Assembly (NCBI GenBank): GCA_009192285.1
Contig: CM018603.1
Location: 4,438,062 to 4,502,061, forward strand
Source of the DNA: Morchella semilibera
Taxonomy: Eukaryota; Ascomycota; Pezizomycetes; Pezizales; Morchellaceae
Direction: 5' to 3'
DNA: 64,000 bases
A program made the translations under genes and the position numbers. The notes beneath the pieces were generated by a model. It did not search any database. It had not been told where the DNA came from and saw nothing but the letters and a program-made list of their open reading frames with translations. Of the stretch, positions 1 through 64,000 are shown one piece after another (position 1 is the stretch's first letter; each line of letters opens with the position of its first letter).

Positions 1-2731
1 ACACCAAGGACAAAGACGGTACTACGAGAGGACTAAGATAAATTTTTAATAATACAGTTTACAATCTACATGACCTTCTCGCCTATCCAGGCCCCCAGCC
101 CCACAAATCACACCTACGTACCAGGGGCCGGAGGAGGATTCCAAAAGCCTATTTTCTTTTTTCACCCCATTGCCCTACAACCCAGGGACCGGAGGGGATT
201 CCAAAAGCCCATTTTCTTTCCAGCGCGATGATCAATGATAAATCAACCTAGCCCCAGGGCAGGCGGGGTCCAGTGGAGCCAAGAGCGGCCAGCTGGCAGA
301 GTGGGGGATGATGGCTGCTTAACCAGCCACCCGGGAGGGAGCGGTGGCCACCGAGTATCCGGACCACCGGTTATGTGGAGGTGTTTAGGCCGGTGGTGAT
401 AGCGAAACTGTGCCATAGGCATCTGGAAATGGACGGAATAGCGAGACCATGCAGAGGTCGTAGGTTTGAACGCTGCTCGCCTGGGTGAATTGGATATTGG
501 AGTGCGAGCGGAAGGGAGGAGTCCGTGCACTACGTTACGGTGTTCGGCGTCGGGTTGACGAAATCGGTGTTCCCCGTAGAGGTCCTTAAGGCGCCTGAGA
601 GAACCGCAGATGTGAAGCCCTGATATAGCATTGTTAGTTAAGTGAATTTAAATCAGAGTACAATCGTACGCAGTTAAAACTAACCCCTTTAAGCCATTAC
701 GGAAGCAGGCGGCGCATTTTCCTGTCTGTATGAGGGGGTCACTGCCAGCCCAGACGCAAGTGTCCTTTCCCCGTTCAATACAGTTTTTGCACCTGGCCTT
801 TCCTCTACGGACCTCATTCGGGCAGAGACGCCCATATCACCCCTAAGGCACGGCCGCCATCTGGTAACATAATCAGGTGGGGAGCTCGGTGGGAGATGGA
901 TTCTCACGACCACTAAGTCGATCAACCTCGCCTACTCCCAATTAGTATATATACCTAAAGGGATTTAATTCTAGACCGCCTACCCTGGGCTTGTCAGTTG
1001 TCAACGCAGCGGCCGGCCTTACCGTCAGACACGGCGGGAGTCTCGAAGGGCGTACCCTTGGTGCTAGTGGTGGACTGTTTTAGGCGCCTGCTTCTCAGCG
1101 GTGTTATATTAGTTACTACTCAAGATCATAGCCTTAATTTTTAATCCAAGTGTTGACAAAGGACATACCAGCAGCAAATGCTGTCCTCATATCTTTCAAT
1201 GATTGCTGACTCTGGCGATACCCCGTCCTCCCACCCACACCAAAGCTCCGAGGAGGAACACATGCAAACGCGGAGCGTGGATCTCATTATGTTATACGAT
1301 ACTATATAGAAGATTAGAAAGGTATACACGTTGCTTTTTAGGGTTGTAGATATACTGACACTATGATCCCGTGGTGTCTACCCATCGGTCTGACTCCGCG
1401 ACAGAACAAGCCCTATCTCCCGCCTCCAGCTACTCAACCGCAGCCCTCAAACAAATCTGTGAAGGGTTTCTAGGCCTCCCGATTCGGAGGCTTTCCTGTG
1501 CAGCTATATGGGCTGTAGGCTGGGTAAGTTGTAATCCGCTGCTCTCCACTAGTGTCCTAGAGGGAGTCGAAAGGATGCAGGTAGGATGTCCATTATGGAC
1601 ACAACACAAGGAACCCTCGCTTGTTAAGGTGTCCTGCTCCCCCATGCCACAGCAGAGCCTAGAGCAGGATCGATTGATTTCCTGCATTGGCTTTTAGTAG
1701 GGTACAAGCGGGACCTCACAGCCGCTGCTGCACATTGCCACGGTCAATACCGCTGGATCATGAAGATGATCTTTTTATAGGTCATAACGGTCAGTAAAAT
1801 TCAAGCTAGTTCAGTGGTTCAAGGATTTACCTTGTATCAGAGAAGAACGCAGAATTCATTCGACGACCCCCCTCCAAGACCAATAGGAAGGCACTACCGC
1901 CGCCCACTGGTGACGCCGGAAAGAGTGGGCCTCATCGTGAGATGTTAAGGCCGACTTCCTCGATACAATGGCAGGGCCGGGGCAGCAGCAGACCCAAATA
2001 CGTCGATGTCACCACAGTCGAGGGCAGCAATGCCCCGTAAAGGCCCGACCTAGCTATTGCCAGTTTTCGAGCCGCAGGATTATATGTGGTCGGTGTGAGT
2101 GGGGTAGAGGATGAAAAGAGGTGAGGGAGGTGAAGAAGATGGGGGATCAGTCACTTCATCTAGGCCATTACCCCCTTTTAAAAACCAATATCGATGATGG
2201 GGGTTATGAAAATGTAAGTTGTGGGGTGGTGGTAATAAAGTTACGGGGGTAGAACAAGGAAAGTGATGGTAGGAGACAGTCTAGTCGAAGAGACCGACGA
2301 ATGCAAAAAAAAAAAGAAATAATGATGTAATGTGGTGCTGAGTAAGTCAGCAAACCTTGGTTGTATAATACGACTTTGGGCTACAATACTAATATTCCAC
2401 CACCATACGGTTGTGTTGACGGCCAATTCGTACTTGGAAATTTGTTCCGGTGACCTATAAAATCATTTAAGTGTTGATTCGTGGTGTTCCCATGGCAACA
2501 CTAGGTGTTAGGCTCCCGGTCATCGGCTGTAAGTCTTGGCTCGGGCTGCATATGGGACAATTCCACTCGCAAGGTCTGTCCATAGGCGGGGGTTATAGCA
2601 AAGATATAACCCCAACACCACTGCCGGGATATCCACTGAGCTTACTGAGCGTTGGTGATGGCCTCACAAGACTGACCTACTGCCTGTAGATGGTAATAAT
2701 CTTCGCATAACCTTATGTTTTCTTACTGGTA
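1..2731. other. Gene-poor stretch
   Basis: I see no convincing gene. Open frames here are short, use non-ATG starts or occur on both strands at once. The stretch is unremarkable mixed-composition DNA with an A-run near 2305 and no clear repeat boundary. Confidence 0.5.
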
Positions 2732-2979
2732 TGTACCCGGGGGTCCTTAAAGTGATGCAACGATCGCGAGCTCAGTACTCTGGTGCCTGCCTGACCACCA
2801 TCAAAACTAGACCGAGTCAACCTTGGGATTTTTGTTTTCATGTACTGTTTATTACATAGCTCTACCTGGTGCAATTCGATCTATAGAAATTATTTCCCAA
2901 CTTTAGGCGTGGTGGCCAATAGCTGCAAAATTGTGTTTCTTTCTCGCCGTTGCATCACTTTGAGGACCCCCGGGGTACA
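2732..2979. mobile_element. Tc1/mariner-like MITE, 248 bp, TA target site
   Basis: About 31-bp terminal inverted repeats face each other at 2732-2762 (starting TGTACCCGGGGGTCC) and 2948-2979 (ending GGACCCCCGGGGTACA). They differ by one indel and one or two substitutions. The element is flanked by TA on both sides (2730-2731 and 2980-2981), the hallmark target duplication of the Tc1/mariner/pogo superfamily. The interior is non-coding, so it is a non-autonomous miniature element needing a transposase from elsewhere. Assignment to mariner/pogo rests on the TA duplication and the repeat length only. Confidence 0.85.
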
Positions 2980-3893
2980 TAATTGAGAACCGCAGTGCAC
3001 TTATTCACTTTCCCTGTGTCCTCGTCGGTTGCCTTGTATCCGCTTCTATACTCACAAGCGGAGTTGTACCCAAACAAGAGGGATTATAAAGAATAGGGGT
3101 TTGTTTCATTTTTCGGTGCTGTGTCTCGGTGTGGCGTCATGATGTATCACTCGGGGTGCAGTTTAGTATGGGTTGTTCGTTGGTGGCTGAGCATGAGGTC
3201 GTTAGGCGCACGGGTTCTTGGCAATAACCTCAACTCCATGTACCCCTAACACCACACACACAGCGCCCCGCCAAAGAAAATTTGGAACAGGGTAATCTGT
3301 AGCTCAATCGAGATCGATTGCTCCTTCTTATCAAACTGACTATCATCCGAGAAGAACAAGGGGCATATGTTGGTCAATAATATATTGTCTCTGATGTACA
3401 TCACTGTTCCGCGCCTAGCCCTTGTTAGATTATAAACCCTCTTTATTTTCTTGCCGGCAACAAGACCGTCATACTCATCTCCTTCATCTTCCCCCCACAA
3501 GTGTCCGAAGTTGCCCCTTCTTTTTGGTACACTTGCCACCACCTAATGAGCAACTCCTTAGTATGCTCTGTATCAGATGCTAGGGGACAACATATGCTTA
3601 CCACACGAGACCGTTGAGTGTCTAAGGTGCGTGAAATTCGCCGCCGTGAGTGCGGAATATCCCCGACCCCTGAGAATTCTTGGGAACCTCATCAATGTCC
3701 GTGGAGCCCGCTTCCTAGAGCACTCTAGGCTGGATGGTTGTTGACAATTGCCCGCCTACCGGTATATGTCAGATAGGTGTTAAATCAAGGTGAGGGGCAA
3801 CTATACCCGACTGTGAGAGCTAGTGAGAAATCCTCCGAATCTTTCCCAAATTGCCTGGGAACATGTCAATCTGCGTCGCTCAATGGCCTTGTG

Positions 3894-4135
3894 GAGCACA
3901 TGGCTCGGCTTATCACTAGCCAGAGGCAATTTCCACTGTCCACTAACCATTGGAGGACATGGCTCGGCTTATCACTAGCCGCAGGCAATTTCCGCTGTCC
4001 ACTAACCATTGGAGGACATGGCTCAGCTAATCACTAGCCGCAGGCAATTTCCGCTGTCCACTAACCATTGGAGGACATGGCTCGGCTTATCACTAGCCGC
4101 AGGCAATTTCCGCTGTCAACTAACCATTGGAGGAC
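3894..4135. repeat. 59-bp minisatellite, about four copies
   Basis: A 59-bp unit is repeated head to tail with starts near 3901, 3960, 4019 and 4078, with only a few substitutions between copies. Each unit contains CACTAACCATTGGAGGACAT and GGCTCGGCTTATCACTAGCC. Since 59 is not a multiple of three, the array is unlikely to be coding. Near identity between units implies recent expansion or homogenisation. Confidence 0.9.
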
Positions 4136-7100
4136 GTTGTAGGATGGCGGAATGCCATTAGAGCTCTATATTCTCTTCCTTAGCTCACAGATCCATTACC
4201 TTGGGCCAGCGGGAGGGACATGGGATCTAGCTTACCCAATATGCGGCGAAAGCAGCCCGTGCATCCCCCTCCTTGAGGCGTTAGGCATTGGGAAATAATA
4301 ACACATCCTGCAGTAATGTTAGAGTGGTTAGCCCCTATTGGCGCAGGATGGTCTTGGTTCTATTTTGTTGACTACGGGCTTTCAGGGAGGAAAATACATA
4401 CCCCTGACATTATTCCCTTCCGACTTGCTCCTCAAGCGAACAATCATTCCAAAAGAGGCTCCAAGCAAGGCAGAGACACCCTCTCGTTCCGTACCGACTC
4501 GAGGTGATAAAGGCGCTTCGAGGATACCGAGCTTCACTCCGCGCCCTGTACAATCGAGCATACTTCGCAGAACCAATGAGGATTCTATATGAAGACCTGT
4601 GCGGGGCTGAATTTGCGGAACCAAAGATGGCTTCTTGGAGGGCGAAAAGGGACCCCGAGGCTTCTAGCAGCTTGGGTCCGCTCTGGTCATGAGGTCTGGC
4701 GTTGATTGTTACTAGAAGTAATTTGGCCGTCAGGAGACTTGAATCATGTACCTATTCCAAATGTTTCCTGAGTGGGTCTCTGATACTAAATAATACTTAG
4801 TTGAGATTCTCCTTACGGGACGTTAAGGTATAGCGGCGTACGTACAATTATTAACCTAATATTGTGCTCAGCACATGAAGAGCAGAGTAGGCTCAAGATG
4901 CAACATGGTCTTTGCAGTCTCATCAAGGTTTTAACCCCAGAGGAAGGCAAATAATACCGGTGTGGGAGACCTAATTCGTCAATAAAAACTCAGAGAGGTG
5001 TTCTCGATAGACGCAAACAGACCAGCTTGTTCGCAGACCCGTTGAGAGTTTATAGGTATTGCGAGGAGCAGCGGAACCCATATCTGTCGTCCCACCTTGT
5101 ACGAGCAGAAGCCTATCCCTGTATTAGGGCATGGGTAGATGCTAAGTATAGGTGGTCTTGATTGCATAGAAGGGCTATAGAACGGGAATTAGAAAACTTA
5201 CATCGATAAGGATAGAGAAAACGGGGATGGGGGAAAGATTCCTGCTTGGGAGTGGGAGCAGTCGGTATAGGAATTTTAATTAAAGGGAGAAGAAATATAA
5301 GGAATAAGGAAGAAATGGATTGTGTTCGCAGACTCGTTGAGGATTCTTTCCCTGCCAGGAAACAAGAATAGATAGAAACGTTAGAACCATTGGATCTAGA
5401 GCTATCTGAGCGAGTAGGTTGTTAATGGGAGTGAAGGGTGGGAGAAGCGAAGAAGTCCAGCAAAGGTGCCTTTAAGATTTACAGATATGCATCTAGAGGG
5501 CTTAGGTAATTACTAATGGGGATCGGTGTTCAAAGTATTATCGTAAGCAGCGCAGGGTAAGGAATATGACATCATTGTTTGGTACTGTTGGTTTTTTGCA
5601 GGAGTGGCAACGTTTTTCTGTTTCATGTAGCCAGGCTTAATTTAATCCGTTTTAAACAAATAAAGGTACATGGTACATTGATACGGTTGTCAACAGCTTT
5701 ACATCTTACACGCCGAGTTGGAGGTACCTTTCCACATTAAACGCACCACATATAACAGGATAGGCTCCAGAAGTCACGTGCACAAACTCCTGAAGAATGT
5801 CTACGAGCCTGAATGTCCCAACGCCAAACGGGTTGGGGCCTTCTTCTGAGGTAAAGATCCTCGTGCATACATGTAGTTAACTCCACCTCTCATCCTTCCC
5901 GTGCTTCCCATTCCTCCCCCCTACCCCGTCCGCCGAGAATGACCTCGTCAGCTCCCTCCACCACCATTACCAACGAGGTCTCCACTCCCCTTTACCCTCC
6001 TCCGCCCACTTTGCGAAGGCGAGTAGGAGTAAAGCGCCGGCATGAGGCGGTGCAGCTAGGTTACAATTTTCGGGCTCGTATATATATAGCGCTTAGATCG
6101 AAGGTAAAAAAACCAGTCCACCCGTTAGATGAATGGCTCATAGAACCCCCTAAGAGGACATGGAATAATGAATTTATTCAGTCAGGCCGGTGTGGGTTCA
6201 TGTGCTATTATGAGTACGGCCAGCTTTGGCTTCGCGCTAGTACAGGCGTCGCCTGGGGTGGGGGACTTGAATTCCTAGTCAATTAAACATATCGATGTCC
6301 TCCGTTAGCGTACCGGCCAGCATGCCCCACAAAGATCATTGCAGTTTATACACTCGGGAGAGGAATGGGTTCGAAATCCCATCGAGAGGCAACCTCTTCT
6401 GATCTTCCTCGTGCACTTAGGAAAAAGATCTAATGTCGGCTATGCTAACACTTTTTCCCCCACTTGCTGTTTGATACGGTTGCATTCTATATTCTCCTCG
6501 GTTCCCATCACGAATTACCTTTTCCTTTTTTTTCAATTATGGGGTTTGTAGCTGGGGTATAGTAGAGGTGGTTGACCACGGCCACCCTAGAACTACTCAT
6601 TGCATGGTTCATAAAGGGAGATAACCTATTGGATACGGTCATTAGATTTAGCCCCTTTATTGGGACACCTGCAGAAAAAAGTAAAAAAAAGTTGATGTAG
6701 AAAAGAAAATCTCCAAGTAGCTCCCGGTCTTGGTCAAAGTCCTCGCTCTCAGCTGGCCAAACACTGCCGTGTATGAACATATATGTGTAGGCCATAGACG
6801 AGCAAGTACCTGCTAAAGTGGCATATGGGTGAATGAGGGGGCCGCAACCGCTATATCAGGTAGCAAGCACTGTAACGCAAACGAAAGTTCAAGCACGCGC
6901 ATTGTAGGAGGTCGGAGGGCACGTAGCGTGCGTACTCTTAATTGGTATGGAGGATTTCCCTCCCTGATTTTTTGTAGAAGGGATTCTGGTGTTACGGTAG
7001 TGGATAGAGGGAGAATATACACCTAGATTATTAGATATGGTCTCCCCCGTGGTGGCTGAACGCACCAATTGCAAGTGGACCATGGCCACAGGGGGAAAAT

Positions 7101-8782
7101 CAGACAGGACATCAATGGATAACTGATCTTTCCCTGGCATAAGAATGGCAAGGTGGGGGTGGGGGTGGAGTGTTTTACACACATGGATTAACATCAATTA
7201 TGTTCTGGGACTTGCGACTCGAGGGTTATGATTCAGCAATTATTCCCCGATGATTCGTTTGTTGGCGCTCGTTGAAAAATGAAGTGGGTGCACGAATTTC
7301 TGAGAACGGTAGGTGTTCGATCACCACCCGAAGAATGTCCGTGCGGGCGACGGTTGGCTGTTGCCCCTAACACCTCAGCCGCCATCGACAACCACAGAAA
7401 TTTTCACAAACGCAAGCCTGTATTCCGTCCCCGTCAGCATAAGTCCCATCTACCGTTCCATCATCGACATCGAGAAACCAAACACGCAACCACCCCACCA
7501 CCTAGCGAACAGGCGAGCCAATGGGTCACCTGCCACCGGCGGAACTAACTTGCAGGCTAAGCATCGGACAAGCCAATGGGTAATGCGCGCCGCCTGCGAT
7601 AGTATCCTAGCGCGCGCGAGCCAGTGGGTCGGCACTCCAGAGGTTGCATGCAGGGGGAATAAGAGGGGAGGAAGAGGGGAAGGAAAGGGTGGGGGAATGT
7701 GGGGGCACCTATCTTTGTGATTTGAGCTGTGCCATGGTACCTGGTGTGAGTTTATGGCAGCGCACCACCGCTGGCCCTAGAGTTTTGCGAGGTAAGTTCA
7801 AAATTGTGTACTCGTTTGATGTTTGGTTGTATGTTTATCAGCTTCTGCTTGTCGTGTTATGTATGAGGATGGTGAGGGGGAGGGTGAGTTGGAAAGAGGT
7901 GGGAATATATACCCCTAACTACTTGTCTAGGTTGCAGGTTTCATAATTCGCATTTCCCATGGATTTATTGGTTGTACCTTGAAAGTTACAGAAATTTGTG
8001 GTGTTTTCATGTCGGCAATCCCTAACCCTAAATGTGGGTTAGATGAGCAGTGGAAAAAAGATGTCATGAAAAGGAAAGGAAAGAGGGTGAGGAGACCGTG
8101 GGTGCTCGCCTGAGAAACGAGATAGAGGCCATGACACGCGGATGAGTATACCATGCAAGCCCGTGGTGACCATAGGTTAACTTTGTTATCCTTCTGCTGG
8201 TACCATGGAGAGTGTTCAAGGTTGTATTGGGATGCTTTCCTCGCCCCGGGGGGGTGTTCCCCACCGGTCTCCGCCATGAATATCGACTATATCTAGGCCG
8301 AAATCCTTTTCCATTAGCGGTGCTCTTTGTAGTTCAGCGTCAGGTTGCTTGATTAAATCTACCAATTCATTCACCTCGCCAAAGCTAGATAAAGCTTCTT
8401 TCAATGCATATAAAAGAATGCAAACGATCCAGCCACTTTACACAAATATCATCTTACGACAACCCCCCACGACACTCAAAATTACATTTACACAACTCAG
8501 AGACAGAAGGTTACCGCCAGCTCGGGGGATCCTTTCAAGAATACACTCTATGATTCCAGATATAAGAAATTATGTCAGAATCTAATGAAATTGGTATGGT
8601 CAATGAGATTTACAAAAAACAATACCGGACCCGATTGCAACAACACCCGGGGGTGGTCGTTTGACACTGACAGAACACTACCTCCTCTCTGTTCATATCC
8701 CACAGTCAACGATGACTAAGGCTTCCACCAACCAACCAAGCTCAATCATGATTAACCTCCACCCTCATGCGTTACTCACAGA
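4136..8782. other. Gene-poor stretch with weak reading frames only
   Basis: No supported gene was found. A 115-codon ATG frame at 5939-6286 begins with a Ser/Thr/Pro-rich leader like other genes in this window, but the rest has no recognisable domain and I do not trust it as coding. A short T-arm-like word (GGGTTCGAAATCCC) at 6367-6380 lacks a full tRNA fold. Confidence 0.4.
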
Positions 8783-9304
8783 TCAGATCGCTGCCAACAT
8801 ATCCTGAACCAAGCGGTCCCGGAACCGAAAGTCGACCTCAACTGGCGCACGCATTGCACGCGGGCCCCACCCGACATTCCACGGCATCGCCATCCTTTCC
8901 AGCCTATTAACTCTAGTGACAGTCATGAACCCACCAGACCTTTTCAAGAGCGGCTGCGGACGATAATCGCAGGTGGTGGTAACAATCTCGACGGTGGCTG
9001 TCACTTCGTACCTTGGAGTGGGACCGCCGTCCTCACGCCAGCGAGGGTAGGGCTGGATTTCTTGGTACCTAGGAACATCCATGACGAACGTGGTGACATT
9101 GGTGCAGGCCGTGGCAGGCGTGTAGAGAGTGTGGTCGGAGCTGATGGCGCAGGCAATGTAGATCTCCCACACGGTGAAGAAGAGGATGATGAAGTGTTGC
9201 AGGTGAATGATGAAGATGGTGCCGACGAGACAGAGGAACTCAGCCCTGGTGATGCGGCCGGCGCGGAAATGGCGGTAGAGGGTGGGGATGGAGACAAAAG
9301 GCAT
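8783..9304 (-). CDS. Hypothetical protein with one long N-terminal membrane segment
   Basis: This is a single-exon frame of 173 residues starting at an ATG in reasonable context and ending in TGA. Residues 1-22 are basic (several Arg and His). Residues 23-54 form one long hydrophobic stretch rich in Phe, Ile and Leu that is long enough to cross a membrane. After it come a Thr/Cys-containing stretch (around 58-75), a Pro/Arg-rich middle and a basic-to-acidic C-terminus. The basic N-terminus ahead of the segment suggests a signal anchor with the tail on the far side, but that is inference. No family is recognised. It is the only plausible gene between 4 and 12 kb. The complementary strand has a 90-codon frame that I regard as its shadow. 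Confidence 0.55.
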   Translation of the reverse strand: MPFVSIPTLYRHFRAGRITRAEFLCLVGTIFIIHLQHFIILFFTVWEIYIACAISSDHTLYTPATACTNVTTFVMDVPRYQEIQPYPRWREDGGPTPRYEVTATVEIVTTTCDYRPQPLLKRSGGFMTVTRVNRLERMAMPWNVGWGPRAMRAPVEVDFRFRDRLVQDMLAAI

Positions 9305-9868
9305 TCTGGATGTTTGGTTCGGGTCTTGACTTAGTTAGGTTGTGCTGGTTGGTTATTTTTTTTTGGGGTGGGAGGTTTTGTTTGGTTGTGGAATGGTGAT
9401 GTTGATGCTAGGCAGGGCGGGGTTGAAGAGATGGATTGGTGGGACACTTTTTATGGGCTGGCAGGGCAGGGGGGAGCTTGGGTGTTTTAGGTGAAGATCT
9501 GCGAACTCTAGGGTGTGGGTGTGTGGGTGCACTTCTGCCTGGCATATTAGGTTGTGCTGGCTATGTGTCCTATTTGGGGCGTTTTGTGGAGTATCTGGGG
9601 GTGCTTTCCGGTGGCTACCTTTCTAACAGTACCTACTCCTTGTAGCCCTCGTGCCGGAAACATATACACAACACCTTGAACTAAGTGAGATATGATATCT
9701 TCAGCCTATACCTGCCATTTGGCAGGAAGTTGAAGACTCCCGGTTCGCCGTGGTGCACTAGGGACGCGCTGACTGTGCTCAGGGGCGGGTGTTTCCCCAT
9801 GGGGTAGTAGGAGGGCGGTACCTCATCCAATCTATCTATATACGTATTGTCTAGTTTAATGCGAGTAT

Positions 9869-9911
9869 GGGCGTAATTGGGCGTTATTGGGCGTTATTGG
9901 GCGTTATTGGG
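9869..9911. repeat. 10-bp tandem repeat, four copies
   Basis: GGGCGTTATT is repeated four times head to tail; the first copy has GGGCGTAATT. It is a short microsatellite-like array with no evident function. Confidence 0.85.
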
Positions 9912-10918
9912 AAGTGGGGAAACGGGATCATGGGGTATCACTCGCTATTTGGAGTTTGGGGCCTTTTGTGTCTGGAGGTTGCTCTGTACTCCCCGGTTTC
10001 CGGAAGGAGTACGGACGTATGGGATCGTTAGGTATAATGCAGACCAGACTGGATATGTTGAAGGTGCATCTACTATGGTTAAGTCATACGATATCGCTCG
10101 CGACCCACATGAATGTTGATAATTTTACATTTGGACAAGGCTATGCCGGACTGGGTCTCCAGAATCAATCTGGGAAGAGAAACCAAACCTGATGCAACCA
10201 TCTGAAGCGTAAGAGGGTGCGGGGGAGCCGCTTGAAAGAGGTCCCTCGGAGGTATCGGAAGTGGTTAGTACGAGAGCTTTGATATTGTAGTTCTGCTGTC
10301 GCGCCACCATGCGTGGTACCTGAAATAGGCCCATACTCACCCCACCCGCGGGAGGAGAAAAAGCTGGGGTTCCGCCGGGAGCGGGACAGCGGGTGACAAG
10401 CGTCCAATTATAGTAGCCGCCTGTAAACCTTGTTGGGGGCACTACTATGCTTAGAGACCGGGATTATCTACTATAGTCATTCAATACCACAATTTCTTTC
10501 ATTCCGCACAAATGTTTATTCTATTATCTAATGAATATCTCTGTAGCTGGGAGATACTGAATATGTTGTTAGTTTGTGACCTCCATTCCATTGTGTTAGG
10601 TAGATCTCCAATATATACCTAACCACACAACAAGATGCTAGGCAATACAATCGTCTGCCACCCACAAAAAGACCATAGTTCCATCTAGATTGGGGATGGT
10701 GTACTACGACTACACAAGGACACGTAGAGCATGCTCTTGCTCCTCCCACTCCCCCGTTGTGTATACTCGAATGCCTGCCTTCTACTCTTTTGTCAGACTA
10801 CCGTCCCCAGAGGGCACGAGTAATTTGAGCCTGTTTTCCACCTCCCCTTGTACTAGAAACCTGAATATTTGATTCGCCCTGGTACTAGTAGGAGTGTATT
10901 AGTGTTGGGCACACACAG

Positions 10919-11235
10919 GCCGAGCCAGCTCGAGCTCTAGGCTCGGATACCTCGAGCTCTCCTTCCCACGAGTCCAAGCCAGCTTGAGCTAGTACCGGAA
11001 AGGCTCGAGCAAAGGCTTGAGCGATCTAACCTATTAGTAATGGGTTGGCATTGGCAAAATTGTAAATATAGCATGGATAGATCCTCTGAGATTCAGTTGA
11101 ACATGAAATATATATCGATATGACTATCCTTAGATACATTTTTGAGAGCTCTAGCTTAGGCTCGATATCCTGAGCCCGAACATATCGAGCCTTTCTTCAA
11201 TCCGGGCCAGCTCGAGCTTTAAGCCTCTAGAATGT
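10919..11235. repeat. Palindrome-rich segment with AGCTCGAGCT motifs
   Basis: The 12-mer CCAGCTCGAGCT occurs at 10925-10936 and again at 11207-11218. Many related words (GGCTCGAGC, CTCGAGCTC, AGGCTCGATA) lie between them in both orientations. Such clustering is typical of the subterminal regions of DNA transposons, particularly hAT elements, but I could not find matching terminal inverted repeats or a target duplication. It is best treated as a degenerate repeat of unknown type. Confidence 0.45.
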
Positions 11236-12536
11236 ACTATAGAAAGAAGAAGGATATAACCTCCGGGTGATAAGGTTTGTTGCTCCAAATTATACTGGCT
11301 TCGATATTGAGTCATGAGCGATCACTCGGTCACGTGCTTCGCTTCGGTGGTCCCAGGCGTGTGGGGCGTGGGGCAGGTCCAGCATATATCAACCAAGCTG
11401 ACGAAGCCTACCTAACCGACACAATACATTGTCACTTTCTCCAGAGTATATAAAGAAATCCAATCTTCAAACGCTGGTAGGGATACGTAGATGGAACAAA
11501 GACGGATGTACACATAAGGGGTGTAAGGATCTGGCATTGCTGCCAGTCGTTTGGAATTCGCAATAGCTGCTAGCCGAGTTTTTCTATATGTTTTTTGGAA
11601 TTATCTGTATTCGTCCTAAGATGCAAGGGATCGCGTGCGGTATAGATGACAGCGTAAAAAACATTGGTTGGGTGTTTATACATGTACGTTGTGTTATAAA
11701 TGTCCTTCTGGTATGTATATCTAGCCGTGAGGGGTTCCTTCAACCCACCCTGCAGATCAGGATTGCTGTGGATGTAGAAGCTTGACGACATTACTAATAT
11801 CGTTCGTGATGAATAAATAGGGCCAAAGCCTGGGATATCAGCTGATGAGAAGACATGAACCCGCACCCGTCCGCACCGTTTAGCGTGTCTCCTCCTTTTG
11901 CCCCGCCGCCATCACCTTCGGAAGCCGCCTACTTCCGCAAAAATGTGGGAAATAGAGCATGGGGTCATTGTGACCTGGGATCCATGAGTAGCGTGATAAG
12001 GCCTAATGCTGGCTCCGCGGGAATATATAAAGTTTGGAACTACATTATTGGTTCTTTTATTAAGTGAGTTTGTATAGGTTTCAATACTGGAGGTGCTTGG
12101 TGTAGGGCCCTTGCTAATACTATAGGTATGCGATGGCGCTGGAATGACCGCTTCGGTCCAGAAAGCGCAGGCTTTAACGGACACGCCTCTCGTAGATGTC
12201 AAACCACGTTCCCTCGGAGGTACCCGTTCTTATACTGGGCCAGGAAGATCCAACTAGGGGCGCTGGCTTCGTGGTGGTATATCTCTTCTACCACCTATCC
12301 ACATCGATTTGCTAGGTTGGGCAGGTGAATATGTGCTTGTAGGTTAATTGAAGCACACCCCCCCCATCAAACTGGAAGCCCTCACAGCCATGAATTGCTT
12401 TCCTTCCACGTATTCAAATTTGAGAGACTCAACACGTTGCCGGAAGTGCTTATTATCGCCTTTTAATGTCAAAGGTCCGCTCACCTCGTTTCTTACAAAC
12501 TTTCATGCATCCAATTTTTGTAAAACATAGATTATC

Positions 12537-13133
12537 ATGGCTGACACCCCCATGCCCACCTATGCTGAACTTAAGAGCCTTCCCGAGCAGCCCTTAACCA
12601 TACCCCACGTTATCACCGATTCCGCAACCAAATTCAACCCCTGGCTCCAGACTGAAAATCCAACCCGGGCCGATTGTGTGCGTCCCTGGGGAACCGCCAC
12701 CCATGTTGCTCCCAGCCTACTAATACGGCACATCCTCTCCCTGCGGTGTCTGGCAAACTGCCAAGACCGTCGTCATGCGCGATGCGTTGCCAGGATCCGG
12801 AAGGCTCCCCGGCCGATGCCCCCTGAGGACCTTCTTCGGTTTGCACAGCAGCTGTTCCCCGACCTCATCTTCGTCGGTGATGATATATGGGGCCAAGTGC
12901 GAGACGAATTGCGTCGCATGGTGGCAAGGGTGGCGTTCTTCACACAGGAAATTGAGATATTGTGGGAGGTTGTTGAGGATTGGTTGGGTAGTGAGGATGG
13001 AAAGGAATGGGATCAAGATAAGGCGCTGGAGAATTCAGCTGAGGCTAGGAAGGCAGGGTGTAATGTCCATTATGAGAAGTATCACCTCGCAGAGGTTATC
13101 CGGGAGAAGGGTGGTGTACAGTGGGAAATTTGA
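12537..13133 (+). CDS. Orphan protein, 198 aa
   Basis: This is a single-exon frame with an ATG in strong context (ATCATGG). The protein starts with a Pro/Thr-rich leader (residues 1-25) and has a Trp-Leu/Arg-rich middle. From about residue 98 come two predicted amphipathic helices: the first around PEDLLRFAQQLFPDLI, the second around FFTQEIEILWEVVEDWLG. A charged tail follows. There is no signal peptide or membrane segment, and I recognise no family. Its size, intronless reading frame and Pro-rich leader resemble the orphan genes at 25-32 kb, but it lacks their shared core clearly enough that I would not group it. A poly(T) tract about 180 bp downstream belongs to a separate retroelement tail. 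Confidence 0.6.
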   Translation: MADTPMPTYAELKSLPEQPLTIPHVITDSATKFNPWLQTENPTRADCVRPWGTATHVAPSLLIRHILSLRCLANCQDRRHARCVARIRKAPRPMPPEDLLRFAQQLFPDLIFVGDDIWGQVRDELRRMVARVAFFTQEIEILWEVVEDWLGSEDGKEWDQDKALENSAEARKAGCNVHYEKYHLAEVIREKGGVQWEI

Positions 13134-13309
13134 TGTTTTGGGCCCAGTGAGTCCTGTGAACTTACGTACCTAAGATTGGTGGACATGGAGATATTGTAAG
13201 CCCCGCAGACCCGGTCGCAGGCTGAATTCCTTTTCTTCGGACTTTGAGTTGGCTTAGTTCGTTCTATAATACCGAGGTAGCACATAACCTAGTTTATTAT
13301 GGGTTCATG

Positions 13310-13364
13310 TTTTTTTTTTTTTTTTTGTTTACATAAGTAATCGTATCCAGCCCTAAGGCTATGA
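13310..13364 (-). repeat. Retroelement 3' end with poly(A) tail, copy 1
   Basis: Read on the minus strand, CATAGCCTTAGGGCTGGATA is followed within about 20 bp by an A-run of some 17 bases. The same ending occurs at 15090-15143. A shared short 3' tail followed by poly(A), with unrelated sequence upstream, is the pattern of LINE or LINE-mobilised SINE insertions that are 5'-truncated or recombined. No reverse transcriptase is visible. Confidence 0.55.
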
Positions 13365-15089
13365 GGATATCACACCATTTTATCGCCAGAACTACCCCGC
13401 CAGGCCCTGGCCGCACCCAATAAAGGGCATTCAGCTGGCCAGCAATCCCCCACCACCAACCTCAAGAAGAACGAAAGAAAAGAAAGGGAACCCGTCTCAA
13501 GCCTCCTCAACACTCGCCAACCTGGCGCGCTCACTGTCCCGAGCCTCATCATTCATCAGGCAAGCCTCCGAAAAAAAAAAAAAAAGAAAACAAACTCATT
13601 TAACTGAAAAGTTGGCCAAGTCCCCCTTTTCCATATAAATCCATATCATCAATAAGTCTCTCTGTGCCGGAGGATCCTGAAGTCAAATTCTCTTCTGTCC
13701 ATCGTTCATGTTTCTTTGCGAGCTCTGAAGGAGCTGAACTTACAACAACCAAAGATTGCCTCTTTGCCTTGTTCTTTACCCCCTCTTCCTTCTGTCTTTT
13801 CTCTTTCACTCCCACCTACACTCCCCCCCTAGGGTCTCGTGTCTCCTCCTGTCTTGAGTTCCTGTTTTTCCCACTTCCCTCACCCTTACCGATCTGATGG
13901 CCCAAAAGAGGGCTACCACGCACCCAGCTATTGCAGGACTTCACCATCACCCCACTGCGACTATCCGGCTCATGTTGTTTCAGTTTATGGTGGACAAGAG
14001 TTCGCAAGTGGGTTAGTTCGATGCTAGCAATGACTCTAGCATTATAAATGATATTGCTTCTCAGGCCGCTATTGTGGCAGGCTTCAACCACGACAACCTT
14101 TATCAGCAGCGCGGCCTGGTCGAACCAAGGGGGCCCCCTCCGGTGGTGCACCAAAGTAAACCATAATAATAGCGTGCCGTATGCTAATGCATGTATCCGT
14201 AATCCCATGATTCCGTTGTTTACTAGCGCGCTAATAATTTTAAGCTTTCACAGGGATGTTTCCAAGCTCAAGACTGGGAAAGTACGCACTGTGAGCACCG
14301 GGTTGGATGGCCCAGCGGTTAGTAGCCATTGTCTACTGACTTGCTGTGACTTGAGTGCGTGCTCGTTCAACCCACACTAACTTCATGGTGCTAGGAAAAA
14401 GATGTACCAGTCCCTCAGGGACTGGGAACTTTTTTTATTTTCAGCTTTGTGGGCCGGGACCTCCGCCACTCTGTTGATACTCCGTTCGAGATGAATTGAT
14501 GTGTTTCTAGATGTATTAGAGAGCCCAGACTTCTTAGCTCGTGATGACGTTGATGGGGGGTTGTAGTTGTTGTTCTTTGGGCGGCGCTGTGTGGGATAAA
14601 ACATCCAATTATTATATCATCCAGAGACCACCGACCAGCGCGCAAGCTGCGATTGGCTTTGGTCCAACCATTTGATATATACCACGACCGTTCTCTAGTT
14701 TTAAAGGCACATAACGGTGGATAATGATACCCCGGTTATTGGGTTAGGGTCTGAGGCAGAATAGTACAAGGTGGCTTCGGAATTTGATGGAAATGGACAA
14801 AATGACAGAGGTATACAAGAGATGGAGCCACTCGGATACCGTAAATCACCCTATGCCCATCTATCTATGATATGCACGTTTACACCCGCGATAAAGGGTA
14901 AGCTGGAGGTTGCCCAGCGGTCCACTTCCTGCCGCGGCACAGTGGGCCCCCGGGATAGCGGGTGGCGGGGCGAAAGGCCCAATGGCGGGATCAGTATTAG
15001 ATGAGTGTGGGAGCCGTTTCCGTGCTGGGGGGTTCGAGGGTGGATGTTGGGCTGTGTTTTGTGGGGCGAGTGATATTTTGTGACGAAGC
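13365..15089. other. No supported gene
   Basis: The stretch contains a second short A-run near 13572 and scattered open frames on both strands without domains. Nothing here is annotated with confidence. Confidence 0.4.
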
Positions 15090-15143
15090 TTTTTTTTTTT
15101 TTTTTTTTTACATGTTGAATTGTATCCAGCCCGAAGGCTATGA
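15090..15143 (-). repeat. Retroelement 3' end with poly(A) tail, copy 2
   Basis: On the minus strand CATAGCCTTCGGGCTGGATA precedes a 20-base A-run (a T-run on the plus strand, 15090-15109). It matches copy 1 at 13310-13364 over about 24 bp with one or two changes. Upstream of the tail both copies also share GTTCTTCTTGAG at different distances, but otherwise diverge. Confidence 0.55.
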
Positions 15144-15485
15144 CATACTCCTGAACTTCCCACGCTTCCGCCTCCACCTTCAAAAAAGGAAAACATAAAT
15201 CATAACTCACTCAAGAAGAACATCAGAGCTAGAGACTACCACCCATGCCGTTGCTCTAAGGGGGCTTTCCAGCTTCCCAAGAAAGGCCAGTTGGTATTCA
15301 TAAAGCCGAACTTTGGGACTAGAGCGTCGGCTGCTCTTACCGCATCTCTGCGGCCGGTAAAACGCCCGAAGGCTCCCACACGGACGAAGAACTCCATTGC
15401 GGTGTCCCAAGCCTATAAAATGAAGCAGAACATAGAATCATCAACCCGCAAGGGGCCGGGACGCTAACACACCAACAGACACTTA

Positions 15486-15860
15486 CTATAAAGGCGCGAG
15501 CGCACTATTCTGTTTTCCATCTTTCATAAGGCGCCTCGCCAAGCAGCTCACGCCGCGCGGTCTCAGACTAACCCCGTCATCAGAGTACTCGTCAGTAAAT
15601 AGCACCCGACAAGCCATAGCAGCTCGCTCCCCTAGTGCTATCACTGCCCCCTCCCCCCACAACCTATGGCACCACGCGCCACAAGTCTTCGTCTCACCAT
15701 GTTTGCACCTTAAGCACCTCAGCCTGGCTGGCCTTAACGCGTGTTGATCCCCACCGATGGATACCTCAGAAGCCCTAAGGATAGGCTTGGTAAACACCCC
15801 AACCGCAGCGGTACCGACGTGGGCCTCCGTCCTCTCGGGCCAGTTCATATTTTCTGCCAT
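15486..15860 (-). CDS. Weak candidate, 124 aa with Cys/His cluster
   Basis: An ATG-initiated frame contains CLRCKHGETKTCGAWCH around residues 48-64, whose CxxC...CxxxCH spacing could bind zinc. The rest is Arg/Ala-rich and lacks a recognisable fold. It may be a remnant of the retroelement whose tail lies 350 bp away, because some retroelement proteins carry small zinc knuckles. The spacing does not match the classical CX2CX4HX4C knuckle, so this is only a possibility. Confidence 0.2.
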   Translation of the reverse strand: MAENMNWPERTEAHVGTAAVGVFTKPILRASEVSIGGDQHALRPARLRCLRCKHGETKTCGAWCHRLWGEGAVIALGERAAMACRVLFTDEYSDDGVSLRPRGVSCLARRLMKDGKQNSALAPL

Positions 15861-18800
15861 GCTGATTCTATATATGAACCGCCACGGCCTACAGGGGTTT
15901 GCTAAATCCCCCGTTTCTGTATGAGGTGGGACTCCATATAATCATAGAACCCCTACCCCCCTCCACGTCTTGCCCCCCGCTTCGGGCACTCTTTAATGAG
16001 CACGTTCCCTCCGCCCAAAGGGACTACCCAATGGTTGACCTAGACCGCCTAGCGGACGCTGGCTGCCCTCCAAGATTCCCCACCATGACCTCATAGATCT
16101 CGGTCACAAACGACTGAGAGGAACGGAGTAAAGCACTTTTACTGACTACTTTAGCCCTACCGCGTCACGCCTCGGGCCTCGCATTCTTCCATGGCTTGAG
16201 AGGCCCCTTCAGCCTCGAATGTAGCACGCTATCCATTCACATCATCGGCCCCTCCGGGTCTGTGGGCACGAACGCTCCCAAAGTACGGGGCGCCTAGTCA
16301 AAGTCTTCAAACCCCCTGCGGCTTACCGCCGCCCTCATAGTTTGGTCCTCAAAGACCATCGGGAATCTAATCGGTTAGTTTTCAGGATACGCTACCGGTG
16401 TTCTCCCTGTGTTCCTGAAGGGTGTGACCACCCCGTCGGCTCCGGTAGCACTGTGTGTGTGGCGAAGCTTGTTGGTGCAATAGGTGGATTGTATATATGT
16501 GTTCAGTGGTACCAGCGGCTACGACGTGTACAAACTAGAATTTAGGCTACGGTGATCGACTGATTCTCTCAATTTCCCCGTTACAGACAATTTGATTGAT
16601 CAAATCATAAAATCTCACTCGGTGGTTCAGAACATGTAGTGTTCTGTAGGCTTGGGATATAAATGATTTGGTTTTCGTGACGAGGCCGAGGGTTAGGGGT
16701 TTGGAAAATAAACTCACATAATTAACTTGCGCAAACGCCTATCGATTGAATATCTGTATTATTTATAGATATGGAATTTATGTAGAAATATAAGGGAAGT
16801 TGTCCCTTTGTTTTACGGGCAATCAGAATTTCCTTTGCTTACTCGTTGTTTACATTGTTGTTGTGGACCCGAGCCCAGTCCACACCTTTTTTCCCCCTGC
16901 CCTTTGGTGCGCTTACATAGGCTGCCGTACAAGAGTAACCCACACCACTTCCACCATTCACCAGAAACTAGTGGAATAAACGAACAATCGCCATCCTCGT
17001 CCCTGCAAGGACACCTACAGCACCCCCCACAAGAACAATCGACACCCCCGCGCAAATTGAGGAGGGGGGGGGGAGGGGCGACAGCTAGCGTGAGGTTTAC
17101 GCGCAACAACAATAAGAAGATTTATGCCTACTGGACTATAGATGTGCACCTTGCAACTGCCGGGTAACGAGGCCCACTGCTACAACCCCGCTATCGTCGT
17201 GCGCGGTAGAGTCTCCGCAATGCTCCTCGACCCTTCCAATCACCGGTAACCAAGAAGCCCTACTTACAGGAGGGGGTTATATCGTTTGGGGAGTGTCGGA
17301 TGAATGTATGTATACTCCCCACACAACCCCCCCCCCTTACCCCGTACCACGAGGATAATGGGGGGTGGATTCGTTTGGGAAACAATGTGCTGACGGATAG
17401 TGCTTAGTAGGAACGGAGCGGATACCTAACCACGCGACCTAGCCGCTATTGTTCTTCCAACCATCCCCCCTACGATAGGCATCGGCGGCGATGTATGGCT
17501 TGATCTTTAGGGGGGGTATCCACTCTCCTGAAGGGAGTGGGGCTTGTGTTTGTTTATTGATATATGGGAGATACATCGATGAGGTTTGCTGAAAGAAATT
17601 AAGATGCTTTCTGGTGCGTTGAATGCATCCATCCTGACCACAACTTTGCTAATCCGTCAGCAGGGCTGGAACAGATGTTCCGGGCGAGATTAACGAAAAC
17701 TCCACCCGCATATATTATACCCATTTCTGCATTCGGCTCACCTGGATGCGGGACGCGACCGTAGCAAATCAAACCAGCTGTCGCTCGGGATTTTGCAGGC
17801 TTCCTATGGTGTGGGGGCCGAACGAAGTCGCGGGGCCCAACGATGCTTGTTTTCAACGACTGTACACTAAATGACAGGACCATTTATATCTTTTGCAGGG
17901 GGCTGCTATAGTTCCGGGAACATCTACTAAATGGAAGCGCGTTAACCGTTATTAGGATCAGATACTCCCCTGGCAAGGAATTAGATCGACCGGTAGACAC
18001 TTAGGATGTCGCTAGTCTAAGTTAGCGGATAGGTGCCGGATCGACACCCCCAAGGATGTATAGGAAGGGTTGGAGAACGGTCGAGCGTAGTATTCCAGGA
18101 GGGGGAGCAGTGGTAAGAGAGACAAAGTTAATTTTGGAAAGTATTTACTAAGATTACCATCTACAGGCAAAACCGGCCCGAATGCACCAACTATCACCGA
18201 CCACTAACCTATCGACGCATGCTTTGCCTCCTCTCTTGCTCATCACCCCCAAATCCCATGTGTTTCCCTCCTTGCTGAAGATGGAATTTGATGGATGGTG
18301 ATCGCACGGCCTTAGAGCCCAGGAATCGTTGTTAGTTTTGTCACCGGAAGAGCGGCTCCGATGGCAATACCACAGTACCAGCCCCTCGCCCAGGGTAAAG
18401 TCCATAGCTGTTTACCATTGGTGGTCTTCAGTCTACGATGTCAGCAACTAACCCCGATCTCAGGCAGCGCTCGAAGCATCAAAAACACATCGGCATCAAA
18501 AATACATGCTCATGGGATGTGCATCGGATCGGCCTGCAAGAACAACTATCTCCCTCTTCCCCTCTCGGCCTCATCCTCCTCCCTTAACCCCCCCTTCTTC
18601 GGACTCAATCATATTCGCCTCTGCTACTGCTCCGCAGGGCTACAGGTCTAAAGCTGGGCGAAACAGACAGAAACATCGCATATTACATATTATTGGAGAT
18701 ATGTGGCCGAAGAACGGATGTTTAGGCATTATAGTATCCCCACGGCTTCCAACCCTCAACTCTTCAGGCACTTAGGTTATGGATGGGTGGTTTTTCACCT

Positions 18801-20445
18801 ATGTTCCGGAGCTTCACCGCATATCAAGCGACCGAAATGTTTCGGCGGAAGCCTTCTCCAGCAACATGAATCCTCACTCTGTGGCCATTTACTCTTCTAG
18901 ACAGCCCACTCAGGGGTATGAAATTCTACTCAGAGCATGACAGGAACTGTTGGTTTACCGACCGCTATGGAGGTTTAAGGTACAATTTTCCTTATTCAAT
19001 GTGCAACTCCCTTACTCTTCGGGTGCGAGAATGATACGGAATGCTATCTGCTATCTGAATGTCTAAACGAGCAGCACATAGTCTTAGCAGTCTTCAAGGG
19101 TCTAAGAAGCCCAGCAGCTGAAACAAAAAGGTAAGTGGGTCACTCATTTTCATCCACAACGTCACGCGGTTGGGCGGATTTCACCGAGCAAATGAGGAGC
19201 TAGTAGCTTCTGGGATCGTTCTTGGTATTGCTGAGAGCAAACTAGTCCAGAATAGATGAGTCGCGGTGCACGGTCCTATGTCCCCATTATTCACTTGAAT
19301 AGTTATTTGTTTACGGTAGCTGGCTTCCCCAACCCGTCCTAGGCGGTCCCCGCTCCGTTTTGACATCACATACACCTCCTATCTGGGATCTCACATCTGT
19401 TTACAGTATTATTGACCCACTATGCCGGTCATAGCAGCTCCGCTACTCCTTGTGAATCGGCACTAGGGCCACGAGGAACTTATATAGGGAGGTTGGGGAG
19501 AAAATGGAATAGTGATATTCTCCAAGGTGGGAGTGGTGCTATTAAGAGGGATACCGGCTATATATTCGCAGGAAACGGCTTTCTCTTTTTCCCCGTTGTG
19601 ATTCTTTATACACTGATCTATAGCAGAGCTCCCCATCGGGGAAAACCGCTGCACTCCTGATCCCCTCGTGGTAATCGCTCACTAATCCCTATATAGAGTG
19701 GGATATCGTTTTTGCGGCTTGATTCGCCGCCGAGAACCAAAGTTTTGGGTTGAGAAGACAGGGAGCAAGGAATGTTTCTACGAGGCCCCCCCCCCTCCAA
19801 TTGTAACAGCAGACCAGGTACCATGACCAGTTATATTTAATTTAATCCTGTTTATTATCAAATATTATTTTAATGTCCACACGATAGAATTCGGGTTAAT
19901 GCGTAGAAGGGGCAGACCGGACATGGTGGTTGGAGTAAACGTGGAAAGGAGGTAAAGCAGTGCTCGTCTAGGCAGGTGGAAGATGGACTTCGACCCTATT
20001 ATTGGCCGAATCATGGTATGTCACTCGGCACGCCCAACAATTCCTGTTGGGTGAGGTAAAAGATCCTATAGTAGGTGTGGCATATAATACGACATTACTG
20101 ACAGAGAACTGTAGTTGTGGCAACACGAGTACATAGAATGTGAGAGTCCTGGCCTACAACCACCTGCAACCTTTCCGTGGATAGCGTGGTGAAGAAGAAC
20201 TGAGTTATGGTAAATCTTTAGCTTCGAGTGGCCTTCCGTGATAAACTGCTCTAAAAAACAAAGTGATCATGGGACACACCAGTGTCCAAGCTTAGATGGT
20301 CCTCTCTGATTTCTCGCACGATATATAAGGTGGAGCACCTAGTCGGACTGATTTAGGTTTATATGTTGGGATTGCCGATCGCTCCGCGGTACGTGCAGCA
20401 CACGCAGCCAGAATTCTTAAAGCCCTCCAAATGAGTGGTTCAGCA
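15861..20445. other. Long stretch without supported genes
   Basis: No reading frame here is convincing. Homopolymers occur at 17064-17073 (G10), 17327-17336 (C10) and 19786-19795 (C10). I see no repeat boundaries or RNA genes. Confidence 0.4.
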
Positions 20446-21216
20446 TTAGTTTACATTCGGAGTTTGAGACCCAGTCTTCAATTTCTCCTGAGCCTCCATC
20501 AAACTATTAAAATCCCCTTTTTTAGCAATCTTATTGCCCTTTTTATCCTTCACGATATGATCGATGGGACAGCGGCGCTTACCGGATTTGACGACATTAA
20601 CGGCGACGGAATCAGCGGAGACAATGTCTCCATGAAGCAGGGCATAGTGAAAGACAGTTTGAAGGTGTGGATCAGACGTAACCTGGGCCTTCTTCCACTG
20701 TTTCCTCATGAAGGCAACAGTCTCCACCTTAGACATAGTGGAAGTAGAGGGCAAAATATAGTCTATGCCATGAAACCTAAAAGCAACAGCCTCATAGGCT
20801 TTAATCATTAGTGAGGAACTATGTTAGTGGGTGGGTTAGTTACCTGTGGCTTGCAACTTCTTAATTGTTTTCTTGAGTTTGGCGATTTCAGCATCCTTTG
20901 CGTCAAGCGCATCCTTTGCGCCAAGCGCATCCTTTGCGTCAAGCGCATCCTTTGCCTCAAGCTCATCCTTTGCCTCAAGCTCATCCTTTACCTCAAGCTC
21001 ATCCTTTACCTCAAGCTCATCCTTTGCCTCAAGTGCATCCTTTGCCTCAAGCAATTCAGTGCTGGAGTCGCTGGTAATAGTGATAGGGGTGGCGACAGGG
21101 GCAGCAATAGGGGTGGCAACAGATGCATCGTGCATATCATCGCGCGACGCAGGAAGGACTGGTGACGCAGCAGGGGCCGGACGGCTAGTAAAAGGGGAGG
21201 AAAGCAGGGTGTCCAT
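20446..21216 (-). CDS. Two-exon coiled-coil protein with hexapeptide repeats
   Basis: Exon 1 (21216-20844) starts at an ATG and exon 2 (20798-20446) ends in a stop. The proposed 45-nt intron (20799-20843) has donor GTAACT, a CACTAAC/CACTAAT branch site and acceptor AAAG, and joining keeps frame to give 241 residues. Residues 1-52 are Ser/Thr/Pro/Ala-rich. About residues 53-110 are eight to nine copies of a hexapeptide of the KDELEA type, then a Lys-rich segment (EIAKLKKTIKKLQ) typical of a coiled coil. Exon 2 encodes an alpha/beta-looking segment with a Lys-rich C-terminus. There is no signal peptide, and no family is recognised. The splice acceptor is not ideal; if the intron is wrong these are two separate frames. 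Confidence 0.5.
20891..21052. repeat. 18-bp coding minisatellite, nine copies
   Basis: Nine head-to-tail 18-bp units begin at 20891 and every 18 bp to 21035. Typical units read GCATCCTTTGCGTCAAGC and TCATCCTTTGCCTCAAGC. On the minus strand they encode the KDELEA/KDALDA hexapeptides of the host gene. Unit length is divisible by three, so copy-number change would lengthen or shorten the coiled coil in frame. Confidence 0.95.
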
Positions 21217-23465
21217 GGTTTTGGTAGTGTTTTGGAAGCGCGCTGGTATTTTGTTTTTTCTTTGGTTGTAAGTGGGGTCAACTCTTGGTGGTGGATGATG
21301 TGGTAGGGGCTGCGGGTTCAGGGTTAGGTTTGACTGGCACTAAGCTGGCACTAAGGAAAAAAAGTCCCTTACGCACCTACAGTCCTACTCACGCTCTCTA
21401 TTTCCTATTATTTCCTACTATTTCTTATAGTACATAAGGACCCTATTTTTGTACCTAGAACAAGCAAGAGGGTTTACCTGACGAAATCCACACACAATGG
21501 TTTCGAGCCCCGTCCATATAAAATACATGCCAGGTAGATCAAAAGAGCGAAAGGCCCGGGGGAAGTAGTACATAATCGATAGTACCGGGGAACGGAAAAA
21601 GAAACAAGTAAACCCCCTACCGCAGCAACACACCTACCGCGCCCGCGAAAGATCTGGAATCGACACCAACGCCAAGGTCTCCCAGGTGGCATCCCCCGCA
21701 GCCTATTAGTCCTTAACTCTACGCCCCGAAATCTTATCGTTGCAGCTCCTAAAGATCTGGTGGTCCAGAATCAGGTGGCCACCTCATCACAGCCAGACTA
21801 CTGGCTTTCTTGAACGCATGTTTCTGAGACGTCGGTGCACTAATCCCGATATGTCTAGCCAGCCCTCGGCACCAGATAAGTGGAGCGGGGATAGAGCGGT
21901 CCTTACGTGGATATAGAGGTACGGAAGGGGGTACTGTATGGAACGACTTGGTAGGAAAGTAAGAACAGAAGGTGTGGTACGTTGGCTCCTCAGGGAGGGG
22001 ACGTTGGGTGGGGTTTGCTGATAACGGCCGGGCAACAGATGTGGGGTAGGCTAGTGTCGATTAACTAAACACAACAACATCCACGTTTCCTGTCGTGGTA
22101 ATTTTGTCGACTGATGGACTGCTATCCATCCGGAGGGTGTCTAAAGGAAATATGAAGTTCTAGTGGCCTGGCGATGGGAAGAAATCCCTCGTGCTACAGT
22201 AAAGGGGGTTTGCCACAGCAAGAGGGGAAAATGTACACGCGGGCCCTCAACAGTATGATACCCCGTCCTCATTCGCAACAAAAGTGGTAAAGCGATCCGC
22301 CACTAACTGAGTTATGGGATAGGTAGAGGTAGATGGCATTATGAATAGTACCTGAGGCGTGGGGGGGGGGGGGGGGCGGGTTCATTGCTGAGAGCTTAGG
22401 GTTTGAAGCCTCTCCAGCTCATGACAAGCAGCACACGCACACAGCTCGCAGCTTGAGTTGGATGACCCTACCTGCAGCGGTATCCACGATCGAGGTATTA
22501 CCCGCACTGGTAGTTGAACCCCGATTAAGGCACCAGTACACCGTTAGCCCTATCCCAACTTAACTCCCCCTCATCTTTCTATAGAGAAAGAAACTGATTT
22601 ACTGTGCATTATAGACCAAAGAGAGTATACTGCACTTTTTATACTCAAAGGGGATATGGAGGGGTGCAGGTTGTCCGCCATCGACAGACTGAGATAGGCG
22701 AAGGCAGAAGGCAATGATATCCGGCAAAGGGGTCTAAATGCTTCGCAGCGTGGTTAGGGACCGAAAATGGTATTTGAGGGGGAGGTTAGGGGCCCTAGGC
22801 AGACTTATGCGTGGTCGCAAAAATTAGTTCTCCTTGGGATACTAACAAAGCCTATGTCCGGGTCTAATATAGAATTTTGTTAGCCGGAAAAAAGGATTTA
22901 ATAGTTATAGATATTCTTATGGGCAGTTTACTTAAGGTATTATATCCATCCCCCGTGATCACTAATCCCGGGGATGCCCAGGGTTATAATTAGCATTCGA
23001 GTTAACAAGAAGAATTTAGGTGCTCAATATGTATATTGGGTTCTGGAGATCTTCGACTCTTCGACCAGTTATTGGACAGCCAGCGCCTCGCAGTGAGGAA
23101 CACCCCAAAAACTGAGACCTACAACCGGTGGGAGGCGCAAAGACCCCAAGAGAACTGGCATAGAGTACCGCCTCCTACGAAGAATAGGGCTGTTCAGAAT
23201 CCGTGTAACCCTCAGAAGGCGCTCAAGTCAGATGCTGAAGATATCGCGCTTATGGAGATAATTATAGAGGGATGCTATTCTGGTCCTCTCCCCCAGCACC
23301 TGCGCTCGCAAAAAGTTGGAAGAGATGGAGGTGTGTTTCCTGATTCTTACCTCCATCTTCTATCCTTGTCCGTTTCTTTGCCTCTTAGACCTATTGAGCT
23401 TCTCCTTACAACATCTAAGTCCAACCACCACCAAAAAATACCTAGCATGCAAAAAGATTTATCAG
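21217..23465. other. No supported gene; G16 tract
   Basis: The stretch contains a 16-base G-run at 22361-22376 and no convincing open frame or repeat structure. Confidence 0.4.
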
Positions 23466-23548
23466 GGCCCTAATCCGGGATTGAACCGGAGACCTCCTGC
23501 ATTTAAGGCGAACCCAAAGCAGGAATCATACCACTAGACCATCAGGGC
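23466..23548 (-). tRNA. tRNA-Pro (anticodon TGG) with 11-nt intron
   Basis: The minus strand folds into a full cloverleaf. Acceptor GCCCTGA pairs with TTAGGGC, including one G-U pair. The D-arm holds TAGTGGTAT, and the anticodon stem is CCTGC/GCAGG. The T-arm is TCCGG-TTCAATC-CCGGA. The anticodon TGG is followed by G37 and then an 11-nt intron (TTCGCCTTAAA) at the canonical 37/38 position; mature length is 72 nt before CCA. Box A (TGGTCTAGTGG) and box B (GGTTCAATCCC) act as the internal Pol III promoter. Confidence 0.95.
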
Positions 23549-25294
23549 TTGGGATGTGACACATTGTCTTTGCCATTTTGATGCCTAGTCATCGCTGATC
23601 CCTGTCAGGTGTTGCGGCTGGGGATAATAGCAGGGGTGCGGCCGGTATATGATTATTAATTGCCCTCGGGAATGGGTCAGAATATAAGAAAGGAGACCGC
23701 CGTGAGAAATACTGGATGCGCGGTTTCCTGGTTTAGCCCAGCCTGAGGTACCTGACGCCATGAGCCATAGGTTTGAATGGTGACGGTCGGCAGTGTAGGT
23801 TGGGGATGATTCCGGTTATAGCTAACAGAAAGATGATATATTAACTAATAATAAGAGAATTATGAGCTAAAGATCTAGACAAAAGCTACTAAGCTATATA
23901 GACATATCCTACACATCTATAGACAGCGGTTGCTGTTACGTTCTCTCCGGCGCTTACGCGGCTACCTGAACCTAACCCATTACTAAGCACTTAAGCATTG
24001 GCGTCGGGTTCCGGCGCAGTTAACCTCGACCATAAACCATCGCCTCTTGAGTTGTATCCATTGAATCAGTGTTAGGCCTCTGCCTACTATGAACCTTGGG
24101 CAAATCAGATTAGGCGACCTCCTGTGCGCGGGCGATGCAACAGGATGGGGGGGGGGGCCGTTGGATCTGGTGGGGTTAGCGTCGGGGGAGGTTTATGAAA
24201 GTGTTAGAAGTCATTATGTCCGGGGGAGTGTAGAGGCACCCGACGGAAGGTTTCACCAGATCATTGCTTGACAGTCTTCCGTCGGAGGGGCGGTGGGCGG
24301 CATTTTGAGGGGTTGGTTGGATCAGGTAGGAGGGTGGGGGGGGGGGGGTAATCCGTTTGTTAGATGTATTGGCACACCGGAGGCCTCGGCCCTTTATAAA
24401 CAAAGGTTAGGTATTTCATATGAGCATGTTACCTTTGGTAGTTTGTAGATGCGCGAGATCTAATAACATAGGATTTCTAAGGTGAGTATCGCATGAAATG
24501 GGTGGAAGTCCTGGGTAGCTGTTCATGTTGGTTGATGGCATATATCTCGCTCTCTATCTACTTGATAGACCTATTGTTTACGGACTCAAGGTTGTAAACC
24601 TATGGTTGTGAAACGTGTGGAGCTTTCAAGGATATTCCAGACTAAATACCCCCCACTCAGGGAAGGGAATACCTCTATCGTTTAGTCCTTGCACTTAGAC
24701 ATATCCACACTGCTGCGGGTGAGGCTTCCGTGTGGGTATCAGACCGAGTGCTACCTCATTGACCAGACAGCTTTCTTAGAATACGAATCCTACGGAGTTA
24801 ATGGAGGGCATCCCGTGAACTATAACCTTTTCTATCGCAATAGTGGGTGAAGGGTTTTTGAATAGACCAGGTTTCTGTAGGTATCTTTGAATTTTCAGAA
24901 ATCTAGCCGACTAATCATAGGAGCGGGGAACCTCTTTATACTAGTTCTGGCGCTAATAAGGGAATCTTTCTACATAACAGATAGAAAAATGGGTAGAAAG
25001 CATAATGTGAGTTGACCCCTTTCTGGATAAGGGGCCGGGGGGATCAATAGGTCGACCCTCGTTCTATTAGGTAGAACATCTAGTAGAACGTGTTTTATCG
25101 CTTAGTCCTCTAATGTCAGGGTGTTTTTATAAAATCTACGTCGGTCCCCAGCTTCCCCAGACCACTCTTGAGACCTGCTCTTTCTAACGTATTTGGTTTT
25201 GTTCAGTCAGCTACTACATTTAAACGTATCTTCGACCTATAAATCGCAGTACCCAAAAGCTCCCTTACAGAGACCACTAATCCCTACTCCAACA
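23549..25294. other. No supported gene
   Basis: G-runs occur at 24147-24156 (10) and 24336-24348 (13). There is no convincing reading frame. Confidence 0.4.
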
Positions 25295-26089
25295 ATGGCA
25301 CACAGATATAACACGTTACCTGATACGCTCGCTCCTATCTTGGCCCCACAATATCTACGTATTACCCAAAACTTTACTCACACAGGTCTAAAAGTTCTTC
25401 ATGTCATTTCTCCGTCTCCGGTAAGACTAGTGGGTCTAGGTGGCGCACCGCCGAGTAGGCCCCCAACGCCCGAATTAAAGGACATCAGTGAGAATGCCGC
25501 TATCATAGCTTGTCTAGCGAATATCTTTGTTGACCGTGCCGTGCACCTCGCCGCCCAGGGGCGGCTCCTTGCTTCCAAGACTGGTGGCCTGGAGGAGTTC
25601 ACTAAGGACCAGATCGTGTGTTGGGGCGACGCGCTCGTTAATTCAAACCTTTCAGGACTCAGTATCGAAGTCGAACGTTTGTTGGAGGCGGTTGGGGTAG
25701 AGGCCTTGTCGGATGTCGCTCTTCCAACCACGGAACGTGCAAGCCAGGCTTTCACTTACTTCAACTTGGCGAGGAAGCGCATGCACGAGGATAGGGACCT
25801 TTTTGTTCAGCAGCTTATGGACAGGTTTTCCCTGGGGTTTGAGGGTCCTTCTGACTTAGAGGGTACCAATTGGTCGTCACTGGAATTTCTGGAGCGCGCC
25901 GTGCTCACTCCTGCTGATCCTAAGGAACACGAAACGGAGCTTTTTGAGTGGATGGATGAAGTACGTAAGGCACACAGAGAGGCTTTGGCGATTAGTTGGG
26001 ATACATCAAACAGTACCCTATGGTATCTTATTTTCCACCACAAACCAATCACTATTTTTTCGAGGCAATCTAAGAGCTTTTCTGCTTGA
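25295..26089 (+). CDS. Orphan protein, 264 aa (group of three at 25-30 kb)
   Basis: The first ATG in good context (ACAATGG, 25295) gives 264 residues; the frame is open further upstream but only with non-ATG starts. A Pro-rich leader precedes the likely folded part at about residue 67. From there the protein is mostly helical. It includes an acidic/hydrophobic helix around IVCWGDALVNSNLSGLSIEV and a core with LFVQQLMDRFSLGF followed by a PSDLEG turn. A Trp-containing helix (ELFEWMDEVRKAHREAL) comes near 228-244. The core pattern (helix, [KR]FSxG or KFN, Pro-acidic turn, second helix) recurs at 28390 and 29500, suggesting distant paralogues. There is no signal peptide or membrane segment. Function is unknown. 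Confidence 0.65.
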   Translation: MAHRYNTLPDTLAPILAPQYLRITQNFTHTGLKVLHVISPSPVRLVGLGGAPPSRPPTPELKDISENAAIIACLANIFVDRAVHLAAQGRLLASKTGGLEEFTKDQIVCWGDALVNSNLSGLSIEVERLLEAVGVEALSDVALPTTERASQAFTYFNLARKRMHEDRDLFVQQLMDRFSLGFEGPSDLEGTNWSSLEFLERAVLTPADPKEHETELFEWMDEVRKAHREALAISWDTSNSTLWYLIFHHKPITIFSRQSKSFSA

Positions 26090-26503
26090 GTCGGTTTTTC
26101 CTGAAGTTTCCTCCTTCCTTCATACAATTTCTTCTTCAATCATTATGCTTGTACGGTATACGGGATGTGGGTTGTACGAAAGAAGTTGTATCGTAGATTC
26201 AAAGTTTCCGGGGTGGAAACTTCAGGGCCTTCTCTGAGCTATGGAACGTGATGTACTACTATTTCCAAATTTTGAGATGAGTTTCTATTATAGCTTTAGT
26301 TTATTTGTAGGACGTGTAGAGGTTAGTCTTTAATTAAATAGGCAAATGAATACATACTCCGTCCTGGCAGATTTAACTACGACGCCCGCATAGAACGTAC
26401 GCTTGATACTGTAGACTCAGTGTAGAGAACCTTATATTTGCTTATAGGACCCTTAAATGTATTCCTCCAAATTTAATATCCACTCTAGCCTTGAGACTCC
26501 GAG

Positions 26504-26850
26504 CAGTGTTTCCAACGGTTGTAACCGGTTTGTATTTTCAGCAAAAACCGAACTGAACTGAACCGAATTAAATAAAAATGCCCTGCAACTGAACCGACCA
26601 AACAGGGACCGGTTTATGCTGCAGGTCCGTTCTGAGGTCTTGGCGCCAGTATAGCAGGAACTATACAGCAAAGGTGGTCAGGGTTAGGGTCTCCTCTAAA
26701 TATGGTATTCGTAATTTGCACGGGGAGATCCAGCTGCATATAAAACGGGTTTTATCCTAGAGACAAGACAGAACTGGACTGGACTGTTTTGTTAAACGGT
26801 TCTAGTAAACCGGTTTGAACTGGTAAACCGAAGAACCGTTGGAAACACTG
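26504..26850. mobile_element. hAT-type MITE, 347 bp
   Basis: Perfect 17-bp terminal inverted repeats, CAGTGTTTCCAACGGTT at 26504-26520 and its complement at 26834-26850, bound a non-coding interior. Inside are subterminal AACCGGTTT words in both orientations. The CAGTG start is the classic hAT terminus. The expected 8-bp target duplication is not clean: both flanks contain CCGAG but offset, so the duplication has decayed or one end has rearranged. With no transposase inside, it is a non-autonomous copy. Confidence 0.85.
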
Positions 26851-28292
26851 ACCGAGAAACGTGCCTGCTCGGGACGGGGCCGTACGCGCACACAAAGGTG
26901 AAGTGGGCCGCCTACAAGCCAACTACCAGCAAGGTACTGCCCCAACAATCCAGGGCGAAATCGCATCTCTTGGCCCACGTCTATCGATCAAGTACGACTC
27001 AGGCATGGCTGATTAATCAATACACCGGTATTGACCACAGCTACAGCATCTACTTTATGTCTTGGTAGGAGCGATATCTCGTCACGAAACCTTTATTTCT
27101 CCTCGTATACACCTATCAAGCCTCTGTGGTAATAACTAAGAAAAATGTACAGTAGTGAGTTGTGTTCATGAAAGAAAATATATAAACGTTATATATCTAA
27201 GCTTAGACCGTACCGATCGATACAACGATAGTTCTCCAACGGGTTACCAACCTACAATATCGTATGATTTCCGAATCTGGCGGCTATGTACGCACGAGGG
27301 GCCTATTCTCTTCATATCTACAGACCACACAATTAACGGAGTCAGGGGAGCCTACTCTGGTAATAACTGTTCAAACTTGATCTCTAAAGGATCATATAGA
27401 GATATGTAAGGGCACTTCATTCTAGGAGGCTTTACCTTCTCCCGGGAAGGTAGGGGTTCTAGGGTTTTCATTTTGCATGAACCGGAAATACATTAGTAGA
27501 CGACTAGTACAATTTGTTATAACTAATAGTCTATCACAAAATAATTGTAATGCACGGCGGGCAATTCCCGGAAGCTTTAAACCTGCTTCAAGAGCCTTGA
27601 TCAAGCATAATCCAAATATTAACACCTTGCCCCAAGAGAGGAATCATCTACATTTGCCACCGGGGGCAAAAGGCGGGAGCTGGTTTTGCTTCACGGTAGA
27701 TCACTCGTTATCATGAGGACGGAGCATGTTTTAATCGTGTTGCTTCCGTTCCTAGGAGAGAACCATTAACTATGGCTAGGCCAATTCTCCAGCACATATC
27801 CCACTACAGTATGGGCACAGTAGGTCACTTAGTGTATATTAGGCCTGTACGTGGTGAAGTCTTCAGTGAATCAACTAAGTCTCGTGCTGTCCACACCCAG
27901 ACCACGAAAGACTATCCTCATGTGAAAGGGATCATTACCGACGTAACTGTTCCTACACTTCACTTGGAAATTTCAGCTTGCTGCTTTTACCACGGCAGCG
28001 GCGTTCTATACACATAACCAGGCTTATTCACCATCTCAAAGTTTATATTTTGTCGCCAACACCCCCCTGATTCAAGGGACTGCTGATGAAAAAGGGGAAC
28101 GATATCCCCTTACTCTTTATTAGACGAGTTGGGAAAGCGTGATAACTTAGAATGGGTGATGCCGGGAGTGTCTGTATCTTAACCTATAATACTCGGATGG
28201 CTCCCCCATGGCCTTCTAATGTTTCCGGCCATGTCAGCCCAAACTTGACGGGCCGTCAATATATATGGTGATAGAAAGAGAGCTAGCTCTCG
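26851..28292. other. No supported gene
   Basis: Open frames here are short and lack domains. The stretch separates the hAT-type MITE from the promoter of the gene at 28390. Confidence 0.4.
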
Positions 28293-28300
28293 TATAAAAG
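28293..28300 (+). promoter_or_regulatory. TATA box upstream of the gene at 28390
   Basis: TATAAAAG lies about 95 bp before the ATG at 28390. A transcription start about 30 bp downstream would fall near 28325, which favours 28390 over the in-frame ATG at 28327 as the start codon. Confidence 0.5.
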
Positions 28301-28389
28301 GTTATACCCAGCCCTCCGTACACTATATGTATTCTACCAATATCTTACCGCGGACTCTGCTACATACTCCTGGCCCACTACAAAAAACC

Positions 28390-29052
28390 ATGTACTCCAG
28401 ACAAACAACAGCAAAAAGCAACATCAGTCGCCTTGGTGCGCAGATCTGTGCCTTCACGCATGAAATAAACCTTTATAATGAACTCCTACAATCATCTATA
28501 GTCTCGCTCGAAGCCCGAAGCGGCCAGAATGTAGCCCACAAGTATCAACATTCCGAAGTCCTTGGGTACGTCGATGTCCTCAACACAGTGGCCTTCATGC
28601 CTTACATGCGGGCCACAGTCACCCCGCTTGCGCACAATTTGGTGCCCACCGTAATTTCCGGCGGTGCCTCCCGGGGTGGGTGGCCCGCGGAGAACCTCAG
28701 AGGCCGCGCCGACCTCTCTGTCCGCGAGAGGAACGAGATTGAAATATTCCGGGACTTCATCCGTGCTATTATGCGGTGCGGGGCATCAGGGGCGCGGTTT
28801 ACGAACCTCTTGAAATTTAAGTTCAATCTAATTAAGCCAAGCGATCTGGCGTTTGGCGACTTGGTCCACGTGTATGCGGCCATGATCATGCCCGCGCTCT
28901 ATGGGGATCTGGACAAACTGGCGTTGGAAAAGCAGATATGGGCCGAGCTTGACGCCACAGGTAATAAATTTGATGAAGCTGAGATTGTGGGATATGACCC
29001 GCAGAGGAGGTCGGTGACGTTTTATTCTCGTGGAGAGTTGAAGCCATTCTAG
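28390..29052 (+). CDS. Orphan protein, 220 aa (group of three at 25-30 kb)
   Basis: A single-exon frame. I use the ATG at 28390 (ACCATGT) rather than 28327 because a TATA box at 28293 places the start of transcription almost on top of the earlier ATG. Near the N-terminus FTHEINLYN (residues 23-31) fits the nine-residue motif that marks the 45-63 kb array. A Leu/Val-rich helix (LNTVAFMPYMRATVTPL) follows, then a Gly/Arg-rich linker. The core is FTNLLKFKFNLIKPSDL and the helix after it is MIMPALYGDLDKLALEKQIW. The short C-terminal part looks like beta strands (EIVGYDPQRRSVTFYSRG). No signal peptide is present. The core parallels those at 25295 and 29500. Function is unknown. Confidence 0.65.
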   Translation: MYSRQTTAKSNISRLGAQICAFTHEINLYNELLQSSIVSLEARSGQNVAHKYQHSEVLGYVDVLNTVAFMPYMRATVTPLAHNLVPTVISGGASRGGWPAENLRGRADLSVRERNEIEIFRDFIRAIMRCGASGARFTNLLKFKFNLIKPSDLAFGDLVHVYAAMIMPALYGDLDKLALEKQIWAELDATGNKFDEAEIVGYDPQRRSVTFYSRGELKPF

Positions 29053-29499
29053 TTTTGCATTGCCAGAGATGCTTCTGTTTCATTGATCTCATAGGTTGTT
29101 GATCTCTTGAATAATAGTCAATATAATATTCCACAGGTTCAATGGACATAGCATAGAATATTTGCCGTTTCCGGTGAGACAAAAAAATCTCAAAGGTCAC
29201 TCGGACCCCACCGGTGATTAGAAAAGGTAACGAGTAGGGAACCTCCCGCCGTAGAAGTAACCAATGGGGCCCGTCTCCCAATCTTATTGGTCACAGAAAA
29301 CCAAATTCTCGAAGATAGTACCGCCTTTGAATTCCCGTCAGAATTCCCGTCAGGCTGACATTAAATTGCCCTCAAATTCCAACATTTGCTGATATATCCG
29401 TTACCGGAGCATCATATCCTCAACTACTCGCAATCTTCCACTTCAAACTTCCAAAGCCCACAGCCACCATAAACCAGCCATACAAAGCCTATTACAACC

Positions 29500-30108
29500 A
29501 TGTCTGGCAGCAAAGACATCAATGAAGAGACAACTGTATTTGCGGTCACCTCACAGAATATGGATGCCAAGAGCGAGAAGCTCCAGGAGTGGATCTCTCG
29601 CTTCAAGCACTCAAAAGAGCCGCTTGAGAGCTACCAAATGGAGGAGTTGACAAGCTGCGCGAAGTTGTTGAGCAGCACCAACATGTTCTATCAGTTCGCT
29701 GTTCTAGATACTCTATCGCGTGAGATCCTTCCTCCCGGGGTTCACCCCTGGGACACTGACGATGCGATGGACGGATTTCTACGCGACCCTAATAACACAG
29801 GTGTTATGAAGAATACACTACATGTCTTCCAGAGATACACGGCAGCTAGGGGGACGATGCTTAGCTTGAATAGAGAGCTTGGCCGTCTCATCATCGATAA
29901 GTTCAGTATAGGTCCCCCGGAGGTGAATGCGGAGGTGAATGCGGAAGATAGGAAGGCTCTTGTCTTGAGCTGTGCTATTTATGTAGTCTCGACAGAGGAT
30001 GAACAGCTGGAGATGCTGGCGGACGATCTTTCAGAAATTCGTGATTGGTTTCGGAGCTCCAGGTCGGTTGAGTACACGCCTACCACCGGTGTTGAATTCC
30101 GCCATTAG
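29500..30108 (+). CDS. Orphan protein, 202 aa (group of three at 25-30 kb)
   Basis: The ATG lies in strong context (ACAACCATGTCT). The protein is helical: an amphipathic helix around EKLQEWISRFKHS, then one around LLSSTNMFYQFAVLDTLSRE ending in ILPPG. A core RLIIDKFSIGPPEV precedes a tandem duplication EVNAEVNAE, produced by a 12-bp DNA repeat near 29921. The closing helix is EMLADDLSEIRDWFRSS. The order helix, Pro turn, helix, KFSxG, acidic linker and helix follows the neighbours at 25295 and 28390. It starts about 450 bp after the gene at 28390, on the same strand. There is no signal peptide and no recognised family. Confidence 0.65.
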   Translation: MSGSKDINEETTVFAVTSQNMDAKSEKLQEWISRFKHSKEPLESYQMEELTSCAKLLSSTNMFYQFAVLDTLSREILPPGVHPWDTDDAMDGFLRDPNNTGVMKNTLHVFQRYTAARGTMLSLNRELGRLIIDKFSIGPPEVNAEVNAEDRKALVLSCAIYVVSTEDEQLEMLADDLSEIRDWFRSSRSVEYTPTTGVEFRH

Positions 30109-31610
30109 AGGGTTCTCTCGATATTCGTTAGCCATAGACTACTACTGGCTGTATGCATGTATGAAGTACCAATCTCTCAATATTCGTTACCTCACAGTAT
30201 AGGTACATTGCTCTCTCTATTTTCAGTTAACCTCATATTTATCTTTGTGATGTCCGCAGGTTTTGTATTCGTTCTGCTTTCGTACTTTTTCCTAGTATTT
30301 CCCATTTTCGCATGTTTTATGTTTTCGCTGGCAGAAGGCGGCAGCTTGGCCTGTTGTTAAGTGTCCCCTTTCGCCCTTCTGGAGCTCCTTAATGAATCAA
30401 TTAATCAGTACTTCATTTTTCATGTGCTAACCTCCGTGGTGGTTGTCGTACATCCGTTCCCGCAGGTGTGGGCTATATTCGTGAACTCTCAAAATCGTGA
30501 GATAGAGTGGAATGTACCTAGTTGCTCCACCCCCCATTGATTCAGTTTTGCATCCCAGGCAGGATTGGGTAAGAGCATTCGTTAGGCTACGCTCAAAAGT
30601 GTGCAGACTTTACGGCCTGCGGCCCTACTCCTATGGCCGGTCGTGGGGAGTGAAGAGTGAAAACACGGGAAAAAAAAAGAAATGTTCAGAGAAAATAACC
30701 AAAATCCCTTATTGTTGAAAGAAGCCTGTTTTTGCCTGTGTCCCCTTGTCTTGCTGGCTTCCCCAACTCCTTCACCCGTACGGCACTTGGCTTCTCGCAA
30801 ACTATACCTTCTTTCAACTTGGGGGACGGAACTTTCTGCTCGTTTGTAAAACCCGGTGTGGATATCCGTTGCTGTTTTTGCTCCTCTCTCCCACCCAGGC
30901 GCCATCACCCATGATCACGACCAAAGCCAATAGAAAACAAGCTGGATGCCAGAGCACCTCTATACAATCTCAGTCGACCGAATCCGAGATATTATGTGGG
31001 GTTGTTTCTCTATAAACACCGGACGGAGGCCGCCGGATCATATCTTGGGCCAACGTACCCTAGACATATTTCTCCGGACCTGTTGGACTTTATAGATCGA
31101 TCTGGGCCATTGTTAGAGACCAGTCCTAGGCACTCGGAGGTGGTGGGAGGTACGCACTACAAATCAAATTGTTATACCAATCGTCCCAGACGTTTTCTTT
31201 AGATACTCCTGGTTGAGCCAGAGTATTCTAGATTGTGGTAGTTTGCTATGTCAACTCCCTTGGACCTTTAGCGCTAGAACTACCGTGATGGGGAATTGTC
31301 GTTGTTGAACCTGCCTTAGTTAACACCTCAGTATCGACCTATAGTGTGTTTCTATTGTTGGGATGGAAGCGTAGTTCTTCCACTATGTTCATTGTGACAG
31401 ATTACCCTAACCAAACTTCCCTAGTGCCTTGACCTCAAAGTGCCAACCAACAGCCCTACCGCCTCGCCTTGGCTGGAAAAATAGGCCCTTATATCACATA
31501 AACAAAAGATATTAGTCTCTCAACCCCTGACTCGAAAAAGGGCGGAGCCAGCCAGTACATCACGAAAGCGAACTCCTTCAGCGAATAAACCGGGTCCGTA
31601 CCTCTTCTTT

Positions 31611-32291
31611 ATGCATTCCACCCCACCACCCCCCCCATCCCCGCCTAACATCGTCATGTTCCACCCACCCCCTACCCCCAAGTCTCCAGTCTCCTGCAAC
31701 ACCGCCAAAGCCCCCTCTGCATCCACTGAGGACGAGAGTTATGGCACCGAGGCCTCACTTCTCTCGCTTGAGTGCTTCCTGACTGAGAGCCTGCACCAGC
31801 TACAACGCGTCAAGGAGAAACATCAGTACCGAATTCAGCAGACCATGACGGGTACAGACGCCCTCTACACCGCCGCACTTTTCGCCTATGACGTCGATCG
31901 GGTTCATGAGCTCACACAGCAGATCAAACAGAGCGAGAGCGACCTGGCTCATGCATGGCTGGCGAGGCAGGTATTGGGGGAGAGACAGGAGGCACGGAGG
32001 GAGAGGAGGGAGCAGATGGAGATTGTTGGGGGGATGCAGCTAGCAAGGCTAGGGGTTGGGCCGTTCAAGAAGGAACCAGTCCTTACAGAGGGACCGTCTC
32101 CAGACAAGTGCCCCGGGGAGGCGGAAAGAAGTGGGGGCTTTCCGCAGGAAGGTTGTAGAGTAAGCTTTCAATTGGGGGGGCCAATGGACTCAGTTACTGG
32201 GTTTGACCGGGGGTCTGAAGGTAGTGATATCTCCCCACCGGTAGGAAATGTGGTGAAATCTGAGCCCAGCGATTTAAATTGCCAGCTCTAA
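31611..32291 (+). CDS. Orphan coiled-coil protein, 226 aa
   Basis: A Pro-rich leader (residues 1-30, with an alternative start at 31656) is followed by two helices. Helix 1 holds ECFLTESLHQLQRVKEKHQY and helix 2 runs from about AALFAYDVDRVHELTQQIKQ through QVLGERQEARRERREQ. This two-helix layout matches the small proteins of the 45-63 kb array. The C-terminal 90 residues look disordered (Gly, Pro, Ser, Glu). They include VKSE and FKKE, which fit the hydrophobic-Lys-x-Glu SUMO consensus; that is a sequence match, not proof. There is no signal peptide. It may be an outlying, tail-extended relative of the array. Confidence 0.6.
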   Translation: MHSTPPPPPSPPNIVMFHPPPTPKSPVSCNTAKAPSASTEDESYGTEASLLSLECFLTESLHQLQRVKEKHQYRIQQTMTGTDALYTAALFAYDVDRVHELTQQIKQSESDLAHAWLARQVLGERQEARRERREQMEIVGGMQLARLGVGPFKKEPVLTEGPSPDKCPGEAERSGGFPQEGCRVSFQLGGPMDSVTGFDRGSEGSDISPPVGNVVKSEPSDLNCQL

Positions 32292-32384
32292 GGCATGTGA
32301 AAGGCTAAATTCCAAAACTCCACAGCATGAGCTATAGGTAAGTCGCCCAATTTCTACAAAATCAAGTCTCTCCTGATCTCAGAC

Positions 32385-32640
32385 TCATACTTCCCAGGGT
32401 TTAATTTTATGAATATCATTCGTAACAGTCTTTTCTTTGTGTTCTTCATCTCCAATCAGTTGGTCTTTCGCCAACCAGAGATAGCATCCTATCATTCTTG
32501 CTCCCAAGTTTCTTCCTTGAGATAACCTTTGCCGAACATATTCCAACTCTCTTTCTGCTCTTTTAGCAAAGTTAACGTCACATACAAGCACAACCTCATT
32601 CAATCCTGCCCACATTCCCAAACAGCTGTAACAAGCATCT
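32385..32640 (-). CDS. Possible isolated exon or gene fragment
   Basis: On the minus strand a frame of about 80 residues has protein-like composition. A hydrophobic strand (NEVVLVCDV) is followed by a charged amphipathic helix (FAKRAERELEYVRQRL) and a short C-terminus ending in KPWEV and a stop. No ATG opens it, and the 5' side carries AG dinucleotides that could be splice acceptors. The adjacent minus-strand frame at 32647-32871 may be related but could not be joined convincingly. Family unknown. Confidence 0.25.
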
Positions 32641-32871
32641 GCCTCACTAGATCAACTTCCAATCATCGATAGTTCCGCCTAGTAAAGGATTGAGGCTTGC
32701 AAGGGTTTTAGCACACTTTCGTTGGATTCCCGCGGATTTGTGCTGCCCTGTATCCCCATTGCCCTTTAGGTTATACCTATAGTTGACCCACAGCAGACAC
32801 TCATTCGAGAGCTTTACAAGCGGGGAAGCGAAGATAAGGGTGGCAAAGTCAAGTCCCCTCAAGAGCAGCAA

Positions 32872-35800
32872 CTGCTATACCCAGGTTCTGCGGCCGTCCT
32901 CTAACCTGCACCCCAAGCCCAAGGGGCTCAGAGTTGATGCGTCCTGTAGTATGAATCTCATGGCGGCGGTAGTGCTTTTAGCACATGGATTATGTCTTTA
33001 CACTCGTGGAAGAAGTGGGTGTGGGAAGTGACAAGGTTCGGTGGGGTTGTCGCCACTGGCTGAGGCTGCGAGTGATAGTCTATGACCCAAGACAACGCCC
33101 CCCCTTGTTAAACCGTTTGTTCTTAATTGATTAATTTGAAAAGGAATACTGGCCAGCTTGATTGCATAGGCAAGGCAGAAATCGACCAGTTGAGAGCATC
33201 CCCCTCACTTGCTTGCAATGTGTTTCACCGGGAAAGCAATATATCATCACCGGGTAAGCAATCAACAATGACAACAGTTCTTTAGATACTTCAGACTTTG
33301 GGGCGCCTGGAGCGGATCAAGTGTCGAGAAACACCCTTTAGATGTATTTCGGCTATTCTCGGTGATATTTGCTGAAGTTGAGTAGTGAAGGATAGTTGTT
33401 TTAGTACATAATTTCTTCTCCTTTTGGGTACCTTGGAAGTGCCCAACCTCGCCCAGTACGCATATAGAAATGCATAGTTAAACGCCCTCCGCCGGAGAAA
33501 ATCTGTCCTGGTGGATGTAGTTGAGTGCTCAAAAGCTCGTCCGCAGATTAGACTCCGGACAAAAGCCTGGCTCGGTTTTTGAAGCCTTTGATACTTTTTC
33601 CCTTGAGCCAATACCAGCCCGGCTGAGAAGAGCTAGAGAATCTTGACGGCCAAAGCGTTGATCCACGGTGAGCTAGATGAACGCATGACAAATATGCCCC
33701 TGTACGGACTATCCAATGGCTCCCTGCATCAAAGTGCGGAGGGGTTCCGTGTAACATTGCGCTCCAGCAAACTGCATGGAGCAATGGTGCCGGCGCGCAA
33801 AGACCCAGCGCCGGAGGTGAGCTATCGTTACTTTTTTCCATCGTATCTACCATGATTTCGATATTATCAAACCCTCCTGTAAAATGGGAACTTTCGAATT
33901 TCGACCCCAAGGAGGGAGTGCTACTCAAATTCTTCAACATTACGCTGAATCCTAAAGCGGGGCTGGGGCCGCTGTCCTAGCTCCAACGGCGCGTTGGTAG
34001 AAAGACTTGAGGGGCTACACAAGGTGTACTCGACAAGGTCCAATCCGCACGAGAGCTGAATGGAATCTCTGGACGGACTAAAATACTATAGAAGCCGGAG
34101 GTAAGCAATGCATGAAATATCGCGTCCTTAATCTCTCGGGAGCATGAAGTCAGCGTTTCAGTAACCGAAAATCACAAATACGAACGGGTTACTTGGGGGG
34201 GGGGTTATTATGTGCCCTTTGACGCTCATCCCGATGTCAGACCGGATAATATTCAATAGTAATACCATCCCAATAGTTGGTTGTGGTATGAGGTTGTGGT
34301 CATAGATGATCTTGTTAGCCCGGTCTTAACCAATCTCTCGTGCTCGCCAACCAGCCAGCAACGTAATGCCAAGAATTAACGGGTGGCGCCAAGTGCCAAG
34401 CCGAGTGACTGGCTGTGACGAGGATGTTTCGCTTGTTAACATAGTGGGGAGGGGTTGTATAGGGGGGCTATGTGAGCTACCTCTACATACACCGCGCTGA
34501 ATGTGTCCTTGGGTTCTTCCTTATCTTCACAACAACTATTTCTCTTACTTGCAATTGTCGCTATCGACGGTAGTTGATGCAACTGCCTCATCATAGTTTT
34601 GGCACCACGATCCATTATTACATTTACCAATCCTTGCTGCTAATTTCGGCTCATCAGTGAAGAAGTGTTGGGGTGGGTACCTCCACACCACGACGAAGTC
34701 TAGCCTACATGTAGGTTACGCCGCAGTCCTTCCTTCTCCTTACGTAGGTCCGAATGTGTGGGTGATCAACCACTAGCCCGACTACGATTATATTTCTTAC
34801 CCGACTTATGTCGGATTTTTTATTCTGGTGGGGCGCAAAGACAAACCTAAACCAGCGGCCTTGGCGAAAGCGATTGGTCATAAGGACAGATTGGCGTGGC
34901 GATGTTACGGTTTCACCTGATCGCACCAACCTCATGTAGCTAGAGGGGGCCCAGCCCCCCCTCCTCAACCCCTCTCACCCCGGTACGGCCGAAACTACAA
35001 CGAACTTTGTTGCTAATGGTCGCTTATAATGATATCCCATTGCTTTAAAGATTCCAACGACTTCGGTAAGACTAGGGGTCCGTTTACACCAGTGGTGGAG
35101 TGTAAGTGAACCAGATATTTACCTGGAAACATCTGGAAACAAGGTCTTGACCCACAACAGCCCCGGAAATGAAGGCATACGTGGGGTCCGCAAGATCAAA
35201 GGTGTGGAGGTCACTATAAGCGTTAATTAGTCGAGGACTACAATAGGAGTATCTGGACGATCGGCTTAGCTACTATAATCCTTGCAACCCCAGTGTGCTT
35301 TTGGCTACCTGCACAGTAGGCCAGCCGCATCCCCCGCGGCAGGCGTAGAAATGCACAAAGATAGAGCTGCAGCCGGTCAGGAACGCCTGACGTCATTACT
35401 GAACGAGTGCGATGGATGCCTGCTACCTAGCCGTCAGACGCGGAGCTCCCTGTGTCCCTGCGTGAGAAGCAAGGGACCACCCAAGCCGCCTGTACCACTG
35501 CCACCAAAAAAGACTTGGATGCTAGCGCCCTCGTGTAACAAAAATAAAAGAACGACGGAGTTTGGAGAATAATTCTTTCTGAATAGCGCCATGCGTGGGC
35601 GGCGTGGGCTTTATTGGTGGATGATAACACCTGTTCTTCCCGGATTTTTGTGTATGATCTTCGCTACGGACCTGTTGTCGCGCGGGTGTGTGTGGTGGAC
35701 TTTGCTAACCTTACCTCTATAGTACATAGAGCTGCAACATACTAAGGCGTTAATCCCCAACCCCTCTAGTAACATGCTTGGCGGAAGATTCTAGGGGTGC

Positions 35801-35883
35801 AAATTTAACCTAGCGACTGGTGCTACAACTCCGCGCGGTAGCTGGTAGTGGTGTTCTGGTCTCGCTGTCAACCCTGCTTATCC
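32872..35883. other. No supported gene
   Basis: A G10 tract lies at 34195-34204. Reading frames are short and lack domains. Confidence 0.4.
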
Positions 35884-36116
35884 ATCAACGTTGACGAGAG
35901 GTCAATGAAGTTGACCAACTGTGGCAGTAGGCCATTGGTAGACTGTTCATCAATGCGGGAGTCGTGGGCTATTTATTAATGAGAATGATTGGTTTAATAC
36001 TCTCTGTATTTGCAACGGAGTGTATTAATATACAGATATAAGAACAAATCAGACTAAATATAATTTGGCATTTCACATTCTTCTATGCCACCGTATCCCA
36101 TGATCAGTAATAGCAA

Positions 36117-38887
36117 CTATCTCTGTCTTTTCGGTCCATCTAGTCTCTGTGCCTCTAATTCATGTGCCCTATATCTTTTCAACCTGTTCCTATCTTCTGC
36201 ACTATCAGATGCAAGCGTACCATACTTCATTGCTACCTCACTTTCTAGTACTTCCTGTGCTTCATCTCTATCAACCCGCAGATCCTCTTGAATGAATTCA
36301 ATTATAAGTTCCGGAACTATAACCTCTAGAAGTAGTTGTAGGTTGAAGACTGTTGGCGTTCCAACCTCTTCCATTCGTGCTTTTAGGGTACTAGAATAAC
36401 CAGCTTCTAACACAAGCGGTGCGATGTTTGGATGTGCTGTAAATATTTGAGGTGAATTAGCAAGTATTATAAGTATACTGAAATGATTTTATTGCGATCC
36501 TATACCTACCAGTTGAATAATAGCCCGTCGGAACAGTATCAATTTGATTGTTGATTTCAACGTGTACAGGATTTTTTCCAGGAATGCGAGGTATTTCTCT
36601 TCTTTTAACAAATGCCGGATAGTAGGGTGATTTGGAAAAATCTTGAATAATGCTTCTGATAGTGACATCATAAAATGGATTTTGCAAACGTTGATTGAGT
36701 GCTTGTTCACTTATATTTTGTTTCAACCAGTCCAAACTAGGCCACCCATTGGTTTTGGCTGAATCTAGAATAGTCTTCTCCTCTTGGTCAAATCTGTGAA
36801 TATATTCTTCAAAATAGTTGGTTTCTAGTGAAGCAGGATTGGTTCGGATGGTACTGGAAGTAGTATAGGGGTTTACTGTAATAGTATCCTCATACTCCGA
36901 AGAACCTAACAATTGTATCAGTATATAAAATTATTATTTCCGTTGAAGTCTGGCAAATCCCTACTAGATGAACTACCCTCAAATGCAATACTTTCCGGCT
37001 CAATTGGATGTTGAGTAACAGGTTTTGTATTACTGCATAAAGTATTTTTACTCTTACGATCCGCAGGGTGGCAGTTGGTTGTACATTGGCGTCTTGCATG
37101 ATAACATGAGCAACGATTGGTTTGACATTTGTTGCGGCAAAGACATGCAATTGGCGGAAAGGACTATACATAAATATGATTATTCAGATCTCAATATTAT
37201 GCTCCTTCTTAACTTACTTGAATTATGCGATTAGAACCAGCTAAACGCGCTGCACTTCTGATTCTAATTTGGGTGTAGTTTGACTCTTCTGGTGGCATGA
37301 ACTCAATTGAATTCTCAACGCGTTGGATTTGGCTGATATCACATACTCCTTCTATCAAGCCCCACTGGCTTAATAGTTTGAAGCTATTCGGCCTAGGAAT
37401 TGATTCGATTCGGCAAATCAATCTCTTTGGATCCATAACTGATCGATCAGCTTTTGGAATTTTGAGAGAAACAAGATCCCCAATAGCAAAAAACAGGTAC
37501 TGGATTGTTTTTTGCATCTCTATCGATCATGATAGAACGAGCTTTAGCGGTTGAAATACGGACGGAGTCGTGAATTGCATTCCGTTCTCGTTGGATTTGA
37601 TCGAATTGTATCAAATCGGGATCGATGATTGGTAGCTGTGAATTAACCTCTGAAATAGTATCAGGAGTAATATGATCATGAATTATATTGTTGTCATTGC
37701 ACGGTAAGGATAAGTAATCAAGGCTACGAGCACCGGCTGAGTTCAGTATACTATTGATTCCTGATGAATCACTGAAAGCGGATGGTAAATGAGGATTGGT
37801 ATCAGGATCTACAGGAATTGATTCGTCCGTGATTTCGGTATTTCGACGTTCGGTAAATATTATCCTTTCCCCATACATTCGTTGACCATACACTATTTCA
37901 TAAGGTGTTTTATTTGTAACCGAATGTTTTTGGGTATTCATCGACAGTATCGCTTCCGGAATTGCAAGGCTCCAGTGAATCGATTGGTGATCCTGCATCC
38001 AAGCACCAAGTTTTTCCTTTAAGACCCCATTTGCTTGTTCAATCATACCTTGACTCTGCGGGTGACGTGCTCTACCATTGATCACCTGTTATTGACTTAG
38101 TCAGATTTCATTCACAACAATAAAGCGTCAATTATTAGTTTTGAATTTATACTTTAATTCCGTGTGTTCGCAAAAGAATTAACAGACTTCCTTTAAACTC
38201 ACTACCATTATCACATTGCAAAATATATGGAACTCCCATATGCGTAATCCATTGTGACATCACCTTTGCCACGGCATTGCTACTTTTGTTCTCCAGTGGA
38301 TATGCTTGCGAGAATTTACTAAAATGATCTCTAACATGACATATCCATCTGAAGTTCCCATCAGCTTGCGAGCTCATATCAATGAGATCAACCTGAACTC
38401 GTTCAAAAAGCCTTTGAACTACAATCGGTTTTATTGGTGCTGATTGTTTCTGGGATCTTTTCGTTGCACAAGTTGAGCAATGCCTTAAAATGAACTCAAC
38501 CTCTGTTCTGGTCACACCATAATAATCACGGTCCAGTTCATCAAATGTCTTTTGACGACCAGCATGAGTAAGATTCAAGTGTGTCCGAACTACAAGATCA
38601 AAAACATCATGATCATTGACAACAAACCGGAATGATTGCCCTTTCGCTCTATACCTCAAACGCCCTTCAAAGAGATCATACTTCATTTTGACCTCGTGCC
38701 TCAATTGCTTTCCCACATCAACATCCATTGGTACTTTGTTCAACATACGGTTGATTGTTAGGATTTTGTCGATAGACGGTCTGGATCTATTTTTATTATT
38801 AGGGCTTCGAAGGTATTCGTGCCAGGCAAGAACAGCCTGTTCGCTAAAGGGAGAGGACGGCATAGTTGATATTGCTTGTGAAGCCAT
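36117..38887 (-). CDS. DDE integrase/transposase, Ginger/KRBA2-like, five exons
   Basis: Proposed exons are 38887-38153, 38085-37218, 37163-36977, 36905-36510 and 36436-36117. Introns are 67, 54, 71 and 73 nt and keep frame throughout, except for one extra base in an A6 run (37488-37493). The product is about 834 residues. Exon 1 has an HX4H...CX2C zinc site (H103, H108, C137, C140) and the catalytic D167 and D226. E261 follows at the start of exon 2, inside HPQSQGMIEQANG. Exon 2 ends in an SH3-like domain (AIGDLVSLKIPKADRS, then RLICRIESI). Exon 3 has a cysteine cluster, CxCxxxCxxxxCxCxxxxxxCxxxCH, as in KRBA2/Ginger-type proteins. Exons 4-5 add about 240 unfamiliar residues. If the GTAGTT donor at 36976 is not used, the integrase stops at 36918 and the tail is a separate gene starting at 36912. 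No retrotransposon partners are present. Confidence 0.75.
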
Positions 38888-38962
38888 ACTGCTAAACAGA
38901 ACGAAGAGTCAACACACAGATGAGTTTGCTACTCGATCCCGTCTAAAGGGGATGATTCATGG

Positions 38963-38969
38963 CTTTATA
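38963..38969 (-). promoter_or_regulatory. TATA box of the integrase gene
   Basis: TATAAAG on the minus strand lies about 75 bp upstream of the integrase ATG at 38887, a suitable distance for a core promoter with a short 5' UTR. Confidence 0.4.
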
Positions 38970-39454
38970 AACTGCTGATTGACTCATACATCACAAATCA
39001 CAATACTACAAATAATACTAACGAGCATACCTTTACCAACATAAATGATAAGTAACATATTTCCAGACTTCGATTAACTTACATAAAGGGTCTATGCGAA
39101 TTCTCTCACTTCGATGCTGATATATATGAGTCAGAGCGCTGGCAAGTTTGGTTCCTATAGTACCATGCTGGTAACCATAATGCATCAGAAGCAAAAGAAG
39201 CAAAAGGATGTGCGATCGGTTCCGGCTGTTTTATCTCTTGGTCTCACTCATGTACAATGTAAGGTGGCGCAAGATAAACAGCCGGGGCATTACGCTCTTG
39301 GATCGCAATGAATAAATTCACTCCCCAAGCGGACAGCCCTCTTCCTCCCCTTCAATATACTCAGTAAGGCTTGCCCAAATAATAAGGGTAGCACTGAGCG
39401 AGGGAGCTCTCATTAGGTTATCTCCAAACTAAAACCTTTTTTCATAGATTATTA

Positions 39455-39523
39455 GGCAGCACCTAGGTTCGAACCATAGCACTATCGGTGATATCTCAGA
39501 TGTTTACCACTACACTAGGTAGC
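39455..39523 (-). pseudogene. Degenerate tRNA or tRNA-derived SINE head
   Basis: The minus strand carries a perfect box A (TAGTGTAGTGG) and a perfect box B (GGTTCGAACC) at tRNA spacing. The D-arm folds (TGT...ACA), and GCTACCT can pair with AGGT-GC if one base was lost. The anticodon stem and T-stem do not pair properly, so it should not make a functional tRNA. The D-arm resembles tRNA-Asp/Gly. It may be a decayed tRNA gene or the promoter part of a SINE. Confidence 0.5.
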
Positions 39524-39673
39524 GATTTGCACAGAAAGTACCTTCCAATGTATCTCATATTGACAGGTCTCAGTTGATATATAGTCGCCCATACATCAAC
39601 ATTATCTGTTGATCAACTGCATCTCCACCTCATCAACGTTGACATATGGAGGGGCCCACCGGACAACGTTGAC

Positions 39674-41429
39674 GGATAAGAATGGTTGGCGGCAAGGCCA
39701 GAGCAGTGGCCACATTCGATGCCAAGCGTCACCAGGTATCACTCGGATTCTGATATCCCTGTCCACAACGAAGTTATCTTTTTTTTGTTTAATTCATTGA
39801 TTACATGCAGACTTTCGGCTACGGAAGTAACGTACTCTTTTTTAGAATCTGTTCTTGTCTACCGCTATCTGCAATAAAATAAACAAAAAATGAAATAAAC
39901 ATATGAATAAAAATACAAATAAAATGATTAAACCTCTAAAGAAACCTAAACATACAATCCAACATTTTCCGTCGCCTAGCATCACAAGTGAAGTGTCAAT
40001 CACTTTTATCGCTAGTTTTCCTAGCTTCTGGCCTCTTGGGCTTACTCCCATGCTCCTCCTTCCTATTTCCACTTGGCTGCAACAAAGTCAATTACCAATA
40101 TTGGCATGGTGCGCTACAAAGCAGTGGGGATTAATGACTATTATACAAGGCTGTACGGCTACCTGTAGTATTAGCGTCTCATCTAATCCCCTTCGGACGA
40201 AAAGAGGTTCCAAACCTGAATTCGAAATTTCTAGGCGTATATTCGCCGATTATTTTGACATTTAACTGAATCGAGCATCTAGTTGGATAACCTACCAGTA
40301 CTAGACGGCTATTGTCTCGCTTATTTCTGGACTTATCCGCTCCGGTTGGGAGCCACTACGTAATGAAATTCTGGGAGCTAACCGTTGGATTTAGTAGTGC
40401 ATTTCGGCTTCACGATGCATGTGGCCTGGCCCACGCGACGTCCTCTTAGCGTTGCCTTCCTTAGTGCAAGCTAGCTAGCCTGCCTATCACGATGACCTCA
40501 CTACTCACAAAATATCCCTCGGTAATTGACATAACACACCAAGTTAATACATTCCGACATTCGATGGGATGCACTACTAGCAAAGCCATACCCCGCCAGA
40601 AACTTACAGAAGACCTTTTTTTTTTCTTTCATTTTTCAATAGCGGATGATCGTTCAAAGATAATAGCAATGAAGAGGGATTTCATAACGAATGTTCTTTT
40701 CTGGCTCGTGGGACTCATCCTACGCCTGCTCCTGTCAGGTTCCAGTAGACTAATGGTCGACTAGCGGTGGTGGTCTGTAAACATCACGGTAGTGTTGCCT
40801 CGGGGAGGAATGGTTGAACATTAGCTAAACTGATACCTGCTTTACCTATTATAACTAGCTTTGGGGCCATGTGGATTCAGAACCTAGAGCTACATAGCTC
40901 TAGGCTCGCCAGAAGCGAGTTTATATTTTGCGCTAGGCCTGTTTAACGTACCTTTATACCTATTGCGTCGCTACTTGTCTCCATAGTCTTCTAGTCTTTC
41001 GACAAGCGCTCCCGCCATACCATTCTGCTTTCGCAGAGAAAACCTTTTGCGATATGATGCAATACCTCATTACCCTACACCATGGTATCCACCTAACCAT
41101 ACTTCCACTGGTCTTCTCCTAATTTGAATCCTCTAGTGGCGATAGTGCGCCGCATTCAGGTTCGACCAAGGACTTTTGGCGCAGGCGGCCTTATTCTCCG
41201 AGCAACACATTCGGCGCGCAGCATTCTTTCTTGTACCTTTGCCACAATTCTCTCTCAGTGAAATTTCTTTAAATACCCCCCTCCCGCCCCAGCACTTTTG
41301 CTCACCAAAATTTTTTTGTGACATCCAGACCCATACGCTGAACCTCTGATCCTATAACCCATAAAATCTTCCACTCTCAAACCCCAAAACCTAATCTAAC
41401 TTCCTCAAACCAATCTCATTCTTATAAAA
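39674..41429. other. No supported gene
   Basis: The frames here are short. One at 40567 begins MGCTTSK, which looks like an acylation signal, but nothing else supports it. Confidence 0.4.
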
Positions 41430-42319
41430 ATGAATACCTCAAACACCCAAAACAATAATGCCGATAACAATGGTGTTGGAAATTACGGTTATGTTACTCT
41501 ATCCCAATTCATGCAGGGTAGTAGTTATCTTGTGGACACTCAAAGGCTCGTCAAGTGGACTGAAGTGGAGTTTGCTGCCATCCTTGCTGGGTATAATACC
41601 GTTGGCGCTCATGAAGTGTAAGCATCCCCATTACGATACTCCGTTGATTACACTAACCCCCATACAGTGCCCCAGCTTATGAATGTGACTCTCCTGAAGT
41701 CACTGAATTTATCAACCGTCAAACTGAGAACTTGCGTCATTAGTAAGCCCTCCTCCACTTTCTAACCCTTTCTACTGATACCGCTTACTAACTATATATG
41801 ACTAGCAACTCTCTTGGCGTCAGAGCCCCTCGCATCGAGACTCTTCACTCAACGATGTCCGAAGACCTCGCCCGATACCGCTCCCTACGAGCCGAGCGTC
41901 GCCGAGATCTCGAGTACCTGGCCAGGACTGGTTTTGTCATCCATCTACCCCACGAACATCCCATCAACGATGATCGCAACCCAAACATCGCCCCTGAAGT
42001 CGCCACTGTGCGCTCCATCCTCTTTACCCATATCGAGAAGGTAGATGATATGATCGAAGTCCTTATCCCCGGTATGAAGATCATCGAGAAGGCAATCATG
42101 AAGGAGCTGAAATGCTGCTTGCAAGATGATCTTCGTGCTGTCTTCGTTTTGGCACCACTTAGGGAAATGTCAGCTGAAGAGGAGATCCATGCCCTTGGCA
42201 GATCTAGAAGCTTTGATTTGACCGGAATGAGAAATGAACGTCAGCTCGCGTATAGGAGCTGGAATGAGACATTCAGAACCCGTTTTGAGGGCCACTGCCC
42301 GAGGTGTGATAAGGTGTGA
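41430..42319 (+). CDS. Three-exon orphan protein, 258 aa
   Basis: Exons 41430-41617, 41668-41742 and 41806-42319 join in frame. Intron 1 (50 nt) and intron 2 (63 nt) both have donor GTAAGC, branch sites CACTAAC and TACTAAC, and CAG/TAG acceptors. The N-terminus is Asn-rich (residues 1-18), then a segment with FMQGSSYL and VKWTEVEFAAILAGY. The third exon is strongly helical, beginning with MSEDLARYRSLRAERRRDLE, whose MSEDLARYR partly fits the nine-residue array motif. A Leu/Ile-rich helix follows around IEVLIPGMKIIEKAIMKEL. The C-terminus ends in CPRCDKV, a lone CxxC. It sits at the start of the plus-strand array and may be a longer, intron-containing relative. Function unknown. Confidence 0.75.
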
Positions 42320-44953
42320 ATGGTTTGGAGTTTCGTGGTTGTTATCACGTACTTTTTCATTATTATTATTATTCATGTATATATATGTGGCTCGAGATGA
42401 GCTAGGCGATGTCGAACTTTTGGTTTGATTATATTTATATTATTGCCGAGAAATTGGTAGTGGTTTATCAAAATAATATTATCTTATTATCTCGTAATTG
42501 AAATTGGTTCCATAATGATTAGCGTGATGGCCCAGATTTGATTAGATATCCTCTCCTATCTCAGTGTGGCGTTGTGGCACTCTCGTGGGGCATTTGTCAT
42601 GAGGATATAATGTAAGTAATTTCTTAGGTGGATATATCACTTTCTGTCTGCTAAGTCTTATCATCATATTTACATAATATATCTACAGTTACATTGTTAA
42701 ACACTCTCTTCCTCGTGTCAAGAAGTGGGCTTCTTCACCGTGATAATGGTATTTGTGCTTCATAAACTATCACTCGACGGTGGTAGTTGCCTGTCAATGC
42801 CGACTGATGCCACAAATGTATGTAGTAGTGCAACGAGTGTGGCATTTGTGCACTTGACGTTTTTTGAATTGTGCTTATTAACCTAGCGCCTTAATCAGAG
42901 GTGGTAAGCTGTTTGCTCAGCAAGAACCTTAGCCGAGGAAGGCAAAGTGGATGATTACAAATGGGTAGCTGACTGAGGTGGAGCATTTCTGTGTGTTGGT
43001 TACACCAAGAGTATTTCTCAACCGAAACAGCCCCATACTGATTAGTCATATGTTTTAGTTTTAATGGGATTGTGGAGTCATTGATTCTTCCCTTCCTTGT
43101 TTTTAGATACTTTTGTGACAAGCGTAGCTCCCTAAAAGATGTACATACTGATAAAACCTCTGGGCTAAGAGGATACATGAGCGCGAGCTCTTTGTTTTTA
43201 CTTCGTTTCCTTGTCTTCATTTTTCTTTCTTTTGTTTTGAGCGGCCACCCTATTTTATGAGTTATATCTATGGTGACGAAAGGAAATGTCCCGGCGTTGT
43301 CGGGTAGGAAAACATAATGAAGAGAAGTACTAAGAAAAGGAAAAGATAAGAAAAGAAGAAAACAAAAACAAAGAAACATAGACAGGAGCTCCTCTAGATG
43401 AGCTGTTCTCCCTACCCACTCTTCCAACTGCTCCATATCCAGGTCTTCCTACCCTTATTCAAAGGGGGGGGGGAAGATATTGAACCCATCTCCGGTACCC
43501 GGAGCATATGATTGGGCATATGCGCCGTCTCACCTTCTCTTCTATCCATATTAATTCCGGGATTAGTAGTATCCCACACTCCCTCCTCAAATCCTTTATA
43601 ATTATCCGCTCCTCCCAATCTTCTACTTTGGTACCATTCCCGGGTGCTGGGTGTAGCGGACAGGGGTAGATGATTGTGTGGCTGTGCGATGTGGCTTATA
43701 TAACGTGTATTCAACCCAAATCCTACCTGACAAACCATTCAACTGGGATCTGTGCCAGTGGCAGTGCTGGTCAATGATAATTCGCACCAGAAAGTTTGCT
43801 GGTATGCTGGCGCAAAAATGGCGGGAGTCCGTTGTGCCACTCTGCGCAAGATTTTTTTTTTTTAGCGAGGTGGCGATATATTGGGTTGTTTGAGTAGACA
43901 CAGGATATCTTTTGGCTAATATGTGTTAAGTATGGGGGGGGGGGCATTTTTTGGCAATAATCTCTGTGGTCTTCGTTTTCTATCAGAGTCCTTCAGTTGG
44001 TCCGGGTTTCGCTTTCAAAACGAAAGCAGCTAAGATCGCGTCCGCTCCTGCAGCTGACATGTGACTTTAAATACTTAATGCTAAATATTCTGTCCTTGAG
44101 TATTTTTCAGTCTGTTGCTGCGTTTGTCCATAGTTCAATGTGCTAAGGGCAAACCCTTGGCTACTTGAGTTTCCTTTTCACTTTAAAAATAGGAAACAGG
44201 AATCAACTGAAAGCCTCTATTCAGGTCGTTTGGAGAAGATGGCACGGGCTAGCTGGTTGATATCCGCACAGGTGTTGGCGGCCTAGGAGGGTTTTCGGTG
44301 GTGAGTTCAACAAGGAGTTCAGGGTGTATCTTGTACAGAATAGTTGCCACACACTCTTCTTTCCCCGTCTACCGTGCTGCTGTTTCCGTCCTCCGGCGCC
44401 GTGATCTAAACTTTCCGCGGTTTATGGTAAAGGAAGTCTCTTGTTAGCTAGACCTTTCTTTGCGCGTACTGGTACTTTCTTAATCTTTTAAGGCCTCATC
44501 CATTGTGTTCTTGTTCTTTATCAATTGACTACGATATTTAGTCAAAGCAAACGTCTCACAGCACAATATGGTGGCATATATTTCGATTTCGTCTACATCA
44601 CCGTAAAGACGGAGTTAGAAACAGCCAACGAAAGAGGTTACCGCGCATGATCGAGCTCAAAAGGGATCGGTGAACACCGTATGTGGAAAGTCCAAATACC
44701 CTTACAGCGCACTCCCCTAAAATTATTTCGGATAGTCCCGATTTCCCTTGGATCAGCGCTAGAGTTGGGGGAGACATTACCCTGTCGGAGGAAATGTTAC
44801 AGTTGGGCAGCGAACCGGTAACACCCGCCCCAGTGCGTTTACTTGAAAACCACCTTCAACCGCCATCACAGCACAAACAAACTCTACTACGAACCCGCAG
44901 TTGTACCAGCTTTTTCAAACACTCTTTGTCGGCTACGGATAGGACCCTCAGAA
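42320..44953. other. No supported gene
   Basis: G-runs lie at 43464-43473 and 43934-43944. A minus-strand frame of 181 codons (42891-43436) has an ATG but no domain or splice support, and I leave it unannotated. A small hairpin, GCTTTC-AAAAC-GAAAGC, lies near 44011-44027. Confidence 0.35.
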
Positions 44954-45023
44954 GTAGGTGCTCCATAGTCCAAAATGCCCCGTCCGCATCCACGACCACC
45001 GACCTAACCTAACCCCCCCTTAG
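44954..45023 (+). other. Candidate 5' UTR intron of the gene at 45027
   Basis: Donor GTAGGT, tandem CTAAC branch words and acceptor TAG bound a 70-nt interval that ends 3 nt before the ATG. Confidence 0.5.
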
Positions 45024-45026
45024 AAA

Positions 45027-45431
45027 ATGAACTCCTCCGCCCCCGCCCCTGCAGGTACGAAGATGATCCTCGACCCCGCCCTCGTAGAGCAGGTCGCCTG
45101 GCACAAGTCCCAGATCCGCGCTCTCCTCAGAATCTACCACTACAGACAGTCACTCTCCTGTGTGGCCCTTACCAAGCTCTACTTTGGTGCCCTCGAGTCC
45201 CGCCAGCCGCCTATCGGCCTGCGCGGGAAGCTCACAACCAGGGAATGGCTCATTAGCTGTGTCATGTATTTCGAAGAGGATATGGAAAGGTGCCTCAGCC
45301 GTGCAAGGGATCTGGAGAATGCCTATAAAGACCTTTTGCTTGCCGCTGTGGAGAAATGGGAGGCGGAAGAGGCGGCAAAGCTGATGCAGGAAGGTCTGCA
45401 GGAAGAGTTGGATGGAGAGACAGAGGGATGA
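45027..45431 (+). CDS. Array protein 1, 134 aa, two-helix orphan family
   Basis: A single coding exon preceded by a candidate 70-nt 5' UTR intron. After a Ser/Ala/Pro leader, helix 1 contains the family motif IRALLRIYH (residues 30-38). A Pro/Gly linker (59-70) leads to helix 2 with VMYFEEDM (79-86), matching the second motif h-x-x-[LF]-E, and a long charged helix through residue 125. The C-terminus is acidic. There is no signal peptide or membrane segment, so an intracellular, perhaps self-associating protein is likely. Family unknown. Confidence 0.7.
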   Translation: MNSSAPAPAGTKMILDPALVEQVAWHKSQIRALLRIYHYRQSLSCVALTKLYFGALESRQPPIGLRGKLTTREWLISCVMYFEEDMERCLSRARDLENAYKDLLLAAVEKWEAEEAAKLMQEGLQEELDGETEG

Positions 45432-45720
45432 GAAGGATGGTTCGCGGTTGTGGCCTCTTCTGGTTCCGTTTGGATGGTTTAATATCGCAGTGGGGTTTTA
45501 ATAGGATCACTGTGGGTCTTTCACATGTTCTTTCTCATTTCTGGCTCGTGTGAATTTTTCTTTTCTTTTTTTTTCTTTCTTGTTTTCCCTCCCACCCGGA
45601 ACAACCTACAACCACATCCCCACAATCGAATGAAATCCCATAATTCCTGTCACCCAAAATCTTTTGATTAGGCGCAGATAAAGTCACCTAGACTCCACAT
45701 TCCTACAGAGAACTTCTAAC

Positions 45721-46060
45721 CATGTCTGGAATACAGCAAAGTCTGACCCCTCGCTTCCGCCGTGTCTTTCATCGACGGTCAAGATGCATACTGGGATCCA
45801 CGCCATTATACGAATCTACCACACTTATCATCGGTGCCAAAGTCTGATCTAGGGTGGAAGGCATTATCCAGGCCTGCGGCATGGTCCCGTCGACGGCGAA
45901 GGGTCGCTTCTTCTGTAGGAGGCGTGCCTTGTCGTGAGACGGAGAGGCACTATCATCGGTCCCATTGCCTAGGTGATGGTGGTAATAGGGAGAGGGAATA
46001 CCGTTGTATGTGTGTTGAGGAAGGCCAGGTTGCAGGAGCATGCCGTGGTCATGCATGATG
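45721..46060 (+). pseudogene. Possible degenerate array member
   Basis: ATG at 45721 follows CTAACC, as in array genes, and opens a short frame that ends at a TGA near 45844. Further on, GTIIGPIA, a stop and VMVVIG (about 45949-45990) resemble GTVAPIGPILGMMDVVLA of the gene at 49143. The frame is interrupted repeatedly, so this would be a dead copy. Resemblance is short and could be chance. Confidence 0.3.
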
Positions 46061-46565
46061 GGTGTGTGGGTTTAATCGAGCTAACTCGGGAGACTATGTT
46101 CATCGTTTTCTCCAATGAGAGGGATCAGTTGTGGAATCTTCCGACACGAGGACTGTTCTTTTTTTGCCGGTTGTGTAGACGCAAGATTTCGATACGGGTG
46201 TTATGGGTTTGTGAGACAGATAACAGTCTCTTCAAATTAGGAAGGGCACAAGTACTAATAGGCAGGTCCTCTATTCAACTGGATTCTCAGCTTAGCAGGA
46301 TGTGCTTTACCTCGCTGTGTCATGGTTCGTTTGTTTCTGGAGGCCTTTGGTTTTTTTTTTTGGCGAGCGTTGAATAAGCCTCTAACTTGAGCATGCTTTA
46401 TTAGGCACACGGACACGCAACCTCCATTCACCTCCATCCTCATCAATACACTGTCCCACCGCCGCCCCTCTTCATAGCCCCGCGGTACCTCATACAGGGA
46501 AGGCCACCAAAGCCAACCATCCTTGAACTGCGTCAGATCTATGGGAATTCTTCAATCTAGCGCGT

Positions 46566-46990
46566 GCTACATGGGGTAAGATTTACAAAAAGCTCTTTGG
46601 AGTTACTAAGATGAACCAGCCTTTGTCGGTCCTCACAGGTGCTAGCGCTGGCGCAACTGAGTCCTTCGTAGTTATGCCCTTCGAGCTTATCAATATCCAT
46701 CTTCAGGACAGGGCATCGGCGGGAAGGTCACTGGCATGATCGATGTGATTCAGAAAACCATCAAGGCCGAGTGTGTTTTAGCCATGTACAATGGGCTTGA
46801 GAGCGCAATGTGGAGACATGTTGTGTGGAACGCTGGTTACTTTGGTCTCATCTATCAGGTCAAATCCTTGCTGCCCAAGCAGGAAACCAAGAAGGGTCAG
46901 ATGCTGGACGGTCTTCTTGCTGGATCAATTGGTCGTACTTTCAGATGGAGGGACGGACACGTTGGTGTGGGGGGGGGGGTGCCGTGATCC
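46566..46990 (+). pseudogene. Fragment of mitochondrial 2-oxodicarboxylate carrier (ODC)
   Basis: Two frames together encode an internal part of a fungal 2-oxodicarboxylate carrier of the mitochondrial carrier family. Recognisable words are WGKIYKKLFG, LTGASAGATESFVV, MPFEL, AMYNGLES, MWRHVVWNAGYFG and LLAGSIG. The carrier signature after PFEL is degraded: residues normally basic read Asn and His. A one-base change near 46721-46724 shifts frame between the two halves. The 5' and 3' thirds are missing, and homology stops just before a G11 tract at 46969. The functional carrier exchanges 2-oxoadipate and 2-oxoglutarate across the inner membrane; this copy cannot. Confidence 0.85.
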
Positions 46991-47744
46991 TCGACACACG
47001 TTTTCGAGGGAAGTCGGCGTAATGGTGTAGAGGGGTCTTTTAATTTTGGGAGTTCACGCGCTGGATTCAGGGTTATATAGTTGATAGTATAGTAGTTCTA
47101 CAAGGGGTAGAAGAGGGTAGCAAATATAGAAATATGCTATTACATATCTTGCAAGATTTCGACGCTACTCCGGTTTGGGGTTAGGGTGCTTTTCTTTCCC
47201 TCCTTCTTGTTTCATTAGTTGCGTTGATCTTTTTGGCTATGTAAATACTTGTTAGGTGCTTTATAACGTGTCGATTCGGTGATAAAGAATTACAAGATAG
47301 TACCCTATATCGGTTCACACCACTAATCGGGGTGAAAGGTCCATGTTCAAACGGGTAATGTAATTTATAATGCATCTACAGTATTCTGTATGCATATAGA
47401 ATAGATGGATGGATTCATCCTTCTGGCAAAAAGCTACAAGTACAAAGGTTTATACTTTTGAAATTATAGGTAGTTACAATTAATCAGAACCACGAGCTAG
47501 TATGGAAAGCCACCAAGGGAGGTTCTTCCAGCCTCGATGGATGAATATATCGAAGAGCTGTTTGTTAATGTTATCATATTTCAAATTCACTTCCTTTGTT
47601 GCATGTAAAGTATCACTCACGTTGATACCGGCTCAAGGCGTTCCTGACAACGAAAAGCCACTCTAGTCCACCTGCCCTTGTTTCAGCTTCACTAACGGCA
47701 CGCCATACATATGCGTATGTAAATCCTGTTTCTCGAGTTTATGA

Positions 47745-47792
47745 CCTAGACAAACAGTCCCCTAGACAAACAGTCCCCTAGACAAACAGTCC
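47745..47792. repeat. 16-bp tandem repeat, three perfect copies
   Basis: CCTAGACAAACAGTCC occurs three times head to tail without a mismatch. Confidence 0.95.
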
Positions 47793-47975
47793 CGCACAAT
47801 GGACGGCACCGCCTTCCGCGCGCGCACACACGGCCGAAGGTGGCTCTAGGTCCACATCTACTACCTCTATGACCCGCCGCCCCCTCTCCGACATACCTCT
47901 ATCACTCTTTGCCCCAAGAAACCACAACCCCATATTTCCCCACACGTTACAAGAGACATCAAATTAAACTCGACG

Positions 47976-48033
47976 GTAGATCCTCCCATGGCCTCCCGTG
48001 CCCGCTCCCGCCCTGACTGATATGTGGTGACAG
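47976..48033 (+). other. Candidate 5' UTR intron of the gene at 48039
   Basis: Donor GTAGAT, CTGAC branch word and acceptor CAG bound a 58-nt interval ending 5 nt before the ATG. Confidence 0.4.
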
Positions 48034-48038
48034 ACAAG

Positions 48039-48341
48039 ATGAGCACCGCAAATGCAATTGCTACCTGCAAGCGTGGCATCCAAGACCACATGCAGCGCTA
48101 CCACGAGACTCGCGCCCTCGTCATCGAAATTGGCACCTGGCTTGCCGATGAGGAGCGTGGTGACCTCCCGAGGCTCAAGCGTGTGCTGATGTGGCTGGAG
48201 ATGGAGTTGGATTATGATCTCTGGTTGGCCTCCGAGCTCGAGAAGGAATGCAAGGATCTCGAGCTTGCTGAGAAGGAAATGGCTGAGCGTGAGAATAGCG
48301 CTGGGTCGGGATCTGCGGATGCTGGAGCCGCGGGGCAGTAG
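48039..48341 (+). CDS. Array protein 2, 100 aa, two-helix orphan family
   Basis: I take the ATG at 48039, the first in frame. The upstream frame has no ATG and contains the candidate splice acceptor. Helix 1 carries the motif IQDHMQRYH (residues 14-22) and runs to about 37. A short LP turn leads to helix 2 with VLMWLEMEL and a Glu/Lys-rich coiled-coil stretch to residue 84. The tail is Gly/Ala/Ser-rich. This is the shortest intact member and the cleanest example of the family: two antiparallel helices and little else. No signal peptide is present. Function unknown. Confidence 0.7.
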   Translation: MSTANAIATCKRGIQDHMQRYHETRALVIEIGTWLADEERGDLPRLKRVLMWLEMELDYDLWLASELEKECKDLELAEKEMAERENSAGSGSADAGAAGQ

Positions 48342-49142
48342 ATGCTGCCAAAGGTTAGAAATAAGGCCATGGAAAAGAATAGTAAAATAAAGCGCTCTTT
48401 GGTCTTTTTCACTGTTTTTTCTTTTTCTGTCTAGTTGGGTAGATTTCTTTCCTTTTGGGATTCATGGTTTTTGGATCAAGGCTGGATCAAGGCTGGTAGA
48501 ATGTGTTTGATGCAAGAGATCAAGGAGTGTTATGGTATGCGTGCTGCTGCACCACGGCTTCCAAAAGCCAACTTTCCCTCCCTGCCACGGACGAGAAAGT
48601 GTAGCATAGGTTTAGTTATGATTGATCATATCTTATGGCAGATGTGGAACCGTTGGACTGTGGCATCAACCCTTTAACCTCTCCGTCCGCAATAGTGGGC
48701 AGGTCGTAATGCAAGAGGAAGTAGAGGCAGTAACTGAAGGTGAAATAAATGACAGAAGCTTCCCCCATGTTAGCCGTAGAAAAATAAGAGCAAGAAGTGG
48801 TGGAACTTTCAATCAAGGAACTGAAAAAAAAAGGTTGATGCTGGATTAGATTAGATCGAACTTTTTGTGAGATACATGTACATGTTCCGAAAAGATATGC
48901 ATTTGCGTACAATGGTTTAGAAGAGACTAGAAAGAAATCCAGGGCGTAACCGGGAAACACCGTTCGGAGTAGAAAAGCCGTGTCTTTAATTTCGCGTCCT
49001 TTTCTTTCCATTTTTAGTCGGCCCAACCGCACTGCCCCGCTGTTTACGCTCAGACTAAGACAACCTAACGAACGACAACGTTGCTACTCCAGTACTTCGA
49101 CCGCGTATCTCCATCAAAATTACTCCCCCCTGAACGAAAGAA

Positions 49143-49496
49143 ATGACCATGGCCTCTCGCTTTATCCCCGGCTTCAAGCGCCTTACAAATGACGAGATCA
49201 CCACCGAGCTCGCCCGCCTCCAAGGCTACCTCCAGCAAAACCTCATCCAGTACTACCTCTGTCAAGGCCACATGGCCGTTGTCGCGGCCGGCGGAAACAC
49301 AACTACAGTCACTAGTCTCTACCAACTGCAGCGAGGAAATCGTCAAGGCACGGTCGCTCCCATCGGGCCCATATTGGGTATGATGGATGTGGTTCTTGCG
49401 AACAGGGCCCGTTTGTATGAAATCATCAGGGATTTACAAATGGAGCTAGTGGAGAGGGACGAGAGAGCGCAGAGCGAGGCGGGTGCGGTCCAATGA
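49143..49496 (+). CDS. Array protein 3, 117 aa, two-helix orphan family
   Basis: Two in-frame ATGs lie 6 nt apart, the second in the better context (ACCATGG). Helix 1 contains LQQNLIQYY (residues 30-38), which fits the family motif with Leu first and Tyr last. The linker is unusually long and rich in Gly, Thr and Gln (49-75). Helix 2 runs from MMDVVLANRARLYEII to the end. A possible dead copy lies at 45721-46060. There is no signal peptide. No clear 5' UTR intron is seen, unlike most neighbours. Confidence 0.65.
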   Translation: MTMASRFIPGFKRLTNDEITTELARLQGYLQQNLIQYYLCQGHMAVVAAGGNTTTVTSLYQLQRGNRQGTVAPIGPILGMMDVVLANRARLYEIIRDLQMELVERDERAQSEAGAVQ

Positions 49497-49950
49497 TTGG
49501 GTAGATCTGGCTTGTATCTTCGAGAATATATAGCCTCAAGAATGATAATTGGGCTGTATCGTGGGAAATAAATTTCGGTGGTGGGAGTGTTTAACTCAGC
49601 GAGAACTGTGATCTTACGTGAAGCTATACAGGAGGTAAAATTAAGTGAATACGCTTATCCTGAGTACCAGGCTCAGTCCTAACCTAGGTCCCGGGGAAGT
49701 ATTAACTCACAAGCAGACAACAATGCCGTGAGGTTACTATAGTGCTATCTCTTCCTCAATCGCATCGGTACCTCCATCCTACCCCTAAGTACAGGGGGGG
49801 GGGGTAGTGCGGGAGAGAGGAGGCGCAAGAAGGGTTATGCATATAGGTACCATATAATTATTTACCCTACGAAACCAAAAAAAAAAGAGCAACAAAAGAC
49901 TTACGCCCCCACCCGGGGCAGCTTTCCTAGAATTTACGAGGGGGTTAGTG

Positions 49951-50016
49951 GGGGGGTTGAACCTGAGCGGTGTCGATCAGAGTGTGAACTCTATACCGCT
50001 CAGGCAACAACCCCCG
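49951..50016. repeat. Three-tier imperfect palindrome (hairpin), 66 bp
   Basis: Nested inverted arms pair in order: GGGGGTTG (49952-49959) with CAACCCCC (50008-50015), CCTGAGCGGT (49962-49971) with ACCGCTCAGG (49995-50004), and AGAGT (49979-49983) with ACTCT (49988-49992), around a GTGA loop. All 23 arm pairs are Watson-Crick. On the minus strand, words resembling tRNA box A (GCCTGAGCGG) and box B (GGTTCAACCC) sit in the two arms, so a tRNA-derived origin is possible, but a cloverleaf does not form. Confidence 0.85.
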
Positions 50017-51262
50017 GTGACAACAACCACGATTTTTACGTTCTTGGCCGCGTAATGACGCTAGCTTGGCGACGCTGCCCCCTCCCTTCCACGCAGGCAG
50101 GAAACCACCCCGTCGCTACAATGTGAGTAGCATTGAACTCTTGGGGTGTCCCAAACCTATGAGATTATCCAACTGAAAGACCCAGGAGATGAGGTTTATC
50201 GCTCGGTTTCGTGACGGCTAATTTCCTTTCCGCTTTTCTCTATCTCCCTCAACCGCGAAGGTCAGTTCTTCATGCATTGTAAATCTGCACCTGATCCACG
50301 CACCGTTTTCTCCCGGCCAGCAAAGCACACCTAAAGCCTCGAATTCAATTTCATGAAAAAAAGGCAAGAACTTACCATAGCAAATATCATTCCTACATTC
50401 CTAGTTAAACCCCATACCCAGGCCAGTTCCCCTCGCCTTGGCACCGCCCATACCTGTATTCCTCCTGACTATCCCTCGTCGCCGTCCACCCACTCTTGAC
50501 AAACGGCGAATGGCAATCATACACCCGGTAACCAGCGCCCTCTACTAGTTGGGTACTTTTTCGGTATACTTGGTATCCCAAAGCCACTAGGCCCACTGTA
50601 GTTCCAAAATGGTGTTTTATTTTCATTCCAAGCAGCTACCAACTTTCGGCGCCCAGGACAACACCTCACGGCTTCCTCGGGCCCTACCTGTGAAATAGGT
50701 ACAAATTCGTCTTTCTCCCCGCAAAACTACGTGCGGTCTTTAGTGAAGTCAACCCTAACCCCGCAGCTTCCTGATCCGGGCTTTCGTTAGTCGCCAAGGT
50801 TCAAGCCTTGGCACTGCCGAGCTGGCCCTTGAAGGGAAGGTACCCAATCCCGGTCTCTGTGCGACGTTTGTACAAGAAACGGGCGATGTGGTAGGTTTGT
50901 AGCTTCTACACTAGGGGATACTAGTGGAGAAGACAAAAAAAGATCCGGGTAAGGCTGGGAGAGTAGCGTGGTATGTGTTGTGAGCAAGAGCACCAACTCT
51001 CTGGCTGCCCCACTTCTGGTCTCGTGGAAATATCTTAGTGCAAGCCAAGAATATAGGGGAAAGCGGTGGATTTCAAACCAGTCGTTCTCTTTCTACGCGA
51101 TTGTTATTCCTGGCTACCTCCTGGAACCTAAAGTCTTTGATCCCCGCACCGCAAAAGCACCACTGTCCTCGACACCCGGTATCAGGCAACAAACAAATTT
51201 CACATCACACGCATACTTCATATACCTTCCTCACTCATAAAGTAGCGCCCTATCATTGCATA

Positions 51263-51757
51263 ATGTACGCAAGCCCCCCTAGCATCATTACGTTTGGCAT
51301 ACCTAACATACACAGGACGGACCCAATGGACATGTATCCCACCGTTGAAGAGGTCGAAGGGGACATCCTAGAGTGCAAGAACGCAATCAGGCACTTCATG
51401 GCCACGTTTAACAGGAACTATGCCCGTTCGATGTTCGTCAGGCTTGAACTTGCAAAGCCGCTCATGAGTCGTACCCTGCCGGACGTGTTGGAACGGATGT
51501 GGCTTTATGAGGATCTTGAGCGCATGGGGACTATGATGGAGGAGAGTCTTGAGGATGCTGCCATGGTGCATAATTATGTGAAGGAACAGGAGGCGCTCCT
51601 TCAGGCACTGATTGAAGAAGAGATGGAGGAGGGGGAGGGAGAGGAGGAGGAGGGGGAGGAGGAGGAGGAGGAGGAGGAGGATGCAGAGGGGGAGGAGAAG
51701 GGTGGGGAGGTGGAGGGGGAGGTGGAGGGGGAGGACGAAAAAGATGGCGGCGCGTGA
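51263..51757 (+). CDS. Array protein 4, 164 aa, with acidic tail
   Basis: ATG at 51263 is the first in frame near the conserved region; the upstream open frame is random-looking. Helix 1 has IRHFMATFN (residues 42-50), matching the family motif with Phe-Asn in place of Tyr-His. Helix 2 begins at a LPDVL turn (72-76) with MWLYEDLERM. From about residue 118 the last 45 residues are almost only Glu, Gly and Asp, encoded by a GAG/GGA-rich low-complexity tract. The acidic tail could bind basic partners such as histones or ribosomal proteins, which is inference only. No signal peptide is present. Confidence 0.65.
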   Translation: MYASPPSIITFGIPNIHRTDPMDMYPTVEEVEGDILECKNAIRHFMATFNRNYARSMFVRLELAKPLMSRTLPDVLERMWLYEDLERMGTMMEESLEDAAMVHNYVKEQEALLQALIEEEMEEGEGEEEEGEEEEEEEEDAEGEEKGGEVEGEVEGEDEKDGGA

Positions 51758-53950
51758 AGTATAGGTTCTGTACATGTGGTTGTTAAAGGATGGTTGCTCG
51801 GAAAGAGGGACTCCGTTTAACCATCCTACAGATCTTAGAAAAATGCTTCTCTCACAGTTCTACGAGCAGCTTCAATGACTCGGAGCAGGCCATCATTATG
51901 TCATACGCCCTATTCGCTAGTTCTATCAATCAAACACCATCTTCTCAAATCTCAAAAAACGTTTCTTCATTTAGAGAGAGAAAGTAACCGGAAGTATCAT
52001 GTATTGGCTGGAGACACGCACTTGAGGGAACTTCCAGTTGGGGCGATTTCGGGTGTTGATAATTTTTGTCTTCGTGCGCCTAGGCACTTTCGATCTCAAG
52101 CCTTGGAAACAATATTCTCCTACCAAAGAAGTTCCCAAGCTAAACTCTTCAGGACCGCCGGTGGTTGCGGAGGTAAGCCGCCCATACCGGATTTTTGATC
52201 CAACTAGTAGGGTTCATGATGAGGATCCACCGAGGCCCTCCTCGCACCCCCCCCCCCCACCCACGCGTTTCGGCCAGTATCAGTGCCTCTCTCACTCCTT
52301 GTCCACTCCACTATGGAGCTGATTCTTTTATTAACAGCCTCTCCTCCTTCCTCGCGAGGCTCTTTCCGGGCTAAATTTTTCTTTGCTCCACTCCCCTTTC
52401 TCAACTTCCCCCTCTCATTGCGTTCGGTGTATCCTTTCTTAGCCTTATTAATTTTGATGTCGTTTCCATTTCTCTGATGGTTATTATCATCCCCCATGTT
52501 CAGCTTCAGTGGTGTCCTTTCTATTTGCAAAGTCCTAGCCGGTCAAGGTATGTTCTAGAGAAGAACCATCTCCTACAATTCTTACTGCCCACTTTGTAGC
52601 GAGATAAATTTAGTCATTCGTTAGGGTAGGAAAATTCACCAGTACTGTATGTGTAGTGTAGTTCTGCTCCGGTAGTCAATGTATTAGACAAAAACAAACT
52701 AACTATCCAGTGAAACTCGATATATTTTATTACAATCCGGACAAGATAGTCCGAATTTCCTTTTATTTTGTTCAGCCATGACGAGTAAGAAAAGGAACGA
52801 CGATTTATTTACGCCTAATCTCACCCAACCACTCGGTCGTGGCTTTACTGATGAGGGGAGGGGGGGATGTCGAAACGTGGTGTGCACTCGGTGACCCATC
52901 GATCACCAGAGGATTACATGCAAATAGGGGTATTGGCCGGTTGGTATGGGCGTTTGGGTTCTTTTTGTGACCAGGGACTGAGGGAATGAGTCTATTGATC
53001 AATTCTTTTCTACTGCCTTGAAGTGACTACTTCCCTATATCGCAAATATTTAGTGGGACACTAAACATCTCTAAGCAATAGTAGAGGAAATAGATAATCG
53101 AAACCTCCATACAGAGATCGTTCTGTGTTCAGGAATTTCGGCGCAGCTTGTCCTTGTCAAGTCAAAATGGGTATTTCTTTGGTTTCCAACACTCTAGATA
53201 TATACATGTGCTGTATCACACATTTATCACTCGATGGGGGTTGGGATAACAAGGGGCGGATCGCTAGAGTCAGATAATACGGACCTCTAGAGAAAAAAAA
53301 AACAGAACCACAGGCAAGTTGTGTATCGATTCCATTAGACACCAGTGGTAGTAGGTGCTCGACATTGCCTCCCAGGTAAAGGGGCTTACCCATCAGCTTT
53401 GTTTATCCTTCTTTGCGTATCGGAAGGTAGGTTCCTTATTTAGATTCGCCCCCCCGACCCGAGATATGGTTTCTTTTGTTTTTTTATCTGGTGGTTGTTT
53501 TCTTTATACGGATCTATGTTCTTTCGTCCATTTATTTATAAAGATAGGGGCTTTACCCATAGACCGAATGATCAATTAGCTACTGCTTTTGGTAAGCATA
53601 TTAACTATCAAGGAAGTCCAAATCCCAATATATATCAGTAGGTATTATACTATCATCCTCTAAATCACAGAGATAAACAAATCCACAGATTGACACCTGG
53701 AGCGTTCCTATAGACAATATTCCATTACAATGATTTTGTGCGGCATCTACCTCGCGAAGGACGCATACACACCATGAGCCTCATCGCACACCTTTATAGA
53801 TCCCGGGAAGGACTACGCTTAATTTCTTTCTGAACATGGGATAGTGTACACGTACCCCCCTTAACCTACATCCAGGGCTCCTTCATCCATCTCCCACCGT
53901 TTGATAATAACATACCCAACGCCTAGACAATTACATCTTTCATCCCCACT
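51758..53950. other. No supported gene
   Basis: It holds a C12 tract at 52247-52258 and the plus-strand half of an inverted dispersed repeat (53484-53600). Reading frames lack domains. Confidence 0.4.
53484..53600 (+). repeat. Dispersed repeat, plus-strand copy
   Basis: About 117 bp resemble the reverse complement of 56699-56820. Shared words include TATCTGGTG, TTTTCTTT, TACGGA, AGGGGCTTTACCCATAG and ATCAATT. Similarity may extend further left to about 53440. The family is unknown. Confidence 0.65.
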
Positions 53951-54003
53951 GTAAGTTCCTACCCGCACCAGCTCCTCCACCTCTCACTAACAACCATAAT
54001 CAG
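53951..54003 (+). other. Candidate 5' UTR intron of the gene at 54009
   Basis: Canonical donor GTAAGT, branch CACTAAC and acceptor CAG bound 53 nt, ending 5 nt before the ATG. This is the best-supported case of the shared feature. Confidence 0.65.
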
Positions 54004-54008
54004 TGCCA

Positions 54009-54353
54009 ATGAGCGTCCCAACCACTTCCATCGCGAGCACACCCAGCGCCGACATCATCGCCGCACATACCGCCCACATCAACCGCCTCATGCGCGACTA
54101 CAACCAGGTGCACTCCGTCGTGGTCGCGAACAAGATCCTGCTTGCAGACCCTGACTACAGCCCGACGTTTCAGACGCGTGACGGAAGTTTTGTGATGCAG
54201 CCTGACGGTCGTGAGGCACTTTTGGCGTTCATCAAGGTCCTAGAGGGCAGGATGGCGGAGTATCTTCAGATGGCGAGGGAATGGGCGTGGAGGAGGGCAG
54301 ACTTGATCTTGGCTGGAGAGGGGGAGGGGGGTGTGGAGGATCTGGATGGGTAG
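54009..54353 (+). CDS. Array protein 5, 114 aa, two-helix orphan family
   Basis: The leader is Ser/Thr/Pro-rich (residues 1-13). Helix 1 contains INRLMRDYN (24-32), an exact fit to the family motif. A linker of about 20 residues includes a predicted strand-like FQTRDGSFVMQ. Helix 2 starts at REALLAFIKVLEGRM, where IKVLE matches the second motif, and runs to about 101. The C-terminus is Gly/Glu-rich. A canonical 53-nt intron ends just before the ATG. There is no signal peptide. Function unknown. Confidence 0.75.
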   Translation: MSVPTTSIASTPSADIIAAHTAHINRLMRDYNQVHSVVVANKILLADPDYSPTFQTRDGSFVMQPDGREALLAFIKVLEGRMAEYLQMAREWAWRRADLILAGEGEGGVEDLDG

Positions 54354-55545
54354 TAGAGAGCTGGGTTGTTATGGTGGAACCAGCCTGTATGATGTACATT
54401 CGGGCTGGCATTTCTATCTATCTTTTCTTTTCCCATTTAAAAGATATATATCTTGAAGCAATGATATGTTCTACGTGCCCACTCGTGCTGCTAGGTATGT
54501 GGGGTGAGATGGGAAGGGAAAGAAAAAGGGATTGATTAAAAACATAGCTCCTCACTATTACAGCGTTTGTTCGTTCCGCTATGCTCGCGATAGGATCAAT
54601 ATCGGAACAAACCCAATCGGGGGTCTCAGGTTTTCGGAATCTTTCTGGCTCTGTATGCCTGTGTTTAGGTTGAGGGCTGGGGGTAAGTATAGGATACCCT
54701 GTAGAGCCTACGGTACCATCATGGGGGGTTGTTTTGTAGCAGCACTGAACATTGCAGGCCCCTCAACGGAGTTATAGAAATACCTACTATTTATTGCGTC
54801 TTGGCTGGCTATGAACACTCATGAGAGCTGAACGATTTATATCAGCACGTTTCTAATACCTCTCTATAAAAGTGTCAGGTACGGCAATAACGCGGGATAC
54901 CCGCAGGCCACCATGAACCACTCAGATTCCCAAAGGGAAAGGCCGTCATGACCAGAATAATTACCTTAATTGAATAACATCCTGGCAGAGTCCCCCCACT
55001 GCCCCTCCAATATGAAACCCCTTTCGTTCTCCCCCTCTATAAATATTCCCCTACTGTCAGTAAAACAAAAGGAGATAGAGTTTTCTCGACATGGAAGGCG
55101 ATATCTCCCGACCTCAGATTGTTTGTTTTACTACGGGTGCATTGTTCGCATACGAAATATTGAAATATGAAGAAAATGGCCCCGCTGCCCTTCTATAGAC
55201 CCACAGTAGGTGTCCCAGGTTTATGCCAAGCCCCGAGTGATTGCCTGTGAACGTGCCTATACACACCGAAAACAAACGCGTGTCACTTAAGCGAGGTTCC
55301 CTCTACACCAAACAACCTAAAGATCCTAACAAGAACCATAACTAGCAATCACCTGCCCACCAGCAGTATCGTTAAGAATCCACCATGACATGTGAGTCTC
55401 CCCTACCACAACTGTAGAACATGTCTCCCGTCGATACTGACAGAAGCCTCGCTCCCTACCAGCCAACGGAACGAACCTCGCGCCCCTCGCACCACCCACA
55501 CTCCCCGAATTCCAGCGTCTGCTTGCCTCCTGCCGTGCGAACGCT

Positions 55546-55875
55546 ATGAACCACCTCGCGGACAACACCCGCAGAATCAATAGAGGCTTCTGCCGAAGCA
55601 TCCGCCGCCTCATGAATCGCATTCGCGACAACCAGGGGCGCCTCATTATCATCCGCGTCCAGCTCGCAGAGGCCGAGTTTGTGAGGCTCATCAATCGCAG
55701 AGGAGACCGGCAGGGACCAACCAGGAGGCGGCTGAGGGAGATTATTCGTCAGCTGGAATCCAGGATCGGCGCTGATCTGGTGGTGGCTGCGCAGTTGGAT
55801 AGAGGTTGGAGGGATGGGATGCAGGCTGAAGCAGAGTTGAGGCGGAGAATGGCACTTGTGGCATTGAATATCTGA
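55546..55875 (+). CDS. Array protein 6, at least 109 aa, Arg-rich
   Basis: The first ATG in frame is 55546, but the same frame is open back to about 55444 with protein-like content (NGTNLAPLAPPTLPEF, then QRLLASC). Another ATG at 55421 (MSPVDTD) lies in a different frame just upstream. Either a one-base shift or a missed splice may have removed the true start. Helix 1 has IRRLMNRIR (19-27), fitting the motif except that Ile replaces Tyr. Helix 2 has IIRQLESRI (66-74). The protein is much more Arg-rich than its neighbours, with over twenty arginines. No signal peptide is present. Confidence 0.6.
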   Translation: MNHLADNTRRINRGFCRSIRRLMNRIRDNQGRLIIIRVQLAEAEFVRLINRRGDRQGPTRRRLREIIRQLESRIGADLVVAAQLDRGWRDGMQAEAELRRRMALVALNI

Positions 55876-56698
55876 GCGCGGACACAAGGGGGTGGTGGCA
55901 GAACGCTTCCAGACGGACCCTTTGTTCATAGCCTCATGAATTCAACCACATCTCTATAACCATTTGTGCACTGAAAGGAGGGCTACAGAAGAGCTCCTCA
56001 TCAGGATCTTACCCTGTACTGTAGTGCTAGTGGCACCCAGCCGTCAATAAAGAATCTGTGTTTCCTCCGGCCATCTTCTCGTGAAGAAACGAAACTGTTC
56101 CTGGGATGTTGTTCATTTCCCCACAAGGAGTCATTACCAAAAGATTCTCAATTTACCTCCCTCATCCAGGGTACCTCCATGCCCTAGTGAAAGCTCCAGT
56201 AGGGAACAGGTGGAACCTTTTGATCAGGATCACCGCGGTGCCTGCCTGGGTGGTCGGGTCTTAAGGTGTTTAATGCAGTTACGTCGAGGGCGTATGATAG
56301 TTAGTTGAGGGAATAGCTCGGGGGTGAAGGATATGTGAAGTAGACCGGGGGTTCCACTGTGAGGGAGTGCAGGAGGTGTACGAGATTTTTTCTGAGGATC
56401 ATGATCAAGGATAATGTTGTGAGGGATAGTTATATGCTACTGGCGTTATTCCAGTGTGGAATCCGGCATGGGCGTATATCTGAACCGCCTTTAGGCCTCG
56501 GTGGGTGGGTTCTCTATTCCATGTGGATCTCTTAATTGTTTAGGCGTGGTGAAAATCTCTCAATAACCCCTTCCCTCATCTCTGAAAAGGTTCGAGCTCA
56601 GTATCGGACTCTCTCTTTCCTTCCCCCCCTTGGCGCGAACTACCTGCTCGAAACAGGTATTATATGATTGATATTGGGATTTCGATCTGCTTAATAGG

Positions 56699-56820
56699 TA
56701 ATGATTACTAAAAACAGTAGTGAATTGATTATTCGCCCTATGGGTAAAGCCCCTAATTTTATCGATAAATAGATTAAATAAACAAAATTGGTCCGTACAA
56801 AGAAAATAATCACCAGATAC
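56699..56820 (-). repeat. Dispersed repeat, minus-strand copy
   Basis: This is the inverted counterpart of 53484-53600, with roughly 75-80 percent apparent identity by eye and small indels. It ends about 175 bp before the broken array gene at 56995. Confidence 0.65.
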
Positions 56821-56994
56821 AGGAAGCAGGGGGAATCATCTCTCTAATCGGGAAGATGGATCCAAATAAGAATTATCTGGAACCCCTACCTATAGTATCC
56901 AGACACACCACATTCCCCCACTACCGGGGGCAATGTGCTCTCCATCCCTATCTCACCTCGTCTCAATACAACCCCCTTTTCTAACCATTGCAGC

Positions 56995-57300
56995 ATGGCA
57001 TCTTTGTGGGATGATGCCCGTCTCGCGGCACAGATACACCTTCAGCTCATCATGATCACGGCAATGACCAGGCGCTACAACGGGGTGCTTTGCCGGATGG
57101 CCATTACTCAGGCGGAGCTCGACGCTACGCCGTGTAATAGGATCCGCGAGAGAAATGTTCTCTGGGTTAATCTCTAGTATCAGCGCTGCTGCTCGGGGTA
57201 GCTTCTCCGGCTAGGGATGTATTACGATCGGAACTGGAAGGATTTGTTGGAGATACAAAAGGGGAGGGAGGCGAATGCGAGGCCCAGGATCCAGATTGTG
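56995..57300 (+). pseudogene. Broken array member with two in-frame stops
   Basis: The ATG in good context follows a branch/acceptor-like TCTAACCATTGCAG. Residues 21-29 read ITAMTRRYN, fitting the family motif. The frame stops at TAG (57175) and again at TAG (57199). The same frame then continues with a second-helix-like MYYDRNWKDLLEIQKGREAN. Both halves being in one frame indicates two nonsense changes in an otherwise unshifted gene. An intron removing both stops has no good splice sites. Confidence 0.6.
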
Positions 57301-57650
57301 GTTCATAGTGGGGTGTTAAAGCCTATATGTCGCTATGTGTCTGTTCATAGGTCGGTGGCGCTTATGGAGAGAATGAAACGAAATAACAAAACCCCCCTTG
57401 CAGGTCAAGAGGCCTTCTATGATATGCTTTACATGCCTCATGGAACCTTAGTAATAAATGGACTGTATTCTTTTTGATTCTCTTAGCCGCCACCAAATCT
57501 CCTTTTAGAAGGCTAGGGAATATGGAAGGACGACCAAGCCGCTCGACACTTCCCTTTTCTTTACATCCCATGCACCCGCTGTTGTAAAGAACAGATTCCC
57601 TCCTGACAACTAACCAACACAAAAAAAAAACCCTCTTATTTTCGACGAAA

Positions 57651-58031
57651 ATGTACCCCCCCCCTCTTTATTCCACCGTATCAATGCAAGCACTCAATAC
57701 TGACATGCCTAGGCAGCGACAATCTCCTGATCAATTCGACACCTTTCTCGCCACTGGGATTCAACGTTCGAGGGATCGGATTCGCAGCTCCATGGTCTCC
57801 TATGCGAAGCACCACTTCGGGTTCACCATGACTCATGCCCGGCTGCAGTCCACCGCTATGAACAAGACGTCCGAACGCGGAAGGATGTTTGAAATCCTTG
57901 ACTTTCATCGCATCTCAATGGGGAGTCATTTGTCCGTCGCTAAGAGAGAGGATTATAGCTTGAAGCAGCTTTTGTCGATCCAGATCCAAAGGGAAGATGA
58001 AGCCGCGGGCATGGGAGGTGTCGGTCTTTAG
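57651..58031 (+). CDS. Array protein 7, 126 aa, two-helix orphan family
   Basis: ATG follows an A-rich UTR. The leader is Pro/Tyr/Gln-rich (residues 1-27). Helix 1 contains IRSSMVSYA (44-52), matching the family motif except for Ala at the end, and stays basic. The linker is short (around 68-72). Helix 2 begins MFEILDFHRISMGSHL and a third short helix with LKQLLSIQIQRED follows. The end is Gly-rich. It starts 350 bp after the broken copy at 56995. No clear upstream intron and no signal peptide are seen. Confidence 0.6.
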   Translation: MYPPPLYSTVSMQALNTDMPRQRQSPDQFDTFLATGIQRSRDRIRSSMVSYAKHHFGFTMTHARLQSTAMNKTSERGRMFEILDFHRISMGSHLSVAKREDYSLKQLLSIQIQREDEAAGMGGVGL

Positions 58032-59365
58032 GTTTCCCCGGGCGGTCCGGAGTTTCCGCCTGCTGAGGGCTTGTGGGGCTTTGGGGCTTTAGGTCTATAG
58101 TTATAACAAGACAATGAAAGCTTTCTCAGGGATTAAACATGCTCTAGTTTATGGGTGATTTCCACAACTTAGTCCGCTGCATGTCGTCTTGTGGTGTAGT
58201 CGGTATGTGTTTCAGTGCTCGTTCTTTTAACCCATGGCCGGCAAACATCCCTTTCCGAAGGCATAATAGCAACACCTGTCCAATTCAGTACACACATGCT
58301 CGTAGAGTAGCAAAAACAATAATCCCATTACCAACTATTCTTGGGTATATAGCTGAATCATGCACCATTGCTCCCTAACTCCGACCTTCGTTTCTCGTGC
58401 CCCACCTTAGAGCATTGTTTACTTTTGGACGCACTAACGGCCAGCATGCTATTGCCAGGGTTCTAAGATAAACGAGTCCTAATCTGCAAGAAATCAAATA
58501 TGACTTTCCTTCCGTAATCAGATATTTCTCTCTTTATTTTCTTCATTTCCTTTTACAGGTATTCTTCCATTATCACCCTCTTCGTTAAATGTTTATTCAT
58601 TCTCTTGTTCCTTTTCTATAAAATAGGACTGCATCCACTTTGGATGATCAGATCACTACATGTATTATCCCTTTTCAAAGGTGTCTCTACCTATTCAGTA
58701 TTGCCCGTTTCCTAAAATAGCACTAATGGCCATGAGTAGCGGGCTGGAACCTTCATTTCCGGCTTCTGTGCTGTTTAAGCACCTGCGTTTTTTGTGGGAA
58801 AAGAGAATCTCATTTCGATCATCGGCCCATCTCAGACCCGGATTACAGTTGGCGGTTGGAATAGGGCCTTTGATTGGACGCATTATAGGGGAATGCCAAA
58901 CCCATCCACCAAACACACGGTCAAGCAACCAAGCCCGCAGCGGCGCAAACGCGCTAAAGGAACCAATGCGTTTGAAGCCCACCATAGGGTCTCATGCAGG
59001 GACTCTGGCTGTGGTTCCAACTGGTCACGGGGAAGGGTCGGTAGTTGGGGCTGGATGGTTCGATGCCACTCCCTCTGTTACCCCCGTAAAGGAAACCGTT
59101 TTTGTTTGCCAGTGATGGTTGCTACGTCCTGGAGCTGAATAATTGAGAATAGATTTTAGGGAGCACGATGTCAGCTAAAAGAAGGGAGCGGTAAGGACAC
59201 TTAGCGGAACGCATAGACCAATATGCCACCCGGCAGGACCCCCCATAGGACACAATACGCTAGTAGTAGAGTATTTTATGTTGGGTTATTATTGGTTCCT
59301 TTAAGACCCACCAACCTTTAGGGCAAGTAATAGGCCTGAACAAATTTCCCTTCATCAATCAAAAG
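58032..59365. other. No supported gene
   Basis: A 151-codon ATG frame (58660-59115) overlaps another of 114 codons in a second frame. Neither has a domain or the array motif, so neither is annotated. Confidence 0.35.
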
Positions 59366-59425
59366 GTAAGGGTCCCCCACCCCCACCAGGCCGCCGAGGA
59401 TACAATCACCACTAACACTCATAAG
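59366..59425 (+). other. Candidate 5' UTR intron of the gene at 59426
   Basis: Donor GTAAGG, branch CACTAAC and acceptor AAG bound 60 nt that end directly at the ATG. Confidence 0.55.
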
Positions 59426-59758
59426 ATGTCTGAAGAGGTACCGTCATACAGTAGACACGAGCTGTATACGTTAAAATTCCAAATCCTCTCGCTACTCGAT
59501 GAGTGCGGGTCCCACCACCAGAAGCTCGAGAGCGAAGCCATGGGTATCCAGTCATTACTGAATGGTGATCATAGCCGGCTGCCTGCAGATGTGCGGGATC
59601 TATACGAGAGGAGCATCTGGGCTTGCATTAACGGGTTGGCGGCAAGTACTGCTTATATGGCCCAACTTATAGAGGAGCTGGTTGAGACAGGGAAGGCGAT
59701 TGATGTAACATTAGGAGTGAGGGTGGGGGAACCAAGGGTCGTTCTTTTTCAAAGATGA
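59426..59758 (+). CDS. Array protein 8, 110 aa, two-helix orphan family
   Basis: ATG begins immediately after a candidate 60-nt intron. There is almost no leader. Helix 1 carries ILSLLDECG (residues 20-28), a weaker fit with Cys-Gly in place of Tyr-His, and extends over GSHHQKLESEAMGIQSLL. An LPADV turn opens helix 2 (DLYERSIWACINGLAAS) and a further helix, AQLIEELVETGKAI. The protein is acidic overall. No signal peptide is present. Function unknown. Confidence 0.65.
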   Translation: MSEEVPSYSRHELYTLKFQILSLLDECGSHHQKLESEAMGIQSLLNGDHSRLPADVRDLYERSIWACINGLAASTAYMAQLIEELVETGKAIDVTLGVRVGEPRVVLFQR

Positions 59759-60291
59759 TATGTGTAGTATATCTCTTCTGTGGTTCTACGAGGAGCTTCC
59801 TGCGACTGTGGATCTGACGGTAGTCCTGGCAGATTCATGCTGCAAATAGGATATCGAGTTACTTGCAAGGTCCTAATATACCGACCTATTTGTAAAATTG
59901 GTATTCCGGTTCAAGTAGGTCATAAAATTCGGTTGCCTGGCAGAGTATTTCAATGGTATCTATGATATAGCTGTTGTAACGCACGCTAGCTGTGATCAGC
60001 CTGTACTATTTTAGCTACAGAAATTGTTGGAAACATTGCCGTCCACACTTCATTGAAAGGTTCTGCATTTTTTCTACCTGAACTACCACCTCATGGGCCC
60101 AAGGCTGATACTAACTTTCCACCACCCGCCGGGTAACAGAGCTTACACACGTAACAGGACATTATAGCCTTACCAATACTTCCCAATTTTGCCCACTGCA
60201 GTTCCCTCTCTCCTTCTGCGAAGTAATCCTAGACAAACCAACACCATCATAACCTTCCATCAAGAAATTCTTTCCCTCGGTAGAAACCTAA

Positions 60292-60340
60292 GTATACCCA
60301 TCCCACCATATTATTAGAAGCTAGCACTAACCACCACAAG
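60292..60340 (+). other. Candidate 5' UTR intron of the broken gene at 60342
   Basis: Donor GTATAC, branch CACTAAC and acceptor AAG bound 49 nt, ending 1 nt before the ATG. Confidence 0.4.
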
Positions 60341-60341
60341 A

Positions 60342-60848
60342 ATGAGCCGCCCCTCTAGCCCAAACCATCACCAGATGATACTTGACATCGGATTCTACTA
60401 AATGAGCGCCAAAGATGCCATGAGGATCTACCACGGGCTTCAATGCGAGGTGGTTCTCCTCCATGGTATGCTATCTCACCTCGATAGCTCTGGCACAGAT
60501 TCTCTTAGCCAAGGGGGATCTGTTGATGATCAAGAGGAGGTCGCTGTAGACAGCGAGAGTTGTCTACCAGACGAGCAGAGAAATGTTACCGACGGAGGGA
60601 AAAGCGGGAAGGATGTCAAGGACTCCGAAAAAAAGTAGTCGTTTCACAATGAGATTGATAGGATGAAGGGCTTGATGGAATTTTATCATAGAACTACGGC
60701 GCAGGAGGATAGGATGTGCAAAGATTTTGAGTTGTGGCTCTTGGAGGGGGCGAAGCGCATCGCGGAGGCGCCCGGTTTGAGCCTGGGAGAGGGGTTGGTG
60801 CCGAATGATGGCTGGTTGGCCATCTTTCGAGGCTCCTATATATATTAA
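60342..60848 (+). pseudogene. Array member interrupted by two in-frame stops
   Basis: From ATG 60342 a single frame of 169 codons runs to 60848 but is cut by TAA at codon 20 (60399) and TAG at codon 99 (60636). Between them residues read AKDAMRIYHGL, where AKDAMRIYH fits the family motif. After the second stop comes a helix with MKGLMEFYHRTTAQEDRM and LWLLEGAKRIAEA. Because no shift of frame separates the three parts, the changes are recent nonsense mutations. An ATG directly follows the first stop (60402), so a shorter product is conceivable. Confidence 0.6.
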
Positions 60849-61603
60849 GTGGAGTAAGATATTACGCGTTGCAAAAGGGTGCGAAGTTGAGACCGTTGTG
60901 ATGCAAAATCTTTACCATAGATTATACCCTGAGTTTAATTTTTACACACTGGCCATCTTTTTCAGTGATACCGGAGTTCTTAGTATCATATGGGCATTAA
61001 AGGTATTAACGTGATGAGAAGTCCATAAAAATATTAATGTGATGTCCTTCCTATGGAATTTAAGTAGGCAGGTATCTCACATATAAAATGGCATAATCAA
61101 GCGCTTCTCGCTGCTAGCCCCTACGGTTGTCGATAAGGTCTCCTTAAACGCCCCATCCAGCCATCTCACACAATAGACACCGCACAGGCTGAAGGGTGAA
61201 TGGTATGCGGGGGTACAAGCAAGGAGGCCGGGCCTTGTAGTAGGAGCCTACGGAGACCTGATCACGCCAGTTTGAAGTGGACAGAGTGCAATTGTCTACT
61301 TTCGATTCTGTAGTAGGTCCTATTGTTTCATTGACAAGGAGGATTATGCCCTGCTTTAGTTAGATGGGAGGAAAGCCTGGAATTGCTGCATGTATGAGTT
61401 ATCGTTGATAATAAAATAAAAACTTCATCTCGCAATAATAGTCTTAAATTAAAACCACGTGACCGAGTGATTTGTCATGCTCGGTCCCACCTGGAAGAAC
61501 CTATCACTACACAAACAACTAGCTGGTTCCCGACATCTCCACCCCCCCCCCCCACCAAGACAAATCACTTTGGCGGCTTCATATAACGGGTCCTAAAGCA
61601 TTA

Positions 61604-61661
61604 GTAGATATTCCCAATACTCCTACCACCAAAAGCGATACTAACCATGTGGCCCCTGCAG
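61604..61661 (+). other. Candidate 5' UTR intron of the gene at 61664
   Basis: Donor GTAGAT, branch ACTAAC and acceptor CAG bound 58 nt, ending 2 nt before the ATG. Confidence 0.4.
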
Positions 61662-61663
61662 AT

Positions 61664-62170
61664 ATGTCTATCCCCACCACCCCAGCTACAGAGTGCCCCG
61701 CGCCCGGCACCAGCGAATACTTTATTAAAAAGCACCGCTTCTTGCTTAAATCTTATCATGAGTGGCAATGCTTGCTCATGGATGCCTCTGCCACCATAAA
61801 TGATAGTTTCCCTCCCGACGGTGACCCTAGCCCGACACCACTAGATATACTTAAGGAGCAGCTGAATGTCAAATTTCACTATGCCCGCAGTACCGAGAGA
61901 AAGATGCGGGTGCTTTTGCCTGCTGATCCCCGAGCTATCGATCCTAAGGATCAGAATCTTGAGATATTACTCTTCCTGAGGTGGTACGGGGGGTGGATGC
62001 GTATGCTTGACGATGCGGCGGAGGAGCTGGAAAGGGTTGCGCCAATGGAGCTGGAGGGGAATGTGGGGCAAATGAAGAGAGAGGTGGAAAGGGCGCGGTC
62101 TTTTGTAGGCATTGTGGAGAAAGAGCTCAAGGAGGTGTTGCTGGAGAATGAGGGCGGGGTTGGGGTATGA
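61664..62170 (+). CDS. Array protein 9, 168 aa, longest intact member
   Basis: The start is the ATG at 61664, 2 nt after a candidate acceptor; an out-of-frame ATG at 61647 lies within the proposed intron. The Pro/Thr leader (residues 1-16) is followed by helix 1 with HRFLLKSYH (24-32), which fits the family motif with His first. A Pro/Asp-rich linker (about 48-62) leads to helix 2 from LDILKEQLNVKFHY. The protein then continues with two more helices, around LLFLRWYGGWMRMLDDAAEE and VGQMKREVERARSFVGIVEK, so it seems to contain an extra helical pair. A Glu-rich end follows. No signal peptide is present. Confidence 0.7.
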   Translation: MSIPTTPATECPAPGTSEYFIKKHRFLLKSYHEWQCLLMDASATINDSFPPDGDPSPTPLDILKEQLNVKFHYARSTERKMRVLLPADPRAIDPKDQNLEILLFLRWYGGWMRMLDDAAEELERVAPMELEGNVGQMKREVERARSFVGIVEKELKEVLLENEGGVGV

Positions 62171-62855
62171 GCGATGGCTGTAGACCGCGGTCGAGGTTAG
62201 GATATGGGACACTTTGCGTTGTTCTTGGTTAGCCATTTGGAGGGTGTGCTAAAGGAAGTTTGTTCTCACTATGGTTCCGGAAAGCCCATGTTTCTTTTTG
62301 CCGTTCAACAGATTGAGGCATTTATCGCAAGCGCTTAAGGAGAGCTAATACAAGATTTACACTTATGTTGCTGTCCAAGATTAGTGAGGTATAAGAAGAG
62401 AATGTTCCTGTATAACCAGGAGCGTATGGTTGGGGGCCTTGGTGGTTGCTGTTCGCAAGGCTCAGAATTCGCCGTTCCACAGGCGCCGGGTTGTGGGGTT
62501 AGGGCTAGAATCAAGGGCCAAGCGCAAGGTTGCACGAATTCATAGGCGCAGGGATACTTGGAGCACTTGCTCCCTCATCCACATCGCCCAACCCCCGATC
62601 CCCAACCCCCCCCCCCGGATTTCACATCCCACAACCAGCCCCCAAGGCTAACTGTCGCCGTGGATCTATCCTACCATTGATGCTATGTACGTTAACCCAC
62701 CCCTAAGTCGCCTTTAACCCACTCACCAACACCCTGCAGGACAGATCTACGCGCACGCACAGGCACCACCTTCGCAGCTACACCTACTTCTGAGGAGCCC
62801 CAATCGTGCTTCATGCATGTGATCTTCCGCTACTGTAGGTGTCAAGCCCGCCCCG
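62171..62855. other. No supported gene; C11 tract
   Basis: It contains a C-run at 62606-62616 and no convincing frame. An acceptor-like CTCACCAACACCCTGCAG (62723-62740) precedes the broken gene downstream. Confidence 0.35.
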
Positions 62856-63095
62856 ATGATCCACGCATACTTCAATTGTCTGAGTAAACAAGCCGAGATT
62901 GATGCCCTTCACCTCGTTTAGATCACGGATTCATAGGGCATGAAAGTTCTTCCTACTGCAATGCGTATGGATCGGCGGCCCCGTTTAGACAAGATATTGC
63001 AAGCGGTTAAGTTGCAGAGGAGGTGGGAGAGACAAGGGGATCTGAAAGATATGACATTAGATCTCATATGGAGAATAGCTGTCAGGGGAAAATGA
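62856..63095 (+). pseudogene. Possible broken array member
   Basis: A frame from ATG 62856 reads MIHAYFNCLSKQAEIDALHL, then TAG (62919) and TAG (62934), then continues in the same frame with a basic helix (RLDKILQAVKLQRRW) and KDMTLDLIWRI to a stop at 63095. Two helical halves with charged composition, separated by short stop-interrupted DNA, mirror the broken copies at 56995 and 60342. The family motif is only partly present (HAYFN). Confidence 0.35.
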
Positions 63096-64000
63096 GTGAC
63101 CTGAAGAGACTACCCTTAATGTTGGTATCACACTCTTCTCAATACCTACGACAATTGTACTTACATGTTGATAGTGCTTTGTTGAGGAAATGGAACCTGA
63201 AATATATAGGACCCACAAGCAATTACTCGGACACCCACAACTCCGTTTAGTCGATCACCCTGGCTGAGCGGCTACAGGAACTCCACTAACATAACGACTG
63301 TCGTTTCGCTAACGAATCACGAATAAACTCTAAACCCCCTAAACCTATCAGTCGCCCCGTGGCACTCCTGCTGTACTGAGGGAGAAAGCATTCAGGTGGA
63401 AGGCCGGCGAACACGGACATGAAGGACAGGCTTCAAGCGGAAAGTCTATTAAAAGACTTAGAGTTATTTTGGGGAAATTAGGCTGGCCGTAAAGGAGAAA
63501 GACAGAAGGAAAGGCTACGGCCTACGGAGAAAGAGATGGAGTAATATGCGAGAGTGCGTGGGTAACTGATAACTGGAATATTAGTATTAAAGAATGTGTA
63601 CTGACGTGCCCGCCGATAGGGAAGCCTTGCATAGACCTCAAAGTCACCACTATCTAGTTTCAGAAAAATTACAGTAGAAAAATTACGGCGCACTACGGCC
63701 AACATCCAACTACTTCAGGGTTTTGTTCACTGGTGCGTCAAAGAGCGTGAATCTCTTTCCCTCTACTGAATCTGGTACTGTTTTATCTTTCTCAAGACAT
63801 GGATACCAGAAATCTCTTAATCTATGAATAGCATCGCTAACAAAACTAGCATAGCACACATACGCAAATCCTATCTCACCCCAATTACTATGTTTAAATA
63901 CATCCATAGCGGTGACATAGCATAGGAGACTCCCCACGCCACCACGTCTTTCCGTCCCCTACATATGTAGGTCAAGGTTCTTGGTGGGAGTCTGGTGCTA
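63096..64000. other. No supported gene
   Basis: Only short open frames without domains are present up to the window edge. Confidence 0.4.

Follow-up and report, generated by a model that had tools for sequence, protein, structure and literature searches.

Clustered, small, fast-changing genes often mark self-recognition or genetic conflict, and HET and NACHT are known incompatibility domains. In Morchella importuna, incompatibility is widespread, the het homologues are non-polymorphic between groups and the authors infer additional incompatibility genes beyond the known het genes (PMC8940278, in the part of that paper available to us). The two mapped incompatibility candidates of this species measure 765-773 aa and 1,311-1,324 aa (same part of PMC8940278). 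Most wtf genes, for their part, are split into five or six exons; transmembrane domains are predicted for them, and gene conversion among them is pervasive (PMC6526906, available part). Here, we describe a clustered, fast-diverging family of small, predicted two-helix hairpin proteins in Morchella semilibera.

The window analysed is a stretch of 64,000 nucleotides, and the comparisons beyond it cover this single genome. The initial annotation had proposed nine intact and at least three broken genes in 18 kb of it, all on the plus strand and about 1.4 kb apart, and had quoted nine nine-residue words from helix 1. All nine words are found in the sequence, seven in complete frames (45027, 48039, 49143, 51263, 54009, 57651, 61664) and the other two in frames that are interrupted (ITAMTRRYN at about 56995-57177, AKDAMRIYH at 60402-60638). 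The initial description suits nine complete plus-strand frames, but profiles back only seven, namely those just listed with 55546 in place of 61664; these have leave-one-out E-values from 8.9e-14 to 0.051 and are outscored by no non-member. Frame 61664 is marginal, and 59426 (E 230) is unsupported as a member. Two of the broken genes are backed by profile (56995; 60402/60639), whereas the frame ending at 63095 is absent among the listed matches. The mean distance between successive starts is 1.85 kb (range 0.66-3.0 kb; ten starts, with 61664 counted in), wider than proposed. Every supported member within the window does lie on the plus strand, but a minus-strand arm begins 38 kb past the right end, so that "one-strand" is valid inside the window only. 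Overall, a clustered, fast-diverging two-helix family stands, backed by mutual profile matches and one hairpin model, and its confinement to one strand of 18 kb was wrong.

Table 1. Members of the two families in the window and one marginal candidate (leave-one-out, LOO).
Feature	Position	Strand	Length (aa)	Evidence
Hairpin family member	45027..45431	+	134	LOO E 6.7e-11; AlphaFold helices 17-53 and 71-133
Hairpin family member	48039..48341	+	100	LOO E 5.4e-8
Hairpin family member, weakest of seven	49143..49496	+	117	LOO E 0.051; best non-member in same run 0.087
Hairpin family member, long acidic tail	51263..51757	+	164	LOO E 4e-7
Hairpin family member	54009..54353	+	114	LOO E 1.3e-10
Hairpin family member, pI 11.9	55546..55875	+	109	LOO E 8.9e-14
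Broken member, helix 1 present, frame stops before helix 2	56995..57177	+		E 0.0013, non-members all worse
Hairpin family member	57651..58031	+	126	LOO E 8.9e-7
Broken member, in-frame stop between helix-1 and helix-2 pieces	60402..60848	+		E 0.0065 and 0.0023 (pieces searched separately)
Marginal candidate	61664..62170	+	168	E 0.45, two non-members better
Second family member	25295..26089	+	264	E 2.9e-5, profile of three others
Second family member	28327..29052	+	241	One other genome-wide match, C1:4712702, E 0.0475; phmmer 1.7e-4
Second family member	29500..30108	+	202	E 2.4e-11, profile excluding 29500

Absence of profile similarity among the members was run as a refutation test; the refutation failed and mutual profile matches were obtained. 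With leave-one-out profiles, each of the 23 members scored above every non-member in a set of 2,768 ORFs, the 42 listed members and candidates being excluded from the non-member class. With a profile built from seven window members, seven further ORFs that it had not included came up at E < 0.01 in a set of 2,305 (best 5.5e-12), the best reversed ORF reaching 0.41, and the similarity within the array therefore exceeds chance. Plus-strand array frames take ranks 1-13 of 1,641 ORFs with a right-arm profile, a test not fully independent, since the right-arm members had themselves been recruited with the left-arm profile; the frame at rank 13 (76013, E 1.1) is outscored by the best reversed ORF (0.53). 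Conversely, the left-arm profile places right-arm frames in the top nine of 663 ORFs right of 90 kb (best reversed ORF 0.18), with two non-member frames (0.15, 0.65) outranking or tying 123078 (0.31), 109011 (0.65) and 127382 (1.0), and 102337 not among the best 25 of 663. One LINE-like frame reached E 0.019 in one profile run and was not counted as a member. These profile comparisons show that the predicted members share common ancestry despite extreme divergence.

The hairpin family is larger than first reported. Eleven plus-strand genes occupy 45-77 kb, two of them (74.7 and 76.1 kb) beyond the window, and opposite them stand 13 minus-strand genes at 102-139 kb; in all, the family counts at least 35 genes spread along some 0.64 Mb, as far as C1:5.12 Mb. 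A single-locus family is ruled out by members 0.4-0.55 Mb away. Genome searches, in which only the best candidates were scored and one query was a hand blend of two consensus sequences, gave no convincing member outside this region of C1. Among the non-training matches, seven of nine fall within 1.1% of the genome (a generous figure), or five of seven without two doubtful ones, one at 4971 kb that had already been seen earlier and one at 4503552 with a 43-aa frame. Masked stretches are present in the left flank. Sequence distance grows with genomic distance (Mantel r 0.29, 1 in 2,000 permutations), and genomic blocks cluster in the tree, with six label changes against a shuffled mean of 12.2 and none of 200 shuffles as low; for both analyses 25 of 28 members survived the column filter, and the bootstrap of the tree is not settled. 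Outside the array there is one adjacent pair with 53% protein identity. Among the listed words, no shared promoter or 3' motif exceeded the maximum count of the shuffles.

A second hyper-diverged family is represented in the same region by three genes at 25.3-30.1 kb. Single-sequence comparison of these larger orphan proteins revealed no mutual relation, 25295 searched alone gave zero other genome matches, and the links emerged only once the relative at C1:4712702 had been found.

Concerning known relatives, the hairpin family shows no significant relative in the libraries searched. No Pfam family, including HET, NACHT or any other known incompatibility domain, reached its cut-off in ten window proteins or 14 members (best values 0.026 and 0.013); the best values were 0.023 in NCBIfam, 0.0028 in PHROGs (one of 14 members) and 0.18 and 0.51 among PDB sequences. 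A viral and a prokaryote scan, each with a single protein as query, gave zero matches, and viral structures gave nothing convincing. Foldseek returned no match at E <= 0.001; prefoldin, the seryl-tRNA synthetase arm and ESCRT-III CHMP1B resemble the hairpin model in overall two-helix shape, but at 8-19% identity this is a likeness of shape only. The mating-type locus is ruled out, the MAT1-1 primer matching once, on C22, whereas the cluster lies on C1; a Pfam MAT-alpha search was uninformative, its controls being silent.

AlphaFold models one member (45027) as a two-helix hairpin. Hydrophobicity periodicity peaks at 100 degrees in helix 2, as in an amphipathic helix, and at 155, not 100, degrees in helix 1. 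By simple hydropathy, the nine window proteins, among them 59426 and 61664, have neither a membrane-like stretch (19-residue maximum 1.29) nor a signal-like stretch (N-terminal maximum 1.34), and an intracellular location is only suggested. In the DNA the hairpin sits within one open frame, additional exons being possible, and the right-arm frames 109011, 116657 and 138538 lack an in-frame ATG ahead of the domain. The sole close pair has a dN/dS of 0.73 (bootstrap 0.45-1.13), with 0.85 over the 25 codons that precede its assumed start; the estimate for these predicted genes shows neither constraint nor positive selection and is indistinguishable from relaxed evolution.

As a tentative best guess, we regard the locus as a birth-and-death family of hairpins, some acidic-tailed, that would serve intracellular self/non-self recognition. 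Amphipathic helix faces may pair into homo- or hetero-oligomers, turnover of sequence outside the core would alter the pairing partners, and a mismatch (or match) between gene products brought together when two mycelia or nuclei fuse would trigger or block a response, as in vegetative incompatibility in morels. In favour of recognition we count the leave-one-out result, the right-arm profile ranks, the hairpin model, the helix-2 periodicity, the clustering by distance and tree, the lack of membrane- or signal-like stretches and the unexplained incompatibility of M. importuna. It is weakened by the sole dN/dS, by the lack of a known signalling domain in the scanned members, by the helix-1 peak and by the mapped M. 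importuna candidates, which are large and dissimilar to the hairpins. It seems improbable that C1 4.46-5.12 Mb forms a whole morel recognition complex, in which at least two hyper-diverged families of no detectable mutual similarity would supply the missing non-self recognition genes via combinatorial hairpin pairing.

A possible, if doubtful, alternative is a relaxed nursery: in a transposon-rich, possibly low-recombination region, duplicates of helical genes would drift with hairpin geometry as the sole constraint and no single shared function. The dN/dS not different from 1, the broken or partial copies (at least five among 35 genes) and the LTR elements inside the cluster (three copies of one element with 99.5-100% LTR identity within each, a fourth element with 99.3%) speak for it. 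However, about 30 of 35 genes retain an open hairpin frame despite a median end-branch length of 1.28 changes per column, a retention not expected from drift alone, and the core pattern is common to both arms. A role in meiotic or sexual conflict, as killer/suppressor or sex-expressed genes that are wtf-like in action and unrelated to wtf, is rather unlikely. Clustering on one chromosome near transposons recalls the wtf genes on S. pombe chromosome 3 (PMC6526906, available part), and more than 20% of the orphan genes of Pyronema, also in the Pezizomycetes, are up in sexual development (PMC3778014, available part); yet the nine window proteins have no transmembrane stretch, and the 24-member array lacks the DNA-level similarity expected from recent gene conversion, no pair joining two members in self-BLASTN of 264 kb (E <= 1e-8, at least 80 bases, pairs touching 40-145 kb). 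Restriction of intracellular parasites, with hairpins binding mycoviral or retrotransposon proteins and diversifying in an arms race, would fit clustering and fast divergence, and the best non-members in the leave-one-out test are two frames read by eye as LINE-like (E 0.094 and 0.4), one of which is the frame at E 0.019 above; both matches cover little sequence and are weak (i-Evalue 0.28 and 4.1), the viral searches and PHROGs gave nothing convincing, and we consider this explanation improbable. That unrelated Leu/Arg/Glu-rich helical ORFs merely score alike is very improbable: pairwise BLAST (1e-3, within 264 kb) links just two member groups of five and three frames, and non-members outrank some right-arm members, but composition-preserving reversed sequences never scored below 0.18, scattered control DNA (24 kb, 239 ORFs) gave nothing below 0.99, new matches fall largely in one region and the leave-one-out test contradicts it.

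Members of this family have diverged beyond the reach of ordinary homology search and resemble unrelated orphans until a local profile is built. If other morels show the same pattern, some of the fungal "orphan gene" load would consist of old, clustered and fast families instead of genes born recently, and the region would offer a compact target for morel incompatibility genetics or an unrecognised drive system. Like the hairpins, the orphan genes of Pyronema confluens encode short proteins without homologues; they are treated genome-wide by expression, and the available part of the report does not mention a clustered hairpin family (PMC3778014). The wtf killer meiotic drivers of Schizosaccharomyces pombe share with the hairpins fast evolution as a family, concentration on one chromosome and nearby transposons (PMC6526906, available part), but the hairpin lies in one open frame, is apparently soluble and its array members have no shared DNA similarity. 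Compared with the het genes of filamentous ascomycetes, the scanned hairpins carry no known domain and the mapped M. importuna candidates are much larger (PMC8940278, available part), while a recognition role, putative for the hairpins, would be common to both.

Most of the small, hyper-diverged two-helix proteins that the initial annotation had grouped by eye form a gene family. A profile HMM built from seven window genes and run against 2,305 six-frame ORFs in 264 kb around the window recovered seven unseen ORFs at E < 0.01 (top 5.5e-12; best reversed ORF 0.41), and 25 ORFs reached E < 0.01 upon iteration. In a leave-one-out analysis of 23 members and 2,768 ORFs, with 42 listed members and candidates excluded from the non-member set, 23/23 withheld members outscored all non-members (top reversed ORF 0.36). 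Members 49143 (0.051 vs 0.087) and 123078 (0.038 vs 0.052) were near noise. The top non-members were two frames, LINE-like by eye, at 0.094 and 0.4, one of which got 0.019 in the iterated search; their alignments are short and weak. Twelve additional genes scored E < 0.04 with no better-scoring non-member, giving 35 hairpin genes. Frames 61664 (0.45), 80508 (0.22), C1:5115659 (0.28) and C1:4985911 (0.72) are weaker candidates. Frame 59426 failed the same test (E 230).

In and beside the window, the supported genes form two arms of opposite orientation, 11/11 being on the plus strand at 45-77 kb (left arm) and 13/13 on the minus strand at 102-139 kb (right arm) in window coordinates. A right-arm profile placed the plus-strand array frames at ranks 1-13 among 1,641 ORFs, 10 of them at E < 0.03 (top non-member 1.4, top reversed ORF 0.53). 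The reciprocal test was weaker: against 663 ORFs the left-arm profile ranked right-arm frames 1-9, with non-members interspersed below them and a best reversed score of 0.18. Searching the whole genome (56,756,124 bases, 23 contigs; C1, 7,341,407 bases, with the window at 4438062-4502061) with the consensus yielded 23 matches, 20 of them within C1:4.48-4.58 Mb and the others at C1:4982129 (E 0.30), on C3 (0.46) and on C23 (2.5). The 4.98-Mb match was confirmed as a hairpin member, and in the surrounding 28 kb the first profile scored five members at E <= 0.0023, with two weaker frames alongside. Among the best 4 to 25 candidates scored per search, subsequent genome queries matched C1 4.48-5.12 Mb only, and members were present in each of three further C1 stretches examined. 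The stretch at 4.60-5.12 Mb spans roughly 520 kb, of which about 50 kb were read, mostly at chosen spots, so thirty-five genes is probably an underestimate. No frame was counted as a member in the 100-kb left flank (partly masked sequence), in the window's first 45 kb or in 24 kb of scattered control DNA.

Helix 1 has the consensus I-R-x-x-M-x-x-Y-N ... L-V-x-A-R-x-x-L-x-x-[ST]-G-Y and helix 2 E-I-x-x-L-x-x-x-M ... A-x-x-L-x-R-x-x-K-D-L-x-L-x-E-x-E. The helical hairpin expected for the family was obtained for 45027, the one member modelled: AlphaFold, given six other window members as additional input, predicted helices at 17-53 and 71-133 (mean pLDDT 81.9, pTM 0.64). Foldseek with this model found nothing at E <= 0.001 in the PDB and viral models. 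Nine window proteins range in pI from 4.1 to 11.9, and simple hydropathy revealed no membrane-like or signal-like stretch in them. The hairpin is contained within a single open frame, but right-arm frames 109011, 116657 and 138538 lack an in-frame ATG upstream of the domain; these three may have an additional 5' exon or be truncated.

Sequence distance increases with log genomic distance (r 0.29, 1/2,000 permutations; 25/28 members used), and arm or block labels are clustered on the hairpin tree (6 changes vs a shuffled mean of 12.2; 0/200 as low). The tree's bootstrap had not settled, 1/22 inner branches was well supported, and the median end-branch length is 1.28 changes per column. None of the DNA pairs touching 40-145 kb connects two members. 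Evolution of the family is fast; the dN/dS of the closest pair, C1:4980352 and 4981991 (53% identical), is 0.73 (bootstrap 0.45-1.13), which for this one pair proves neither positive selection nor constraint.

Four LTR elements, by eye of Ty3/gypsy and Ty1/copia types, sit within or between the arms. Three are copies with 93-95% mutual identity; their LTRs are 99.5-100% identical within each copy, which argues for recent insertion into the gene cluster. The LTRs of the fourth are 99.3% identical.

LTR element copies outside the window (window coordinates)
Element	Position	Type (by eye)
Copy 1	65902-73305	Ty3/gypsy
Copy 2	90815-98289	Ty3/gypsy
Copy 3	128357-135833	Ty3/gypsy

Inside the window, two inverted repeats separated by about 3.1 kb, 53485-53637 and 56665-56819, match each other at about 75-80% complementarity and bracket members 54009 and 55546; they may represent a degenerate mobile element or the termini of one. 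Mitochondrial carrier fragments (PF00153; E 2e-7 and, just under cut-off, 2.2e-4) in two frames at 46527-46987, between 45027 and 48039, are apparently a broken gene copy. Two minus-strand frames at 37450-38887 have BLAST links to retrotransposon frames; one matches integrase PF00665 just under the Pfam cut-off (E 2.5e-7), the other has no Pfam match.

The window also holds members of a second family of larger hyper-diverged proteins. Frame 28327 has one other genome match, C1:4712702 (E 0.0475; 21% across most of its length), and together they recover 29500 (0.0022) and 84726 (0.012; reversed best 0.3). Two three-member profiles recover withheld 84726 (4.6e-8) and 29500 (2.4e-11), and 25295 at 2.9e-5 and 0.0039; the best reversed ORFs score 0.84 and 2.6. 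The five proteins appear helix-rich by eye. The two families share no detected similarity, and the three window members scanned (25295, 28327, 29500) have no Pfam match at 0.05. Further plus-strand single-frame orphans at 12537-13133, 31611-32291 and 41798-42319 have neither a Pfam match nor detected relatives in the 264 kb. A minus-strand frame at 20446-21213 carries a short acidic repeat (KDELEVKDELEV...) and matches no family above cut-off; a diverged copy (40%) of the neighbouring frame 20449-20823 lies outside the window, 77 kb to the left. Also to the left (L021:343-1921), an ankyrin-repeat frame adjoins a DUF676 esterase frame, an arrangement presumably recalling fungal NLR-type genes.

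Beyond the family, one member's fold, clustering and turnover, function has to be inferred. A position at MAT was ruled out: the MAT1-1 forward primer given in PMC7014384 has a single genome match, at C22 position 2,196,845, and the C1 cluster is therefore not at MAT; the match falls within the MAT range given there (2,185,575-2,216,748), though that source names scaffold 08. The sequence pattern suggests that the hairpins would oligomerise via amphipathic faces. Our best guess is a role in recognition, because divergence is extreme, the products look intracellular and, in Morchella importuna, widespread vegetative incompatibility is not explained by known het homologues, according to PMC8940278. 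Among the best-matching titles and abstract openings in open-licence PMC literature, no description of the family was found. Two explanations come closest to recognition. One is relaxed evolution within a transposon-rich region. The other is sexual or meiotic conflict, suggested by analogy with the wtf genes (PMC6526906) and the sex-induced orphan genes of Pyronema (PMC3778014).
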